A stretch of 64,000 nucleotides of DNA from Branchiostoma floridae. Taxonomy: Eukaryota; Chordata; Leptocardii; Amphioxiformes; Branchiostomatidae. Shown here piece by piece: positions 1 to 64,000 of the stretch. The DNA lies in NCBI RefSeq assembly GCF_000003815.2, contig NC_049984.1:24399263-24463262 (forward strand), in the 5' to 3' direction. The position numbers and the translations under genes were made by a program. A model generated the notes under the pieces. It worked only from the letters and a program-made list of their open reading frames with translations. It searched no databases and was not told the origin of the DNA. Numbering within the stretch: position 1 is the stretch's first letter; every line of letters begins with the position of its first letter.

Positions 1-224
1 CATTTTAATAGATATTTATGGCAACTTTAAACTGCTGAAAAGGCACCTAAACACACGTTATAATCCTCTAAATGCACACGTATATGAGACGTAAAGAGGC
101 TTAAGATCAAATAAACGTGAAGTTTAAACATGTCTTAAGGGCGTGGTGTATAGAGCCGTAAAGGAGGAAAATACGTCAACATTACGCATGGTTTCAGCAT
201 CCTTAAATACCGTTTTTCGTGCCG
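1..224. other. Unique flank before satellite array; nothing recognised
   Basis: No gene, repeat unit or RNA was recognised here. The first satellite-like bases (catagtaaggaattgaaagg) begin at about 225. Short open frames cross the junction on both strands but are not protein-like. Confidence 0.5.
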
Positions 225-3200
225 TGCATAGTAAGGAATTGAAAGGTGAAAACCGCAAAATAGTCGAATGCTTCCTTTCCGAGATATTCTCGCGTATACG
301 TACCCTGTTTAGGCGCAACCGCTAGCTCCTTTTCTTGAGCCTGTCACTGCACCGGCTAGGGTGATGAGTTAATAACGCGATTGTAGCTTAGGCTTCAAGT
401 TCCGGCCTGGCACACTTGGTATGGTTGAAAATGTCCCATAGTAAAGAATTGAAAGGTGAAAACCGCAAAATAGTCGGATACTTCCTTCCCGAGATATTCT
501 CGAGTATACGGACCCTATTTAGGCGCAACCGCTAGCTCCTTTTCTCGAGCCTGTCTCGGCACCGGCTAGGGTGATGACTTAATAACGCTATGGTAGCTTA
601 GGGTTCAAGTTCCGGCCTGACACACTTGGTATGGTTGGAAAGGTCCCATAGTAAGAAATTGAAAGGTGAAAACCGCAAAATAGTTGGATACTTCCTTCCC
701 GAGATATTCTCGAGTATACGGACCCTATTTAGGCGCAACCGCAAGCTCCTTTTCTGGAGCCTGTCTCGGCACCGACTAGGGTGATGACTTAATAACGCTT
801 TTGTAGCTTAGGGTTCAAGTTCCGGCCTGGCACACTTGGTATGGTTGGAAAGGTTCCATAGTAAGGAACTAAAAAGTGAAAACCGCAAAATAGTCGGATA
901 CTTCCTTCCCGAGATATTCTCGAGTATACGGACCCTGTTTAGGCGCAACCGCTAGCTCCTTTTCTTGAGCCTGTCACGGCACCGGCTAGGGTGATGACTT
1001 AATAACGCGATTGTAGCTTAGGGTTCAAGTTCCGGCCTGGTACACTTGGTATGGTTGAAAATGTACCATAGTAAGGAATTGAAAGGTGAAAACCGCAAAA
1101 TAGTTGGATACTTCCTTCCCGAGATATTCTCGAGTATACGGACCCTGTTTAGCCTTTCGGGGCAACCGCTAGCTCCTTTTCTTGAGCCTGTCACGGCACC
1201 AGCTAAGGTAATGACTTAATAACGCGATTGTAGCTTAGGCTTCTAGTTCCGGCCTGGCACACTTGGTATGGTTGGAAAGGTCCCATAGTAAGAAATTGAA
1301 AGGTGAAAACCGCAAAATAGTTGGATACTTCCTTCCCGAGATATTCTCGAGTATATGGACCCTGTTTAGCCTTTCGGGGCATCCGCTAGCTCCTTTTCTT
1401 GAGCCTATCACGACCCCGGCTAGGGTGATGACTTATTAACGCGATTGTAGCTTAGGCTTCTAGTTCCGGCCTGGTACACTTGGTATGATTGGAAAGGTCC
1501 CATAGTAAGGAATTGAAAGGTGAAAACCGCAAAATAGTCGGATACTTCCTTCCCGAGATATTCTCGAGTATACGGACCCTATTTAGGCGCAACCGTTATC
1601 TCCTTTTCTGGAGCCTGTCACGGCACCGGCTAGGGTGATGACTTAATAACGCTATTGTAGCTTAGGGTTCAAGTTCCGGCCTGGCATACTTGGTATGGTT
1701 GAAAATGTCCCATAGTAAGGAATTGAAAGGTGAAAACCGCAAAATAGTCGGATACTTCCTTCCCGAGATATTCTCGAGTATACGGACCCTATTTAGGCGC
1801 AACCGTTATCTCCTTTTCTTTAGCCTGTCACGGCACCGGCTAGGGTGATGACTTAATAACGCTATGGTAGCTTAGGGTTCAAGTTCCGGCCTGGCACACT
1901 TGGTATGGTTGGAAAGGTTCTATAGTAAGGAATTGAAAAGTGAAAACCGCAAAATAGTTGGATACTTCCTTCCCGAGATATTCTCGAGTATACGGACCCT
2001 GTTTAGCCTTTCGGGGCAACCGCTAGCTCCTTTTCTTGAGCCTGTCACGGCACCAGCTAATGTAATGACTTATTAACGCGATTGTAGCTTAGGCTTCTAG
2101 TTCCGGCCTGGCACACTTGGTATGGTTGGAAAGGTCCCATAGTAAGAAATTGAAAGGTGAAAACCGCAAAATAGTTGGATACTTCCTTCCCGAGATATTC
2201 TCGAGTATATGGACCCTGTTTAGCCTTTCGGGGCATCCGCTAGCTCCTTTTCTTGAGCCTATCACGACCCCGGCTAGGGTGATGACTTATTAACGCGATT
2301 GTAGCTTAGGCTTCTAGTTCCGGCCTGGCACACTTGGTATGGTTGGAAAGGTCCCATAGTAAGGAATTGAAAGGTGAAAATTGCAAAATTGTCGGATACT
2401 TCCTTCCCGAGATATTCTTGAGTATACGGACACTGTTTAGGCGCAACCGCTAGCTCCTTTTCTGGAGCCTGTCACGGCACCGGCTAGGGTGATGACTTAA
2501 TAACGCTATTGTAGCTTAGGGTTCAAGTTCCGGCCTGGCACACTTGGTATGGTTGGAAAGGACCTATAGTAAGAAATTGAAAGCTGAAAACCGCAAAAAA
2601 GTCGGATACTTCCTTCCCGAGATATTCTCGAGTATACGGACCCTATTTAGGCGCAACCGCTAGCTCCTTTTCTTGAGCCCGTCACGACACCGGCTAGGGT
2701 GATGACTTAATAACACGATTGTAGCTTAGGGTTCAAGTTCCGGCCTGGCACGCTTGGTATGGTTGGAAAGGTTCCATAGTAAGGAATTGAAAGGTGAAAA
2801 TTGCAAAATTGTCGGATACTTCCTTTCCGAGATATTCTTGAGTACAGGGCCCTGTTTAGGCGCAACCGCGCGCTAGCTCCTTTTCTTGAGCCTGTCACTG
2901 CACCGGCTAGGGTGATGACTTAATAACGCTATTGTAGCTTAGGGTTCAAGTTCCGGCCTGGCACACTTGGGAAGGTCTCATAGTAAGGAATTGAAAGTTG
3001 AAAACCGCAAAATAGTCGGATACTTCCTTCCCGAGATATTCTCGAGTATACGGACCCTGTTTAGCCTTTCGGGGCAACCGCTAGCTCCTTTTCTTGAGCC
3101 TGTCACGACACCGGCTAGGGTGATGACTTAATAACGCGATTGTAGCTTAGAGTTCAAGTTCCGGCCTGGTACACTTGGTATGGTTGAAAATGTCCCATAG

Positions 3201-3858
3201 TAAGGAATTGAAAGGTGAAACCGCAAAATAGTTGGATACTTCCTTCCCGAGATATTCTCGAGTATATGGACCCTGTTTAGGGGCAACCGCTAGCTCTTTT
3301 TCTTGAGCCTGTCACGGCACCGGCTAGGGTGATGACTTAATAACGCGATTGTAGCTTAGGCTTCAAGTTCCGGCCTGGCACACTTGGTATGGTTAAAAAG
3401 GTCCGAAAGTAAGGAATTGAAGGGTCAAAACTGCAAAATAGTCGGATACTTCCTTGCCGAGATATTCTTGAGTATACGGACTCTGTTTAGGCGCAACCGC
3501 TAGCTCCTTTTCTTGAGCCTGTCACGGCACCGGCTAGCTATAGGGTGATGACTTAATAACCCGATTGTAGCTTAGGGTTCAAGTTCCGGCCTGGCACACT
3601 TGGTATGGTTGGAAAGGTCCCATAGTTAGAAATCGGAAGTGGAAAACCGCAAAATAGTTTGATACTTTATTCCCGAGATATTCTTGAGTATACGGACACT
3701 GTTTAGGCGCAACCGCTAGCTCCTTTTCTTGAGCCTGTCACGGTACCGGCTAGGGTTATGTAGCTTAGGGTTCAAGTTCCGGCCTGGCACACTTGGCATG
3801 GTTGGAAAGGTCCCATAGTAAGAAATCGGAAGATGAAAACCGCAAAATAGTCGTATCC
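225..3858. repeat. Tandem satellite, ~210 bp monomer, about 18 copies
   Basis: The anchor catagtaaggaattgaaagg recurs near 225, 436, 646, 857, 1067, 1284, 1500, 1711, 1921, 2138, 2355, 2565, 2774, 2972, 3197, 3402, 3621 and 3815. The basic period is 210 bp. A longer variant of ~217 bp carries an 8-bp insertion (cctttcgg) near 1153, 1370, 2007, 2222 and 3067. Each unit holds a short palindrome, cgagatattctcg, and the invariant block gttcaagttccggcctgg. Copies differ at scattered sites, and the last copies (3621 onward) are the most diverged. No copy has an open frame conserved across units. This looks like an ordinary satellite or large minisatellite; a function is not visible. Confidence 0.95.
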
Positions 3859-4130
3859 CTGTCGCTGAACACTACACACATAAGCTAGCATACCTGTCCT
3901 TGTTGCTGAACACCATCCACACACAGGTAAACCACTTGTCCCTGGCGCTCAACATCATAGACCCGAATTACCAAAATACCTGTCCTTGGTGCTAAACACC
4001 ACCCACACACTGGTAAACAAACTTGTCCCTGGCGCTCAACACCATACACCTTCATTACCAAAATACCTGTCCTTGGTGCTGAATATCATCCACACAGGAA
4101 AACAGACTTGTCCCTGGCACTCAATAACAT
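3850..4130. repeat. Short tandem repeat, ~87 bp dimer of two ~43 bp halves
   Basis: The phrase acctgtccttggtgct recurs at 3892, 3978 and 4065 (period 86-87). It alternates with the related half cttgtccctggcgctcaaca. The array starts directly where the 210-bp satellite stops and is interrupted by the mariner insertion at 4130. Bases after the transposon (5427 onward, cacctcagtg) may continue a degenerate unit. Confidence 0.85.
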
Positions 4131-4131
4131 A

Positions 4132-5424
4132 CGAGGGGCGTGCAATAAGTAATGGTCCTGACCAACTTCCAGTTGTCTGATCTACATGAAATTTTGCATG
4201 TGTAATGATTTATATCTCTATGGGTTATGTTGCAAAATACAGCTGTGAACTAATTGTGGTTACTGATTTACATGTGTTTGAACTGAGTCAGAAGTAAAAT
4301 GGAGCCAGTTGAGTGTCGCGCAGTGATCCGGTTTTTGTATTTGAAAGGACGCACACCAAAGGAGACTTTTGATGAAATGAAAGAAACGTATGGTGATGAT
4401 GTCCCATCATATGGCCTTGTAAAACGCTGGCATCGTGAGTTCAAACATGGCCGGAAATCTGTGGAAACAGCTCCCAGACCTGGTCGTCCCTGTTCTGCCA
4501 TTGATGAGTCATCTGTCCGTCAAGTTGAGGCAGCCATTTTGGAAGATCGTCGCATTACTGTTCGCCAAATAGCCCAAGAGGTCAAGATTAGTACAGGGTC
4601 TGTGGAAACTATCATTCATAAGCATTTGCATATGCAAAAGGTGTCTGCCAGATGGATTCCCAGGTTGCTGACACCTTTCCAGAAGCAAGAACGCGTCGAG
4701 TGCTCGAGGATGAATTTGGAGATGTGCCAAGAAGATGAGTCAAACTTTTTCAAAAGACTGATTACACAGGATGAAACTTGGGTCCATCACTATGATCCAG
4801 AGACCAAAGCCCAGTCAAAGCAGTGGAAGCACTCGGACTCACCACCTCCAAAGAAGGCAAGGGTGCAGCCCTCTGCTGGCAAGGTCATGCTCACAGTCTT
4901 CTGGGACCAGGACGGAGTGGTGATGACAGATTTCCTAGCAAAGGGTACCACAATTACAGGGGCCTACTACGCTTCACTTTTGACGAAATTAAGGGAAGCT
5001 ATCAAAATCAAGAGGCGGGGCAAGATAAGCAAAGGTATCCTCCTCCTGCAGGACAACGCTCCGGTCCACAACTCGCATGTCGCCAGATCAGAAGCACGGG
5101 CGTGTGGCTATGAAATCCTCCCCCATCCCCCTTACTCTCCTGACCTTGCACCCTCTGACTTTCATCTCTTCCCAGCCATGAAGTTGTTTTTGAAAGGAAA
5201 GCGTTTCCAAGATGATGCAGCCTTGATTTCTGAAGTTACGACGTGGTTGGAGGACCAACCTAGGGTGTTCTACAAAAACGGTGTCCAGAGCTGCATCAAA
5301 CGATGGGAGAAATGCATAACTCTGGGTGGTTCCTATGTAGAAAAGGACTAACAACTGTGCTAAGTTTAATGAATCTCCTACTATGGGAAATGGGTCAGGA
5401 CCATTACTTATTGCACGCCCCTCG
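4132..5424 (+). mobile_element. Mariner (Tc1/mariner, DD34D) transposon, apparently full length
   Basis: The element is 1293 bp. Its first 32 bases (4132-4163, starting cgaggggcgtgcaataag) are a perfect inverted match to its last 32 (5393-5424). It is flanked by TA on both sides (4130-4131 and 5425-5426), the target duplication of this superfamily. One uninterrupted transposase frame fills the centre. It lies in the 43/87-bp tandem repeat. Perfect terminal repeats plus an intact frame point to a young insertion; whether it is still active cannot be told from sequence. Confidence 0.97.
4299..5351 (+). CDS. Mariner transposase, 350 aa, intact
   Basis: This is a cut-and-paste transposase expected to bind the element's 32-bp ends in the nucleus and catalyse excision and TA-targeted insertion. 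Residues ~1-120 form the paired helix-turn-helix DNA-binding region, ending in a GRP linker (GRPCSAIDE) and a second HTH (VRQIAQEVKISTGSVE). A diverged version of the family WVPHEL motif reads WIPRLLT. The catalytic triad is visible: D in QDETWVHHYDPETK, D in LLQDNAPVH and D in YSPDLAPSDFHLF. The spacing between the second and third Asp is exactly 34 residues, which defines mariner DD34D. Length (350 aa) is normal for the family (~340-350). The ATG at 4299 is the first in frame and gives the usual short N-terminus. There are no stops or frameshifts. It has no host role that I can see. Confidence 0.96.
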   Translation: MEPVECRAVIRFLYLKGRTPKETFDEMKETYGDDVPSYGLVKRWHREFKHGRKSVETAPRPGRPCSAIDESSVRQVEAAILEDRRITVRQIAQEVKISTGSVETIIHKHLHMQKVSARWIPRLLTPFQKQERVECSRMNLEMCQEDESNFFKRLITQDETWVHHYDPETKAQSKQWKHSDSPPPKKARVQPSAGKVMLTVFWDQDGVVMTDFLAKGTTITGAYYASLLTKLREAIKIKRRGKISKGILLLQDNAPVHNSHVARSEARACGYEILPHPPYSPDLAPSDFHLFPAMKLFLKGKRFQDDAALISEVTTWLEDQPRVFYKNGVQSCIKRWEKCITLGGSYVEKD

Positions 5425-5426
5425 TA

Positions 5427-6387
5427 CACCTCAGTGTGTCTGAGGAGCAAAAACAAAACAACTACCAAGAAAGAAAACACTTCAGAAAAGGTAAATCTAC
5501 AGTAGTCTTTATTTCATAAAACACACAACCTAATTAAAAGTTTGTAGTATCCGACTTTCATCTAAAGGATTATCTTACTGGACATAGGTAGGTCTTTTTA
5601 AGGAAAGACTCGATGAGGTCACAGTATTACTCTCAAATAAAAGAGAATCACAATTCCGATAATTTGAAAACATCTTCAAACTACCATGAGTATGGCCCAT
5701 TTCCTTGTAATATTGGGAGTCATAATTCTGATAATTTGAATAATTAAAAATGTTAGAGCATCTTCAAGCTAACATGTTATCTCCTTGATCAATAACAGCT
5801 TTTATTTTTGTATAAAAGAAGATAAAGATAGCATGAAAATCAGTTATTCTAACATATTATAATCTGTGTTTCTTGTAGATTTTAGTTGGTTCGCAAAAGA
5901 AATTTGCGATGAAATTGTACAGTAAGGGTAAAGTATGGACAAAGATTCAGAATTCATATTAAACTTATAGAGGTCAGTGATTGCATAGAAATATGTACAA
6001 AAAACACAATTATGTATCCCAAAAATATGAAAAAGTTGTGCATACATGAAAGATATTCATAAACTAAGTGCAGCAAAATAAGAAAACAGTGAAGGCTGAG
6101 TGGTGAATCACCATTGCAAGTTTGATGCAAGACTGGATCAAACTACGGCACCTTTGACCAGTAGAAATAATGTCACCAAAAATAAGAGCACTGATCCAAT
6201 TTTAGTTCACTACAGGCCTTCCCTTGCACTCAGACCTTGTTTGTGTTGTCAACATTTATATCCTCCTCCTTTTCTTTTATCTTCAAGAGAAACAGTTACC
6301 ATTGTGTCCCATGCTTATTTGCAAAAACATTTGGCAGTATGCACAGATGGAGGTTATTAGGTAGCAGCATTAAGAAAATTACACTGT
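5427..6387. other. KIF4 3' flank / 3' UTR
   Basis: This stretch lies between the mariner element and the KIF4 stop codon. On the minus strand it should carry the KIF4 3' UTR. Possible poly(A) signals, read as TTTATT on the plus strand, are at 5801-5806 and about 5508-5513; which one is used is unknown. Bases ~5630-5780 contain two diverged copies of an AT-rich phrase (gataatttgaa). No other gene was seen. Confidence 0.5.
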
Positions 6388-9300
6388 TCAGGAAAGCGGA
6401 CCAAAGAACCCATTATCCGAAGTGGTTCTCAACAACTTCCTTTTCTTCTTCTCCCCACCTTTACCTAACTCTGGTACAGTGTCTTTCTTCGCAAACAAGG
6501 GATTTTCGGTACTGTCGTCAGCGACAAGGCTTTCGCTGCTCCGCTTCTTTGCGTTTGAGGTGGAACTTTTCTTCCCCCTTGGCTTCCTTGGCGGTTTGAC
6601 TTCCTTGTTTTCGTCCTGTACTTTTGTAGCCTGTTTTTTCTGGAAGTTCTTGATGCCTTCGGCGAAGCAGTCTTCGTACTCGGAACTTTCGCGCTTGTCA
6701 GAGGGAGGGTGAGAGTCGCTGTCGCTGGTTCCTATCGAGAACGTCTGGAGTCGTGGCTGGATAAACGAGTAAAAAAAAAGCGTCAAATACAAGAAGGGAG
6801 ACAGAGTGAAGTATACAATATTTGCTTGCAAATGTCCTTTTTTTTCATGATTTTAAATTGTATTGAGTGTGATGTTTCTGACTAATTGGGAGAAAAGATG
6901 CTGTTTCAGTGATATCAATGCAACCCATAACAATTAGGTCACCTTTCTGGTTTTGTTATGTGTGGTGAGCGATTTTCTGTTAACGAGAAACAAGAGTTCT
7001 GCAATTTCATACCTTTCACAACTTATGGTAACTTTTACGACTAACACATTTTCTTTAAAAGTATCAAACTGACTGACAAAAAAAAAACTACCCTCCTACT
7101 AGTAGTGCCCCCCAAAAAGTTTCCACCACTTTTGAACACAAAATTCAATGAACCATTACTGAAATTTTTTTAAACTGCAGATTTTTGCATTAAAATCTTC
7201 TTCCTAATGTAAAAAAGGCAGAAGAAAAGGTATTTTCTAAACATTAATATGTGCTATCTGGCCTTCTCTAACAAATGGTTAGACTAAATTTTTTTGGAAA
7301 CCTTTTCTACTTTCAAGAACAGAGAAACAAATGGTCAGAAACCTTAGGTATGGCTGCAGCACCGTCCCTGACCCGTCTGCGTCTCTTGGCCAGCTGTTTG
7401 GCGAGCGGGGTGGCCCTCCAGTCAGGGTCGGCCTCTACGTCATCAGTAAAATCGACGTCGCTTTCGTCACTGCTCAGGATCTCATCCAGCGAGTAGTGCT
7501 CAACTGGCGCCGCCTCAATGGTCATGGTCCTGCGCTTGCTGTTCTTTCCTTTAGGCTGAGAGAGGAGAGAAAAGGAATTAGAAGTTTGGTCTTGATCCAC
7601 TTTAGCTATAGCCTGGGTACCATCCAGGTAGTAGTTTGATCAATTCTTCAATCTGCTACCCGTCTGGAGAACTGCACATTCAAACCGTTTGGTGGTAACG
7701 TCATTTCATGAGGAAATTAAGAAATGGGTTCTAGAGCGCTTATTCGATGACGTTACAGGCCCTCACGCAAGCCGAGGGAAGGCGTTTTGGGTGTTGGAAC
7801 GCCTGTTCGAACAAGCTCTTGAACCCATTCCTTAATTCGCTCATGTGTAGGGACCAATCAGCGCCCTCATCCAAATTGGAACGATTCCAGACGTTAACCT
7901 GGTCAATTTGTATCTATTTCTTGATAAGATAAAACATTACGTGCAACTGGAAGAAAACATAATACTGAGGTAACGGCCTTGGCAATCTGGCTGAAGAAAA
8001 GTAAGTTACATGTATACCCTTCTTTCCTCCACTCAAACAAAACAGCACTTCTTCTTTCGATCAATGCAAAGACAAAGGTTTTTGTTCCTCATCCACTGCA
8101 ACAACAGAAGGGATAGAGAGTCTCACCTTTGCTTTATTTTTGGCGGGACCCTGTACTGCAGGGACAGCTGACATGTTGATCTCAGGCATCAGGGAAAGTT
8201 TCTTCCCCTTGTAGCTGGCCAGGGTCACTTGCTGCAAGGATAAGTAAAAAGTACAAAGTGAGAGTCTCCTACCAACGAGAAAACAAAACTACATTTTTTT
8301 TAAACATTTTTTTTAAAGACTGGCCGACTTTTGCCTACCTCTGCGTCAGGGATCTCAGCAGTATCATCAAACAATTGGACAGTGAGTGAGTGAATCTAAG
8401 CCTGCTCTGTGTGTTTAAAGTTACAATGAGCAGCAAAGTTACAATGTAAAGTGCATCTTTACGTCAAAGATTGACTCTAGGCTTTTCCGTTGAAAGATAG
8501 TTTCATGTCAGGGTAAAAAGACCCCTTTTCTTAATTTCAAATAAACATTGTACGAGGGTGCTTCAAAAAGTAATGTCACTAGTTTGATAACAGGCTCATT
8601 TTTTCATCGAATGAGTTGAAATTTGGTACAGAGGTAAATGTATATATCCTTTTTACATGTAGATTAGGATATCTCAATTTGTTGTTCAGATCTTTATAAG
8701 CAACTGAGTTGATTTCAAGATAACCACACCCCTGGAAGCTTGTCAGAAGATCAGTTCTTCTAGATCTGACCCTTTTGTAACTACTGTAGGAAGCCGACAT
8801 TTCACCTATATAATAACAAATGTCTCTATAGGTCACATGCTAATTTTCATTTCTGAAATCCCAATGGTTCATCTTTTACAGCTGCAGAAAGGAGCGAGTC
8901 ACTACATTACACACAGTTTGATTAATAGCCAAATAAGTGATTTATTTATTAAAGGTATGGTAGACTAATTTTCCATTAACCAAAAGATTCGAAACTTGGC
9001 ACAGTTATTGGCTGTTCCAAGACCAATAGGTGTGCAAAGTTTGGTTTCTTTTAGTGTATGAAAAAGTCCACTACATAAACTTTAATCAGCCTACCCCTGA
9101 TCAACGACACTGATGACCGGGGTCATACCTCACTTCACCCAAGGAACGAAAAAAGGAAACATGATTGGATTTCAAAGGTGAAAATTGATATGTGCCTTAC
9201 TAAGAAATGGAACTTGATACACGTGCAATTTCAGCTTCATACAATAGCTACAAGTAAGTCAGGGATATTATCAATTGCATATTAATTGAACCTCTAATAT

Positions 9301-12300
9301 CTTTCGACGGGATAACAAGGGTGTGGTCATCTTGACCTCAACTCGGTCACTCATAGAAACTTGAACAAAAAAGTGAGATATCTCAATCTCAAAAGGAGAT
9401 ATGGCTTCACCTTTGTGCCAAATTTGAACTCATTCGATGAAAAAATGAACCTGTTATAAAACTAGTGACATTACTTTTTGAAGCACTCTCGTACAGTAGA
9501 AGCCAGCTACATGTAATTTTTGTACAACAGATAACTGCACACTTCTATTACTTGCACGGGATCCCAATATCCCAAACCGGTGCAGTCCAGCTGGATAACT
9601 TTGCATTATTACACCATCCGGATAAATGCACGAAATATGCTGGCAAACGGACTGTGCAATTAAACGGCTTTTACTGTACAACCATCATACCTTGTTGATA
9701 TTCTGTTTTACACAATTATACCTAACTTTTTTCAAACTTCTGCCCTGCTTCCCTTGTGTTATTTTCCTCTACCATCTTTCAAAATTAAACGACCCCTAAC
9801 AATGCTTGCTTATCTTCCAAATACAAATGTACTTGTAGACTTACCTTCTTGAGACTCTCATTCTCTTTGCGCATCTCCTCTAGTTGTTCATGCATGTGGC
9901 TCAGGTCGGCTATCTGTTTCTCCTGAAAATTAAGAAAAAACACTTCTCTTGAGACTGCCATTCAAAAAGACTTCAAGGATTTTCTTTATGATAATTTGTA
10001 GACATCTTAGTTGGCATTTCTGTAGGAATTCTATGTCATTCACTCTTGACATGTTTAGGCCTAGGAAAAAAAATTGTGTTTTCTGTTTCCCTACCTACCT
10101 ACCCTACAAAAATCTGCTGACCCTAGACTTTTTTCAGAACTTTATAGAATTTTGACTAAAAAAAAAAAGATTTAAAAAGGATTACCCCTACCTCCTGAGT
10201 ACCGACCCTAATTTTTTTTTCAGATTGGAACAGGAAACAACATTTTCTCTCTCTATATAGGCCTTATAGATTTCTCTGCAGACCTGTTGCTAAATACCAT
10301 AGTGTCCACTTTACTTACATTGCACCATGTAGGGCCTGGAAGGTATGCTAAAATTATCCAATGGTCTTAGGAAAAAAGGGAAACAATTTTCCAACATTTT
10401 CAGAAGCAAGGAAGAAAACTTTTCACACATAATAACATACACACCTGCGATGAACAAAACCTATCAGTAACTCCCAGGCTCAGATTCAGACCCATAAAGC
10501 AGCTCTCTGCTTTAGGTGGAAGTCAGCCAAACAAGCTTTCAAAAGGAAAAAAGTGGCTGAGCAATCATTAAATAACCATGGTGACGTATGATTGCCACAC
10601 CCACCTGGAACTCCAGCTTGTCGAGCAGCTCAGTCTCCCGTTGGCTGGTGTTGGCCTCCGCTGTTCCCGCGGTGCTCCCGCCGCGGGAACTTGGCATCTG
10701 ACGCAGCAGGTACAGGATCTGGGCAGGTAGAAATGCAGGGTTAGTGGGATGCAAGTCAAATCAGAGTATTGTGGATCATGTAGGTACAAAGTGTAAATGT
10801 TGAGATGAACACTGCATTTTTTTTTTTCAGAATTGCAAAATTAAATCTTAATTAAAAAAATTTAAAACTTAAGGTATTTATAGTTATAGCTGGTTGCTGC
10901 AAGTTAAATCTTTGACCAATGTGAAAGGCTGGAAGGTCAGAGAATAGAAATAAAAAATGTACAAAATTCACTTGAATTCTTAGGCAACAAGCGTGTGTTT
11001 TGTAGATTCTGTAGTCTGTACATGTATTGCATGTTCTCTAACAACTTATAAATAATGAAAAGTCATATCAAGGATGGGGTCAACTTCCAGAATCATTGAT
11101 CAATTTTAAGAAGAGGAATCATATTGTTTTTTACCATTAATAACACATGTATATAGGAAGAAGACTGCATACATTGAAGAAACCTTAAGGCTAGACCAAA
11201 TGTTACAGCGATGATCCGCTTGTAAAATTGATTCCTGGTTTTCAAAAAGTTAAAGAAAAGTGAAGACATTCCACCTTGTCTTCATGCTGCCTCTGCAGGG
11301 TGGTCTTCTCCTCCTCGTGATGGTACTTGAGGTCGTTGACCTCGGACTGGTAGCGGCGCATCTCCATCACGGTCTCGTTCAGGTTGGTGTGCAGTTCCTG
11401 TACCTTCCCGTCTGCCGTGCTCGCGTTTATCTGGGACTCCACCAACTGGGGGTGAAACAAACAGTTTATTTTTATTGTACTATTAGTATTACTGAAAGGC
11501 AGCTCCCCATAGCAGAACAATAAAAGATTATTGATAAAAAGAAGTTATGTACATGTAAAGGTGGTACATTGCCTTTTTGAGGTTGTAGGAATTTTGTATT
11601 GGATTTCGAAGGCAGAGTCCATCCCTCTCCCCAGTGCACTGCCTTTTACCTCCATGACCAAAGTCAGCCACACCTTTTTACACCTTGGTACTACTGGTAG
11701 AGTGATTGAGGAAAAGGCGATTCCCATAAACACATCGTTTAGCCAGATCAACTAGCTAGCCACTTGGACATTCAATGCCACTGAAGTCATCACAGTGACT
11801 GCTTTCAGTTCAGCTTGCAACTCAAAACAGCTTCGATTTGAACAGTCAAGTCTTCTGGTCCAAAGGATTGCCACAAACTCTATTATTATATATAATAATA
11901 CAATGTACATGCTATTGCAGCCAAGAAAGCTGCTACATGTAAATACACATGTAGTAGATGGGTAGCAACAGTGATAGTGTACCTTGTCTAAGAGCCACTT
12001 GAGCCCACACTTGGCCTCCACTAGGGAGCGCATGTTCTCCCAGCGAGACTTGGCCTTCTCTTCTACATCTGCATCCACCAGCTTCTGCTGGAGGTCTGCG
12101 ATCTGGGCATTTCTGTGGGGAAGGGGAATGTAGAAATTACAGGTAGCTATTGCAATTGTACAAAATACAAGATATTGTTACAAAAATATAGACCGTTTTT
12201 AATTATAGAATTTAATTATAATTATCAACTGTCATGTAAAACTGTAAATTAAAGCTCTCACAGGACACAATGCTAGATGGAAATTCATGAAGCATGAATG

Positions 12301-15300
12301 CAGTTAAAAATAAAATGATTAAAAAATGTTCAGGCTGTAAAAACTGTTAATCATGAATTGCATGCACACGTAGGCATCTACATCAGGGTTGTCTCCAGTT
12401 TTACATATTTTCTGTCCAACTCATTCTGTCCAATCATTGTTAGGGTAGCCTAGCTATGGTGGTGGTGGTGGTGTGGGGTGTGTATCAGGTATGGGAGCCC
12501 CGATAAAAACTAACAAGGCTGATACTAAATCTAAGTTATTGTTTGGGGAGTCCATATTGTCGATATTTGTTTTAATTTCTGTCAAAGTATGGAGAGATGG
12601 TCCTGCAGACAAGTCTGGTCTCAATACATTCATCTCTATCACTGGAATCTAGAGCTGCAGTAACCTGAAAAATGTTGTTTGTGGTATTTTGTGACCTCTT
12701 TTAAGTTATAGCGGCTTCAATTGCAGCTGTAAGATGCAACAGCTGTCCCACCTGCACTGTATGTCCTGCTCCAGCTGCTCCACCTGCTGGTGCACCTGTT
12801 CCCTCCATGCGGTGCCCCCCTCCCCCTCGCTCTCCGACCCCGAGCGGGACCTCTTCCTGGGCGGCTGGCTCTCCTCCAGCTTCTGACGCAGCTGCTGCAG
12901 CTGCGGGAAGAACAGGTGGCACATTTTTTTCAGATGCACTAAAGACTAAACCCACAGCCATGCACTTGACATCAAATTGCATCATAAACACATTACTGTA
13001 ACTTGAATGTAAGTTCATCTGTGATGGTAATCAATCATTATGATACAATTTTAAACTTTACGACCGTGCATAAAAGAGAACTCCAGGTCCTCACCAAGTC
13101 TACAGCAATACAGGACAGTGGGAAACTTACACACTAACTTAAGCCAAGCTCTGATTTCATAGCTGACAATGTACAGGAATCATCAGTAAGGCTAGCCTGA
13201 TTTAATCACGCTTCTCAGGCCCGTCATACATTGCCGCGCCGATAGCGGAGTTCGCATTACACAGACTACAGTAAGGCTTCTTTCCAACCAAAACTCACCA
13301 ACTAATGGTCAGGGGTAACAACATTTTTCAGATGCAAGAAAAGACTAAACCCATAGCCATATATACACATAATCATATTGCAACATAAAAACAAGTAGCT
13401 ACAACATTTAATGTATATCTCCAGCATAGATCATAGATGCAGCAAGAATTTAGAGGACCGGCAGATTGTGCTAATTTTCTAATAATTTTCCATATATATA
13501 TAATATAGTATTACATAATTCATATTCAAATTGGTGATATATTCTTCTGTAAAACTGCGTCTGAAATATTCGTGGTGTTTCTACCATGCATTTTTTAAAT
13601 GCATTCCCACCACATAACAGAATTGTTTTTAACTTAAAACAACATGAAAAACCTTTTCTCTCATTCCACAGCAAAACCAAGTCCCTAGGAAAATAAATAT
13701 AAAATAGAATGAGATGTATTTTGTATCACCTGAGGTACCAGCTAGAACCCAGGTAGGATCGTCCTATGGCTGAGTACATGTACTTTTGATTTATTTGATG
13801 GAAGCCCATGTGATTCAAGTAGAAGCCCATGTAATACTGTACATTATGTCATACCTGTGACGCAAAAACGTTCGATACGGGTGTTCCGGACCGGGCCGTA
13901 CGTTTCCGTATCGCACAGGTTCGATAGACGTATCACACAGGCTCCATTCGAATAAATCGAACTGTTTCGAGCGGGCTGAATTGGCAATTTGAATACCTGA
14001 TTCGGACATTGGAACATTGCTGTTGCATCACTTATTGTTCGAGGGCACCAAATTTGTCAACTTCTGGCGCATTTTGCATCAAAACATGTGTTTTCTCAGG
14101 TGGGTATGACATAAATAAAATACAACATGGTGTATTCCGCATCACCCTCGGTCCCAGCCCTCCCGCGGGTCGGATCACCCTCCAGCCTTCGGGCGATCCG
14201 ACCCGCGGTCGGGCTGATACCTTGGGTGATACGGAATACACCGTGTTGTATTCTATATATATGTTATCACCTGGTCTGGAACACCGGTTTCAAACATTAT
14301 CATGTATGACATACACAAAATGTAAATGAACATACAGTACCTGCAGGGAGTATGCCCTACGGTCCATCAGCAAACTGTCCAAGTGTCTCCTGGCTTCTCC
14401 CACACTCACTAAGAACTCCAGCTCCTCACCAAGCCATGTCTACAGCAATACAAGATAGTGGAAAACTTAGTACACACGAATTATAAGTTACAGCTCTGAC
14501 TTCATAGCTGACAATGTACATGAATCATCATTAGAGCTTATCAAACCAAAACTAGTCAACTTACAAAAACCTATACCTTGCTTTTTTCTGCAACATTTCA
14601 TGCAAGTTCGATGTTTGCTTCTTATCATCATACTTAGAGTATGGTAAAGCATATTGTCTACTTCTTTTTGTGCATGCGCCCTCTTTCCTCACAGTGCAAT
14701 TATTAGAAGGGAACCAAATGTGACTTTTGGAAAGTGAACTTACCCTGACTCTCGTGCCCAAGCCTTTATAGTCTGTCTTCTCGTTGGTCATTTTCCTCTT
14801 CTGGGCTGCTTCCTTCTGCTTGGAGAGTGCATCTTTGAGTCTTCGCTGAGCAGCTGCTGCCTGTAAGACAAAGATTTAGCAAATTACCACTCCTCCTGTA
14901 GTTTGGACAAAAAGTGCTAGGTGTCCTCTTGGTACCACAAGGTAATCAAGTATACTTGTACTAGTACTAGTACTAGTACAATAGTACAATGAGTATTAGT
15001 AAGTTTATGTCTGGACAAACCACACAATGTAATTCAAATGTAACCTGTCTACATATATATACAGCCAAAAAAAAAATGAGAAGGCATGATGTAAGAAACA
15101 TCTGGTATCATGGGGTCAGCTAAACAATGCAAAACAAGTACCTGAAATGGAAAGTCTGAAAACTGTTTCCACTTACCTCCTCAGTTTTCCTCCTGAGCAC
15201 AGCTTGTGACTTCTCGTAGTCTCTCTCCAGCTTCACCAACTTGAACTGCCTCTTACGGTCCTACAGTAAACAACGCTAGCATTAGCAAATGACGTCTACG

Positions 15301-18300
15301 GTCTAGTCTACTGGCAACTTTCTTTATAGCACTACAGTAAAGCTTAATATAAGAATTGAAAGCATCTCTTGCCATATAACAAGAGTTCAAAGATCTCACA
15401 CCTACATGAAATATTTCTGCTATGTACTGTTAATTGTATTACAAGTGTCTTTCAATCGCTTCCTGGCACTCTACAGTGAAAGTGACAAGAAAATAACGGC
15501 AAAAACAAACAAAATACATCCCCCTGAATTAGTAGGCTCTTCCTTTGACCTAGTGACCTGGAATGTCTGCCATGCCTACAACCTGTAAACCCTACTTTCT
15601 GTCACTTTTGCAAGTCTAACCTTTGCAGTGACACCATCTACTCACTTCCTGCCACTCTACTGATGATATAGTATTCAAATAACTACAGACACAAGAAGAC
15701 AAACATTAAGACGAAGATTGAAACTTCTATATACTGAGGCAAAAAGAATATTCTGATTCGAAAAACCTGTCACCTTTTGTTTGAGCTGTATGACTTCCTT
15801 CTCTTTCTCCTGTCTCCATCGCCTGAACTTCTCTGCCTCCTCCTTCAGCTGTTTCATCAGCTTCACCCGCTGCTGCTTGATGGACTGAAGTAGAGAAACC
15901 AGGAATCAGCCAATGAGAGATGGTGCTATTTCAAATTAACCAATCAGAGACAGCATGATTTTTAAAATAACCAATGAGAGGCAGCTGTATGTTCTGAATA
16001 ACCAATCAGAGATAGCGCCTTTTACAGATGAACCAATGACAGAAACGACATGTAACTATTTGCTTGAAAGACATTTCTGATAACCAATAGGAGACAATCT
16101 ATGGTACATTTGAGTTAACCAATTAGAGATAGCACTGTTTCCAAATGACCCAATGACAGAAACTATTATTTTTCTGTACAGAAATGACAGAAAGGAGAAG
16201 TTCTTTAGGAGCCAATAAGATACAATTTTCAAAAGACATTTTTAAAACTGTTTTCCAGTAATATTTTTGGTAGAGCCCTGTTTGCTGTTTACTATTATAT
16301 TAACAGTATAACCTAAATGCATTTGTATAATGTCATACCAATTTACCAATAAATAAATAAAGAAATGTCATACCTGTATTTCCTTGTTGAGTTTGGTACA
16401 TGTCTTGTCACTCTGCTCCTTGAGTTTGACCATCTTGTTATGGTCGGTGATTTTCCGTTTCAACAGTCCGATCTGGGTCTCAAGCTCCTTCACACGTTTC
16501 CTTCGCTGTTCAGAAACTCTAGAGAAGCAAAACACCAGAAAATCAAGTCAACCATGTAGCATTTCTAGGACAAAAGATACAAAAAATGGAAGTTTTGCTG
16601 CAGTTCTAAGGTCACACACCAAGGGACCAAAAACTGAGCTTTACCTTCGTCTTCCCAACCCCTATCCAAAATATCATATATACAGTCCATCCAGAGGTTC
16701 AAAAGTTATGCTGACCACAAATGCCCGGAAAACAAAACAGACACATACACACAAAAATACCTTTATTTAAATTATTATCCAAGGTAAATATATGGAAACA
16801 CATACTGACGTGCAGACAAACAAACAGTCACACACACACACATGCACAGGCGTGCCAAAAACAATACCTCCATTTTTTTATGAAGGTAACTACAGTATAG
16901 CACCTAAGGCAAGCCTACACCATAGTACAGAAATCACATTTGAAATTATGTGCAACACTGAATCGCTATCAATGCAGCCAGGCAGTTTTAAAGTCTGTCA
17001 CAGAGGGAGACACAAAATGTTTTTTCTTACTTGAGAGAGTTGTTGCTCTTGGCAGCCTGCAGCATGGAGCAGAGTTCTTCCTTCTCCTTCAGTAGAATGC
17101 TGACTTCATCCTCAAGTTTCTTTACACTGGCCTGGAGGTTTACAAAACAGTCCCTTGTTAAAGCTGCAAAATGATGTCTTAATCTTTACGGAATATCCTT
17201 AACAGGAATCCATGGATTCTTTTACAATCTGGTGATGGACCATAGAATTTTGGCCTAAGAAGTTAATGATATTAACAATATATTTTTGCATCAATTTTGC
17301 ACTTAAAGTCTTGTTGGCATAACAGTTAGGGGGCATGGCCAAGAACCTAGAGAGGGCAACCAATGTTGTGTACTCTTACATGTACTGGATCTCTAAGGAA
17401 TTTGTCACTTAGGCCATACCAATTTAATTTCTTGGTTGTTGGATTTCAATACAAAAACATGATAAAACAAAGCCAGAGAACCAGGTTTATACCTTGGTGT
17501 ACTCAGTTTTATGGAGTGAATACAGTCACATTCAAATTTTCCTACCTGCCCTATGATTTTATGATGTCTGCTTGCTACATTTTCATTTTTAGAAATCCGA
17601 GAACTAATGCAATCTTATATTCAAGGCAGGGCTCCAGACTAACTTTTTGACCTAGGAGCACTGTGCTCCTAACTCCTAAAACTTGGTCGCATCAGCAAAA
17701 ATCTAGGCGCACCACTATAAAAGATTGGAAGCACAAGCAAAAGTCTTTGCCATAACGTTACCAAGTATTACTCAGTACTCCTATTGACCAATGTTCTTAT
17801 TAACCTGGAATAAAGTATTCGTGTACAATGCAAAATACAAGGAATAATCCTGTTAAAAAAATAATTTGACCTTGTCAATTTTTTATATTGAATAAATGTT
17901 AATGGAAAAAATCCGAGTCCGAGAACGCAACGAACATTTGTAGATAACGTTAGAGTTTTCACGGCGATCAACAAAACAAGCGGAATGCAAGCGATGGTCA
18001 CCTTCTAGAATACGATTTTGCAAAGGCTACTTTCATATAGTTATCATGTAAGATCTAACAAAATTACATAAGTTTGAGTCCCGGCATTTTCATGTGCAAT
18101 ACGGCGTTAAAGTCAACAGAAAATAGCCCCATGTTTGGCTGCTCCAGTGACGCACGGCGGGTCATTCACCTCGCACAGTAGTATGCAAATTTTTTGGCGG
18201 GAAAGATGGGATGGGCAGCCCAGACCGGGGTTGTGTTCAGAATAGTTCACTTTGATAAAGTAGGGAAAACAGCTTTTCATCTTAGAAAAACACGTTTCTC

Positions 18301-21300
18301 CAGAACACAAACGACTTGATTTGCATTTGAAACACTGAAATATATTATTTAGATACGTAAAGTTGTAAACTAGCCGTGTAAATTATCAAAACTGTTGCCA
18401 AATTGTGACAACATAAAAAAAAGTCTCCCCTAAATTAATGCATCTAGTGAGCTGATCTAGTAGTGGCTAGAAACATAGCCACGCCCCCTCCTTTCTTGGT
18501 GCCCGCCTGTCTGCCTCTGAAATCTGAGATGCTTGTGAACCTTCAAAGACAGTGGCCTGGCTGTTACATTTAGCATCTTTACCCATGTATATCAGAAGGT
18601 GTGGACAATATATCCCTGATAGGTCCCTCAATAAATTACAGTTTTTTTACAGAGTTGAATTGAAGTAGAGCACGTAAATTGTGGATAAAGGACAATTCTA
18701 TTTTCTTTTCAACAAAGCCATGCTTGTGAAGGCTTAAAACTGAAAGATTTTGATTGTTGCAAGTGTATCTCAGGTTTCACAACAAAGGGTCAGCGACCAG
18801 AAACAGGGGGAGTGGCTACAGTTCCTGCTACAAAATAGCAAGTAGCAGTGCTAGCCAGCTGGGGGTTGATTTGATCGTGGGGATGGGGCGGGGCCTTGGT
18901 TTTCCGACAGCAGTCAGCCAGAGGGGGCGTGCTTCAGTCAACAAGTGGGCGTAAAGCTTTGTTTTCTTCAGTGACGGCTTCTTTCTGCAACCATTACATA
19001 GGCGCAGCCATAAATTTTTGCTCGTTTTTCTTAGGCGCACCGTGCGACCATGATGATAAATTATAGTCGCAAAATTCAAAATTCAGTCGCTTATATAATG
19101 CGACCAAATCTAGTCGCAGTCACGAGCCCTGCAAGGCCTTATATCCATTTCACTTATATGTACATGTTTCATATGTAGACTGTTATTGGAAGAAATCTCA
19201 GTGGACATTACGTACCTCGTACTCTGACCTGACTGACTCCATACAGTTGTCGTTCTGGCTCATCTTGTTGGCCAGCTCCTGTTTCATCTGCAGGGCCTTG
19301 TTCAGCTCTGCCAGCTGCTTGTTCATCTGGGCCTGTCGCAGGGCGTGCTCTGTCGAGAACTCGTCACCGTCCATGGATGATGTTTCACCATTCTGGAGAA
19401 ATCACACATCATTGGCCATGGTCAATAAATCAATCAATAAATCAATCAGATCTTTTTCTTCCTAGCATGGCAAGATAAATGATTCATAAATTTCCTAAAA
19501 ATCCAATGACATTTTAAAGTGGCATCCCTGGTCAATCAGAATTTCATGCTTCTCAGAGAATCTGCCCCCCAGTGTAAAGGCGTCAAGTGCGTCCAATTTC
19601 TTGTTATTTTAAGAAAAGCGCGTCCAAATGATGCCATGACGCATGCCTGGCTAAAAGCTGGTTTAGGTACTGGTACAGATTCCAAACTATATCTAGACCT
19701 GTGTGCCTAGTACCTAAAATTTGGTTACAAGTATCAAGCTCTACAGAGGTGACTGTTACCAGTACTCACCTCCCCACTGTCACCTTCCCCATCAGTGTAC
19801 AGGAACCCAGGAGAGGCAAGCTCCGTCTGGAAATCAACAACAACATGGTTTACTTAGACTCATCAACATGCAGATGTGTACATGTATGTATTAATTGGTG
19901 AACCGGTAAGCACCAAAACGTGTAAACCACTGCCGATATATAATCTGGTCATTTTCTACTTTTTCTATATGTTCATCAGGGCATTGCTTTTCGGACTGGT
20001 TCAAAAAAGAGGTTTTGTACCGGCACACTGTACCCTGTGACACCTAGGTCACCGCAAAAACTGTGAAAAGAAAACCCTTACCAAACATTAAGAACAATAA
20101 AGACAAAGTATAACATACATAGAAGCTGGTGTAGAATGATACATCTCCACTAACCTCCAGATCCTTGATCCTAAGCTGCAGTTCTGTCACACAGTCTATA
20201 GTAGTCTTCACCTCCTCTCTGTCTACATCTGACATCAGCTGTCCCAGGTCTGCTGTGCACCTGGACAAAACCGATTCAACATGTTTGTAACAAAGCTTTT
20301 AAATGAACGCTGTTCCCCATGTATTTGGTAGGTCTTTAGTTTGGCTGGATTAAACTTAAAGACTTTAAAAATAGTTCATACAGCTTTTTCTGCACTGTTG
20401 GTGTTTGGGTTAAACACACACACCAAGTACTTATGTTATAGAATAATGCTGGTAATAGTTTTAGTTCTATCTATGCTTTGCTACGCATGACCAGTGAGTA
20501 TTAAAAAGTTTTCCAAAAGTATTTTTTATTAGACCTTTGGATCACCTGACAGGTCAGCATTTAGAACATAGACAGATGTACAACAAATGTACTTACCCAT
20601 CATGCTCCTTGAGTTCTAGAACCTTCGTTTTCAGTTTGTCACAAACCATCTCAGCCTGCAAGGAGTGAAAAGAAAAGAAAGAAAGCACAGGTTTAGAAAC
20701 TAAAAATTTACTTGCTCTATACAGGGCATTAAAGTCCATAAAAAATGCTAAATTTATACATTTTGTAGATGTCATATGCATATAGAAAATGCCAAGAAGC
20801 TTGATCTTACTATAGATCTTCCTGTACGAATGTCTGATAAGCTTCTATCATATCTATGGCTGGTCAGTTGGGTTAGCCACTGTCAGTGCACTATTTACTA
20901 GGCATATTCCAGTGGACCAATATCTACCCACAGAAAAATCGCAACCGTGGAAAAGTCACACTGGCCTGATCGGGCCAGTACAGGAAAACATGCATACACT
21001 TGCCAAAGCGGCAGTTTACTTGCCCCGGGTAATTGGGCCAGTGGACTTGTCTAACCCTGCCTTAGTATGGACTCACCATGATAGCTTTCTCACACATCTG
21101 GGTGGACTGTTCCACAGCTGAGTGGAGTTCACTGGTCAACTTCTTGTTCTCTTCCTAAAAACAACATGATGACAAACACAAGACATTCTCATTTGAGTGC
21201 ATTCTGTTTGGGAGTATTTCTAAGCACAGAATGTGTAAGTGCAGAAATGTTTGTGGTGGTTTTATTATTGCGGTTTTCACGCGGCAGTCTTACCACAAAT

Positions 21301-24300
21301 TTAAAACCACCACAAACCTTTTCCCATTACAATATGTGACTACAGAGTGTGGCACTACCGTGAACTTAAAACCACTGCGAACACTCCATATTCCTGCTAA
21401 CACAAAATTGAAATCCCCGCAAACTCAAATGCATTTACAGTAATATAATATAAGGCAGTTTATCTTTTCTGAAATCATGAAAAAAAGTGATTGACTGTCT
21501 GCAGTGACCGTACCTCTAATGTTTTTGCTTTTGCAACATATTTCTGCACATCTCCTGTACTGACACCAGCAGTCCTATGGGAAAAACAGTTGAAAACATT
21601 TAATGTATGTTGAAATGAGACAAACAAAGTACTTTATTTGGTAGAATTATGGATGAAGCTACCATCTGTTTGGATGATTTTTTATGTTTACCTCCAGAGA
21701 AGGGAAACATATAGTTTTTGCTCTTTTCTTCTTATGTTCCAAACAAATAAGGCCAATGACCTGGATCAGAAGGCTGTCACAACTCACAATGGTTACTTGT
21801 AAAGTAAAAATGTAGTATACACCCTATATGGTCTTTGATTACATCATGTAGCAAGCGGCAGGACAGAACTGAAGAGGCTGGTCACCGTGTTTGAATGTGT
21901 TTGGGTAAGAATAAACATAGCAGTACTCCCAGGCTAGACCATGCAGGGCTCGAAATACTGGGTGCATGTGCATCCAGGTGCACCCAAAATTGGAGCTGTG
22001 CACCCAATTATTTTCTGTGGGTGCACAGGGTGCACCCAAATATTTTCTTATGTTTATGTATGTTAAGATATCAAAGTATACTAGTAAAGTAGTATACATC
22101 ATATTCTTGGCATCTAAGTGTTAGAAAGATAATAAAAATATTTGTTATGGTACTTGTTTAAGAATTTGATAGCTTGTAACTAAGTTTTATCATCAGGTTA
22201 TTGCTTAAATTTAAGTGGTGCACCCAAATTTTTTTTTGGTGCACCCAATTTTTTAAGCTGAGTGCACCAGTGCACCTAATCCCAAAAATGAATTTCGAGC
22301 CCTGTCATGTAAAGTACTAAATTGTGTAAAGATCATTCATCATTTTGCTTGCAAATAATACAGTTTTGTAAAAGAGAAGAAAAAATCATGACAGAACAAC
22401 CACCCCTACTTACCCCGTTGAAATGGACCCTCCCTGTGCCTGCATTAGTTGGATCTGGAGTTGTTGTACCTGCAGAAGGAAGGAATCATTGTAAACTAGA
22501 AAGGCAACATTTGCGAGTAAATACACCACATTTCATCAACCTCCCCATACAAAAATGGACTGTTTCAAAGTCACACCTGCTCAAAATTGAAATATTTCAA
22601 AACGAAAAATCTGCCCACAAGAGATCTATTGCAAAGTCATCACAGTCCAAAATGAAGCTTTCCCATACATATACATTGGGTAAAATATAAACACCACTTC
22701 AATACACCATATGTTTGGCTGGATCTTCCATTAGAGCTTTCAACACGTAAATCATCAAGCATAGAACATCATCTTCAAAATATTATCAATACAAAACATG
22801 ATCCTTTACCATTTGTTTCAGTCTGAGCAGCTCGGCAGTCTGTGGGTCCCTGTTGACGACAGGCTTGTTCTTGATCTTTCTGGCGCGGTCGGCGTAACGC
22901 AGGGTGTTAATCGTCTCTTCCAGGTTGGAGTCTGCAGGACTCACGCAGGCTATCATCACTGTGTGGCTATTTCCTCCCAGGGAATCTGTATGGTAAGAAA
23001 AAAAGAGGTAAGGCCTAGAAAGAAGCTGTGTTTCCTGTTTCCCTACCTACCCTATGAAAAACCTGCCGACCCTAGACTTTTTTGGGTGGGCAGTGCAGTC
23101 ACAAACACATGTAGCTTCCAGTTAGAATTTTTATCCAGCCTGCTTCCTATTGAAGTAAAACACTGCTTGTCCTATCTAATGAAAGATAAATGTATCTATT
23201 ATGCACAAAATTAAGTTTGACATTGAAAGACATGTGTCCTCATGTATTTCAATCTACTTTGTTTAACTGTATAATTGTAATATCTTTGTTTATTTTGATC
23301 TCCATTAGACATTACCATGGCAAAATCTATTCTTCCTGGAGTCCATAGGTATCACTGAGTTTTGGCCAGCCTAATAAAATTACAATAAAAAATAGATAAT
23401 CCCTACCTACCGACCCTAATTTTTTAGGACTGAAAGAGGAAACACAACTTTTTCCCTAGGCCTTATTTTAGGTAATAATAAGAGAGTTCTGTCCCTACCT
23501 TGCAGTAGTCTGGTGAGTTTGGAGTCCCTGTAGGGAACATGTTTCTGTCCCCGACTGTCGTCTCCAAGCGCACTGATCACATTCCCCAGGGACAGCAGGC
23601 CTTTGTTGATGCTCACTCCTGGAGAAAGGCAGGGTTATATCAGTCCATTGGCCCAGGGCAAATAAAAGTGACAACTAAGCAAGTGCAGTTCTTACCATAC
23701 TAGACTGATTGGGCCAACGTGACTCTTTGAAGGGTGAAATTTCTACATAGGTTAGATGTGGATATATATTGGTCCAGTTATATGCTTTAAAGTGATTTTT
23801 TACTGACAAAATATCAAAAGGATTTCCTTGCTGCAAGTTGGTTCGGGCAAGCAGATTTTTAATGTACTTTTTAAAAAAGTTACCAGGCAAAGCTTTGTTG
23901 TTTATTCATTTTTTTTCTTGTTTATAGACTAACAACAACATTCATCTATGAATAGAAAAACTACTTTTCCTCATTATTTTCCGATAAATACTCAAATTTA
24001 AATAGCAATGTTTCCCTATATTACAGGTAATTATGGATTGGTAATTATAAACAATGTCCCAATTGGTACAATTCCAAGGAGGACAGAATATATTTCAGTT
24101 CCACGTACCTTCCTTAAACCTGTCTCCCTCTGCCTTTGTTTTCTTGGCCCGCTCCGATCCGGCCAAGTCCACAAGATGGAACTTCGACAGACAGTAGTCA
24201 GCACTGTGGAAAGATAAGACACAAGAGAATCAATAAGTCTTAGAAATGATTTTTAATCTGTTATGTCTTCAGACATTCACTTGCGATTTGTATATTTGTG

Positions 24301-27300
24301 TTTTCGGACACTAGACTATAAGTATAACCTAAGAAGTTTTGGGTGGAGCATTCTGATACTAATTATAAGTAGGTGAGTATAGGGGTTGGGACAACAAGGG
24401 TCAAACCTCAATATTATGAGCCTCCTGGCTGCTTTCTACGGTCTTACAGTGGAACTTTCAGTTTTAATGTCTTGTGTTCTGCACATGCTTAGTCATAAAA
24501 TTTGAGTGGTTGATATAATTTTTGCTTTTTATTACTGTTTCAAGTGTTTGCATCTTTGCATCTCTCGCCGAGCCAATGCAATGAAATCAACTACTGTGTA
24601 AATGAAAAAAATTATGCGGTGGTTTAAAGATCGCGGTTTTCGCGGTGGCCGCTTCACCGCGAACTTAACACCACCGCAAACATTTTTCCATGGCAGTAAG
24701 GGACTACAGTGCATGGTGCTACCGCGAACTTAAAACCACCGCGAAAAGTTCTTTTTCCCTCTACCGCAAAATTAAATCCCCACAAACTTAATTGCATTTG
24801 GTAATTTGGTCCTACTTGTCGTCCTTTTTCCGTTGCTCCATGCTGATGGTGAAGATGGCGTGGGAACGGCTGGACGTGGCGTTCATGGCAGTGGCGGCCG
24901 TGGTACGATGGACATTCCCCTGCTCCAGACAGCCAACCAAGTCCTCGCCTGTAGGGGCTGTGATCTCCTGCAGTCCTGTTATCTGTCAATAGGGGGCGTA
25001 ACAGTACAGTCTGTTTAAGCTACACAATGAGGTTGTATGCATTCTTTTGAATTGAAACATTGTAGAAACATGCCCCAAAATATAACTTGTCACTTGGTGA
25101 TTTTTTTTGATATTTCACTACCTTCAGAAATATTAAACTAGGACAACGAAGATTCTTTTGGCATTTAGTTTTTCAAATGAAAGAATCAAACTTATCACAC
25201 AGCTGACCACAGCCACCAACTTTCTCCAGACCATGGTTGAGAGTTATAAAAAATTAAATTAAAATGAAATGAGCAATCTCATATGCAGTTGAGAGTTAGT
25301 TGTTAAGGTTGCTTACTAGTATTTAAAAGTAGATTGCGCTAGCAAGGGCAAAGTCATGGAAGTTTTACATTACCAGAACTTAATTAAGGAATGGGTTACT
25401 CACAGAGATGCCTCCGGACGTGGTGTCTCTGATGACAATGTTCTCCTTCTCTTTACTCAGTAGGTCTATTATCTCCTCATTGTAGAGCTGTGGAAAGGGA
25501 GAGACGCAACCACACAGGTGAACACACATCAAAAGGAAACTCATGTAAACCACATACAATATAACTTCGAAACCCTGACTAAGATTCAGAGACCAGAAAA
25601 AAAATTGAGTCTTCTAACCAAAGAGAAGTCGTATTGCATTTTGGTTGACCAATATTGGTATAGATAACATAAATTGCATCATAATAAAATAGCCAGCTCC
25701 TTTGCTGTTTCAGTTTCAGTACAAGGTTACAGGGATATAGTTTTACAGGGAGAGGTTGCTAGCCCTTCCCCTTTAACATGGATGAGGCATCTCCTCATTT
25801 TACGTTCCGTCTCAAAGAAGGCTACAACCTCAACCAAGAAGTCCTACGTAGGATTGAACCAGGGTTTCCTAGTTCCTAAATAATTGGAGTCAGGAGCTCA
25901 ACTGTGAGGCTGCTACCACTCACAGTACCAGTTGAGCTACAGGGACATCCGTATGTAAGCAAAACACACTCAGGGTTCGAAATACACATATTTAACTTGC
26001 AATTTGCACATCATTTTTGAGATTTGCATGTATAATTATTCTGAACTTGCAATTTTGCATGTTGATAATACCGGGCCTATTGTAAAAATACTGAGGAATT
26101 AGACCCCCTACTCTTTGACAAAAAGACAAATGGACATGTGTCTGTATCCTTTCTTGTTTTTGCCAGTAACTTTCTCCGGTAGCTTTACTAGATGTAATCA
26201 AAATTCACCGATTCAAGCTAGTGATACACGTCGCCATCGCCGCCTAGTTGTATTTTGCATGTAAATTTTTCAAATTGCACGTAAATTTTTGCCAACTTGC
26301 AATTTTGCATGTAGCAAAAAAAAAAGTATTTCGATCCCTGCACACTTCAAATCATAACGTATGACCTTCAAGGAACACAAACCTCCAGGTACGAGACCTT
26401 GATGGTGAAGTCTGACTTGTCTCTTTCCTCGATGCCCTTGAAGATGTGATGAATGACCCTGGGGATGATACCAACTACGGACTCGTCTTCTATGCTGGAA
26501 CTGTAGGCTCCACCCATGGTGTGGGTCTTTCCTGAACCAGTCTGACCATAGGCTAAAACTGTGGCATTGTAACCTGTGTGGAAGAGTTAGGGGGAGGAAA
26601 GATGATGAATTTTTGTCATGACTCATGTATCACAAATTTTCATTCAAATGACTTTCTAAATCTGTCTGGTTTGGAAGTTTTGTTAAGGCAACGGTACAAA
26701 ACCGTTTTTTTCTTGGACAGGTCTGGAAAAACGGACCTGAAAAATTCCGTGGACCGGATGTTGAACCAATTAGAAAATGAACATATTGTACTGGCACTAC
26801 AGCGACAGGCGATCACTTGTTTTGAGGCTAATTGGTCCAAGAATATAGCAAGAGCAAAGTAGAGGAGAGTTGATAGTCGTTTTTATCAAGTTTGTACAGT
26901 CAAACTTGGTCAACAGAGTCAGTTAGCATTGTTTACATGAAGATATAGGATATTCCACCAAAGATTCCTTTGTAACACAATATGGACTATTCATTGTATT
27001 GTTTTGAGTATTGCCCATTCATAAACAATTTAGGTCCAAGTTCAGGTCCTGACCTGGACCTAATCCTCTGGACCTGAACCATATATACCTGGACCTGAAT
27101 TTTCTGTACTGGTACCCACCCCTAGTATTGACTGTAATAGAAGAAAATCACCTTTGAAGAAGCCATCTAGAAGCGGTAAGACTGCCTCCTGGAAGACTTG
27201 TTCCTGCATGGTGTCCATACTGTAGCAGTGGTCATAGGTGAAGGCCTTGTCTGTACCCAGCACTAGGACCTGGTGGAGGAAAAACACGATTCTATAACTC

Positions 27301-27611
27301 ATTGTCATATATACATATGGCAAACGTACACAGTACCAATACAGTACTTACACTTACAGTGCATTTAATAGTAAATAATAGGTTATACAACATAACTTTA
27401 ACTACAATTTAAATTCAAGAACACCGATGTACTAGTACCTGAGTACTGTACAAGTTACTTGAATAGACCCTTGTGGTATTCCATATATACAAACCTGTGG
27501 CTCTCCTGGTACGAACTCCAGACATGTCTGACACCCCTCCATGGTCTCTTTGGGCAGCAGGGGCCGACAACGTAGTGCCACACGGACGGGGATAGCCTTG
27601 TCTTCAGGCAT
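6388..27611 (-). CDS. KIF4: Chromosome-associated kinesin KIF4, complete, 29 coding exons
   Basis: KIF4 is a plus-end-directed kinesin-4 motor. In vertebrates it binds chromosome arms and the anaphase midzone, where it works with condensin and PRC1 and limits microtubule growth. I joined 29 exons with GT-AG borders and consistent phases into a 1215-residue protein (human KIF4A is 1232). Exons in transcript order: 27495-27611, 27152-27269, 26383-26573, 25404-25487, 24816-24982, 24109-24203, 23499-23618, 22810-22985, 22414-22469, 21514-21574, 21077-21154, 20597-20655, 20155-20260, 19770-19826, 19216-19392, 17031-17131, 16374-16518, 15774-15884, 15177-15260, 14744-14860, 14341-14439, 12752-12900, 11983-12112, 11275-11445, 10605-10718, 9845-9922, 8127-8231, 7343-7555, 6388-6756. 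The start, [18 protein letters not shown], aligns with the vertebrate N-terminus. The family's C-terminal cysteine-rich domain was not found. Confidence 0.96.
6432..6470 (-). other. KIF4: C-terminal basic cluster of KIF4
   Basis: The minus-strand frame reads [15 protein letters not shown] near the end of exon 29. Together with the RRRR cluster in exon 28 it gives the tail strong positive charge, as expected for a nuclear, chromatin-associated motor. Confidence 0.6.
7707..7844. mobile_element. Small foldback element (138 bp) in KIF4 intron 27
   Basis: The left end catgaggaaattaagaaatg is an imperfect inverted match to the right end (reverse complement catgagcgaattaaggaatg). About 30 bp pair, followed by looser pairing. 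There are no coding signs. A 16-bp piece of the same end (aattaaggaatgggtt) recurs at about 25382-25397, next to the exon 4 donor, suggesting other fragments of this family. Confidence 0.7.
8553..9491. mobile_element. Non-autonomous mariner-like element (939 bp), KIF4 intron 26
   Basis: Both ends begin cgagNgtgcttcaaaaagta and are inverted repeats for at least 85 bp with a few mismatches. Looser inverted homology continues inward (around 8660-8730 against 9310-9400). It is flanked by TA at 8551-8552 and 9492-9493. No transposase frame remains. The end sequence is of mariner type but differs from the intact mariner at 4132, so it belongs to another subfamily. Confidence 0.9.
9492..9678. mobile_element. 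Pogo/Tigger-like MITE, copy 1
   Basis: It starts tacagtagaagcc and ends ggcttttactgta, with TA at the outer edges. It contains the family phrases ataactgcacacttct and gtgcaattaaacggctttta. Related copies are at 36177, 51283, 57795 and a fragment at about 27940. The CAGT...GAAGCC ends with TA targets resemble Tigger/pogo termini. It abuts the mariner-like element at 8553-9491, sharing its TA. Confidence 0.8.
10056..10266. mobile_element. MITE with TAAGGCCTAG-type ends, copy 1 (KIF4 intron 25)
   Basis: The left end taggcctaggaaaaa pairs with the right end tataggcctta. Internal phrases ccctacctaccctac and accgaccctaattttttt are shared with copies at 23009-23466 and 33271-33762. No coding capacity. 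Confidence 0.65.
12458..12479. repeat. (GGT)n microsatellite in KIF4 intron 22
   Basis: A short run of ggt/gtg triplets lies in the intron between exons 22 and 23. No function seen. Confidence 0.8.
13845..14265. mobile_element. Foldback element, 'gtcatacc / gttgtattcta' family, copy 1
   Basis: The unit starts near tatgtcatacctgtgacg, contains cgttcgatacgggtgttccgg and ends gtgttgtattctatatatat. Its middle is a GC-rich palindrome (cccgcgggtcggatc against gatccgacccgcggg at about 14164-14205). Shorter relatives are at 34483-34770, 40096-40215 and 58418-58575. It lies in KIF4 intron 21. No open frame of interest. Confidence 0.75.
14956..14979. repeat. (CTAGTA)n microsatellite in KIF4 intron 19
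   Basis: Short tandem ctagta units in an intron. No function inferred. Confidence 0.8.
15905..16225. repeat. KIF4: CCAAT-containing 31-bp minisatellite in KIF4 intron 17
   Basis: CCAAT occurs at 15910, 15940, 15971, 16002, 16033, 16084, 16119, 16150 and 16212. Most are spaced 30-31 bp, all in the same orientation, often as aaccaatcagagacagc. The units between are diverged. The core is the NF-Y recognition type and matches the CCAAT box in the presumptive KIF4 promoter (31171-31185). It lies between exons 17 and 18. Confidence 0.85.
17627..19131. mobile_element. CAGGG...CCCTG element, long copy (1505 bp) in KIF4 intron 15
   Basis: It begins cagggctccagactaac and ends tcgcagtcacgagccctg, with a perfect 5-bp target duplication caagg (17622-17626 and 19132-19136). 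Subterminal regions repeat gtcgca and gcgcacc motifs. The internal open frames are short; one at 18113-18310 (minus) is cysteine-rich but not recognised. Probably a non-autonomous element of the same superfamily as the copies at 21944, 25971, 36044, 38136, 39103 and 50375. Confidence 0.85.
19493..19661. mobile_element. Degenerate hAT-like MITE (cf. 53315-53624), inverted
   Basis: The phrase ggtcaatcagaatttcatgc and the end gcctggctaaaagctgg match, in reverse, the element at 53315-53624. The outer end is diverged and no clear target duplication is visible. It lies in KIF4 intron 14. Confidence 0.5.
20865..21059. mobile_element. CAGGG...CCCTG superfamily, 'acttgcccg' subfamily, partial
   Basis: The right end gtggacttgtctaaccctg matches the element at 50375-50784. 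Internal phrases include acttgccccgggtaattggg. The left border is poorly defined. It lies in KIF4 intron 11. Confidence 0.5.
21234..21442. mobile_element. MITE, 'ctgtaaatgcattt' family, copy 1 (KIF4 intron 10)
   Basis: The right end aaatgcatttacagta and internal gcg(a/g)ac-rich phrases such as gtgaacttaaaaccactgcg are shared with copies at 24592, 35116, 42874 and 44777. The ends pair as an imperfect inverted repeat. No coding capacity. Confidence 0.75.
21944..22304. mobile_element. CAGGG...CCCTG element, 'gtgcaccca' subfamily, copy 1
   Basis: It starts cagggctcgaaatactggg and ends aatttcgagccctg. Many copies of gtgcaccca face each other near both ends. The near-target duplication is ccatg/tcatg. 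It is 361 bp, in KIF4 intron 9. The same subfamily is at 38136-38483 in the opposite orientation. Confidence 0.88.
23009..23466. mobile_element. MITE with TAAGGCCTAG-type ends, copy 2 (KIF4 intron 7)
   Basis: The left end taaggcctagaaag pairs with the right end cctaggcctta. Internal ttccctacctaccctatg and accgaccctaattttttag match copies at 10056 and 33271. Confidence 0.75.
23640..23890. mobile_element. Degenerate 'acttgcccg' subfamily element (KIF4 intron 6)
   Basis: The phrases gtccattggcccagggcaaa and ttcgggcaagcagatttt resemble 50375-50784. Ends are not clear. Confidence 0.4.
24592..24803. mobile_element. MITE, 'ctgtaaatgcattt' family, copy 2 (KIF4 intron 5)
   Basis: It contains the family phrases tgcggtggtttaaag, ggtggccgcttcaccgcg and accgcgaacttaaaacc, inside diverged tactgtgtaaatg and cttaattgcatttgg ends. 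Confidence 0.65.
25695..25949 (-). mobile_element. tRNA-derived SINE-like element (KIF4 intron 3)
   Basis: Read on the minus strand, a tRNA-like head has an A-box-like tagctcaactgg (25928-25939) and a B-box-like ggttcaatcct (25850-25860). A body containing taaaatgaggagatgcctca (about 25780-25803) follows. The A-to-B spacing (~70 bp) is longer than in a standard tRNA. Family not identified; a degenerate tRNA pseudogene is the alternative. Confidence 0.5.
25971..26340. mobile_element. CAGGG...CCCTG element, 'ttgcaattttgcatgt' subfamily
   Basis: It starts cagggttcgaaatacac and ends agtatttcgatccctg, flanked by cacact on both sides (25965-25970 and 26341-26346). Subterminal ttgca words are repeated. 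It is 370 bp, in KIF4 intron 3. Confidence 0.85.
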
Positions 27612-27652
27612 GGCGGGACGGACAGATTCAGAACCACACACTAGATCTCAAC
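27612..27652 (-). other. KIF4: 5' UTR part of the first coding KIF4 exon
   Basis: A good 3' splice site (minus: ttactgcag/gttgag) places the exon border at 27652. The KIF4 ATG exon is therefore preceded by at least one non-coding exon farther upstream; the candidate is at 30987. Confidence 0.7.
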
Positions 27653-27687
27653 CTGCAGTAACAATAATACTAATAGTAATACAGTCA

Positions 27688-27790
27688 GGGCAGCAGGGGC
27701 CGACATCGTAGCGCCACGCGGACGGGGATAGCCTTGTCTTCAGGCATGTCTTCAGATTCACAACCACACACTCTAGAGTAGATCTCAACA
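27688..27790 (-). pseudogene. Partial tandem duplicate of KIF4 first coding exon
   Basis: It repeats 27552-27650 with a period of 136 bp. Its frame (ATG at 27745-27747) encodes the same first 20 residues, [20 protein letters not shown], followed at once by TGA. Only three bases differ across the 60 coding bases, all synonymous third positions. There is no splice donor, so it cannot replace exon 1. It lies in the 5' UTR intron, upstream of the real start. Confidence 0.85.
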
Positions 27791-27939
27791 ACTTCTAAAC
27801 AATAATACAGTCAGATTAACAAATCTTATATGGTATACTTATATGGGAACCCCAACTGATGAGAGCAAAACAAAAGTTGCCTGCATCATTCATTCATTGT
27901 TGATTTTTAGCACGCATTTTCACTCAATTTGTAGACGAT

Positions 27940-27998
27940 GTTTGACAAATTTGACCGAAGTGTGCGCTTATTCGATTTGAAATTAACTGGCTTCTACT
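27940..27998. mobile_element. Fragment of pogo-like MITE split by the 2.2-kb element
   Basis: The phrases ccgaagtgtgcgcttattcg and attaactggcttctact match the right end of the MITE at 51283-51460. The MITE end is interrupted after ...ggcttctact and resumes as actgta at 30201. Confidence 0.75.
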
Positions 27999-30200
27999 CG
28001 GCTACTTCACAATCTAATGTACCAAAAGGGGGTCACTAGGGGTGAAAATTCAACTCCATTTTATTCTTTTTTTGTTGTTAGCAGTTCAAAGGTACACACC
28101 TTGCGCTTACTATCCTGAAGGATCTCCGCACAACGAGCTTTTATAACTTCGGTACATGTGCTTTTATAAATGGATCACTAAGGGGGTACGGACGCTACAA
28201 CTGTAGAATTACTGGAACTGCAGCATACTGTATACTCAACATTAGAACAGAAAATGGGTGTTTTATCCTTATCTTCTTGTATAATTAGCATTTGCTATGC
28301 TAGAAAATCAAACTCAGTTGCAGTATGACTATGTTAGGTCATTTTCTGGTCATCTGTTACTAAAGCAGCTATAATGATATGCGGGTATTTTGGCTTGAAG
28401 CAAAGATCAAATACTATAATTCTTAATCCAGGCACCATAGTAGCTAAATTTTGGTGGTTATCTATCCTAATTGGGCTTCTACATAAAATTACAACAGATA
28501 TAGTGTATAACATAACATAGAATCTTTCATATGACCATTAATGAACATTTCAAGGGGGGTACGGACGCTACACAATGATAGTAAAGACTGGTAGTGAACA
28601 ATGGAATTAGCCCACTAAACATGTCCATTTTCTAATAATCATTAACTATTTATTTTTTTATTTATTTATTTATTTGTCAGCTGTTTACAAACAGCCAGCC
28701 CACTAAACATGTCTATTTTCTAATAATCATTAACTATTTGTTAATTGAAGCATCCATTAATGCTACTGCAGCAGTTTAACAAAGAAAATGAGAATATAAA
28801 TATGCCAGTTGAGATTCCACCCAGTTGGATCTGTACTCTACTTTTTGATAACAGGCCTACTGATAGAAGATTTTACAGAATCTGTGATAAAGAAGTGATG
28901 GTTTACATAAAAGAATATAACACAGTGCTTCCCATGCCATCAAACCAGCAATGTACAGTGTATACTTGCATCTTTCTTGAATACATGCTATGTATATATT
29001 GGTTTGGACAAGAGAAACAATAGTGCAGGGGGTACGGACGCTACACATTACATACTATGTAATACTATGTTAAATTTATGCCTTGTATAATGTAGATCTA
29101 CCAAACTGGTGTTCTTATATCAGCTTAACTCATGGGGGAATATCAAATATCATCTCACATCCATCTTTGGCTGCTTTGGAATGAACCATTTATGAAGTCT
29201 GAGGGGGTGTAGCAAATGTGGATTTGTGGAGGAAATCTCAGAAAAATGCAGCTCAAATTCATTGAAAAGTCACATTTTTAGAGAAAAAAGTTAACCAATC
29301 ATATCTGTAAGAACTGTAATTAATGTATTGAATCAGAATTGTAGCAGTTGGACAACAATTTTAACAGCATTTTGCTAAAAAGCTTCAAATGGGGGTACGG
29401 ACGCTACAGGTGGGGGTACGGACGCTACAGGGGGTACGGACGCTACATTTTGATGTTTACGGTGCTATACTAGACAGAGTTTTCAGGACAGCAATGGTTT
29501 AAAGGGTGTTCTAGTATGTGGTAATAGAGACCTCTAAACTGTCATAATCACAAGCTTGTGGGATTTACTTAGTACAGAAATTGAAGGGGGTACGGACGCT
29601 ACAGATTTTTTTCGGAAAATGACATCCTGGACTTTGCTTGTAAATAATATGTCATAAGAGTGTGCTACTGATCTTATTCTACTTCTGACCTTATACACAC
29701 ACAATACCTTACTTTTACATACAAAGACAACACCAATATTACCAAACAATTAGCTGCTACAGACTACAGATATATCCAGTTAAAATAACATTGGAATCTG
29801 TCAACATGTGGGTAAAATGGAAAAATAGTCCCTAATGGAACCAAAAAATGGTCATGTCCTTCAAAAAAAGCATAAAATCACTAGTAGTCACATGACCGCA
29901 TATCAAAAGCAAGTGGTTTCTAACTACCAACTACAATTTTTTTGTTAGATCTGAGGTTTAAGAATTAGTAAAAACTGAATGGTCCCCGATAACGCTTAAA
30001 ATTGGGCATTTTAAGGTTATATTTTGGTCAATATTTTCGCCAAATATTGACCGATTTACAAAATTCTTTTTGTGACATGTTCCTTGTTGTACCAGGTTTT
30101 GGGAAATGAATTTATAAAACAGCTATAGGCTGTGTATCTTTTGCTATCAACTGATAACATGTCAGAAAGAAAATGGGTACATTAGATTGTGAAGTAGCCG
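27999..30200. mobile_element. 2.2-kb non-autonomous transposon with seven internal 18-bp repeats
   Basis: The first 25 bases (cggctacttcacaatctaat...) are a perfect inverted repeat of the last 25 (30176-30200). The trinucleotide act flanks both sides (27996-27998 and 30201-30203), a 3-bp target duplication. Removing the element restores the end of a pogo-like MITE (ggcttct-act-gta). Inside, gggggtacggacgctaca occurs perfectly seven times, all in one orientation: 28182, 28555, 29028, 29391, 29412, 29430 and 29586. A 43-bp phrase (agcccactaaacatgt...) is also duplicated at ~28608 and ~28696. No coding frame over ~100 codons is present. The 3-bp duplication plus internal motif repeats suggest an En/Spm (CACTA)-type derivative, but the ends are not CACTA, so the superfamily is open. 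Confidence 0.85.
28655..28678. repeat. (TTTA)n tract within the 2.2-kb element
   Basis: Run of tttatttatttattt units. It is flanked by the duplicated agcccactaaacatgt phrase. Confidence 0.75.
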
Positions 30201-30203
30201 ACT

Positions 30204-30986
30204 GTAATTGACCCTACTACGAAAATTGATCGTGAGTTAGTTATTTCTTCTTTGGGGGTAGGCCACCAACATCAACGAGCCGATGAATCTGTCACACTGT
30301 TGTGTCATAAAACTCATATCAGAGGTCGGTCCACTGATAAGTTACTGATTGACAGATATTCTAACAACTATTCCATAACTAAATGAAAATTTGACTTGCA
30401 TATAGCCTGAGTGGAAGAAGCAGTTGATGAGGAGCAGTACCATGGGGTGTGAACTCCTACTAAACCGAAAGAAGTCTACTCTACTCTATTATGCCGGGGG
30501 CAAAATTTATTTGGTGGGAAAGATGGTAAAAAAAAAATGTATAAAAGTTGCCTGGGCACGTAATGTTGGTCCTCGAGTCGAGGAGCTGACTCTGGAAATT
30601 TCAAACAGTCTGACATCCAGGCTAGTCATCTCAAGTAATGGGCATTTCTGTACAGTGCAAATCCAGCATAAATAGCTAGTAACGAGACCGGTACCCTCTT
30701 TGACGTTTGAGTTCGGACACAGAAAAAATTTGGGTGGGAGGGGGGCCAAAACAAATTTGCGACAAGAATTATGAAGAATAAGGAAGTTAATACCGGCAAA
30801 CACAGTTTCTGGTCATGATTTCTAGTCTGGTATAATAATGTTTCAAATAACCCATGGTATACTTTTGTCAAGACTTTGAGTTTCTACTAAATCTAGCGGA
30901 GTAGAAAAGGCTGCCATCATTTTTTTTCTGGGTGGTGAACTGCCAGCTGAGTTCACATAATTTGCTAATTTTTAGGTAGCACTTAC
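30204..30986. other. Intergenic; nothing recognised
   Basis: The span between the 2.2-kb element and the putative KIF4 leader exon contains only short open frames without family motifs and a poly-A/poly-G patch near 30530 and 30735. Confidence 0.4.
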
Positions 30987-31115
30987 CTAATGTAGCGTCA
31001 ACTTCAAGCTCCCTTCTCTCGGTACACGATTTCAGAGTTTCTCAGCAATCATTGACAATACTTGTCTTTATCACCAGATTTCGCTATCTTGCGTATTGTC
31101 TAAGAAAAAGGCACA
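30987..31115 (-). other. KIF4: Probable non-coding first exon of KIF4
   Basis: On the minus strand a consensus donor (attag/gtaagtgc) lies at 30986-30987, facing the acceptor at 27652. The right border (transcription start) is not visible and is set near the promoter motifs. There is no ATG-initiated long frame, as expected for a leader exon. Confidence 0.5.
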
Positions 31116-31139
31116 GACGTGTCAGACGTCTTGTACTAG

Positions 31140-31260
31140 CGATTTCAAACCTGGCTCGTTTAAACCATGTGACCAATCAGAGAACAGAACGGGCCAGGCT
31201 TCTGTCGTGTGATTGGATAGACGTCACGTGATAATCGCGCGCCATGTTTTTGCCTGTCTT
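31140..31260 (-). promoter_or_regulatory. KIF4: Putative KIF4 promoter motifs
   Basis: Two CCAAT-type boxes (accaatcagaga at 31172 and inverted gattgg at 31211-31216), a cacgtg E-box at 31225-31230 and an E2F-like tcgcgcgcc at 31235-31243 cluster upstream of the putative leader exon. Paired CCAAT boxes plus E2F-type sites are common in vertebrate G2/M genes, which fits KIF4's mitotic role. Motif presence is seen; use is inferred. Confidence 0.45.
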
Positions 31261-32194
31261 TTACTTTCTAATCGCTAGAGGCCGCTCGTGTATGTGAACT
31301 ATGGATGTCATTAATGGGAGCTGCAAAACTGATGCGAGCGTGCGGAAATATTAAAGTTAGTATTGAGCATTTTTAAAGAAAAGTGGCCTTGATTATGAAA
31401 AATGTTCGGGAAGGTTGAACAAATTTCAAAACAATGCATTGGTATGCTGAACAGTAGATGTGTCATTTTGTTCTTTCACATTTTCTTCTTTGACTGTGGC
31501 ATTCTACTTTGAGACTTTATTTTTCTACCACATTAGTTAAAATTAACGTTTTTCCATTTTTTCCCCAAATAATGGCATATATGTGCTCTCTTCACAGCTG
31601 CTTTGTACAACTTACAGCATGGTCGAAAAATATTGATGCACGGATGGATTTCATCAAATTGAATACAGTCAAGTCAACACATAACCTAAATAGCAATAAG
31701 AAGGAATGCACTGAAGCGCAAGCTATTGCAATTGGAGAATAATCTTTAGACAAAATCAAGCTTTTATGATAGTGGGCCGGCAGACGTTGGGCGGGCTGCT
31801 GTAAGCGAGATTTAATCAGGCTACTTGTTTATTTGTTTCTTTTGACAGGTCTGCATTGTGGTCAGGGTGCAAGCAGATCATGGGATGGAAGATGGTTTGT
31901 TTTAAGAATAGGATATAATAATATTCAAGAAGAAGCGCTTGAAAGAAGATGTCCACTTGTTGTGTTTTGGATCGGTCAAACTGACATAAACAAAAAGGTG
32001 TCATATTCTCATAAACAAAATTGACATTTGTGTTTCTGATTTATGTACTTTGTTTGGTATCATATCTTCATAGAAATGAATATATCAAAAGCATAATTTG
32101 ATGCCGCGCAAAGATATTTGTGACAGGTAAAAAATAAGGGATACCTGTTTTTGAACACCTGTAGCCACCTGCAACCACGCCCACCCGGGTGACT
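31261..32194. other. Intergenic between divergent promoters; nothing recognised
   Basis: AT-rich sequence with no coding signature or repeat family that I could place. Confidence 0.4.
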
Positions 32195-32318
32195 TTCCCA
32201 ACTGACCAATCACAGCGCGGTATTTCGGAATCGTCCCTCCCGCGCACGCGCACTGTGGCTCACATTTTTCCAAGATGGCGTTAGGAGAAGCATGACTAGC
32301 AAGCTTTAACCTGCAAAC
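32195..32318 (+). promoter_or_regulatory. USP10: Putative USP10 promoter and leader
   Basis: A CCAAT box (gaccaatcacagc, ~32203), an NRF1-like gcgcacgcgcac (32242-32253) and a YY1-like caagatggcg (32271-32280) precede the USP10 start in a GC-rich block. YY1/initiator elements of this form often mark TATA-less housekeeping start sites. Two short upstream open frames lie here (see separate entry). Confidence 0.55.
32275..32309 (+). promoter_or_regulatory. Two overlapping upstream ORFs in USP10 leader
   Basis: The ATG within the YY1-like site opens a 6-codon frame (32275-32295, MALGEA then stop). A second ATG at 32292 overlaps its end and opens a 5-codon frame (32292-32309, MTSKL then stop). 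Both stop before the USP10 ATG at 32319. They matter only if transcription starts upstream of 32275; if it starts at the YY1 site the first may be skipped. Confidence 0.45.
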
Positions 32319-35300
32319 ATGGCTCGCGTTCAAACGGTAAGGCACCTTCCCTGTTCCTTTTAACGACTTCTGATCGCTTCAGGTCGATTGCTAAGATCCT
32401 TGGCTTCATTTTGGCGTGATTTATACGTCTCTAAACCAAACGGGAGCCAGGTTATGCGTTCTTACATGCAGGCCAGTTGGCGCTCACACTCTTCCCCCCC
32501 GTGCAGCATATGGGAAGGAATGCTCGCTCGTGTCTCTCGATCTATTTTTGTCACACGCCTGGACTATTTACCCCGTCTGTGTCAAGTCTGGTGTGTTCAT
32601 CACATCTTAGCAGATTCTTAGCTTGTTCCTAGACGTGTATTCTAGGTTTAAGGGGGGTGAGACGGGTCTTGAGTAGGCGGAAAAGTCGCCTGCATGCAGG
32701 GTAAGGAACGCGGCATGGCAAGTTGCATGCTAAGGCCGCCATGTCTGCCATGTGACATCCCAGATAGCATAGATCCAAAAGACAGTCGACAACTTCTACC
32801 TCAAACCTTGACGCATTTTCTTAGCATATTCTACCTCATCTTTCAAGAAAATCAACCAATAAAGCAGACTGTAGGAGGAATTAGAGTTTGTTACAGTCTT
32901 AAGCGAGGGAGTGAGAATTTTCGGTAAGGCTTCCCTCCCCCCACCCCCTCCATGCATTGAAATGCACACCCACAACCCACTTTCATACGTGAAACTGGAA
33001 CAACGTGTCGCATGGTGGCACTTTTCTAAATCTTTAACTAAAGATACTTTTGAAAAATGCATTATTTGGCAAGTAAGTGCCTTATGATGATTGGAAGACA
33101 GGATTTTTTGCTGTTGTTGCATCTGATTATAAATATGCATTCCATCAATGTGCCATATCCTATTGCTGATCAGCTGTTGTGAAATTTGCATATTTTGATG
33201 CACACAACGTTTTGTCAGCATATCCATGTTTTCTTTTTCCTCAATATAAACAAGGCTATGAAATGTGATGTAAGGCCTAAGATAAATGTAATTTTTCCAC
33301 CTACCCAACCAACCCCAGCAAAAACCTACTGATCCGAGAGTTTTTTTTTGTTGGTCGCTGGTAAGAAAAACGAAATTTTTGATCTGACTTCTGAGTGACG
33401 AAATTCGAAACTGACTTCCTGTATTTCACACTCGATTAAAAGTTTAGGGCTTTGAACTGTTCTTGTAAGAATGTGTAGGGAATATTGTACTTATTTGTTA
33501 CCTTTCTGTGCTTGTTCGATGCATATGTATTTGTAATGATTTTGTATGATTGCAATAGGATGCTGAAAATATTAGTCATAATACGTAGTGCCTTAGGATG
33601 CTGAAAATATTAGTCATAATACGTAGTGCCTTATGTATTTCAGTTTTACATTTGTTGGATCATGTCAGTTATAATCTTAAGAAAAATATTTAAAGACAGA
33701 GGATCCCTATCTACGGACTCTAATCTTGTAACTTGAAACATATTTTTTTTGCTTGGCCTAAGCATGGTTTGTCATGCCCTAATTTGTTGAAATTTCACCT
33801 GTCACTTCTAGAAAAGTTGCTTCACAAAAACTGGCCTTCACAAAGTAAGATTGTTATCAATCAACTGTGCCCAACAGTGACTCAATGTAGGTCAACAATA
33901 CTGTAAAAACATTTGATACCGCTGCCGCCAATTTTAGCGGTTTGACTTTGAGGGAAAGGGAATAGTTCATGGCATTAAATTTTAACTTTGGTAACAATCA
34001 TGGCTATATCTCAAATGTTAGTTATCAAATATTTGTGATGATAATGAAATTTCAGCAGTTTACTAGTGACCGCGAAAGTCACTAAAATTAAGTTACTATC
34101 AACTAATCGAGAATTACAGTATAGCACTAAATGACTCGTTCAGAACTCGATCATTGGTAATTTTCTTGTCATCAAAACCAAATCATTCCCTTTGATACAA
34201 GTATCTTGCTTGTAAAGTATATATGAATATTTGATTAATGGTTATAAACGCATGTCCTTGGAGGATAGAAGTTGGAGGTGTTTTTATAGCAGATGACCCA
34301 ATTGGTAGTTGATTTACATAACAATAGACTGTGGTGATTAGCACAGAGGACTACCCTATTGAATGACCAGCTAATGAGACTACACAGGTAGCCTCTGGGG
34401 CATGTAAAGTAATTACTGTTTTTCTTTTCAATGTACTTTTATGTTCACGGTTTTCACTGTGATGACTGTAACGTGAATTTATGTCATACCTGGGCAGCAG
34501 AACGTTTGATACAGGTGTTCCGGACCGTGTGATAACTTTCTGTATCACGCAGGCTTCGATGTTGTATCACACAGGCTTCCTTCAAGTAAATTGAACTATT
34601 TTGAGAGGGCCAAGTGTGGCATGGTTGAAAATTCGTATACCGGATTTGGATGCTAGTGTTTTCTCAGCTGAGTGTGACAAAATAAGATACAACACTGTGT
34701 ATCCTTCCCGCAGTCGGACTTGTACATCGGTCATCGGTTGATACAGAATATAACGCGTTGTATTCTATTATTATCATTGCCAATAACAGATAATTTGTTC
34801 ACTGTGAACATTTACTTCCTAGAACAAGTTAAATTTTCTCAGACCACGAAAGTTCGGTAAAGTGAAGACAAAGTGAATTACAGCAGGTTATTACAGGTGT
34901 AGTGGTAATCTTTTCATTGATTTTAGTATGTTGATCAAGATTTTACCATGGTTGATATTGACACTTGCAAGTACACTTGTAATTTGTGGCATCATGTTGG
35001 CATGGCATGTTTTTTTCACAGGAGTCACAGGATCTGAATTCAAATCTGCTGACATGCCTTTGGCAATGTGTCCTTGGGAAAGAGGAATTTCCCCAATGCA
35101 TTAAATCAAAATGAGTACTGTAAATGCATTTAAGTTTGCGGGGATTCAAATTAGCGGTAGCGGAAAATGGAGTGTTCACAGTGATTTGGAGTTCGCGGTA
35201 GCCATCTACAAATGTATTATAGTTACATACTGTCCTGGAAAAATTTTTGCGGTGGTTGTGAATTTTGCGGTGGATTGGCTACGTGAAAACCGTGAACATA

Positions 35301-38300
35301 AAACCACCGCGAACATTTCTGCATTTACAGTATCTAGCTTTGGGCTTTGTTTAGGGAGTCCCTTGGATAGGCTGTTAAATGGTCCAGGAGGTACAGTGTC
35401 TGAGGACACTTATTGATTCTAGTGTAAGTGGATCAACATCTGTCTGGATATGCAGCTTGTACTCTTCAGAGTTCAATACAAATTCATAACTTGTATGAAG
35501 CGATTTTTTACTTTTCATAAAACTGTGGTCCCATATCCGTACTCCACTTTCCCATGACAATAGACCAATTTAATTTGTTGGTTCACAGATTTTCAAAACT
35601 TAAAAAAATATGCTTAACTGGAAAAACACCTTAAAAACAAAGCCTGAGGACCTGAGTGTATGCCTCATATTCAAGTTTTCCGACCTCCTAGCATTTATTA
35701 TGATGTCTGCTTGCTATATTTTCACTTTTAAAAAGATCCATGAACCACCAAGTGAATATTGGTGTGTATAAGTTACCTTTATCAACACATGTAAGTTTGG
35801 AAATGAGTGAAGGACTACCTTTATCAACATCTTGTGTGAGTTTGGAATGAGTGAAGGACTGGGAGTGTAAATGTTGCAAATACTGATAGCAAGTTTTCCT
35901 AACACTGGCAAGGACATGCTTCCTTGTGTTTGGTTGGGACCAACAAGGCCATGCAGATGTAGGGACTCGATTAGAGGACACAAATGTAGCTCCTGATATT
36001 CTACAATGATTCAAGGCTGCTTGAATTCTTTTGGGCATACTTACAGGGCTTGAAATACATGTACCACCTGCATAGGTAAAATTGCAGCTTTGCAGGTAAT
36101 TTTGGTGTCTACCTGCACCTAACCTGCACTGGTCCAAGTACTGGGTTTTATACATAAATGTGCTATCATGTAGGTGTACAGTAGAAGCCTGTTAATTGCA
36201 CAACGGATTAACGCACACTTCTGTTAACTGCACGGATTATTAAGCGGCTTCTACTGTATATGGATTGTTGTTAGCTGCATTGACTGTTAGCACCTATAAA
36301 GTATAAAAGAAAAAATAGCAAAATTGGTTCCTGAACAATTTTAGTATGATCCATACTTCCTGAATTCAGAGTGGTGCAGGTAAAATTTGTCTGGTGCAGG
36401 TAATTTTCAATGTTACCTGCACCAGTGCAGATATGCAGAAAAAAGGATTTCGAGCCCTGAAGTAGCATAAGAACACACATGGGTGAAGAGTGGGTGTTTT
36501 TTTTTGGGGGGGGGGAGAAAAGTGCCATAGTATACCAGTAAAATTGATCCAATGAAAAACTGTCTATACATATGAAACAGATAGCAATAGATCTGCATGA
36601 TAGCATCAGCATGCTTGATGATGAGATGCGCATAATCTTGGGGCTTGGATTTTTTCATCCACAAAATTGCAAGTTTCAAGGTCTGTTACCTGTTACCAGA
36701 CTCCAACTGTTGTATGCAAATTACGTATGGAATGTTCTAGATAATCTCCAATCTTACCGTATTGCAATCAGGGTTCTCCCCAGAATTTTTAAATTCTAGT
36801 ACAGTGACTGGCGTAAGAATAGATAACCAAAACCAACGCGCTGAGCTTTCATGAAAATGGGTAATTTTGCAATGACAGAGGGTGTCAAATACTACAAGTA
36901 TGATATATTATAATGATTCCTTTGTTCTGAAGTGGCAAAACGACTATCATTTTCATCATCGCCCATTTGCAAGTTTTTTGCAGACAATACCGCCAGGAAA
37001 AGTGACACTATTTGGCACAAAAATCAGTGAATTTTTATTAATTTTAGCAAAAGTAACCAAGAAAATAGGGAAGAAACTAAATTTCAGAAGTAGTATATGG
37101 GAGCTGAGCTAGGAGTATAGTGGAGGGCCTCCGTTATTTACATCCTCTGGGGAGGACTCTGGTACTATTGAAGGAACTTCTTGATAATTTCTTCGTTCCC
37201 ACACCAAATTGTGTATCAGGAAGTTCACATCTTTGTAGCCCTGGGCCACACAACTTTTGTGCCATCACTGGTACTGATGTGCGTTCAACTACCATACTGA
37301 ATTCTAAACGCTTAGTGCTAAGTAGAGAACTATACATGTACTATTTTTTAAGTCGTTGGCATGACTCGGTCGGGGATTGAACTCATGACCTATATACTGA
37401 CTGCAAGGCGAACACTCAATCCACTTGACCATTGCACTGGTAATTGTAGTCTGTTAAATCTCTGACTGAGCAGTTTGTATTTGTTCAAATTATTTTCCCC
37501 AGTATCTCAACACCATTTAGGAGCAGGCCTTTTAATTTAGTAAGGTGTCAATACTTCCTTGGGCATCATTGTATGGTATCATCTGACCTAGCCATGTTAT
37601 TGGTTCAACTTGGTAGACACACTCAAGCCGGATTTGACTGGATGAAACCAGCTCAGTTTTATTGTACACAACCGGTAGAAAAAAATGCATACAAGGCACG
37701 CAAATCAAGGAAAAAGACATAGCAATTTTCCTTTGCATCTGCCAGAAGGTTTTTATGCACATGTAAAGGAATGAAATTAGCCTATGTTCAGGGGAGGGCC
37801 CAGTGACCTACATTTTAAATGTTTGTTTATTGTCCCATAAATGCTAATTAGACCCCCTGGCAGAGTTTACACATGCAAATTAAAAGATTTCACACAAAAA
37901 AAAGGTGTATATAAATATATTTCTGATACCCATCTCTACCATTCTTGGTACTGAAAAACATTGAGATGTGTGGCCACCCCTAAACCTTAGTGGATGGATA
38001 CAACAATGCATGTCCATCAATTTGATGGATTTATCGTAATGAACACCCAGCACGTTGTCAGTATCTGTCCTGAAATCTAGTGTTATTACACAGGTTTAAT
38101 GAATGGGTTAAGTGTTTCTATGTCAATTACACATACATGGCTCGAAATTCATTTTTGGGATTAGGTGCACTGGTGCACCCAGCTTAAAAAATTGGGTACA
38201 CCAAAAAATTTTGGGGTGCACCACTTAAATTTAAGTAATAACCTAATAATAAAACTTAATTACAAGCTATCAAATTCTTAAAGAAGCACCATGACAGACA

Positions 38301-40661
38301 TTTTTATTATCTTTCTAACACTTAGATGTCAAGAATATGATGTATACGTATACTTTGATATCTTTACATACATAAACCTAAGAATATATCTAGGTGCACC
38401 CTGTGCACCCAGAAAATAATTGGGTGCACAGCTCCAATTCTAGGTGCACCTGGGTATACATGCACCCAGTATTTCGAGCCCTGACATATGACCACATTTG
38501 AGGTGTTCAAAATTCCTTTTTTCCTTGATTTATCGTAGAGTGAAACTTGTTACTGTATAGCTGGTATATTATATGCAAAATGGCAGTTATACTGGATATA
38601 CATTTAAAGATATAAATATCACGAGCAAATGGATTGATATGAAAGCAGTCTATACAATATTCTTAAGGACAAATTAAGTGATAATCAATTCATGAATATA
38701 ATGCAGTATAATTTCTGCACCAAGCTGCCTTTTTCATTTCTTTGATTTTTTCAGATTATTCGCGAAAAATCGTATGCAAATCCCCAGTCCAAAAACCTGG
38801 TCCCGAAGTGGGACTGAACTTTTGACTTTGGGCCTGGAACAACTAGATTTACTAGTAGCAGTATTTTGTCAAACTGGCCCTAAGAAATATTGATAAATGC
38901 TCTAGCAATATTAGAATGGACAGAAGTAGGTCATGCTTATCCAACTGTATGTCCTGAATTGTGTTGTAGAATAATGCTTCATTTATAAATCTCGTTAAGA
39001 ATCTTGATTAAAATATTCCTGCCCGAAGGGACTAAATGGTTTCATCATTCTACTTCAGTACTTGTCTGATTATAAAATATATACTCTTACATGTAAATAC
39101 AGCAGGGCTCAAAATACATTTTTCTGCATACCTACACAAATTTTAACTGCACCACTCTGAATTTAGGAAGTATGGATCATACTAAAATTGTTGAGGAACC
39201 ATTGCTATTTTTTTTTTCTTTTATACCTAATAGGTGGTAACAGTCAATGCAGCTAATACCAATCCACATACACCTACACCGTAGGACATTTATGTATAAA
39301 ACTCAGTACATGGACCAGTGCAGGTTAGGTGCAGGTAGACACCAGAAATACCTGCACGACTCCAACTTTACCTGCACTAACCTGCATATGCAGGTAGTAT
39401 TTCGAGCCCTGTACAGGCATCACTGTCTCTCCTAGTATTACTACAGCTGTCTGTTCCAGGACAGAAACTTGCTTGTGGGAACAGACAAAAATTCTATCCC
39501 ATCAACCAATTAAATCCGATTTTCTTGACATGGATTGGAAATATATCTTTGTAAGCTTAAAATGACAACAAAACATTGGTTTCCAATTGCCATCTGAATA
39601 ATTTTTTTGTTTGTCTTGGAACGTTTCCATCATTCTAAATTCTGTTAATGATCCCTTCTTTTCCCAAATGATGAATAAATGTGTACAGGCCTTGTGCAGT
39701 ACATAGAGGTTATATTTTTACACTATACGCTTTTTTGATTTTATACAGATTTCACAGACTTTGTGGAGCAAAAAAGACTAGAAAGGCTTGTATTTGCTTA
39801 TGAGCAAATTCAGCAATTTCCTCTTCACCCTCCTCCTTAGATTTACAGATGTTGATGAACATGTTTGTGGAACTCTTGTTGTTGTTTTTTCAGGACCAGT
39901 TGACGTTTGGGGACTTCACAACTGGCCTGAGTGCAGAAGAACACAGCCGAGTATGTGGCATCCTCAGGGCACAGTCACCCAACAAGAGAGTGGAGGTACA
40001 GATCATCTGCATAGATTGATTCAAACATACTTCTTTTGTTTGCATTGCTGTTTCCAGATTTTTATTTGATTGATGTTGAATTCTTTTGTTTGAAGACACC
40101 AACTTCTGGCGCATTTTGCATTGAAATATGTGTTTTATTTGGGTGGGTATGACAAGAATAAAAAGCAATAAAGTGTATTCCACACCACCCTCGGTCCCAG
40201 CTCTCTTGTCGGTCTAATTACAGTATTGTATTTTACGTGTACAACAAGAGTGCAGACATAGCTTCGTAGTACTACCTTTTTTGCTCGTACTGTAGGGTTT
40301 CAGTAAAATTGTATACATCTGTTTTGTTTTAATGAAATATTCATTTCTCCCTACCAGTTACCCTGGGAAGAGCAGCGCAGAATCCTTACAGCAGCCGCAC
40401 CTGCGCCCACAGGTATGGTTTTTGTATGAAACCTTATTATTTTTGGTATAAGAAGGTTATGTGTGTGCCTGTGTGTAAGAATGAACTTTATTGCACGACA
40501 TTTGCACATGGTACAAAGTATGGCAACGAATATTACACAAAGTACAAAGATAGGTATAAAGAATAAGTCTTAACATCCTAAATAACATAATGAGGGCTAA
40601 CACAAGTCTTTGATATAAGATAACAATGGAGTTGGGCTAATCATTAATTTCATTATTAAGT

Positions 40662-40710
<49 letters not shown>

Positions 40711-43700
40711 CGTTCATATCTGTGTGTGTGTTTGTGTGTTTGTGATATGTGAAAAGCATAACCCAAGAAGCTGGATGGATCCTTCTTTACAACATTTGGT
40801 AGCTTGGTAAAAGTAAAAAATAAACGCTTTTGATGATAGAACCTCCCTAGCAGCTTCCTAAGATACTGCAACAAAACTCATTTCGAAATCTTGTGTAAGT
40901 TGTAGACGTGCTATGGTCAATGGAATGATCTTTTTATGATAGATAGAATCTAAATAAGAGTATAGAAGAATTTAAGTAAGGGACCAACAATATGTGGCCA
41001 TAACAGTTTTTTTTTAAAGATTTTGATGAGAACTTAATCCCTCTCCCAAAAAAATAAAGCAATTTATTGCGACAATTAAAGATAAGTCCCTATCAAAATT
41101 GAATGGAAAGAAAGTGCAAGCTCTATTGACCTGAAAACATCTCAATGCTATTTGAACACAGTGAATTGATATTTCCTCTAATCCTTAGCACCAGGCCTCA
41201 CATAGACAAGTTTCAAATATAGCAATTTGCCCTCATCTGACCTGGCTTCTATTTCAAAGAAAGTTGACATTTGTATTCATACTAATCATAGCATAGATGG
41301 TTTTGAGGGGGGGATGTGAAGTTTGCAAAAATATCTAGAACTTAAGTATCTTCACAACTACAGTAACTATAAGTTCATTTATTTTCACAGAGAATTAATT
41401 TTTCCATGTAGAAGGCCTGATGAAAAGTAGTACAGTAGTAGAGTCCAATACATTGGAAAGACATATTTAAGGTGTCATTAATTTCCTATTCAATGGGCAA
41501 GTACATGAAAACTAGAAAAGCAACATTTTTGAAAAAAAAATGCAGGATGTGGGCGAAGGGAAAAGAAAGCAAAAATAGCAAGAAAAGAAGCAACAATAAA
41601 GGCAACATTTTCGCGAAAATGCAGCAAAAAGAAAAAAAATTAAAAAACATTATCTGTCCACGGATTCGATCCCGGAGCGTTGGTTTACCACGCGTGAATA
41701 ATACCACTGAGCCAGTGCAACAACATGTTACAAGCACACGTTTTAACAGGTATACAAATGTATTGCGTTGCGTGAACACGTCCGTTCACCGTTGAATTTG
41801 CAAGATTCCAAGGTCCAATTTTCTGAAGATAACGTTTTTGTGTGAAAATTTATCAATCTCGTTCATTCCATGGCGGGCAACTTCTTCCTTGAGCGCCTGT
41901 TTGGTCGTCTCAGCTGCGAAAGTATTGTCAAACTGCATGCAGAATGCCATTTTGTGTCCTGTGCGTTGATTTGTTCAGTTCTGCGTGCACCCGAGACAGT
42001 CCGCGACTTTGTCCCAATCAAAAAGCTGGAAAGGCGGAGTATATGTTGACAGCTTCCATTTTTAGTTCTTTAGAGTTCTGATTGGTTATTATCAATGTCG
42101 ATGCCGATTGTGTTCTGTGCGTTGATAGGTTCACCTCTGACGTAAAACCGAGAAAGTGCGACTGTAAGCCAATCAAAAAGCTTGAAACGTGGAGTGCATG
42201 TTTACAGCTTCCATTTTTTCTGATTTCCGGTTGGAATATCTGTAGAGAATACTAAATGTGTGGCTTCGCCCACATAAATATACTTGCCCGAACAAACTCT
42301 GCTTGAAATTGAAGTAACATTTCTCTATGTATTTTCACTTCCAGTAGTGGAATTCTGTTGGCTCTATTTTTCAGTGTCGACCAATGCTTGATGCTATGAC
42401 CAAGTACATGACTGTATATCAAAATCTCAATCATCGAAAAATCTTGCCTGATACTGTAAGACATGCGGTTGCCCGATCAGCACTTTCACTTGCCCGGGAC
42501 AATCAGGCTAGTGGACTTGTCCAACCCTGTCATGTAGCCAGTTACTGAGTTAGTATTTGGAGCCCTAACACGCGCTGGCTTGCTGGTGGCAGCTCTGAAA
42601 ATAGCCGGCGGTATCCCCAGTCATGTCACCCTAGTGGCAGGTGGAGGGTAGGAAATAGAGCCTGGGTCGGGACATGCCGCTATATTTGTACATGTAGGAA
42701 AGGCACTTGGCAGGATCTCATGGGGATTGAAGTTCACAGGGTCATGGTAAATAACCATGTGGCAGAATTGGCAGCCATAGACTAGAATACAAACGTTCAC
42801 AGCTGTGCCATTTTGTCAGTTGACTTTTCTTTCTTTTTTCTTTTATTGATAAAAATGCCAGTAGAGTAGCAATATACTGTAAATGCATTTAGGTTCGCGG
42901 GGATTTAATTTCGCGGGAAAAAGAACCTTTTGCGGTAACACCATAGACTGCAGTCTAATACCGTAATAGAAAAATGTTGGCGGTGGTTTAAAGTTAGCGC
43001 CGTGAAGTGGTCACCGTGAAAACCGCGAACATTAATCCACCGCGAACATTTCTGCATTTTACAATATAGTCAACAAGAGGGCCCAAACTTACAAAATGTA
43101 TGTCGCTTCCTCCCGACCACTATAGCTATCTATACCAACCAAAAATTGTGACTATGGCTTGTTCAGAACAGGAGATATTCAAATTGTACCAAACATCATA
43201 TTGAAGACAATACCTCCAGGCATTCTCGCATTAACGTCTTTGCAAGCAGATGGACGCACACGCAAATGCTTTACAGAAAACAGAATCTCCATGGAGGAGG
43301 AAATTTTATATATTTGGTACTTTGTAGGGAGTGCTCTTTTATGACAGATTCTATAATTATGTACTTCTGAATCATCATTCTTCCTTCAGAAGGAAGTTGG
43401 GTCAAAGTTGGTAAACTACTCATAAAGCAGACATGAGTATTGTTTATGCTCTATATTTTTAGGGGCTTTGTTTAGTAGCCTGCGTATTGAATTGTTCATT
43501 TGTATCTTGACCTCAATTCTACCATCAATTACTGATGATTAATTGTGTTATCTCTATTCCAGCCATCCCTGAGGTTTCCGCAGTAGAGGACCAAGTTGCC
43601 CACGCGCCCGCTCCAGGCTATGTAGACTCCGCCCCAGCTTCTCTGCGCCAGCCGGATTACGTCCAGATTTCCGCGAGCAACCGCGTGGACTCGTCCTCGG

Positions 43701-46700
43701 AGTCCAGCTACATATCGAGTTCCGACAAACAGGGATATTACCAGAGCCCCACAGACTCTGTTGCCAGCAGCGAATCAGAATCCGTGCAAGGAAAAGACAC
43801 AGTGAAAGACGATAGCAATGGAAACGGGAATAATTTTAACGGAAGCGCCAAGCCAAAGGAGAGGAGAAACAAAAAGAAGCGCCCGCCGAACTATTACAAG
43901 GATCTGGAGGCGGGTGCCGCAGAGACAGTCGTTACAGAGGTTCCCGCGTCGTTGCAGAGACCGGTAGAGAATCACGTGGACGTGAGACCGCAGAGAATAC
44001 CAGAGAGCTCGGGACAGACCGAACCCGTCGGCGCGAGCCATCAATATGTGCCTGTGAAAGACGTAGCGATCAGTAATAATCCCAGCAATGTTAGCGTAAC
44101 CCCCCTCCCAAACGACGTGCCTGCTAGCCCCCTACAGGAACCGCCCAGGACTATTTTGAAAACGATAGGGGAATCCGAGATCAAACACAGACCAAACGTA
44201 GACCCCGTCGTTCCTTCTCCTAGCGTAATGGTCGTTCCAAACGGACCCGTGTCGCCGTTACCCGTGCCAGCAGATGCCGTTAAACCCTCTGCTGTAGACA
44301 CTCCCGAAGTTAGCAGTCATTCGAACCCAGCAGAGGCAATAAAGGAGGAAGAGGCTGGCAGACATGTGTCAAATCCTTCCCAAGATGCACCTGCAGCAGG
44401 AAATTCCCACAATGCAATGGGAGAGAGCCAGGAGGATGCAAAAAGCGTGGAGGCTGTCAATCAAAGCGATGACAGCCAATCGGAGCAGTCTGTAAATAAT
44501 TCAAATCCGCCTGCCGTGTCCTCGCCTCCCCCGACCGTTCCTAAAACATGGGCAGGATTGTTTAAAGGGTCAAGGTACGTTAGACATGTTCTACATTGTG
44601 TAACAGTACCTTCAGCTTGCTAAGGCAGCCATTTGACACTCAATTTGTCTTGGTTCATGGGTTAGGTGGTAGGGAGAATTTTATAAGACAGACTTTAAAG
44701 ACTTAGAGATGTCCTTCACTGTCTATTTTACTGGAGGGCTGTGTTAAGTTTTCTTCATACTTTCGTTATTCTGTTATACTGTAAATGCATTTAATTTTGC
44801 GGTAGCGGGAAAAGGGACTTTTCGCGGTTGTTTTAAGTTCGCGGTGAAGTGGCCACCGCGAAAACTGCGAACATTTATCCACATTAAACCAATTTTCTGC
44901 ATTTACAGTATTTGCAAAAAAAGAAGATTTTATGTTCAAAGATGTGGCTGCTTTTGCCCTCCCTACTAGTAGCTGTGTTATAATTGCTAATTACAATTTC
45001 TAGAATCGTTCTTTTTCTTGGGACTCAAATGGGCAAGAATTAACTCTTAATCAGGCTTTTAGCTAGCAATGCGTACGGGCGTACAATGTACGCCCTTTAA
45101 TAAAAATATCACAAAATGTACGCCCTGTTTTTTGGATGTACGGCTTCTGTACGCCCTTATTTTCCCCCGGAAACTTCGCTCAAAGTTCAAAATTCGCCGA
45201 TTCCGGGCCGAGCGCCGAGCACCGAGCCGCCATTTTGGGTGATTCAAGTCTCGCGCAATCTCGCACCAACTCACATCTCGCGAATCGCGAGAGTCGCACC
45301 CCATTGGCCATTTCGGCGTGACGTAGCGCGCCCGGTCGCCATTATTGGTGGAATATCTGATATCCCCGCTGTTTTCGCGGGAAAAATCACGCAGGAAAGC
45401 GTAAATACTTTGATTTGTTTACGAAAACTCGTCGAATGCCTGAAGTCATTGGTGATAAGTACATGTATAGGATTGTTTTGGAGGGTTTTTTTGCTTGTTT
45501 GTCGGTGGAATGTGGGAAAAACAACAGCTAATGTGACGATGACATACTGGGGAGGGGGGCGGTTTCGGCACTGAATTCGTAGAAAATGTTGAACGGAGGT
45601 CGCGATTTTTTCACGGTAACTTGAGATATTACTTTTGTTGCAGTCTTTATTTTCAAAATATTGCTAAATGGATGCTGTTTGTTGAGAAAATTTCGCTTAA
45701 TTTGCCCTTGGAGCACATCTTTTCTGCTATATATTTTCGATGAATTAAATGTTTGTACACATATTTTTCTGTACTGTGTAAAGTTAACGCTGATGTTACA
45801 GGCTACAAGTAACTTTTCAGTGCATTTATTTTCAGCTATGTTCTTAACAGAGTAGATACACAAAAGAAATATAAGATGTACCTGGCAGTCCTGGCTACAC
45901 TTTCTCGTCTGTTGGTTTGCAGATTTTCTTGTAGACTTCTTTAGCTTGCTGTTGTTATATATGTAACATCACCTTTAGCAGTGAGGTTAATTTACTCTCT
46001 CTGATTGTATGTATTAACTCATGAAACATTATATTGTAAGGAATCAGTGTTATATTACTTGAAAATTACCTCATGTATTCTTTAAGCCATACCCACCTCT
46101 AATCAAGAACACATACCTCCCATTCTCAGGAAAAAAGTAGTAATGCAGCAAAGACAAAAATTTGGCTATATTCCACTTCAAAATGCAGGAAATAGCATTT
46201 CAGAGGCTTTAAATTTAAAAATTTTCCGGGGGAGGATACCCCCGGACCCCCCTACAATGCTCGCGCCTTCGGCGCTCGTCGCGCGGCTCCGCCGCGCAGT
46301 GTAAAACACATTACAGATGTACACCCTAAAAAAAATTCCTAGCTAAAAGCCTGCTCTTAATGCTATCCCATCCAAGCCAAGTCCTGTAATATGTCCATCT
46401 AATACTAGAAAGGCAACATTTGTGTGAAAATGCAGAATGTTTTCCCCAGGGTTGTAGCCAGCCTGAAATCATTTTCTGTCCCCTCGATTTTGAATGGCTT
46501 TGGCACAGCGTTACTAGGGGGTCCGGGGGCATGCTCCCAAGGAATATTTTTCAATCTAGACCCTCTCAAATGCTATTTCCTGCATGTTGAGGGATAAATG
46601 TTACTCACAGAGGACGGAATGGGCAAAATTTTTTTCCGTCCCCAGCTGCAAAATTCCCTGTAGCCTTTTGTCAAGCTACTCTCACACATGTAACATCTCT

Positions 46701-49700
46701 TCTCCCTTCCTATGTTTTAGTAGTCCACAGATGGCCCATAATACTCCTATAGCGTACGTGGCACACGTGGGGAACGACGAATCTGCGCCCGCTACCGGCC
46801 CCACACCGGCCCAAGGCCCCACAGGTGAACCCCAAGCCAAGCTTGCTGAGAAGACGGTCGTGCCGCCAGAGGATGATGACCACATAAGGGGCCTTGGAGG
46901 TTGGTGCTCAAATTTTGTCTAATGTAAATTTTCAAGATGGACGTTATTTGATAAAAGATAACAAAGAAAAAATATTTATATTACCAGTGCTCAACTGTTG
47001 TTGTTGTCTTAAATGCTAATAGGTAGGTATTATAGCCAATTACCAATCAAAAAGGACCAGTTTTGTTATAAGATTACTAAATTTTATGGTCTGATAGTAA
47101 TGTAAATGTTGACATTTTCGCTATGCTTTTATTGACATGGTTTTCTCAGTAAGCTGAGTTCAATGTGAACAGAACACCACTGCAAAAATGGCTGTTTTCC
47201 ATCTTCTGCTTGCCTACCCCAAATGTTTAAACTGCAAAGTTTAACATAAAACTGCTGCAAACGGATTATTTACAGTTTACTAATAGGAATTGTGTGACAT
47301 TGTTTTATTGTTTCCCTGTTCAGAATACCTATTGGAGCCCAAGGTGAGCCACAAACCAGTGGCCCTGCAACCACGTGGACTGGTCAACAAGGGCAACTGG
47401 TGCTACATCAATGCTGTATCCTTCTGTGTACATGTGTCTAGTATGTAGTGTGGATTTAGAAACATATTATAGCTAAGTTGTTGCCCAAAGCTAACGCTAG
47501 TTCACCTTTACTTGCGGGGTAACCTTTATCCATTGTATTTAACACCAGGGTAGTTAAGGATATCAAGTCGGTGGTCTCAAACTGCATTATATTGAAAAAA
47601 AATGCAATTTGAAACAACCGTCCATCAACGTGATATCCCTAAGTATCCTGTTTTTAGGTACAACGGATATAGGTTACCCTGCAAATAAAGGTGAACTAGC
47701 GTTACAAAACAAAAAGTTAAGCAGCTCCGTGGGAGTTTTTGTGAAATTTGCTTTGTTCATTGTGAATTGCTTGCTGATATTGTCCAGGCATTTTCCCACT
47801 GGCTCTCAGTTGGCCACAGACAAGAAAAGCAGGAAATTGAAAACAGCAAGTGAGATAGCCTTTGGTAACCCATCTTGGAACCTTTGACCTAACTTCCTGT
47901 CAGTGTCCCTGATGTGTCTAGCATGTGGAAAACCAAAAATACACTTGAAACACAATACATCCCATTTCACGGAGGTATTAATTTATTGTGAATCTAATAT
48001 TGCAGTGATAATGATATGATATTATTCTCTGTTTTGTTGTATTGGAATCAATGTATATTCTTTAGGAATCAACGTAATCATATGTTATGATTGCTATTAG
48101 CTAGATTTTATTGCTTTTTAATATTATGAATAGATTGCAAATGTACAATATAATGTATCCAACATGAACTAAAAGCAATTCTGCTCCAATGTGTGACAAG
48201 TTGAAGCCTTGACGAACCCCAACAGACCCTCCAGGCCATGGTAGCCTGTCCCCCCATGTACAACCTCATGAAGAACATGCCCCTCCCCTCCTCGCCAAAC
48301 AAGAGGGGCCCCACTGCCACACCCATCTTGGACTGCTTGTGAGTGAAAATAGTACACAGAACTCTTCTTTTACTTTGACAAAGTTAATCTCCAAGCAGAT
48401 CTGGCCAAGGAAACTGCTCGCTGGCTAAACTCCTTCCCCAGCTAATGATACTATCTTATGCCATAGCAAGGTCTGCTTGGAGATTATGTAATTCCCTATT
48501 GTTTATTGTGTTGTCATTTTGTACCGTCAACAAAACCAAAAAGGGAAAAGGGGAACAGAATTTCTTGCTTGTTTCTTCGAAATCGGTTGAAAATAAATGT
48601 GCATAGCTGTCCATAAAATTTACTTGTTGTTGCCAAACATTAAGATTCTAATTAGATAACAAATGCCTGAGAGAAAACTTTGTGAAGATTTAGGCATCCC
48701 CTTTTTTTGGCTGGTGTTTTTTGCACTCTTCCATTAGATTTAGACTCTGCAGTGGATGTCATCCATGAAATTTATGGCCAAAATTGAATGTGAAATCATG
48801 ACACTATTTTTAAAACTTTCATAGTCTGCCATATCTTTGTATATATCTTTGTACTATCTTTGAATTTCATCCTTTTAACTTTCTTTTTTCCTATTGTACA
48901 GGATGGAGTTTACAAGTGAGTTTGGATCCATGCCCAATTCTCAAAAGACCATAGGTTAGTGGAGTTCAACTTCAGTGTGTCTATTAATAGTTTTTCATGT
49001 AACTGCTACGTTATCAATTTGACTTTCCTCTGATACTGTTACAGGGCTCGAAATGCTGTGTGCATATACACTTTTGTGGACCCATAATTCTTTCTTTCTT
49101 TATTGACAATGATACAACTCATTACGCTTTGGGCTGGTAGCGGCAGATCCACAGAGATACAGACGAACATACATCATTCTAATTTTTGATTTTGGGTACA
49201 TCGGTGTACCAAGATATTTGTGTAGGAACAGCATAACTTCAAAGCTTTGTTGCATCTTCGTGAAATGGGATCGGGAAAACAAAGGCCTAGCTTTGTTTTA
49301 TGGTACTGCAGAGGAACTTCCAGTTTTGGTATCTCAATATGCCATATTCTGGACTTTTGGTAGATAGCTCTTGTGTACGATTGTAGCAAGATCAGGTTTT
49401 GAAAAAACACCGCTGTCTGTATTTTTGAAAGAGACTGATGTTAACAAAATGGACCGTTTTTTTCCGCAGCTGGTAAGAAACCTGCCCAGGACTTGAGACC
49501 AGGGAGCCCCTTTGAACCGACCTATGTATACCACATGTTGTCACTTATCAAGTCTACACTGTCTTCCAAGGTGGGCTAACAAGCTGTTTAGGACTACTGT
49601 TAGCTTGCATTTAACATATTCGTATTTTAAAACAGTCTGTGACATAACGTCACAACATTTCTAATTTTAGCAATAGGTGTTATTTGAGGCTGTAGTGTTT

Positions 49701-52700
49701 GCTTTTAATGTCATTTAGCAAGCAATTTTGGACAATGTCAATGATGTTTAATGTCTGTCATTTACTACCAACTACCTACTATGTCTTGTGTCTTATCTAC
49801 TGTTTCAAAGGCACCAAAGTTCCAAAAAGATGTATTTTGTACATGTCACAGTACTCCATGGGTGGCTCTGACATCGCATTGAAGTCATAGTTTCTACATT
49901 TTGAAAATCATGTAATTGTAGTGATACTGATGTATGCACTGTTGACTTTGTACCCGCTTTTCCAGTCTTCCACTGTTTGCTGTGATAAACGTTTGTTTGT
50001 TTGTTTGTTTGTTTGTTAGGGTCGGCAGGAGGATGCAGAAGAGTTTCTGTCCTGCGTGCTGAACGGCATCCATGAAGAGATGCAGGTGGCCATGAAGATG
50101 GCACAGAAAGGTATTAATTTCTTTTCCTGCTTTAACTATTTTTCCTATCCCCCTCATTGTTTTGAAGCCTACAACTTGTTAAAATAAAATTGAGCAATTC
50201 TGTCATTTCATCAACTTCATGGCATGAAGTTCAGATTTTGGGAATGAATAGTGTTAACTATTTGTCCATCCCAACCACCAAATTTCAGTCCCACGAAAGA
50301 TGGACAGGTCCTGGAGACAGCCTGTCCTGTACAAAAAGAATATACACAGCAAGGAGTAGTTCATTATCCCCTGACAGGGATAAACAAGTCCATTAGCCCG
50401 ATTGTCCCGGACAAGTAAAAGTGCTGTTCGGGCAAGCAAAAGTACTTCCCCACTTGCCCGACGGGCAAGTAAGAATTTCCAGATGTGACCCGCTCAAATT
50501 ATCACTGAGTGTGACAGCACATGGGGCTGAATGTCTGCCTATATTGACCATGTCATTTTTAAGCCAGTAGAGACATCGATTTTGTTGTTGTTGCTGTCCT
50601 CGTTTAACGTCTTATTATTTTGCTAGACGTGGTCTCTTAACAAAAATGAAAATTTATGAAAGTGAAAACACATAGAAAAATGTAATTGAAATTTCGGGCA
50701 AGTGAAAATTTGGTTTGGGCAAGTAAATTTCTAATGTACTTGCCCGATAGGACAAGTGAATTTTTGAAAACTTGTCTAACCCTGCCCTGAGGAAAGTTTG
50801 GCTGTCTGACACAGTGGAAAAGAATTTGCAAGTCTTTTGGTACATCAGAATAGTGAATCATAGTCTTACCAAGGAATTGCTTCTGTTGATAAGCCCAAGA
50901 TGAATACGGAGTTGACACATAAGTGTGACAACCTAGTGAGAAATGTATATGATTGTACATGTGTGTTATATTTGCAGTTCAGTGTTTAAGTTTTGTAATG
51001 GTGTAGGGTGATTGTAGTTCTCCCAGTTTAGTTAAGAAACTGTTCTTGTCCGCTCCAGATAACCAGCCCAAGATGAACGGCGAGTTGACGCCAAAGTCTG
51101 ACGGTCCCTCCTCCCCCACCCCCCGGGAGGACGGAGCGGTGGAGGGGTTCATGATGGAACAGGAAGAGGGCGATGAGGACGAGTGGGAACAAGTGGGACC
51201 AAAGAACAAGTCCACTGTCACACGGACTGTAAGTTCTCATTTCTCTTTGTTTCTCTCTAAGGCCATGTTGATTTGATTATAATACAGTGGAAGCCGGATA
51301 ATTGCACACCCAATTTGGCAGCGAATCCCGTGCAATTATCCGGTGTGTGCGATAATGCGAAGTTACCCAGTTGGACCGCACCGCCACAGGATTTTGGGAT
51401 TCCGTGCAATTGACCGAAGTGTGCGTTTATCCGACGTGCAATTAAATGGCTTCCACTGTATTTATAAGGATGACATCCACGCGCTCAACAATTTTGGGCT
51501 GTTTCCAAAAATTAAAAAAAGTTTTCAAACATACTGTAAGTCGTAACGTCACAAAACAGCTTCAAAATAGGCAAATATATGCCATGGATTGCAAAACAAA
51601 TAAGTTCAACCTTCCTGACCACCTAGATTTTCATAATGAAGGCAACTCTTGTTTGGTCAAACATATTTGCACACTCGCATCAGCCCGGCAGCACATTCCA
51701 CTCTTTTATGGTACATAGAAAAAAAGTTTTAAGCCCCTTCTGACCTCGCTTTGTCCTTTGAACTTTAGACCACAATGCATCACACTGAAGTAGCTTTAGT
51801 AAGGAGGCAAAATTTGAAACCCTTTTACACAGTGAGTTGTGTCATTTCAGTGATCGCTAAGTATTTATTAACTGTTTGTTTAACATTTACCTACTTTTGG
51901 TGCTACCGGTATCTAAGTGTATTAGATTTTCATTATTTGTGTCTCTCCTGTGCACAGGCCAACTTTGTCAGGACCCCAGTATCGGACATCTTTGGTGGCC
52001 AGCTGCGCTCCATCTTTCACCAGCACGGCACCCGAGAGTCGGCCACCTTGCAGCCCTTCTTCACACTGCAGCTGGACATCCAGGTTGGTTTGTTGCTTCC
52101 GTGTATAGAGGTTTTGTTTTTTGCAAATCTGGATGATTGTGTTCCTTTTTGCTTTCTGGATGTGTGTGTTAAAGTTTATATTTGAGTACACTGTCCGAAG
52201 TGTGGCAAGAAGTGATTTGGAAGATAGAGCTGCGACAAAAGTTAGGCTTGGGGGGATGGCACTGGAGTTAAGAAATACACCTTTCTCACGCGGCGGCCAT
52301 GATAGATCTAAAACGAGTTCAATGTGGCAAACAAAAGGCTGTCCATCATAATTAGCGGTTCGACCAATGGTAGCCTGCCAATTAGGAAATTGACCAATAA
52401 GTGAATGGCTGCAAATTCGTTAAAAATTTGCATTATTATGTTTTTATTTTGCATCTCTTAATGGACTATGGGGTCGGTCTACACTACTCTAAATTGCTAC
52501 ATTTTTCGGTGCATAATACTTCTTGTAATATTTATTATTCCTTCTTATATCATGAAAATTTGTGTGGTTTGGGGAAAAACTAAATGGGACCTGATTTTAG
52601 AAATAAGTTTTGACTGTTTGCCTCATTGACCTCTTCTTGGATCTATCATGGCCGCCGCGTGAGAAAGGTGTATAGTGGAACCAGTTGTATATCAGACATT

Positions 52701-54637
52701 CCAGGTCATGAGGTCAATGGAAGAGGCTACAAGTTCACAGGGAGGTATTGTTTTTGGTCTTTTTTTTCCACAGCTTTATGTACATTCACCAAAGAGTGAT
52801 ACGAAGTAATCAATGAACACATGTAATGTTTATTAGAACCATTTGCATATCTAGACATACAAGACCCTTTAGAAACTCTGAGTACTTCATAGCTGTGTGG
52901 GATCAAACTCTTGTTAGAACATTGTCTCATTCTACTTTCTCGTTTTTCTTCAGTCTGAGAAGATTTGGACAGTGAAAGATGCCCTGGAGGCCATGGTGAC
53001 CAAGGAGACAATCCATGGTTACACATGCTCCAAGACCAAGCAAGAGGTAGGGATTGTTATTTAAGAGTAAGTATACCAGTAGTGTTGGACATAAATCCTT
53101 ACTATAACTAGTATAAGGTATCTACATTCATGGACTATGGTGTAGGTATAGACAGATCCCTTAGCCCATACATATCTGTCAAAACTAAGAAATGAAGTTA
53201 TACATGATAATGCAAAAGTTTGACTTACAGTAGTTGCATGCAGCCACATTGGCTGAAATGCTTGTTACTATTCTCTCATTGGTTGAAGTGTTAATTGAGA
53301 TGGACAGCCTCAAGCAGGCTTTTAGTCAGGCAGCGGTACGCCTGTATTGTACGGCCTTACACTGGGGAGCACATCCTCTGACAAGCATGAAATTCTGATT
53401 GACCAGGGATACTACAGGTCACATATGGCCTGTCTGACAGTAAATTTGCTTCATTCCCCAAAATTTGCACCTCAAAATGTGGGAAATGGTGTTTCAGAGA
53501 GTTATGAATTTCAAAATGTACTGAGTGAGGATGTCCCCAGACCCCCTACAATACTCGCACCTGCAGCGCTCACAGAACGGCAAGAATTTGGACACCCTAT
53601 GATAAAATCCTAGCTAAAAGCCTGGCCTCAAGTAGAACAGGGATGTAAGTAGTGGAAGGGATGTCTATATGTGACTCTGAGTGATGTTATGATATGCTTG
53701 AAGGTGGAGGCATCCCGGCGCATGATGATCGAAGAACTTCCCCCAGTCCTGGTGCTGCACCTGAAACGCTTCGTCTACGACAAAACGGGCGGTTCCCAGA
53801 AGGTGCAGAAGAGGGTGGACTTCAACATCGAACTGGACATTAACAAAGGTAGGAAGGGAGAAGGGTGTTTGGGAAGGCAATGGTTTCCTATCTTTTATGG
53901 GTCAAGTGTTGAGAATAAGCAAGGTGTGCATTAATGTTTTTGATGTAAGAGTAAGATAGAAATACTAAATAATAGAAAACATGTGTAAAATGTAATATGT
54001 AAGGACACAATTCTCATCATAGCATTTTGTGTTGAATGTCGCTCTCTCTCTCGTTGTATTTACTATAATCATTATACTGAATGCTTATTACGTTTTCCCC
54101 ACTGTCTTCTTTCTTCTTCTGTCAGGAACCAATCAGAGCTTAGAACTGATTTGAACCAATCAGAGCTTAGAACTTATTTGAACCAATCTGAGCATAAAAC
54201 TGGTTTGAACCAATCAAAGCTTAGAACTGCCATGAACCAATCAGAGCTGACATCAGCATATTTCTTGTAGCTGTATGCAAATATGACACAGGGAAAGCAA
54301 AAAGCTACAGGGAAAACATTCTGAATTTTGCAAAAATGTTGCCTTTCTAGTTTGATAATATATATTTTCTTCTTTCCCACCAGAACTGCTGTCGCCAGCA
54401 GTGAAGAACAAGCTCCACCAGGGCCAGCGTACCTACCGCCTGTTCGCCGTGGTCTACCACCACGGGAAGAACGCCACGGGCGGACACTACACCACCGACG
54501 TGTTCCACGTGGGCATCAACGGTTGGCTCCGCTTCGACGACCAGAACGTGAAGGTGGTGACCTCGCAGCAGGTGATGAAGTACACCCCTCCGCGTGTGCC
54601 ATACCTCCTGTACTACCGCCGCTGTGACCTGATCTGA
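32319..54637 (+). CDS. USP10: Ubiquitin carboxyl-terminal hydrolase 10 (USP10), complete, 15 coding exons
   Basis: USP10 is a cysteine protease that removes ubiquitin from cytosolic and ribosomal substrates and, in vertebrates, from p53 and Beclin complexes. It binds G3BP and restrains stress granules. I joined exons with GT-AG borders and matching phases: 32319-32336, 39894-39995, 40358-40412, 43563-44574, 46721-46899, 47324-47415, 48226-48338, 48902-48954, 49470-49570, 50020-50110, 51059-51228, 51958-52083, 52954-53046, 53704-53848, 54384-54637. The product is 867 aa (human 798). Exon 1 (MARVQT) is tentative but has an in-phase consensus donor. The intron after it is 7.5 kb and full of transposon remnants. 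The protein aligns with human USP10 from FGDF near the N-terminus to [10 protein letters not shown] at the end. Confidence 0.96.
33271..33762. mobile_element. MITE with TAAGGCCTAG-type ends, copy 3 (USP10 intron 1)
   Basis: The left end taaggcctaag and right end cttggcctaag pair. Internal cacctacccaaccaacc is a diverged form of the phrases in copies at 10056 and 23009. A perfect 38-bp tandem duplication (33557-33632) lies inside. Confidence 0.55.
33557..33632. repeat. 38-bp perfect tandem duplication
   Basis: The 38-bp unit beginning aggatgctgaaaatattag is present twice without a mismatch, so the duplication is recent. Confidence 0.9.
34483..34770. mobile_element. Foldback element, 'gtcatacc / gttgtattcta' family, copy 2
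   Basis: It shares tgtcatacctgg, cgtttgatacaggtgttccg and gcgttgtattctatta with 13845-14265. The GC-rich centre is mostly lost. USP10 intron 1. Confidence 0.7.
35116..35332. mobile_element. MITE, 'ctgtaaatgcattt' family, copy 3 (USP10 intron 1)
   Basis: The left end tactgtaaatgcatttaag pairs with the right end tctgcatttacagta. The interior is rich in gcggt/accgc words (aaaaccaccgcgaacatt). TA-type ends suggest Tc1/mariner-like mobilisation, but this is inference. Confidence 0.85.
35775..35870. repeat. Two-copy tandem repeat around 'gaatgagtgaaggact'
   Basis: The phrase acctttatcaacac...gagtttgga(a)atgagtgaaggact occurs twice in a row with small differences. USP10 intron 1. Confidence 0.7.
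36044..36459. mobile_element. CAGGG...CCCTG element, 'acctgca' subfamily, copy 1, with nested MITE
   Basis: It starts cagggcttgaaatacatg and ends ggatttcgagccctg. acctgca/tgcaggt words are repeated near both ends. A pogo-like MITE (36177-36258) is inserted in it. No clean flanking duplication was seen for this copy. Confidence 0.8.
36177..36258. mobile_element. Pogo/Tigger-like MITE, short copy 2 (82 bp)
   Basis: It starts tacagtagaagcctgttaat and ends agcggcttctactgta; the ends are near-perfect inverted repeats. It is nested in the element at 36044-36459. Confidence 0.85.
37360..37440 (-). other. tRNA-like sequence (SINE head or tRNA pseudogene)
   Basis: On the minus strand atggtcaagtgg (A-box-like, 37421-37432) and agttcaatcc (B-box-like, 37374-37383) are spaced about as in a tRNA. 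The acceptor and anticodon stems do not pair well, so a functional tRNA is unlikely. Confidence 0.35.
38136..38483. mobile_element. CAGGG...CCCTG element, 'gtgcaccca' subfamily, copy 2
   Basis: It starts catggctcgaaattcattt and ends cagtatttcgagccctg, with target duplication acata (38131-38135 and 38484-38488). It is the reverse-orientation relative of 21944-22304 with high similarity throughout. USP10 intron 1. Confidence 0.88.
39103..39411. mobile_element. CAGGG...CCCTG element, 'acctgca' subfamily, copy 2
   Basis: It starts cagggctcaaaatacat and ends gtagtatttcgagccctg, with target duplication tacag (39098-39102 and 39412-39416). It matches 36044-36459 in reverse orientation but lacks the nested MITE, which supports that MITE being an insertion. 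USP10 intron 1. Confidence 0.88.
40096..40215. mobile_element. Foldback element, 'gtcatacc' family, partial copy 3
   Basis: acttctggcgcattttgcat, ggtgggtatgaca and accctcggtcccagc match the middle of 13845-14265. USP10 intron 2. Confidence 0.65.
40664..40709. repeat. (TG)n microsatellite in USP10 intron 3
   Basis: An uninterrupted run of about 23 TG repeats, with further gtgtgt words up to 40741. Potential Z-DNA former and length-polymorphic marker. Confidence 0.95.
41655..41722 (-). other. tRNA-like sequence, degenerate
   Basis: On the minus strand tggctcagtgg is a perfect A-box match and ggatcgaatcc a good B-box match, but D-stem and acceptor pairing fail. The flanks carry aggcaacattttcgcgaaaa, a phrase dispersed in this window. 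Likely a SINE head or tRNA pseudogene. Confidence 0.4.
41951..42235. repeat. Two-copy tandem repeat, ~158 bp unit (USP10 intron 3)
   Basis: tgtgcgttgat, gcgactttg/gcgactgta, caatcaaaaagct and tgacagcttccattttt recur in order with a period of about 158 bp. Each unit has a CCAAT-like ccaatcaaaaagc. Confidence 0.75.
42280..42529. mobile_element. 'acttgcccg' subfamily element, degenerate
   Basis: The right end gtggacttgtccaaccctg and internal cacttgcccgggacaatc match 50375-50784. Left limit approximate. USP10 intron 3. Confidence 0.5.
42874..43066. mobile_element. MITE, 'ctgtaaatgcattt' family, copy 4 (USP10 intron 3)
   Basis: The left end tactgtaaatgcatttagg pairs with the right end tttctgcattttacaata. 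Interior words include tcgcggggatttaattt and ggtggtttaaagtt. Confidence 0.85.
44777..44910. mobile_element. MITE, 'ctgtaaatgcattt' family, copy 5 (USP10 intron 4)
   Basis: The left end tactgtaaatgcatttaat pairs with the right end tctgcatttacagta. A 134-bp compact copy. Confidence 0.88.
45052..46353. mobile_element. hAT-like non-autonomous element (1302 bp), USP10 intron 4
   Basis: It starts caggcttttagctag and ends ctagctaaaagcctg, with a perfect 8-bp target duplication ctcttaat (45044-45051 and 46354-46361), the hallmark of hAT transposons. It contains a GC-rich patch (45170-45360) and a ccgggggaggatacccccgg palindrome near 46230. No transposase frame was recognised. Related to 53315-53624. 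Confidence 0.92.
47492..47704. mobile_element. Foldback MITE (213 bp) in USP10 intron 6
   Basis: The left end taacgctagttcaccttta pairs with the reverse of the right end over about 45 bp with a few mismatches (gtaacctttatcc against gtaacctatatcc). No coding capacity. Confidence 0.85.
48385..48486. mobile_element. Small foldback MITE (102 bp) in USP10 intron 7
   Basis: The ends taatctccaagcaga and tctgcttggagatta are perfect 15-bp inverted repeats. Confidence 0.8.
49991..50017. repeat. USP10: (GTTT)n microsatellite forming USP10 exon 10 acceptor tract
   Basis: Seven gttt units run directly into the splice acceptor gttag at 50015-50019. The usual pyrimidine tract of this acceptor is therefore a tetranucleotide repeat. 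Confidence 0.85.
50375..50784. mobile_element. CAGGG...CCCTG element, 'acttgcccg' subfamily, complete
   Basis: It starts cagggataaacaagtcc and ends acttgtctaaccctg, flanked by ccctga (50369-50374 and 50785-50790). Many gcccg/cgggc(aagt) words face each other near both ends. USP10 intron 10. Confidence 0.85.
51283..51460. mobile_element. Pogo/Tigger-like MITE, copy 3 (178 bp)
   Basis: It starts tacagtggaagccggataat and ends aatggcttccactgta. Near-palindromic along its length. USP10 intron 11. Confidence 0.9.
52278..52670. mobile_element. MITE with perfect 31-bp GC-rich ends (USP10 intron 12)
   Basis: The ends cacctttctcacgcggcggc... (52278-52308) and 52640-52670 are perfect 31-bp inverted repeats with TA on both sides. 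The 393-bp body is AT-rich. Each end contains gcggcggccatgat, which resembles a YY1-type site. No other copy was seen in the window. Confidence 0.9.
52676..52925. repeat. Dispersed repeat, copy 1 (shared with SIAE intron)
   Basis: atatcagacattccaggtca, gaggtcaa(t/c)ggaaga and catgtaatgtttat recur in the same order at 59283-59530. Borders and class are unknown. Confidence 0.7.
53315..53624. mobile_element. hAT-like MITE (310 bp), USP10 intron 13
   Basis: It starts caggcttttagtcagg and ends tagctaaaagcctg, with a perfect 8-bp target duplication gcctcaag (53307-53314 and 53625-53632). Its interior phrase acaagcatgaaattctgatt recurs near 19530 (reverse) and 63440. Confidence 0.92.
54127..54250. 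repeat. USP10: 27-bp CCAAT minisatellite in USP10 last intron
   Basis: Five units start aaccaatc at 54127, 54154, 54181, 54208 and 54235 (period exactly 27), for example aaccaatcagagcttagaac. The core matches the KIF4 intron 17 array and the KIF4 promoter CCAAT box, but the spacers are unrelated. Confidence 0.92.
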
Positions 54638-56985
54638 GGCGTCTCCATCTCGCAATGCCAAGTGTTTCCTTTTTTTACTGACGGCATCTTACGACCGGAC
54701 TATGGAGTTTGAGCCCTCGAGAAAGCGCGAGGAGCAATGAAGCTGCTTTACGTCGTGACTAAGACCGGCAGCGAAATGACTCGAATAGCTTGAATGTCGA
54801 CACTTCGCTCTGGACGAAGGTTGACAATTAATGCTGCTGACCTACTACTAGTATGAAGAAGAGCGTCTAATCATAATGCAGCTATACGAACTATAATATA
54901 AGATGCATCAAGCAAGTGGGAAAGAGAGACCAAGACATACTGGGAAAGGATTTAAGTGTATTCCAACGATAAAGGAGTATCGGTGCTTTGAAGACTTTTG
55001 TACAGGCTTGGTTGTTTTACCACAAAACGTAGACTTAAGCTTGTAATGGCACACTGCTCCTTATCGTTAATATGTAGGGATGTTCACTACAGACATCTTT
55101 ACAGTTGATAAATGTAGAAGCTGTACAGTATGGCTTCAGATATCTGAAACTTGACTGCACTTATTTGAAAGACGAAACGACTCCTTAGATAAGAGATTTC
55201 AATTTCAACATGCAGTTAAATTGTCTGTACTTGTAGGGCTTTGTCGTATTTAGGAGGATCAAATTTTCTTGGGGAAGAGTGACTCTGGGAAAGATGATGC
55301 CCAAAGTTCTGAAGAACATGTCATAGATACGTTGGGATAGTTTGTCATGAAAAAGGTTTTGGATAACTTAAAGTGTAAAAACAAAAATTCACGAAGAGAT
55401 TGAGCTAAGGTATTCATTGACTGAATATACTTTTCAAATGACAAGAAGTTATCAAGAGCAGAAAGTTGATAAAAAGCAAGGGTGTGTACAAGCTCATGTT
55501 TTGCCAAGTTGCAGCTTTTTCCTGCCACCAAGGCAACATTTTCAAACTGCTCCGAGGCAAACATTGAAACGTTAATGAAACTTAGATGCTGCCAGCAAAG
55601 TGTGCTGCATCATTGAGCAGCCAATCAGTGATTTACAAGCAAGAGAGAAGGCTGTGCATGCTTGAAGAAGAATGAGGAACCTTTATATTTTGTACCAAAC
55701 TGAATAGAAAGTAACCTTCGTAAGATACGTAGGTAAATAAAAGATATTGAGAAAAAGCAGCAACGTCCTGAGAAAGGAATATATTAGATATACATTTCTT
55801 TCGTAAATGTCTGATATGAAAGTGGTATGTTGATGTGGCAAACATTGTGCCAGTTGCGTTTCTGAGAATTTGCAAAGAAAACTGCAGATTCGTACTTTAA
55901 AGAAAACAAAGGGAAAAGTGGTAAGGAATATGGTTACTTCAAGGCATAAGACTTGGATGATTGAGTTGTATATGCAGAAATCCACCATTCAGCTAGCAAT
56001 AATTTTTGCCTGTAAGACGAGAAAGGATGATTTCTCAGGTCTTGTCCAAAATCTGAAGACTGCTGTGCAATATAAAGCCTTTCCTTTTTGCATATGATTT
56101 TTTTTTTCTGTTATTTCGTTCTGTTTTCATCGTTGTCACTTGAAAACGTCCTCTTTGCCTGTCCAAACCAATTCTGCTTTTGCGTGACATCCACTGTTAC
56201 TAAGAATACTACACCCCATTAGTATAGTATATGGTGTAGTCATCTCAATTTATATAGTTACACCACTTTACTTCCGCTCAAAAATTTATGTCAAAACTGC
56301 ACCTTGTGATTCTGTTTAAATCATAGTTTTGAAAAGATGTTAACCCTTGTTGTACTGAACTAGCTTTGTGGCACAAAGATAGTATTCGTTACAGGGTAAG
56401 GCATCTAGAGCTATATAGTGCAACCTTGTCTTCAGATACAAAAGTGTTGGATAGATCTGCTGTATCAACATTCATAGATAGTGTACTTTATTCTAGTTTA
56501 CTTTTTTTTTGGAGGAAGAAGTGAAGTTAGTTTTGTCTTTGGTGTGTATTTCTGTCAGCACTGTCGATGATCATTGTTTCTCGAATCCTTCCCAAAGCTT
56601 TCTGTGCAAACGAGTTCTTCCTACCTACACTGCATGTTGTGTTGCACAAGAAGGCAGCTTTTCTACTTTTTTGAGATAAACACCCGACATTGGGGAGAAA
56701 AGATGTACAGATTCGAAGCGCCCTTGCTTAACAATTTCGTGGGAAGATAGTACCAAAATGAGATAATTACGAAGAGTTGTAGAAAGGGGCAAGTTATATT
56801 AATTTGCTATTGCAAGGCAACGATTAACTGCATTGTACCATAAGTTGTGTATTAGGTGGAAGGGCATCTTGTGCACATCTAACTTAGATTTAGCATATAT
56901 GAAAATGTTATGAAATGGTTGTTACGTCATGACCTAGGAACTTCGAGGTGAATAAAATAGCATTGCTTTGCAAAAACTGCCTTTG
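54638..56985 (+). other. USP10: USP10 3' UTR with poly(A) signal
   Basis: After the TGA at 54635-54637 a long AT-rich stretch without coding signature leads to aataaa at 56951-56956, the likely poly(A) signal. Length about 2.3 kb. No transposon family was recognised inside, unlike the introns. Confidence 0.6.
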
Positions 56986-57794
56986 GTAATACTTTATTTC
57001 GCACCAAGAGTGAATTTTAATACATCTCTGAAAGAGGTTGACAATCTATTCTTATTTGCATAGCAGAATAACAAGATTCTAGTGTTTTATTGGACCAACA
57101 TTTCAATTTACGGTTATAATAGGACCGCATCTGTAACTTACAGCGAAACCTTTGCTGCAGTGCAATGTGAACCAGTCAGAATTGCACAGAGGAAGGTGAC
57201 AGACGGTCACCAAAATGTTGGTTGAATAAAACACTAGTCTTGGTTGCATACAAAGAATCTTGACAATGTTTACAGTGACTTAGTGATATTTGCATAGCAG
57301 TAATAGTTTCCTCCTTATAATTTATGTCACTGACAAGGTTATATTCTACATTCATTCTAGTGAATTTGAATTCTAGAATTGTAGATGTACATCTAGTACA
57401 TGTTAAGTTAATACTCATAATGCACAATGTTCAATGCTAATTCAGAAGGCACAGAGCAATGACAAAAAATTCTATTGAAAGTTTAAAATGTACACATGTA
57501 GTCACAATCCATTCAACATTCCGACAACATTCATAAAACCAATAATATTAGACAATTCTATTCCAAGTTGTTTGCATTATTCGTTCTTTCAAAACACAAA
57601 TCATTACAATCCATAATCAACAGCATTGAATTTGACAGGGTGTATCAAATCAATGGGGGAATGTTGTGGAAGATAAAAGGCATGGATTCTTTTGTCCACA
57701 ATCAAGGCTATATTGGTTAACTTTACCAAATTAAGCAATGTTATAAAATGGCACCACATGATTATTGTCATATTTACCATCATTTTTATGACAG

Positions 57795-57935
57795 TACAGA
57801 AGAAACCAGTTAATTGCACAACGGATAACTGCACACCTCTGTTAATTGCATGGATTCCCAAAGTCCAGTAGCAATGCAGTCCAGCTGAATAACTTTTCTT
57901 TTTTGCACCATCCGCATAATTGCATAAAATGAACT
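57795..57935. mobile_element. Pogo/Tigger-like MITE, copy 4, right end lost
   Basis: tacagaagaaaccagttaat, ggataactgcacacctctgt and gcagtccagctgaataactt match 9492-9678. The right terminus is diverged. Confidence 0.7.
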
Positions 57936-58417
57936 GGCAAATGGCAAATACAATTCAAGTGAACCCAAATTCCCAGGTGCTTGAATAGTCTAACATTGCA
58001 TTTGAAGTAAACTGTGCGGGTGTACTTTGGGCATAGATGAAACTTCCTGGTATAAAATTGCAGAGTCAATGAGTTACATAAAAAGAAGTAATTTCTGGTA
58101 CTGTACATGTACATCTGACACACCTATTAAACTTTCTAGCATAAAATTCACAATAATTTCTAATAATGCACATGCACGGATAATCTGATTAAAATTCATT
58201 CCAGATATGCCCATTTATTTAGTAATATCAATATGTAGCATTAAATTTACAATCCAGGGAAATTTTTTCTTCAAGGTAAATGATCATGAATCTGTACTTT
58301 TTAAAAACGGGATAGTTGATGATGGCATGGTCACATACGTTGTAGGTCCTTGTATAACTATATTTTTTATGTTGCAGAATTTTCTAACAAGCTGTGACAA
58401 ACTGCCAATAAGGAATG

Positions 58418-58575
58418 ACACGTATAGAATACAGCATGGCCTATTACGTATCTTCTGAGATTTCAGCCCGACCTGCGGGAGGGCTGGGATCAAGGGTGAT
58501 GCGGACTTCACTCACTGTCATACCCACCAGAGAAAACTCATATTCTTCAAAATGCCCCAGAAGTTTTGAGAAAAT
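58418..58575. mobile_element. Foldback element, 'gtcatacc' family, partial copy 4 (inverted)
   Basis: cgtatagaatacagcatggc, gcgggagggctgggatc, gtcatacccaccagagaaaa and aaaatgccccagaagttt match the reverse of 14040-14240. Confidence 0.7.
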
Positions 58576-58887
58576 TTGTTGTCATTAACACAAAATGTTA
58601 AAACATATTTTGAAATTCATTATTTGAATATTTCTACAGCACTCAACACCCTGAATTTTGCAGGAAATACTTGAATGCATTACTACATTGTACCCTGAGA
58701 ATTTCATCAGTTAACAACTATCGTACAATGATCCCATGACATATATGACTGTTCCAAAATTGACCGACTGTGCATATTCTATCCCTGTCTAGCAAGGGTG
58801 CATCTTGTCTGGTAAAAGCAGACAAATAAAGACCCCCAAAACAATACCTCACAGACTGAGGTATAACATTGCACATATTTGGCCATT

Positions 58888-61800
58888 TTAACAGGGCGGC
58901 TTTTTGTCTGGCTCCAACATGCAACCGAAGAACGGCGGCTCCGGTAAATCGTTTTCTGCGGAGTACACAGCGCACTCTTGAAAGTCGCAGGGCCACTGCT
59001 TCCACAGGTAGCGGATGTAGGTGACGTCTTCCCAGCAGTCCTGGCTAAGCTGCAGGGTGATGGAATAGGAGGTGCTGGACACGATGGGGACTGGGGACCA
59101 CTCTTTCGACGTCATGTCACACTGCGACAAGTCCTTGGAGCAGCACACCTGAGGGAAAAGTTGTAAACGTATAGGCTCTATTAGAACTGAGTAGTTTACA
59201 GTAGGGTGAACAGGTAGTGAGTAGGAAGATTGTGTCACTGCAAAGGTCAGACAAAAAGTAGAGCTCAGAGGTGGTAGAACTAGTCCATGTATCAGACATA
59301 AAAAGGCATTCCAGGTCAAGAGGTCAACGGAAGATGCTACTAATTCAAAGGAGGTATTTTTTTAATCCGTATTATTTCTGATCTGTGTTTCGTACTGCAC
59401 CTTTGAGTGACTGAGTAGTCAATGGATGCATGTAATGTTTATCATTATATGCATAATATATGAACAACAATTAAGACATTCAAGAACTCATAGAGATTCG
59501 ATATCATTGAACTCCTGTCATAGGCTTTCAGTTCCATGTATTGTCCTTTTCATCAGAGCTAGCCCACTGGAAAAGATGGGTGAGATTGCAATGATAGTAG
59601 TACTGAAAGAGAACCAGCAAACACTTACTTTATAATTACTTTAAAGCAAAACAAAGAAAAAAGATGACTCCCACAGCTACTATCTTATCCTTCTCTTCTG
59701 TGATGTTGACCAACTTTACTGTTAAAAAAGTAAACATTAAAGTCGGATTCCCCACCTCAAAGCCATCTTTAGACTTGACAGTGATGTTCATGTCTTTTGG
59801 GTAGATCCAGTCAATGTTTTTAGTAGAGGCATCCACGGACACACTAACAGGTCTCGGACCATGGAACATCACATCAGTCTCCCCATAGGCTACTGCACGG
59901 GCAGCAAGGACCAATCGGCTGGCTACGTCCTGTTTGTCCCTCGGATGGATGCTGGACGGGAGGAGGTTGTCACAAACATCAAATCAAACAAGGAAAGCAG
60001 AACTTATACAGTCTTACGGTAAAAGTTTAGATGAAACCTTTTATCAGTAAGCATACAGCTATTTTGGATGCAACAGCATTTTATATAAATACCTTCCTAA
60101 AGTATCACTATTTGTTATCAACCTTTAGAGTCACGTAAAAGGCAAAAGGCTAGGTGCAGTCTAAGAAACGAAAATGACCGAAAAAAAGTTTGACAAGACT
60201 CTTCAGAGCTCAATCATTATTAAATAACAGTGAGTAACAAAGATTGGAACAGTTACTGTGTAATACACTTGCCTATAAAGATTTTGACATTGGAATAGGC
60301 AGATACATCAGGTAGTAAATCCGTGTGTAATTTGAATTTGAAGGAACTTCAGCCTAAAAGAAACATTGGCTTCCATTTCAAAAGGCACCTTCCCAATCCC
60401 TTCCTGTGCCTTTGCTAAATCTGCTTTCACGAGAACACAATCTAGCTGCAATATGCGTGCAACGGGCACAAACAAGGATCACGTGGTAATTGTCACAAAG
60501 GTTTTTGCCAAGCTCACGCACATTATTACCAGATTGTATTCTCGTGAGTGCAAATTTTCATGAAATCGAATAGTGAGTGTGTGAGTGTGAGCAGGAGTTT
60601 GGAAAAGGGCCTTTTGATAGAAAGTTGTCAAAAGTGGTCTTGGCCATACCTGCCAAATGGTGATTTTGCATCAGGAAGGTCCACGGCCACTGCCATGAAG
60701 ACGTTAGGCATGGCTGGGTTGGGGACATAGCCGTAGTCTGCTGTCTGGTGCCATCTGATGGCAGGGAAGCCCATGCCGGTGTCACTTGGTTTGCCAGTTG
60801 TAGACAGCTAATAAGTAGCACACATAACAAGTCAATAAGACAGTAAGTTATTTATCAGGCCCCTCTCACACATACAAAAATAACCAAAAATCGAAAGTTG
60901 TACTGAAATGATATTGTTGAACCACAGTCTCTGAACCTTCTGCAACGTCAGTATGTAATAAGAATGAATGAAAGAATGAAGACCTTTATTGCACATTTTG
61001 CCACAATGGGCTAAGTACAGGTCACAGCAAGACATGTTGAAAAGGTAGAGTTAACAGATACAAAATAAGGCTATTCAACTTCTAAAATAAATTCAACTTC
61101 TCCTTGCCTTTCTGTTATAGTGGAGATAAAAAGAGCAGAAAAAAATATAGATATGTTTTATGCTCGATGGTTTGTCTAGTGGCATTAGGAATATGAATTT
61201 TTCTACAGAACTTAGGTGTATGAAATGAATGAAGACCTGCACAAATCCGAAAGGAAAGTATGGATCCGTCTGTCCCCCGGACCCCATGTACCACTCCTTC
61301 CTCCAGCTGTCAATCATCCCGGGGAAGGAACAGGAGTAAGTGTCAGGGTGGCCCGTGTTAGCCTCTCCTAGTGGGGACAAAACAAAGTACTTTTTAGTTC
61401 CCTTTCAATGTAACGTCATATGCACAAATAAGTCAGACCTCACCCTAACACTGTTGTCATTGAATAATAATAAACATGGCAAAGGGCCGGTCACATCCTC
61501 TATCTATTTTTCCCGTAGGGAAAACATATTGTTTTATTTGAATTCTTCTTCATCTGTTGTTTTTGGCAACACCTCAGGGGTGAGTCTATTTTTTCAAACA
61601 CCCCGGCAAGCCTAATGGTAAAGTATTGTGTGTTCACTGAGTAGCTTGACAAAATTACTGGGAGAGAAACATCCTGAATTTTCTTGAAAATGTTTTTGAT
61701 TCTTTAGTGATGTTTCTTGATTCTTTAGTTAATTTTTCCAAGAATAGCAACCTGCAATGTTAACTCTAACTTGCCTGGGTACCATCCGATGACTACCAGG

Positions 61801-62793
61801 GCTCCTAGCATGTAACTTTTTTCAGAACAGTGATTGTAAGGAGCCCCGGTATGTGTATTCTGGTTGGACCCGTAAAATGAACTCAGCTAAGAACTGAATC
61901 ACAGTTCCACATCACACAGAAGGCGTACCTTGATACCAGATGGCCCCTGTGATGGTCATGTTGAGTAGGGGGTGAACCATAGCGTTCCACAGCACTGAGT
62001 GTCCACTGGGCCCTCCCACCTCCGGGCCTGCATACTGCAAGTCTTCTGATTCTTCATGGCTATGTAGAAAAGTAACAACGTACATGTATATTCGTAAATA
62101 CAACATGTAGTTGCATAGCCATTAGGTTTTTTTTAAATTTTTTTTTATTTAACGGTCACCACGTAACAAGACCTGAAGGCCACTCAAGGTTACGGGTTAC
62201 ATGATTGTAAATGTAACAGCATCTCTACGCCCTAGTTCAGAAACATCATGATTGAGACCAGCTCGAGTGAGGACTAACTGACCCAATAGGCAAAGCAGGG
62301 ATAATGAGGGCTGCTCGGGAAATTGGTACACCACTGAATAAAGAGACTTCTTGTTCAGTGCTTTATCCATTGCATTATTCCAACAGAGGTTTCTGTGACC
62401 GTCTGACACCTTCCTGAAGTTATGTGTGAATCGTATGTACATTGTATGTTTTGTAGTGTGTCCTGTATGTCTACTAGTTGTTGTCCTGTTAAGTGTTGAA
62501 AAGACTACAGGATGAATAGCTAAAATAGTTTTGTTTATTACTATGCTAAATGTGGATCTGAACAAAGTCAAAGTTAGAGTCTTCCTCAGAGCAATTCTGA
62601 CTGGGAGTTTTAATGTACCTGTTTGTAATGTTGCACTTCTCCAACACCGTCGGAGATGACCACGCCTCCACAGGTGTACCGCCCCAAGACGTCGCAACCA
62701 GTCCGATGGGGTAGCCCAGGTGGTTGTACAAATCTCTACCATAGAACCAGCACACAGCAGAGAAGTATTTCCAGTCTGCACCTCCAACACTGT
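58888..62793 (-). CDS. SIAE: Sialate O-acetylesterase (SIAE), 3' part: last six coding exons
   Basis: SIAE is a lysosomal/secreted esterase that removes 9-O-acetyl groups from sialic acids. Six exons with GT-AG borders and matching phases were read: 62619-62793, 61929-62059, 61237-61367, 60650-60807, 59756-59951 and 58888-59148 (stop TAA). They encode about 350 residues, matching the last two-thirds of human SIAE (523 aa). Visible family blocks: YFSAVCWFYGRDLYNHLGYP, GLVATSWGGTPVEAWSS, HSVLWNAMVHPLLNMT, GAIWYQGEANTG, AIRWHQTADYGYVPNPAMPN and HPRDKQDVASRLVLAARAVA. NIT and NMT/NIT sequons occur, fitting a glycoprotein. The GQSNM nucleophile block, the signal peptide and ~170 N-terminal residues are outside the window. 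The first exon here begins with two bases of a split codon. The gene converges on USP10. Confidence 0.95.
59283..59530. repeat. Dispersed repeat, copy 2 (SIAE last intron)
   Basis: Same phrase order as 52676-52925 (tatcagacat, attccaggtcaagaggtcaa, gcatgtaatgtttatca). About 240 bp, diverged. Confidence 0.7.
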
Positions 62794-62859
62794 CTGCAAG
62801 GGGGCGACATTAGACCACACTCATTCTTGGTTCAACACTACAATATTCTAAGTAAAAGT

Positions 62860-62946
62860 TTAGCCCAGGTGGTTGTACAAATCTCTACCATAGAACCAGC
62901 ACACAGCAGAGAAGTACTTCCAGGCTGCACCTCCGACACTGTCTGC
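62860..62946 (-). pseudogene. Partial tandem copy of a SIAE exon, in-frame stop
   Basis: It duplicates the first ~67 bp of the exon at 62619-62793 and its acceptor, with a period of ~149 bp. It reads WKYFSAVCWFYGRDLYNHLG and then TAA (62860-62862), with no donor. Only two or three bases differ from the true exon within the coding part, so it is recent. Confidence 0.85.
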
Positions 62947-63033
62947 AAGGGGGCATGATTAGACCACAGATTTATTTTCTTGGTTCTACATTCTAAAGAA
63001 AACATTTCTACATTCCAAAGAAAAAATTTAGCC

Positions 63034-63115
63034 CAGGTGGTAAAGTAAAAGTTTAGCCCGGGTGGTTGTAGCAAACTGCGCCTCTGACACTGTCTACAAG
63101 GGGGCGTCATTAAAA
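63034..63115 (-). pseudogene. Second, more degraded copy of the same SIAE exon start
   Basis: gcccgggtggttgta, ctgacactgtctacaaggg and ggcgtcatta match the exon ends, but the middle is deleted. Period again ~150 bp. Together with 62860-62946 it makes a three-copy series. Confidence 0.7.
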
Positions 63116-64000
63116 CTGACTTGGACAATTCAATGATTCTAGAGAGAGTTACTCTGAAGCAAAAGTTCATTTTCAAAAGTTTCAGCCCTGGTTGGATGAC
63201 ATCCTCTGGAAAACCCAAAACTAATGCACAAGGGCAAAAAAAGAAAAATCCAGCAAAAAAAAATGCTGCTAAACCAGTTTAAACATCCAGTCCATTCTTT
63301 CCCAGGCTTGGTTTGTCTTATGTTCACCTCTAGTAGAACTGTAAGAGACAATCGTCAACGATGTTTTCATAGCCTTTCTTGTTTAAAGAGGGAAACAAGG
63401 GCGCAGACCATGTACCCCATTACCCTGGAGAGCAGATCCTATGACAAGCATAAATTCTCATTGACTAGGGATGCTATTGGGTCAAATGTGGCCACAGTGT
63501 TTTGGAGAACAGGCAAAAATCAATCCATGCTGAGTGCTGACGTCAACAATAAAATTGAATCAGTGTGGCCTAATATAACGAATACAGTTGATTCGCCATA
63601 AACCCAACCTCAACACAATGTCGTAGAAACATGCTGCTACTTCTATACGTTAAGTCCATGCTCCGAAAGTGAGCAAAATTTAACAAACGGACAAGAAAAC
63701 CAACAGAAATAGTCACCTACTGAACATATGTCTTGCAACGGCTGGAGTGTATAACGGTCTGAAATTCGAAATCACCTGCTGAAATTGGCGCATGTGCAGA
63801 AGTTAAAAACGTCGTGTTTCCCGTGGGGAATAAGGACAGAGGCAAGCCGTCTGCCGGCGTCGGGTGACTAAGTATTTTATAGCCCCATCAGTGGCCGTCT
63901 ATGGAAGGTCTTTCAGCCGTCCGGGCGTTCAACATATAAACTGACAGGACGGCCCGGACGCCCCCGATTTGTCAGCGGCCGTTTCCCACGGCATCTGAAG
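63116..64000. other. SIAE upstream intron; nothing recognised
   Basis: Expected to be intron of SIAE. About 63418-63475 resembles the interior of the hAT-like MITE at 53315 (gagcagatcctatgacaagc). The last 180 bases are GC-rich with a gccgtccgggcg/cggcccggacgccc inverted pair, possibly the edge of another element. No exon with SIAE similarity was found. Confidence 0.4.

Follow-up and report, generated by a model that had tools for sequence, protein, structure and literature searches.

Lockstep difference between two sister transposon families in an array of dispersed 18-bp motifs in Branchiostoma floridae

Introduction

Several kinds of mobile or self-maintaining DNA carry short repeated sites for a dedicated protein. 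CACTA (En/Spm) elements, which end in CACTA/CAC, have 12-bp sites for TnpA, and iteron or EBNA1-site arrays are comparable runs of same-direction repeats. Among elements with 3-bp target-site duplications (TSDs), PIF/Harbinger transposons have a TWA-type duplication. Proteins may also bind transposons to silence them, and in vertebrates KRAB zinc-finger proteins repress transposons. In non-autonomous CACTA elements, short repeats near the ends hold the cis sequences required for transposition, as described in an excerpt of PMC8978399; an excerpt of PMC10045372 gives TSDs of 3 or 4 bp for AcademX DNA transposons and of 3 bp for Zator transposons.

Here, we describe an element with seven identical 18-bp motifs that lies in a 64,000-nucleotide stretch of the Branchiostoma floridae genome (hereafter the window; C6:24399263-24463262 in the host assembly of 513,431,437 bases and 431 contigs). 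Terminal inverted repeats (TIRs) and a TSD of near-constant length were both observed, as in class II non-autonomous elements. With CACTA elements it shares TIRs, a 3-bp TSD (here with 4-bp exceptions) and short repeats; however, CACTA repeats are closely spaced, subterminal, and both direct and inverted, whereas those studied here are internal and run in one direction. The termini, CGGCTAC in the family of the window copy (family A) and CGGCTGT in a sister family (family B), argue against CACTA, and PIF/Harbinger was rejected on its TSDs, which include ACT, TGT, ACA, CAA, AGT and CAG besides TAA and TTA. Compared by TSD length alone, the A copies resemble AcademX transposons with their 3- or 4-bp duplications; by the same single measure they resemble Zator transposons with 3 bp, but 4-bp TSDs occur in families A and B too. 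Our verdict is that an element of ordinary class, a non-autonomous TIR transposon, carries an extraordinary feature, a dispersed array of motifs that look like binding sites and evolve as one unit.

Results

The window element and its motifs

A first-pass annotation of the window had proposed an element with perfect 25-bp inverted ends and a 3-bp ACT duplication, and both were confirmed by the sequence and by three empty sites (Table 1). When the flanks of the element were joined with one ACT, they aligned without gaps across the junction to three MITE copies, and these ungapped empty-site alignments to MITE paralogs prove the boundaries and the insertion of the element. The inverted ends are perfect over 25 bp, and a chance T/A pair just outside them brings the match to 26 bp. 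The greater length of the window copy, against about 2.1 kb elsewhere, is due to an 88-bp internal duplication that it alone carries among the 18 copies compared and that gives rise to the 46-bp direct repeat of Table 1. Of the other 17 copies, 16 have the duplicated unit a single time and in L021 it falls below the cut-off, whereas the window copy has it two times.

Table 1. Coordinates, in window numbering, of the element and of the features within and beside it.
Feature	Position	Strand	Comment
Family-A non-autonomous TIR transposon	27999..30200	+	2202 bp, without conserved reading frame
Left terminal inverted repeat	27999..28023	+	CGGCTACTTCACAATCTAATGTACC
Right terminal inverted repeat	30176..30200	-	exact match to left
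Target-site duplication ACT, left	27996..27998		
Target-site duplication ACT, right	30201..30203		
MITE end	27951..27998		insertion target of the element
Other copies of the interrupted MITE	36177-36227; 51410-51463; 57795-57845		empty sites, same window
46-bp direct repeat	28609..28742	+	copies 88 bp apart, at 28609/28697
Motif 1	28182..28199	+	common to family B
Motif 2	28555..28572	+	common to family B
Motif 3	29028..29045	+	absent in family B; most variable family-A site
Motif 4	29391..29408	+	common to family B
Motif 5	29412..29429	+	common to family B
Motif 6	29430..29447	+	common to family B, there one G fewer
Motif 7	29586..29603	+	common to family B

All seven 18-mers reported earlier were found where they had been placed, exact and on the + strand. 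No further 18-mer was present in the window at up to 3 mismatches (0.01 expected), and the element itself contained no motif copy with 1–5 mismatches. The DNA between the motifs had been called unrelated, which is largely so; the left flanks nevertheless lie slightly above chance (motif-flank column score of 45 on the left and 42 on the right, against a random mean of 38.5 and a 95% point of 43). A common reading phase was considered and rejected: six of the seven motifs share one, but three of those six form a single tandem cluster. The array is not subterminal, nor is it symmetric; its motifs occupy positions 184–1510 of about 2106, and the last ~600 bp have none. Outside the motifs, the CpG observed/expected ratio of the element is 0.24, compared to 0.56 in the rest of the window, and the seven motifs contain 14 of its 28 CpGs, all intact. 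Many of the motif differences in older copies are C-to-T or G-to-A transitions at these motif CpGs.

A kinesin-like gene on the - strand has the element on its 5′ side; its first coding exon runs from about 27611, and a second, truncated copy of that exon from about 27747. The distance between the element's left end and a KIF4-like start codon is ~250 bp for the truncated exon copy and ~390 bp for the other. The kinesin identity of the gene was read from sequence motifs and from a Pfam hit to kinesin that is weak and falls below the cut-off (E 0.006), and the name KIF4 comes from the first-pass annotation, which had also set the element between two divergent promoters, of KIF4 and USP10. On one side, the kinesin-like gene fits that claim; on the other, the only USP10 landmark found was a USP10-like His box at 54434 (+), named by eye. 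Other features of the window were recorded in passing: (i) at 27552-27808 the kinesin first coding exon is tandemly duplicated, and the copy proximal to the element has an early stop; (ii) a 1.3-kb segment at 4130-5426, presumably a mariner-like element, has 34-bp perfect inverted ends, TACGAGGGGCGTGCAATAAGTAATGG; (iii) a tandem array at 227-3853 comprises 17.2 copies of a 210-bp repeat; and (iv) nested inverted repeats at 36103-39344, whose perfect arms include ones of 34, 28 and 19 bp, likely form one long inverted-repeat element.

Family A is homogeneous and low-copy

The exact 18-mer occurs 154 times in the host assembly, and a backwards control occurs 0 times. The motif could have been a common unrelated repeat, but all 154 copies, counted in the window and in fetched loci, fall in family A or its older relatives; L036, L048 and L054, which belong to the older relatives, contain a single copy apiece. 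Fifteen loci came from hits to the motif, seven (L025-L031) from the list of exact TIR matches, four from TIR matches with up to 3 mismatches, 13 + 2 from DNA searches and five from a search with the B TIR. The A-TIR search itself, at up to 3 mismatches, gave 48 sites genome-wide.

Eighteen A copies, the window copy included, were cut end to end and measure 2086–2202 bp (L023 and L029 contain 394 and 100 N). TSDs were 3 bp in 16 of them and 4 bp in two (L010 and L014); the 3-bp TSD of L019 is ambiguous, as this copy is set within a GT repeat. Three interrupted A copies have TSDs of 3, 3 and 4 bp. Thus, in keeping with the first-pass annotation, other copies share the same ends, mostly with 3-bp duplications, and carry the same motif at the same places. 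Pairwise identity outside the motifs ranges from 93.8 to 98.8% (mean 96.5%). Family A consists of discrete insertions with TSDs and is homogeneous and low-copy.

A sister family carries the same array with a different motif

The left part of the A element also retrieved relatives at 67–69% identity, and these proved to be complete 2.1-kb elements with a TIR of their own, CGGCTGTTTCACAATTGAGTGTACC (family B). A genome search with this TIR gave 62 sites, which by manual count belong to 28 B loci (53 sites), contig C200 (8, see below) and an old A relative, L055 (1). Eleven of the 28 loci were fetched (L037-L042, L044-L046, L049 and L053), together with L043, which the B-TIR search had missed owing to its trimmed ends. 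Nine B rows were analysed, the interrupted L049 and L053 being left out and L042 dropped because its flanks are identical to those of L041, making them one duplicated locus. L041 and L042 (C5 19.16 Mb, -, and 16.46 Mb, +) share more than 2 kb of identical flanks in opposite orientation, which indicates either a recent inverted duplication or an assembly duplicate. In L043 the outer 7 bases are missing symmetrically from both TIRs, as if trimmed. B TSDs were 3 bp in seven of the nine copies (one of them the trimmed-end L043), 4 bp in one and absent in one.

Outside the motifs, the majority sequences of A and B are identical at 1148 of 1919 aligned positions (~60%), and the families are separated by 0.33+0.36 = 0.69 substitutions per column with 100/100 support. 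Conservation is best in the left ~500 and right ~800 bp, and the middle can barely be aligned. Yet family B retains a motif, GGGGGTACGGACGGGACA in its majority form, at six of the seven A positions and with similar spacing: with positions taken from the second G, the B motifs lie at 184, 555, 1317, 1339, 1356 and 1513, and the A motifs at 185, 558, 936, 1299, 1320, 1338 and 1494. At the six shared sites, N cells aside, letters 14 and 15 are C14T15 in 18 of 18 A rows and G14G15 in 9 of 9 B rows, and positions 2–13 and 16–18 are the same in both majorities. The exact 17-mer is present at 51 of 54 motif sites in B and at 114 of 126 in A. Among the fetched loci, the exact B motif never occurs in an A locus, nor the exact A motif in a B locus.

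The comparison also disposes of a proposed echo between the cgctac of the motif and the terminal cggctac: B ends in CGGCTGT and its motif reads CGGGACA, so the two have changed differently. Further A/B-identical blocks occur at A positions 340 and 1515 of the majority alignment, for example GTCATTTTCTGGTCAT and TTTTTCGGAAAATGACA; these two blocks partly match one another in inverted orientation.

The motifs are constrained in both families

In family A, where 15 loci had been found through the motif itself and are slightly biased towards intact motifs, variant cells number 11 of 2103 in the motifs versus 666 of 33396 elsewhere; in family B they number 3 of 909 versus 816 of 17007. Random blocks would be expected to contain 40.7 variants in A (11 observed) and 43.6 in B (3 observed), and equal numbers of random blocks were as invariant as the motifs in 6 of 10000 draws for A and in 0 of 10000 for B. 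Private variants, those seen in a single copy, are also rare in the motifs: 4 versus 17.0 expected in A (3 of 10000 draws) and 3 versus 10.8 expected in B (53 of 10000 draws). An earlier A run, made with a different filter, found 4 private variants (mean 18.1) and 11 in total (mean 40.1), counts reached in 0 and 3 of 5000 draws, respectively. In the seven loci from the TIR list, 44 of 46 detected motif sites are exact, one of these loci (L029) having its 100-base N run where further motif sites would fall. In six old degenerate copies, motif differences number 19 of 343 versus 660 of 6688 elsewhere (Fisher p 0.006); some protection of the motifs is thus visible there, weaker than in A and B.

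The first-pass annotation had left the choice between spread by conversion and selection for protein-binding sites. These counts favour selection, with a binding site as its likely object, over mere recent spread. The weaker constraint in old copies is expected if selection acts only while the lineage is mobile, and our reading is that selection acts while the lineage moves and stops once a copy dies. The rarity of private variants argues against simple selection for mobility, under which copies should lose protection once they have inserted for the last time, and so does the protection that remains in old copies; either the private variants arose mostly while the lineages moved, or something else, such as conversion or a lower mutation rate, helps to keep the motifs intact.

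Could copying alone account for the pattern? Gene conversion, template switching or micro-duplication would keep the motifs identical and would have spread one B variant to six sites, in keeping with the perfect identity within the window element, the sharp 18-bp edges, the same two-letter difference everywhere and the scarcity of private variants; the tandem cluster of motifs 4–6 indicates, moreover, that local duplication does happen. Conversion tracts, however, should carry flanking bases with them, but the flanks differ between sites. The flanks of sites 1, 4–6 and 7 are recognisably alike in A and B, so those sites were not re-inserted, and the weaker constraint in old copies also speaks against a copying process. 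On balance we regard this explanation as unlikely and favour selection on binding sites.

Neither coding capacity nor an autonomous partner was found

The longest candidate for a coding remnant in the window element, a 92-aa frame at 28745-29023, matched nothing in Pfam up to E 1 and had a single PDB hit, at E 1.1. Its 112-aa counterpart in the A majority is not preserved in B, short A–B matches fall in frames of both strands, and no reading frame is common to A and B. A structured RNA was likewise rejected: no Rfam match was obtained up to E 1, and neither a single motif nor the motif cluster folds better than shuffled sequences.

A longer autonomous copy with a transposase, which the first-pass annotation had proposed to look for, was sought in the host assembly with the A and B TIRs at up to 3 mismatches, and none was found. 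A relaxed TIR pattern gave 97 sites, each of A or B type as read from the list, and the TIR searches revealed neither a third family nor a longer copy that codes. In the longer copies that were examined, the inserts lack a long frame; several other copies contain N stretches. Two of the longer copies had at first looked like partners: L026, a 3.36-kb A copy, owes its extra DNA to an insert that appears by eye to be MITE-like and TA-flanked, with a longest frame of 113 aa, and in L053, a 3.3-kb B copy, the longest listed frame of the insert has 86 residues. L049, another B copy, reaches 4.6 kb through a 2.5-kb insert, with listed frames of up to 93 aa, and L036, a 5.0-kb A relative on C139, is in pieces, with frames of up to 141 aa in its L034 part. 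This reading left out a 3.36-kb B pair (C9:19094530-19097885) and L025, a 5.6-kb A copy with a 2595-base N stretch. Beyond the host assembly, the genome_contigs collection contained no paired-motif array, the viral_contigs collection contained neither 18-mer nor TIR, and none of six motif or TIR strings was found in the literature searched.

Repeats of 18 bp that all point one way, set among other conserved blocks of a non-coding sequence, would also suit an iteron-like function, serving to replicate, tether or maintain the element as an extrachromosomal copy. We hold this to be very improbable: integration with clean TSDs needs no extrachromosomal stage.

TIR-like sequences at zinc-finger genes

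The TIR-like sites on contig C200 match the B TIR with 2–3 mismatches, and four of the eight were examined. Three of these four lie beside zinc-finger reading frames, with the TIR-like sequence at the 5′ ends. The first frame has 530 residues and 15 fingers (Pfam C2H2 families), the second has 5 fingers in the fetched part and the third is broken by one stop; at the fourth site the same 5′ sequence leads into an N run, without a visible finger frame. The shared piece is ~40 bp long and, at the two sites of L050, matches the right end of the B copy L040 with 90% and 87% identity. There was no second TIR in L050 and no motif in L050-L052. The zinc-finger genes are thus tied to the transposon by sequence, a lead rather than a proof. 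Poly-C2H2 genes tied to transposons in this way recall the KRAB-zinc-finger/transposon pairs of vertebrates; here, however, what connects the two is a TIR-like stretch with which the genes begin at their 5′ ends.

The motifs might be bound by a C2H2 zinc-finger protein of the host that represses or regulates the transposon. The C200 frames would fit such a role, as would the length of the motif, since 18 bp correspond to six zinc-finger triplets and the A/B difference falls inside one of them (GCT/GGG); the one-triplet fit holds in two of three registers and is therefore weak. Moreover, a transposon under repression would be selected for lost or variable sites rather than invariant ones, and constraint is lower in old copies. 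We therefore rate host regulation as quite unlikely. It is also doubtful, to much the same extent, that the motif is a putative poly-C2H2 target in which the A/B split arose through a shift in the triplet preferred by one finger, the six dispersed sites following in lockstep and the C200 genes being descendants of the transposon or captured partners. If true, transposon mobility would depend on a rapidly evolving zinc-finger address code.

Discussion

What reads the motifs? The motifs are constrained in both families and differ in lockstep between them. While ~40% of the other aligned positions differ, six scattered sites keep 16 of 18 letters and change the other two identically. This lockstep change suggests that one DNA-binding protein reads all six sites and that its preference shifted. 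Judging from sequence comparison, the motifs are most likely cis-acting binding sites of one mobility protein that co-evolved with them, and we consider it fairly probable that the element as a whole is a non-autonomous cut-and-paste transposon whose motifs are putative sites of such a protein.

How would such a system work? The insertions point to mobilisation, which would occur in trans through the 25-bp inverted ends. The six or seven same-direction motifs would be bound by one sequence-specific protein, either the transposase or an accessory protein of a lost or unseen autonomous partner, and this binding would be required in cis for continued movement. A change in the specificity of the protein may then have driven the parallel substitutions at six sites. 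We infer the protein as reader, its role in mobility and the specificity shift as driver from the constraint and the lockstep difference taken together.

Outside the motifs, conservation between the families of the leftmost ~500 and rightmost ~800 bp, in an element that does not code, raises the question of what else is under selection. The A and B motifs, set side by side, provide an exact probe for finding the predicted protein. More generally, two sister families in one genome constitute a natural experiment on the co-evolution of a transposon and a DNA-binding protein, and they raise the question of how many separate sites can switch together.
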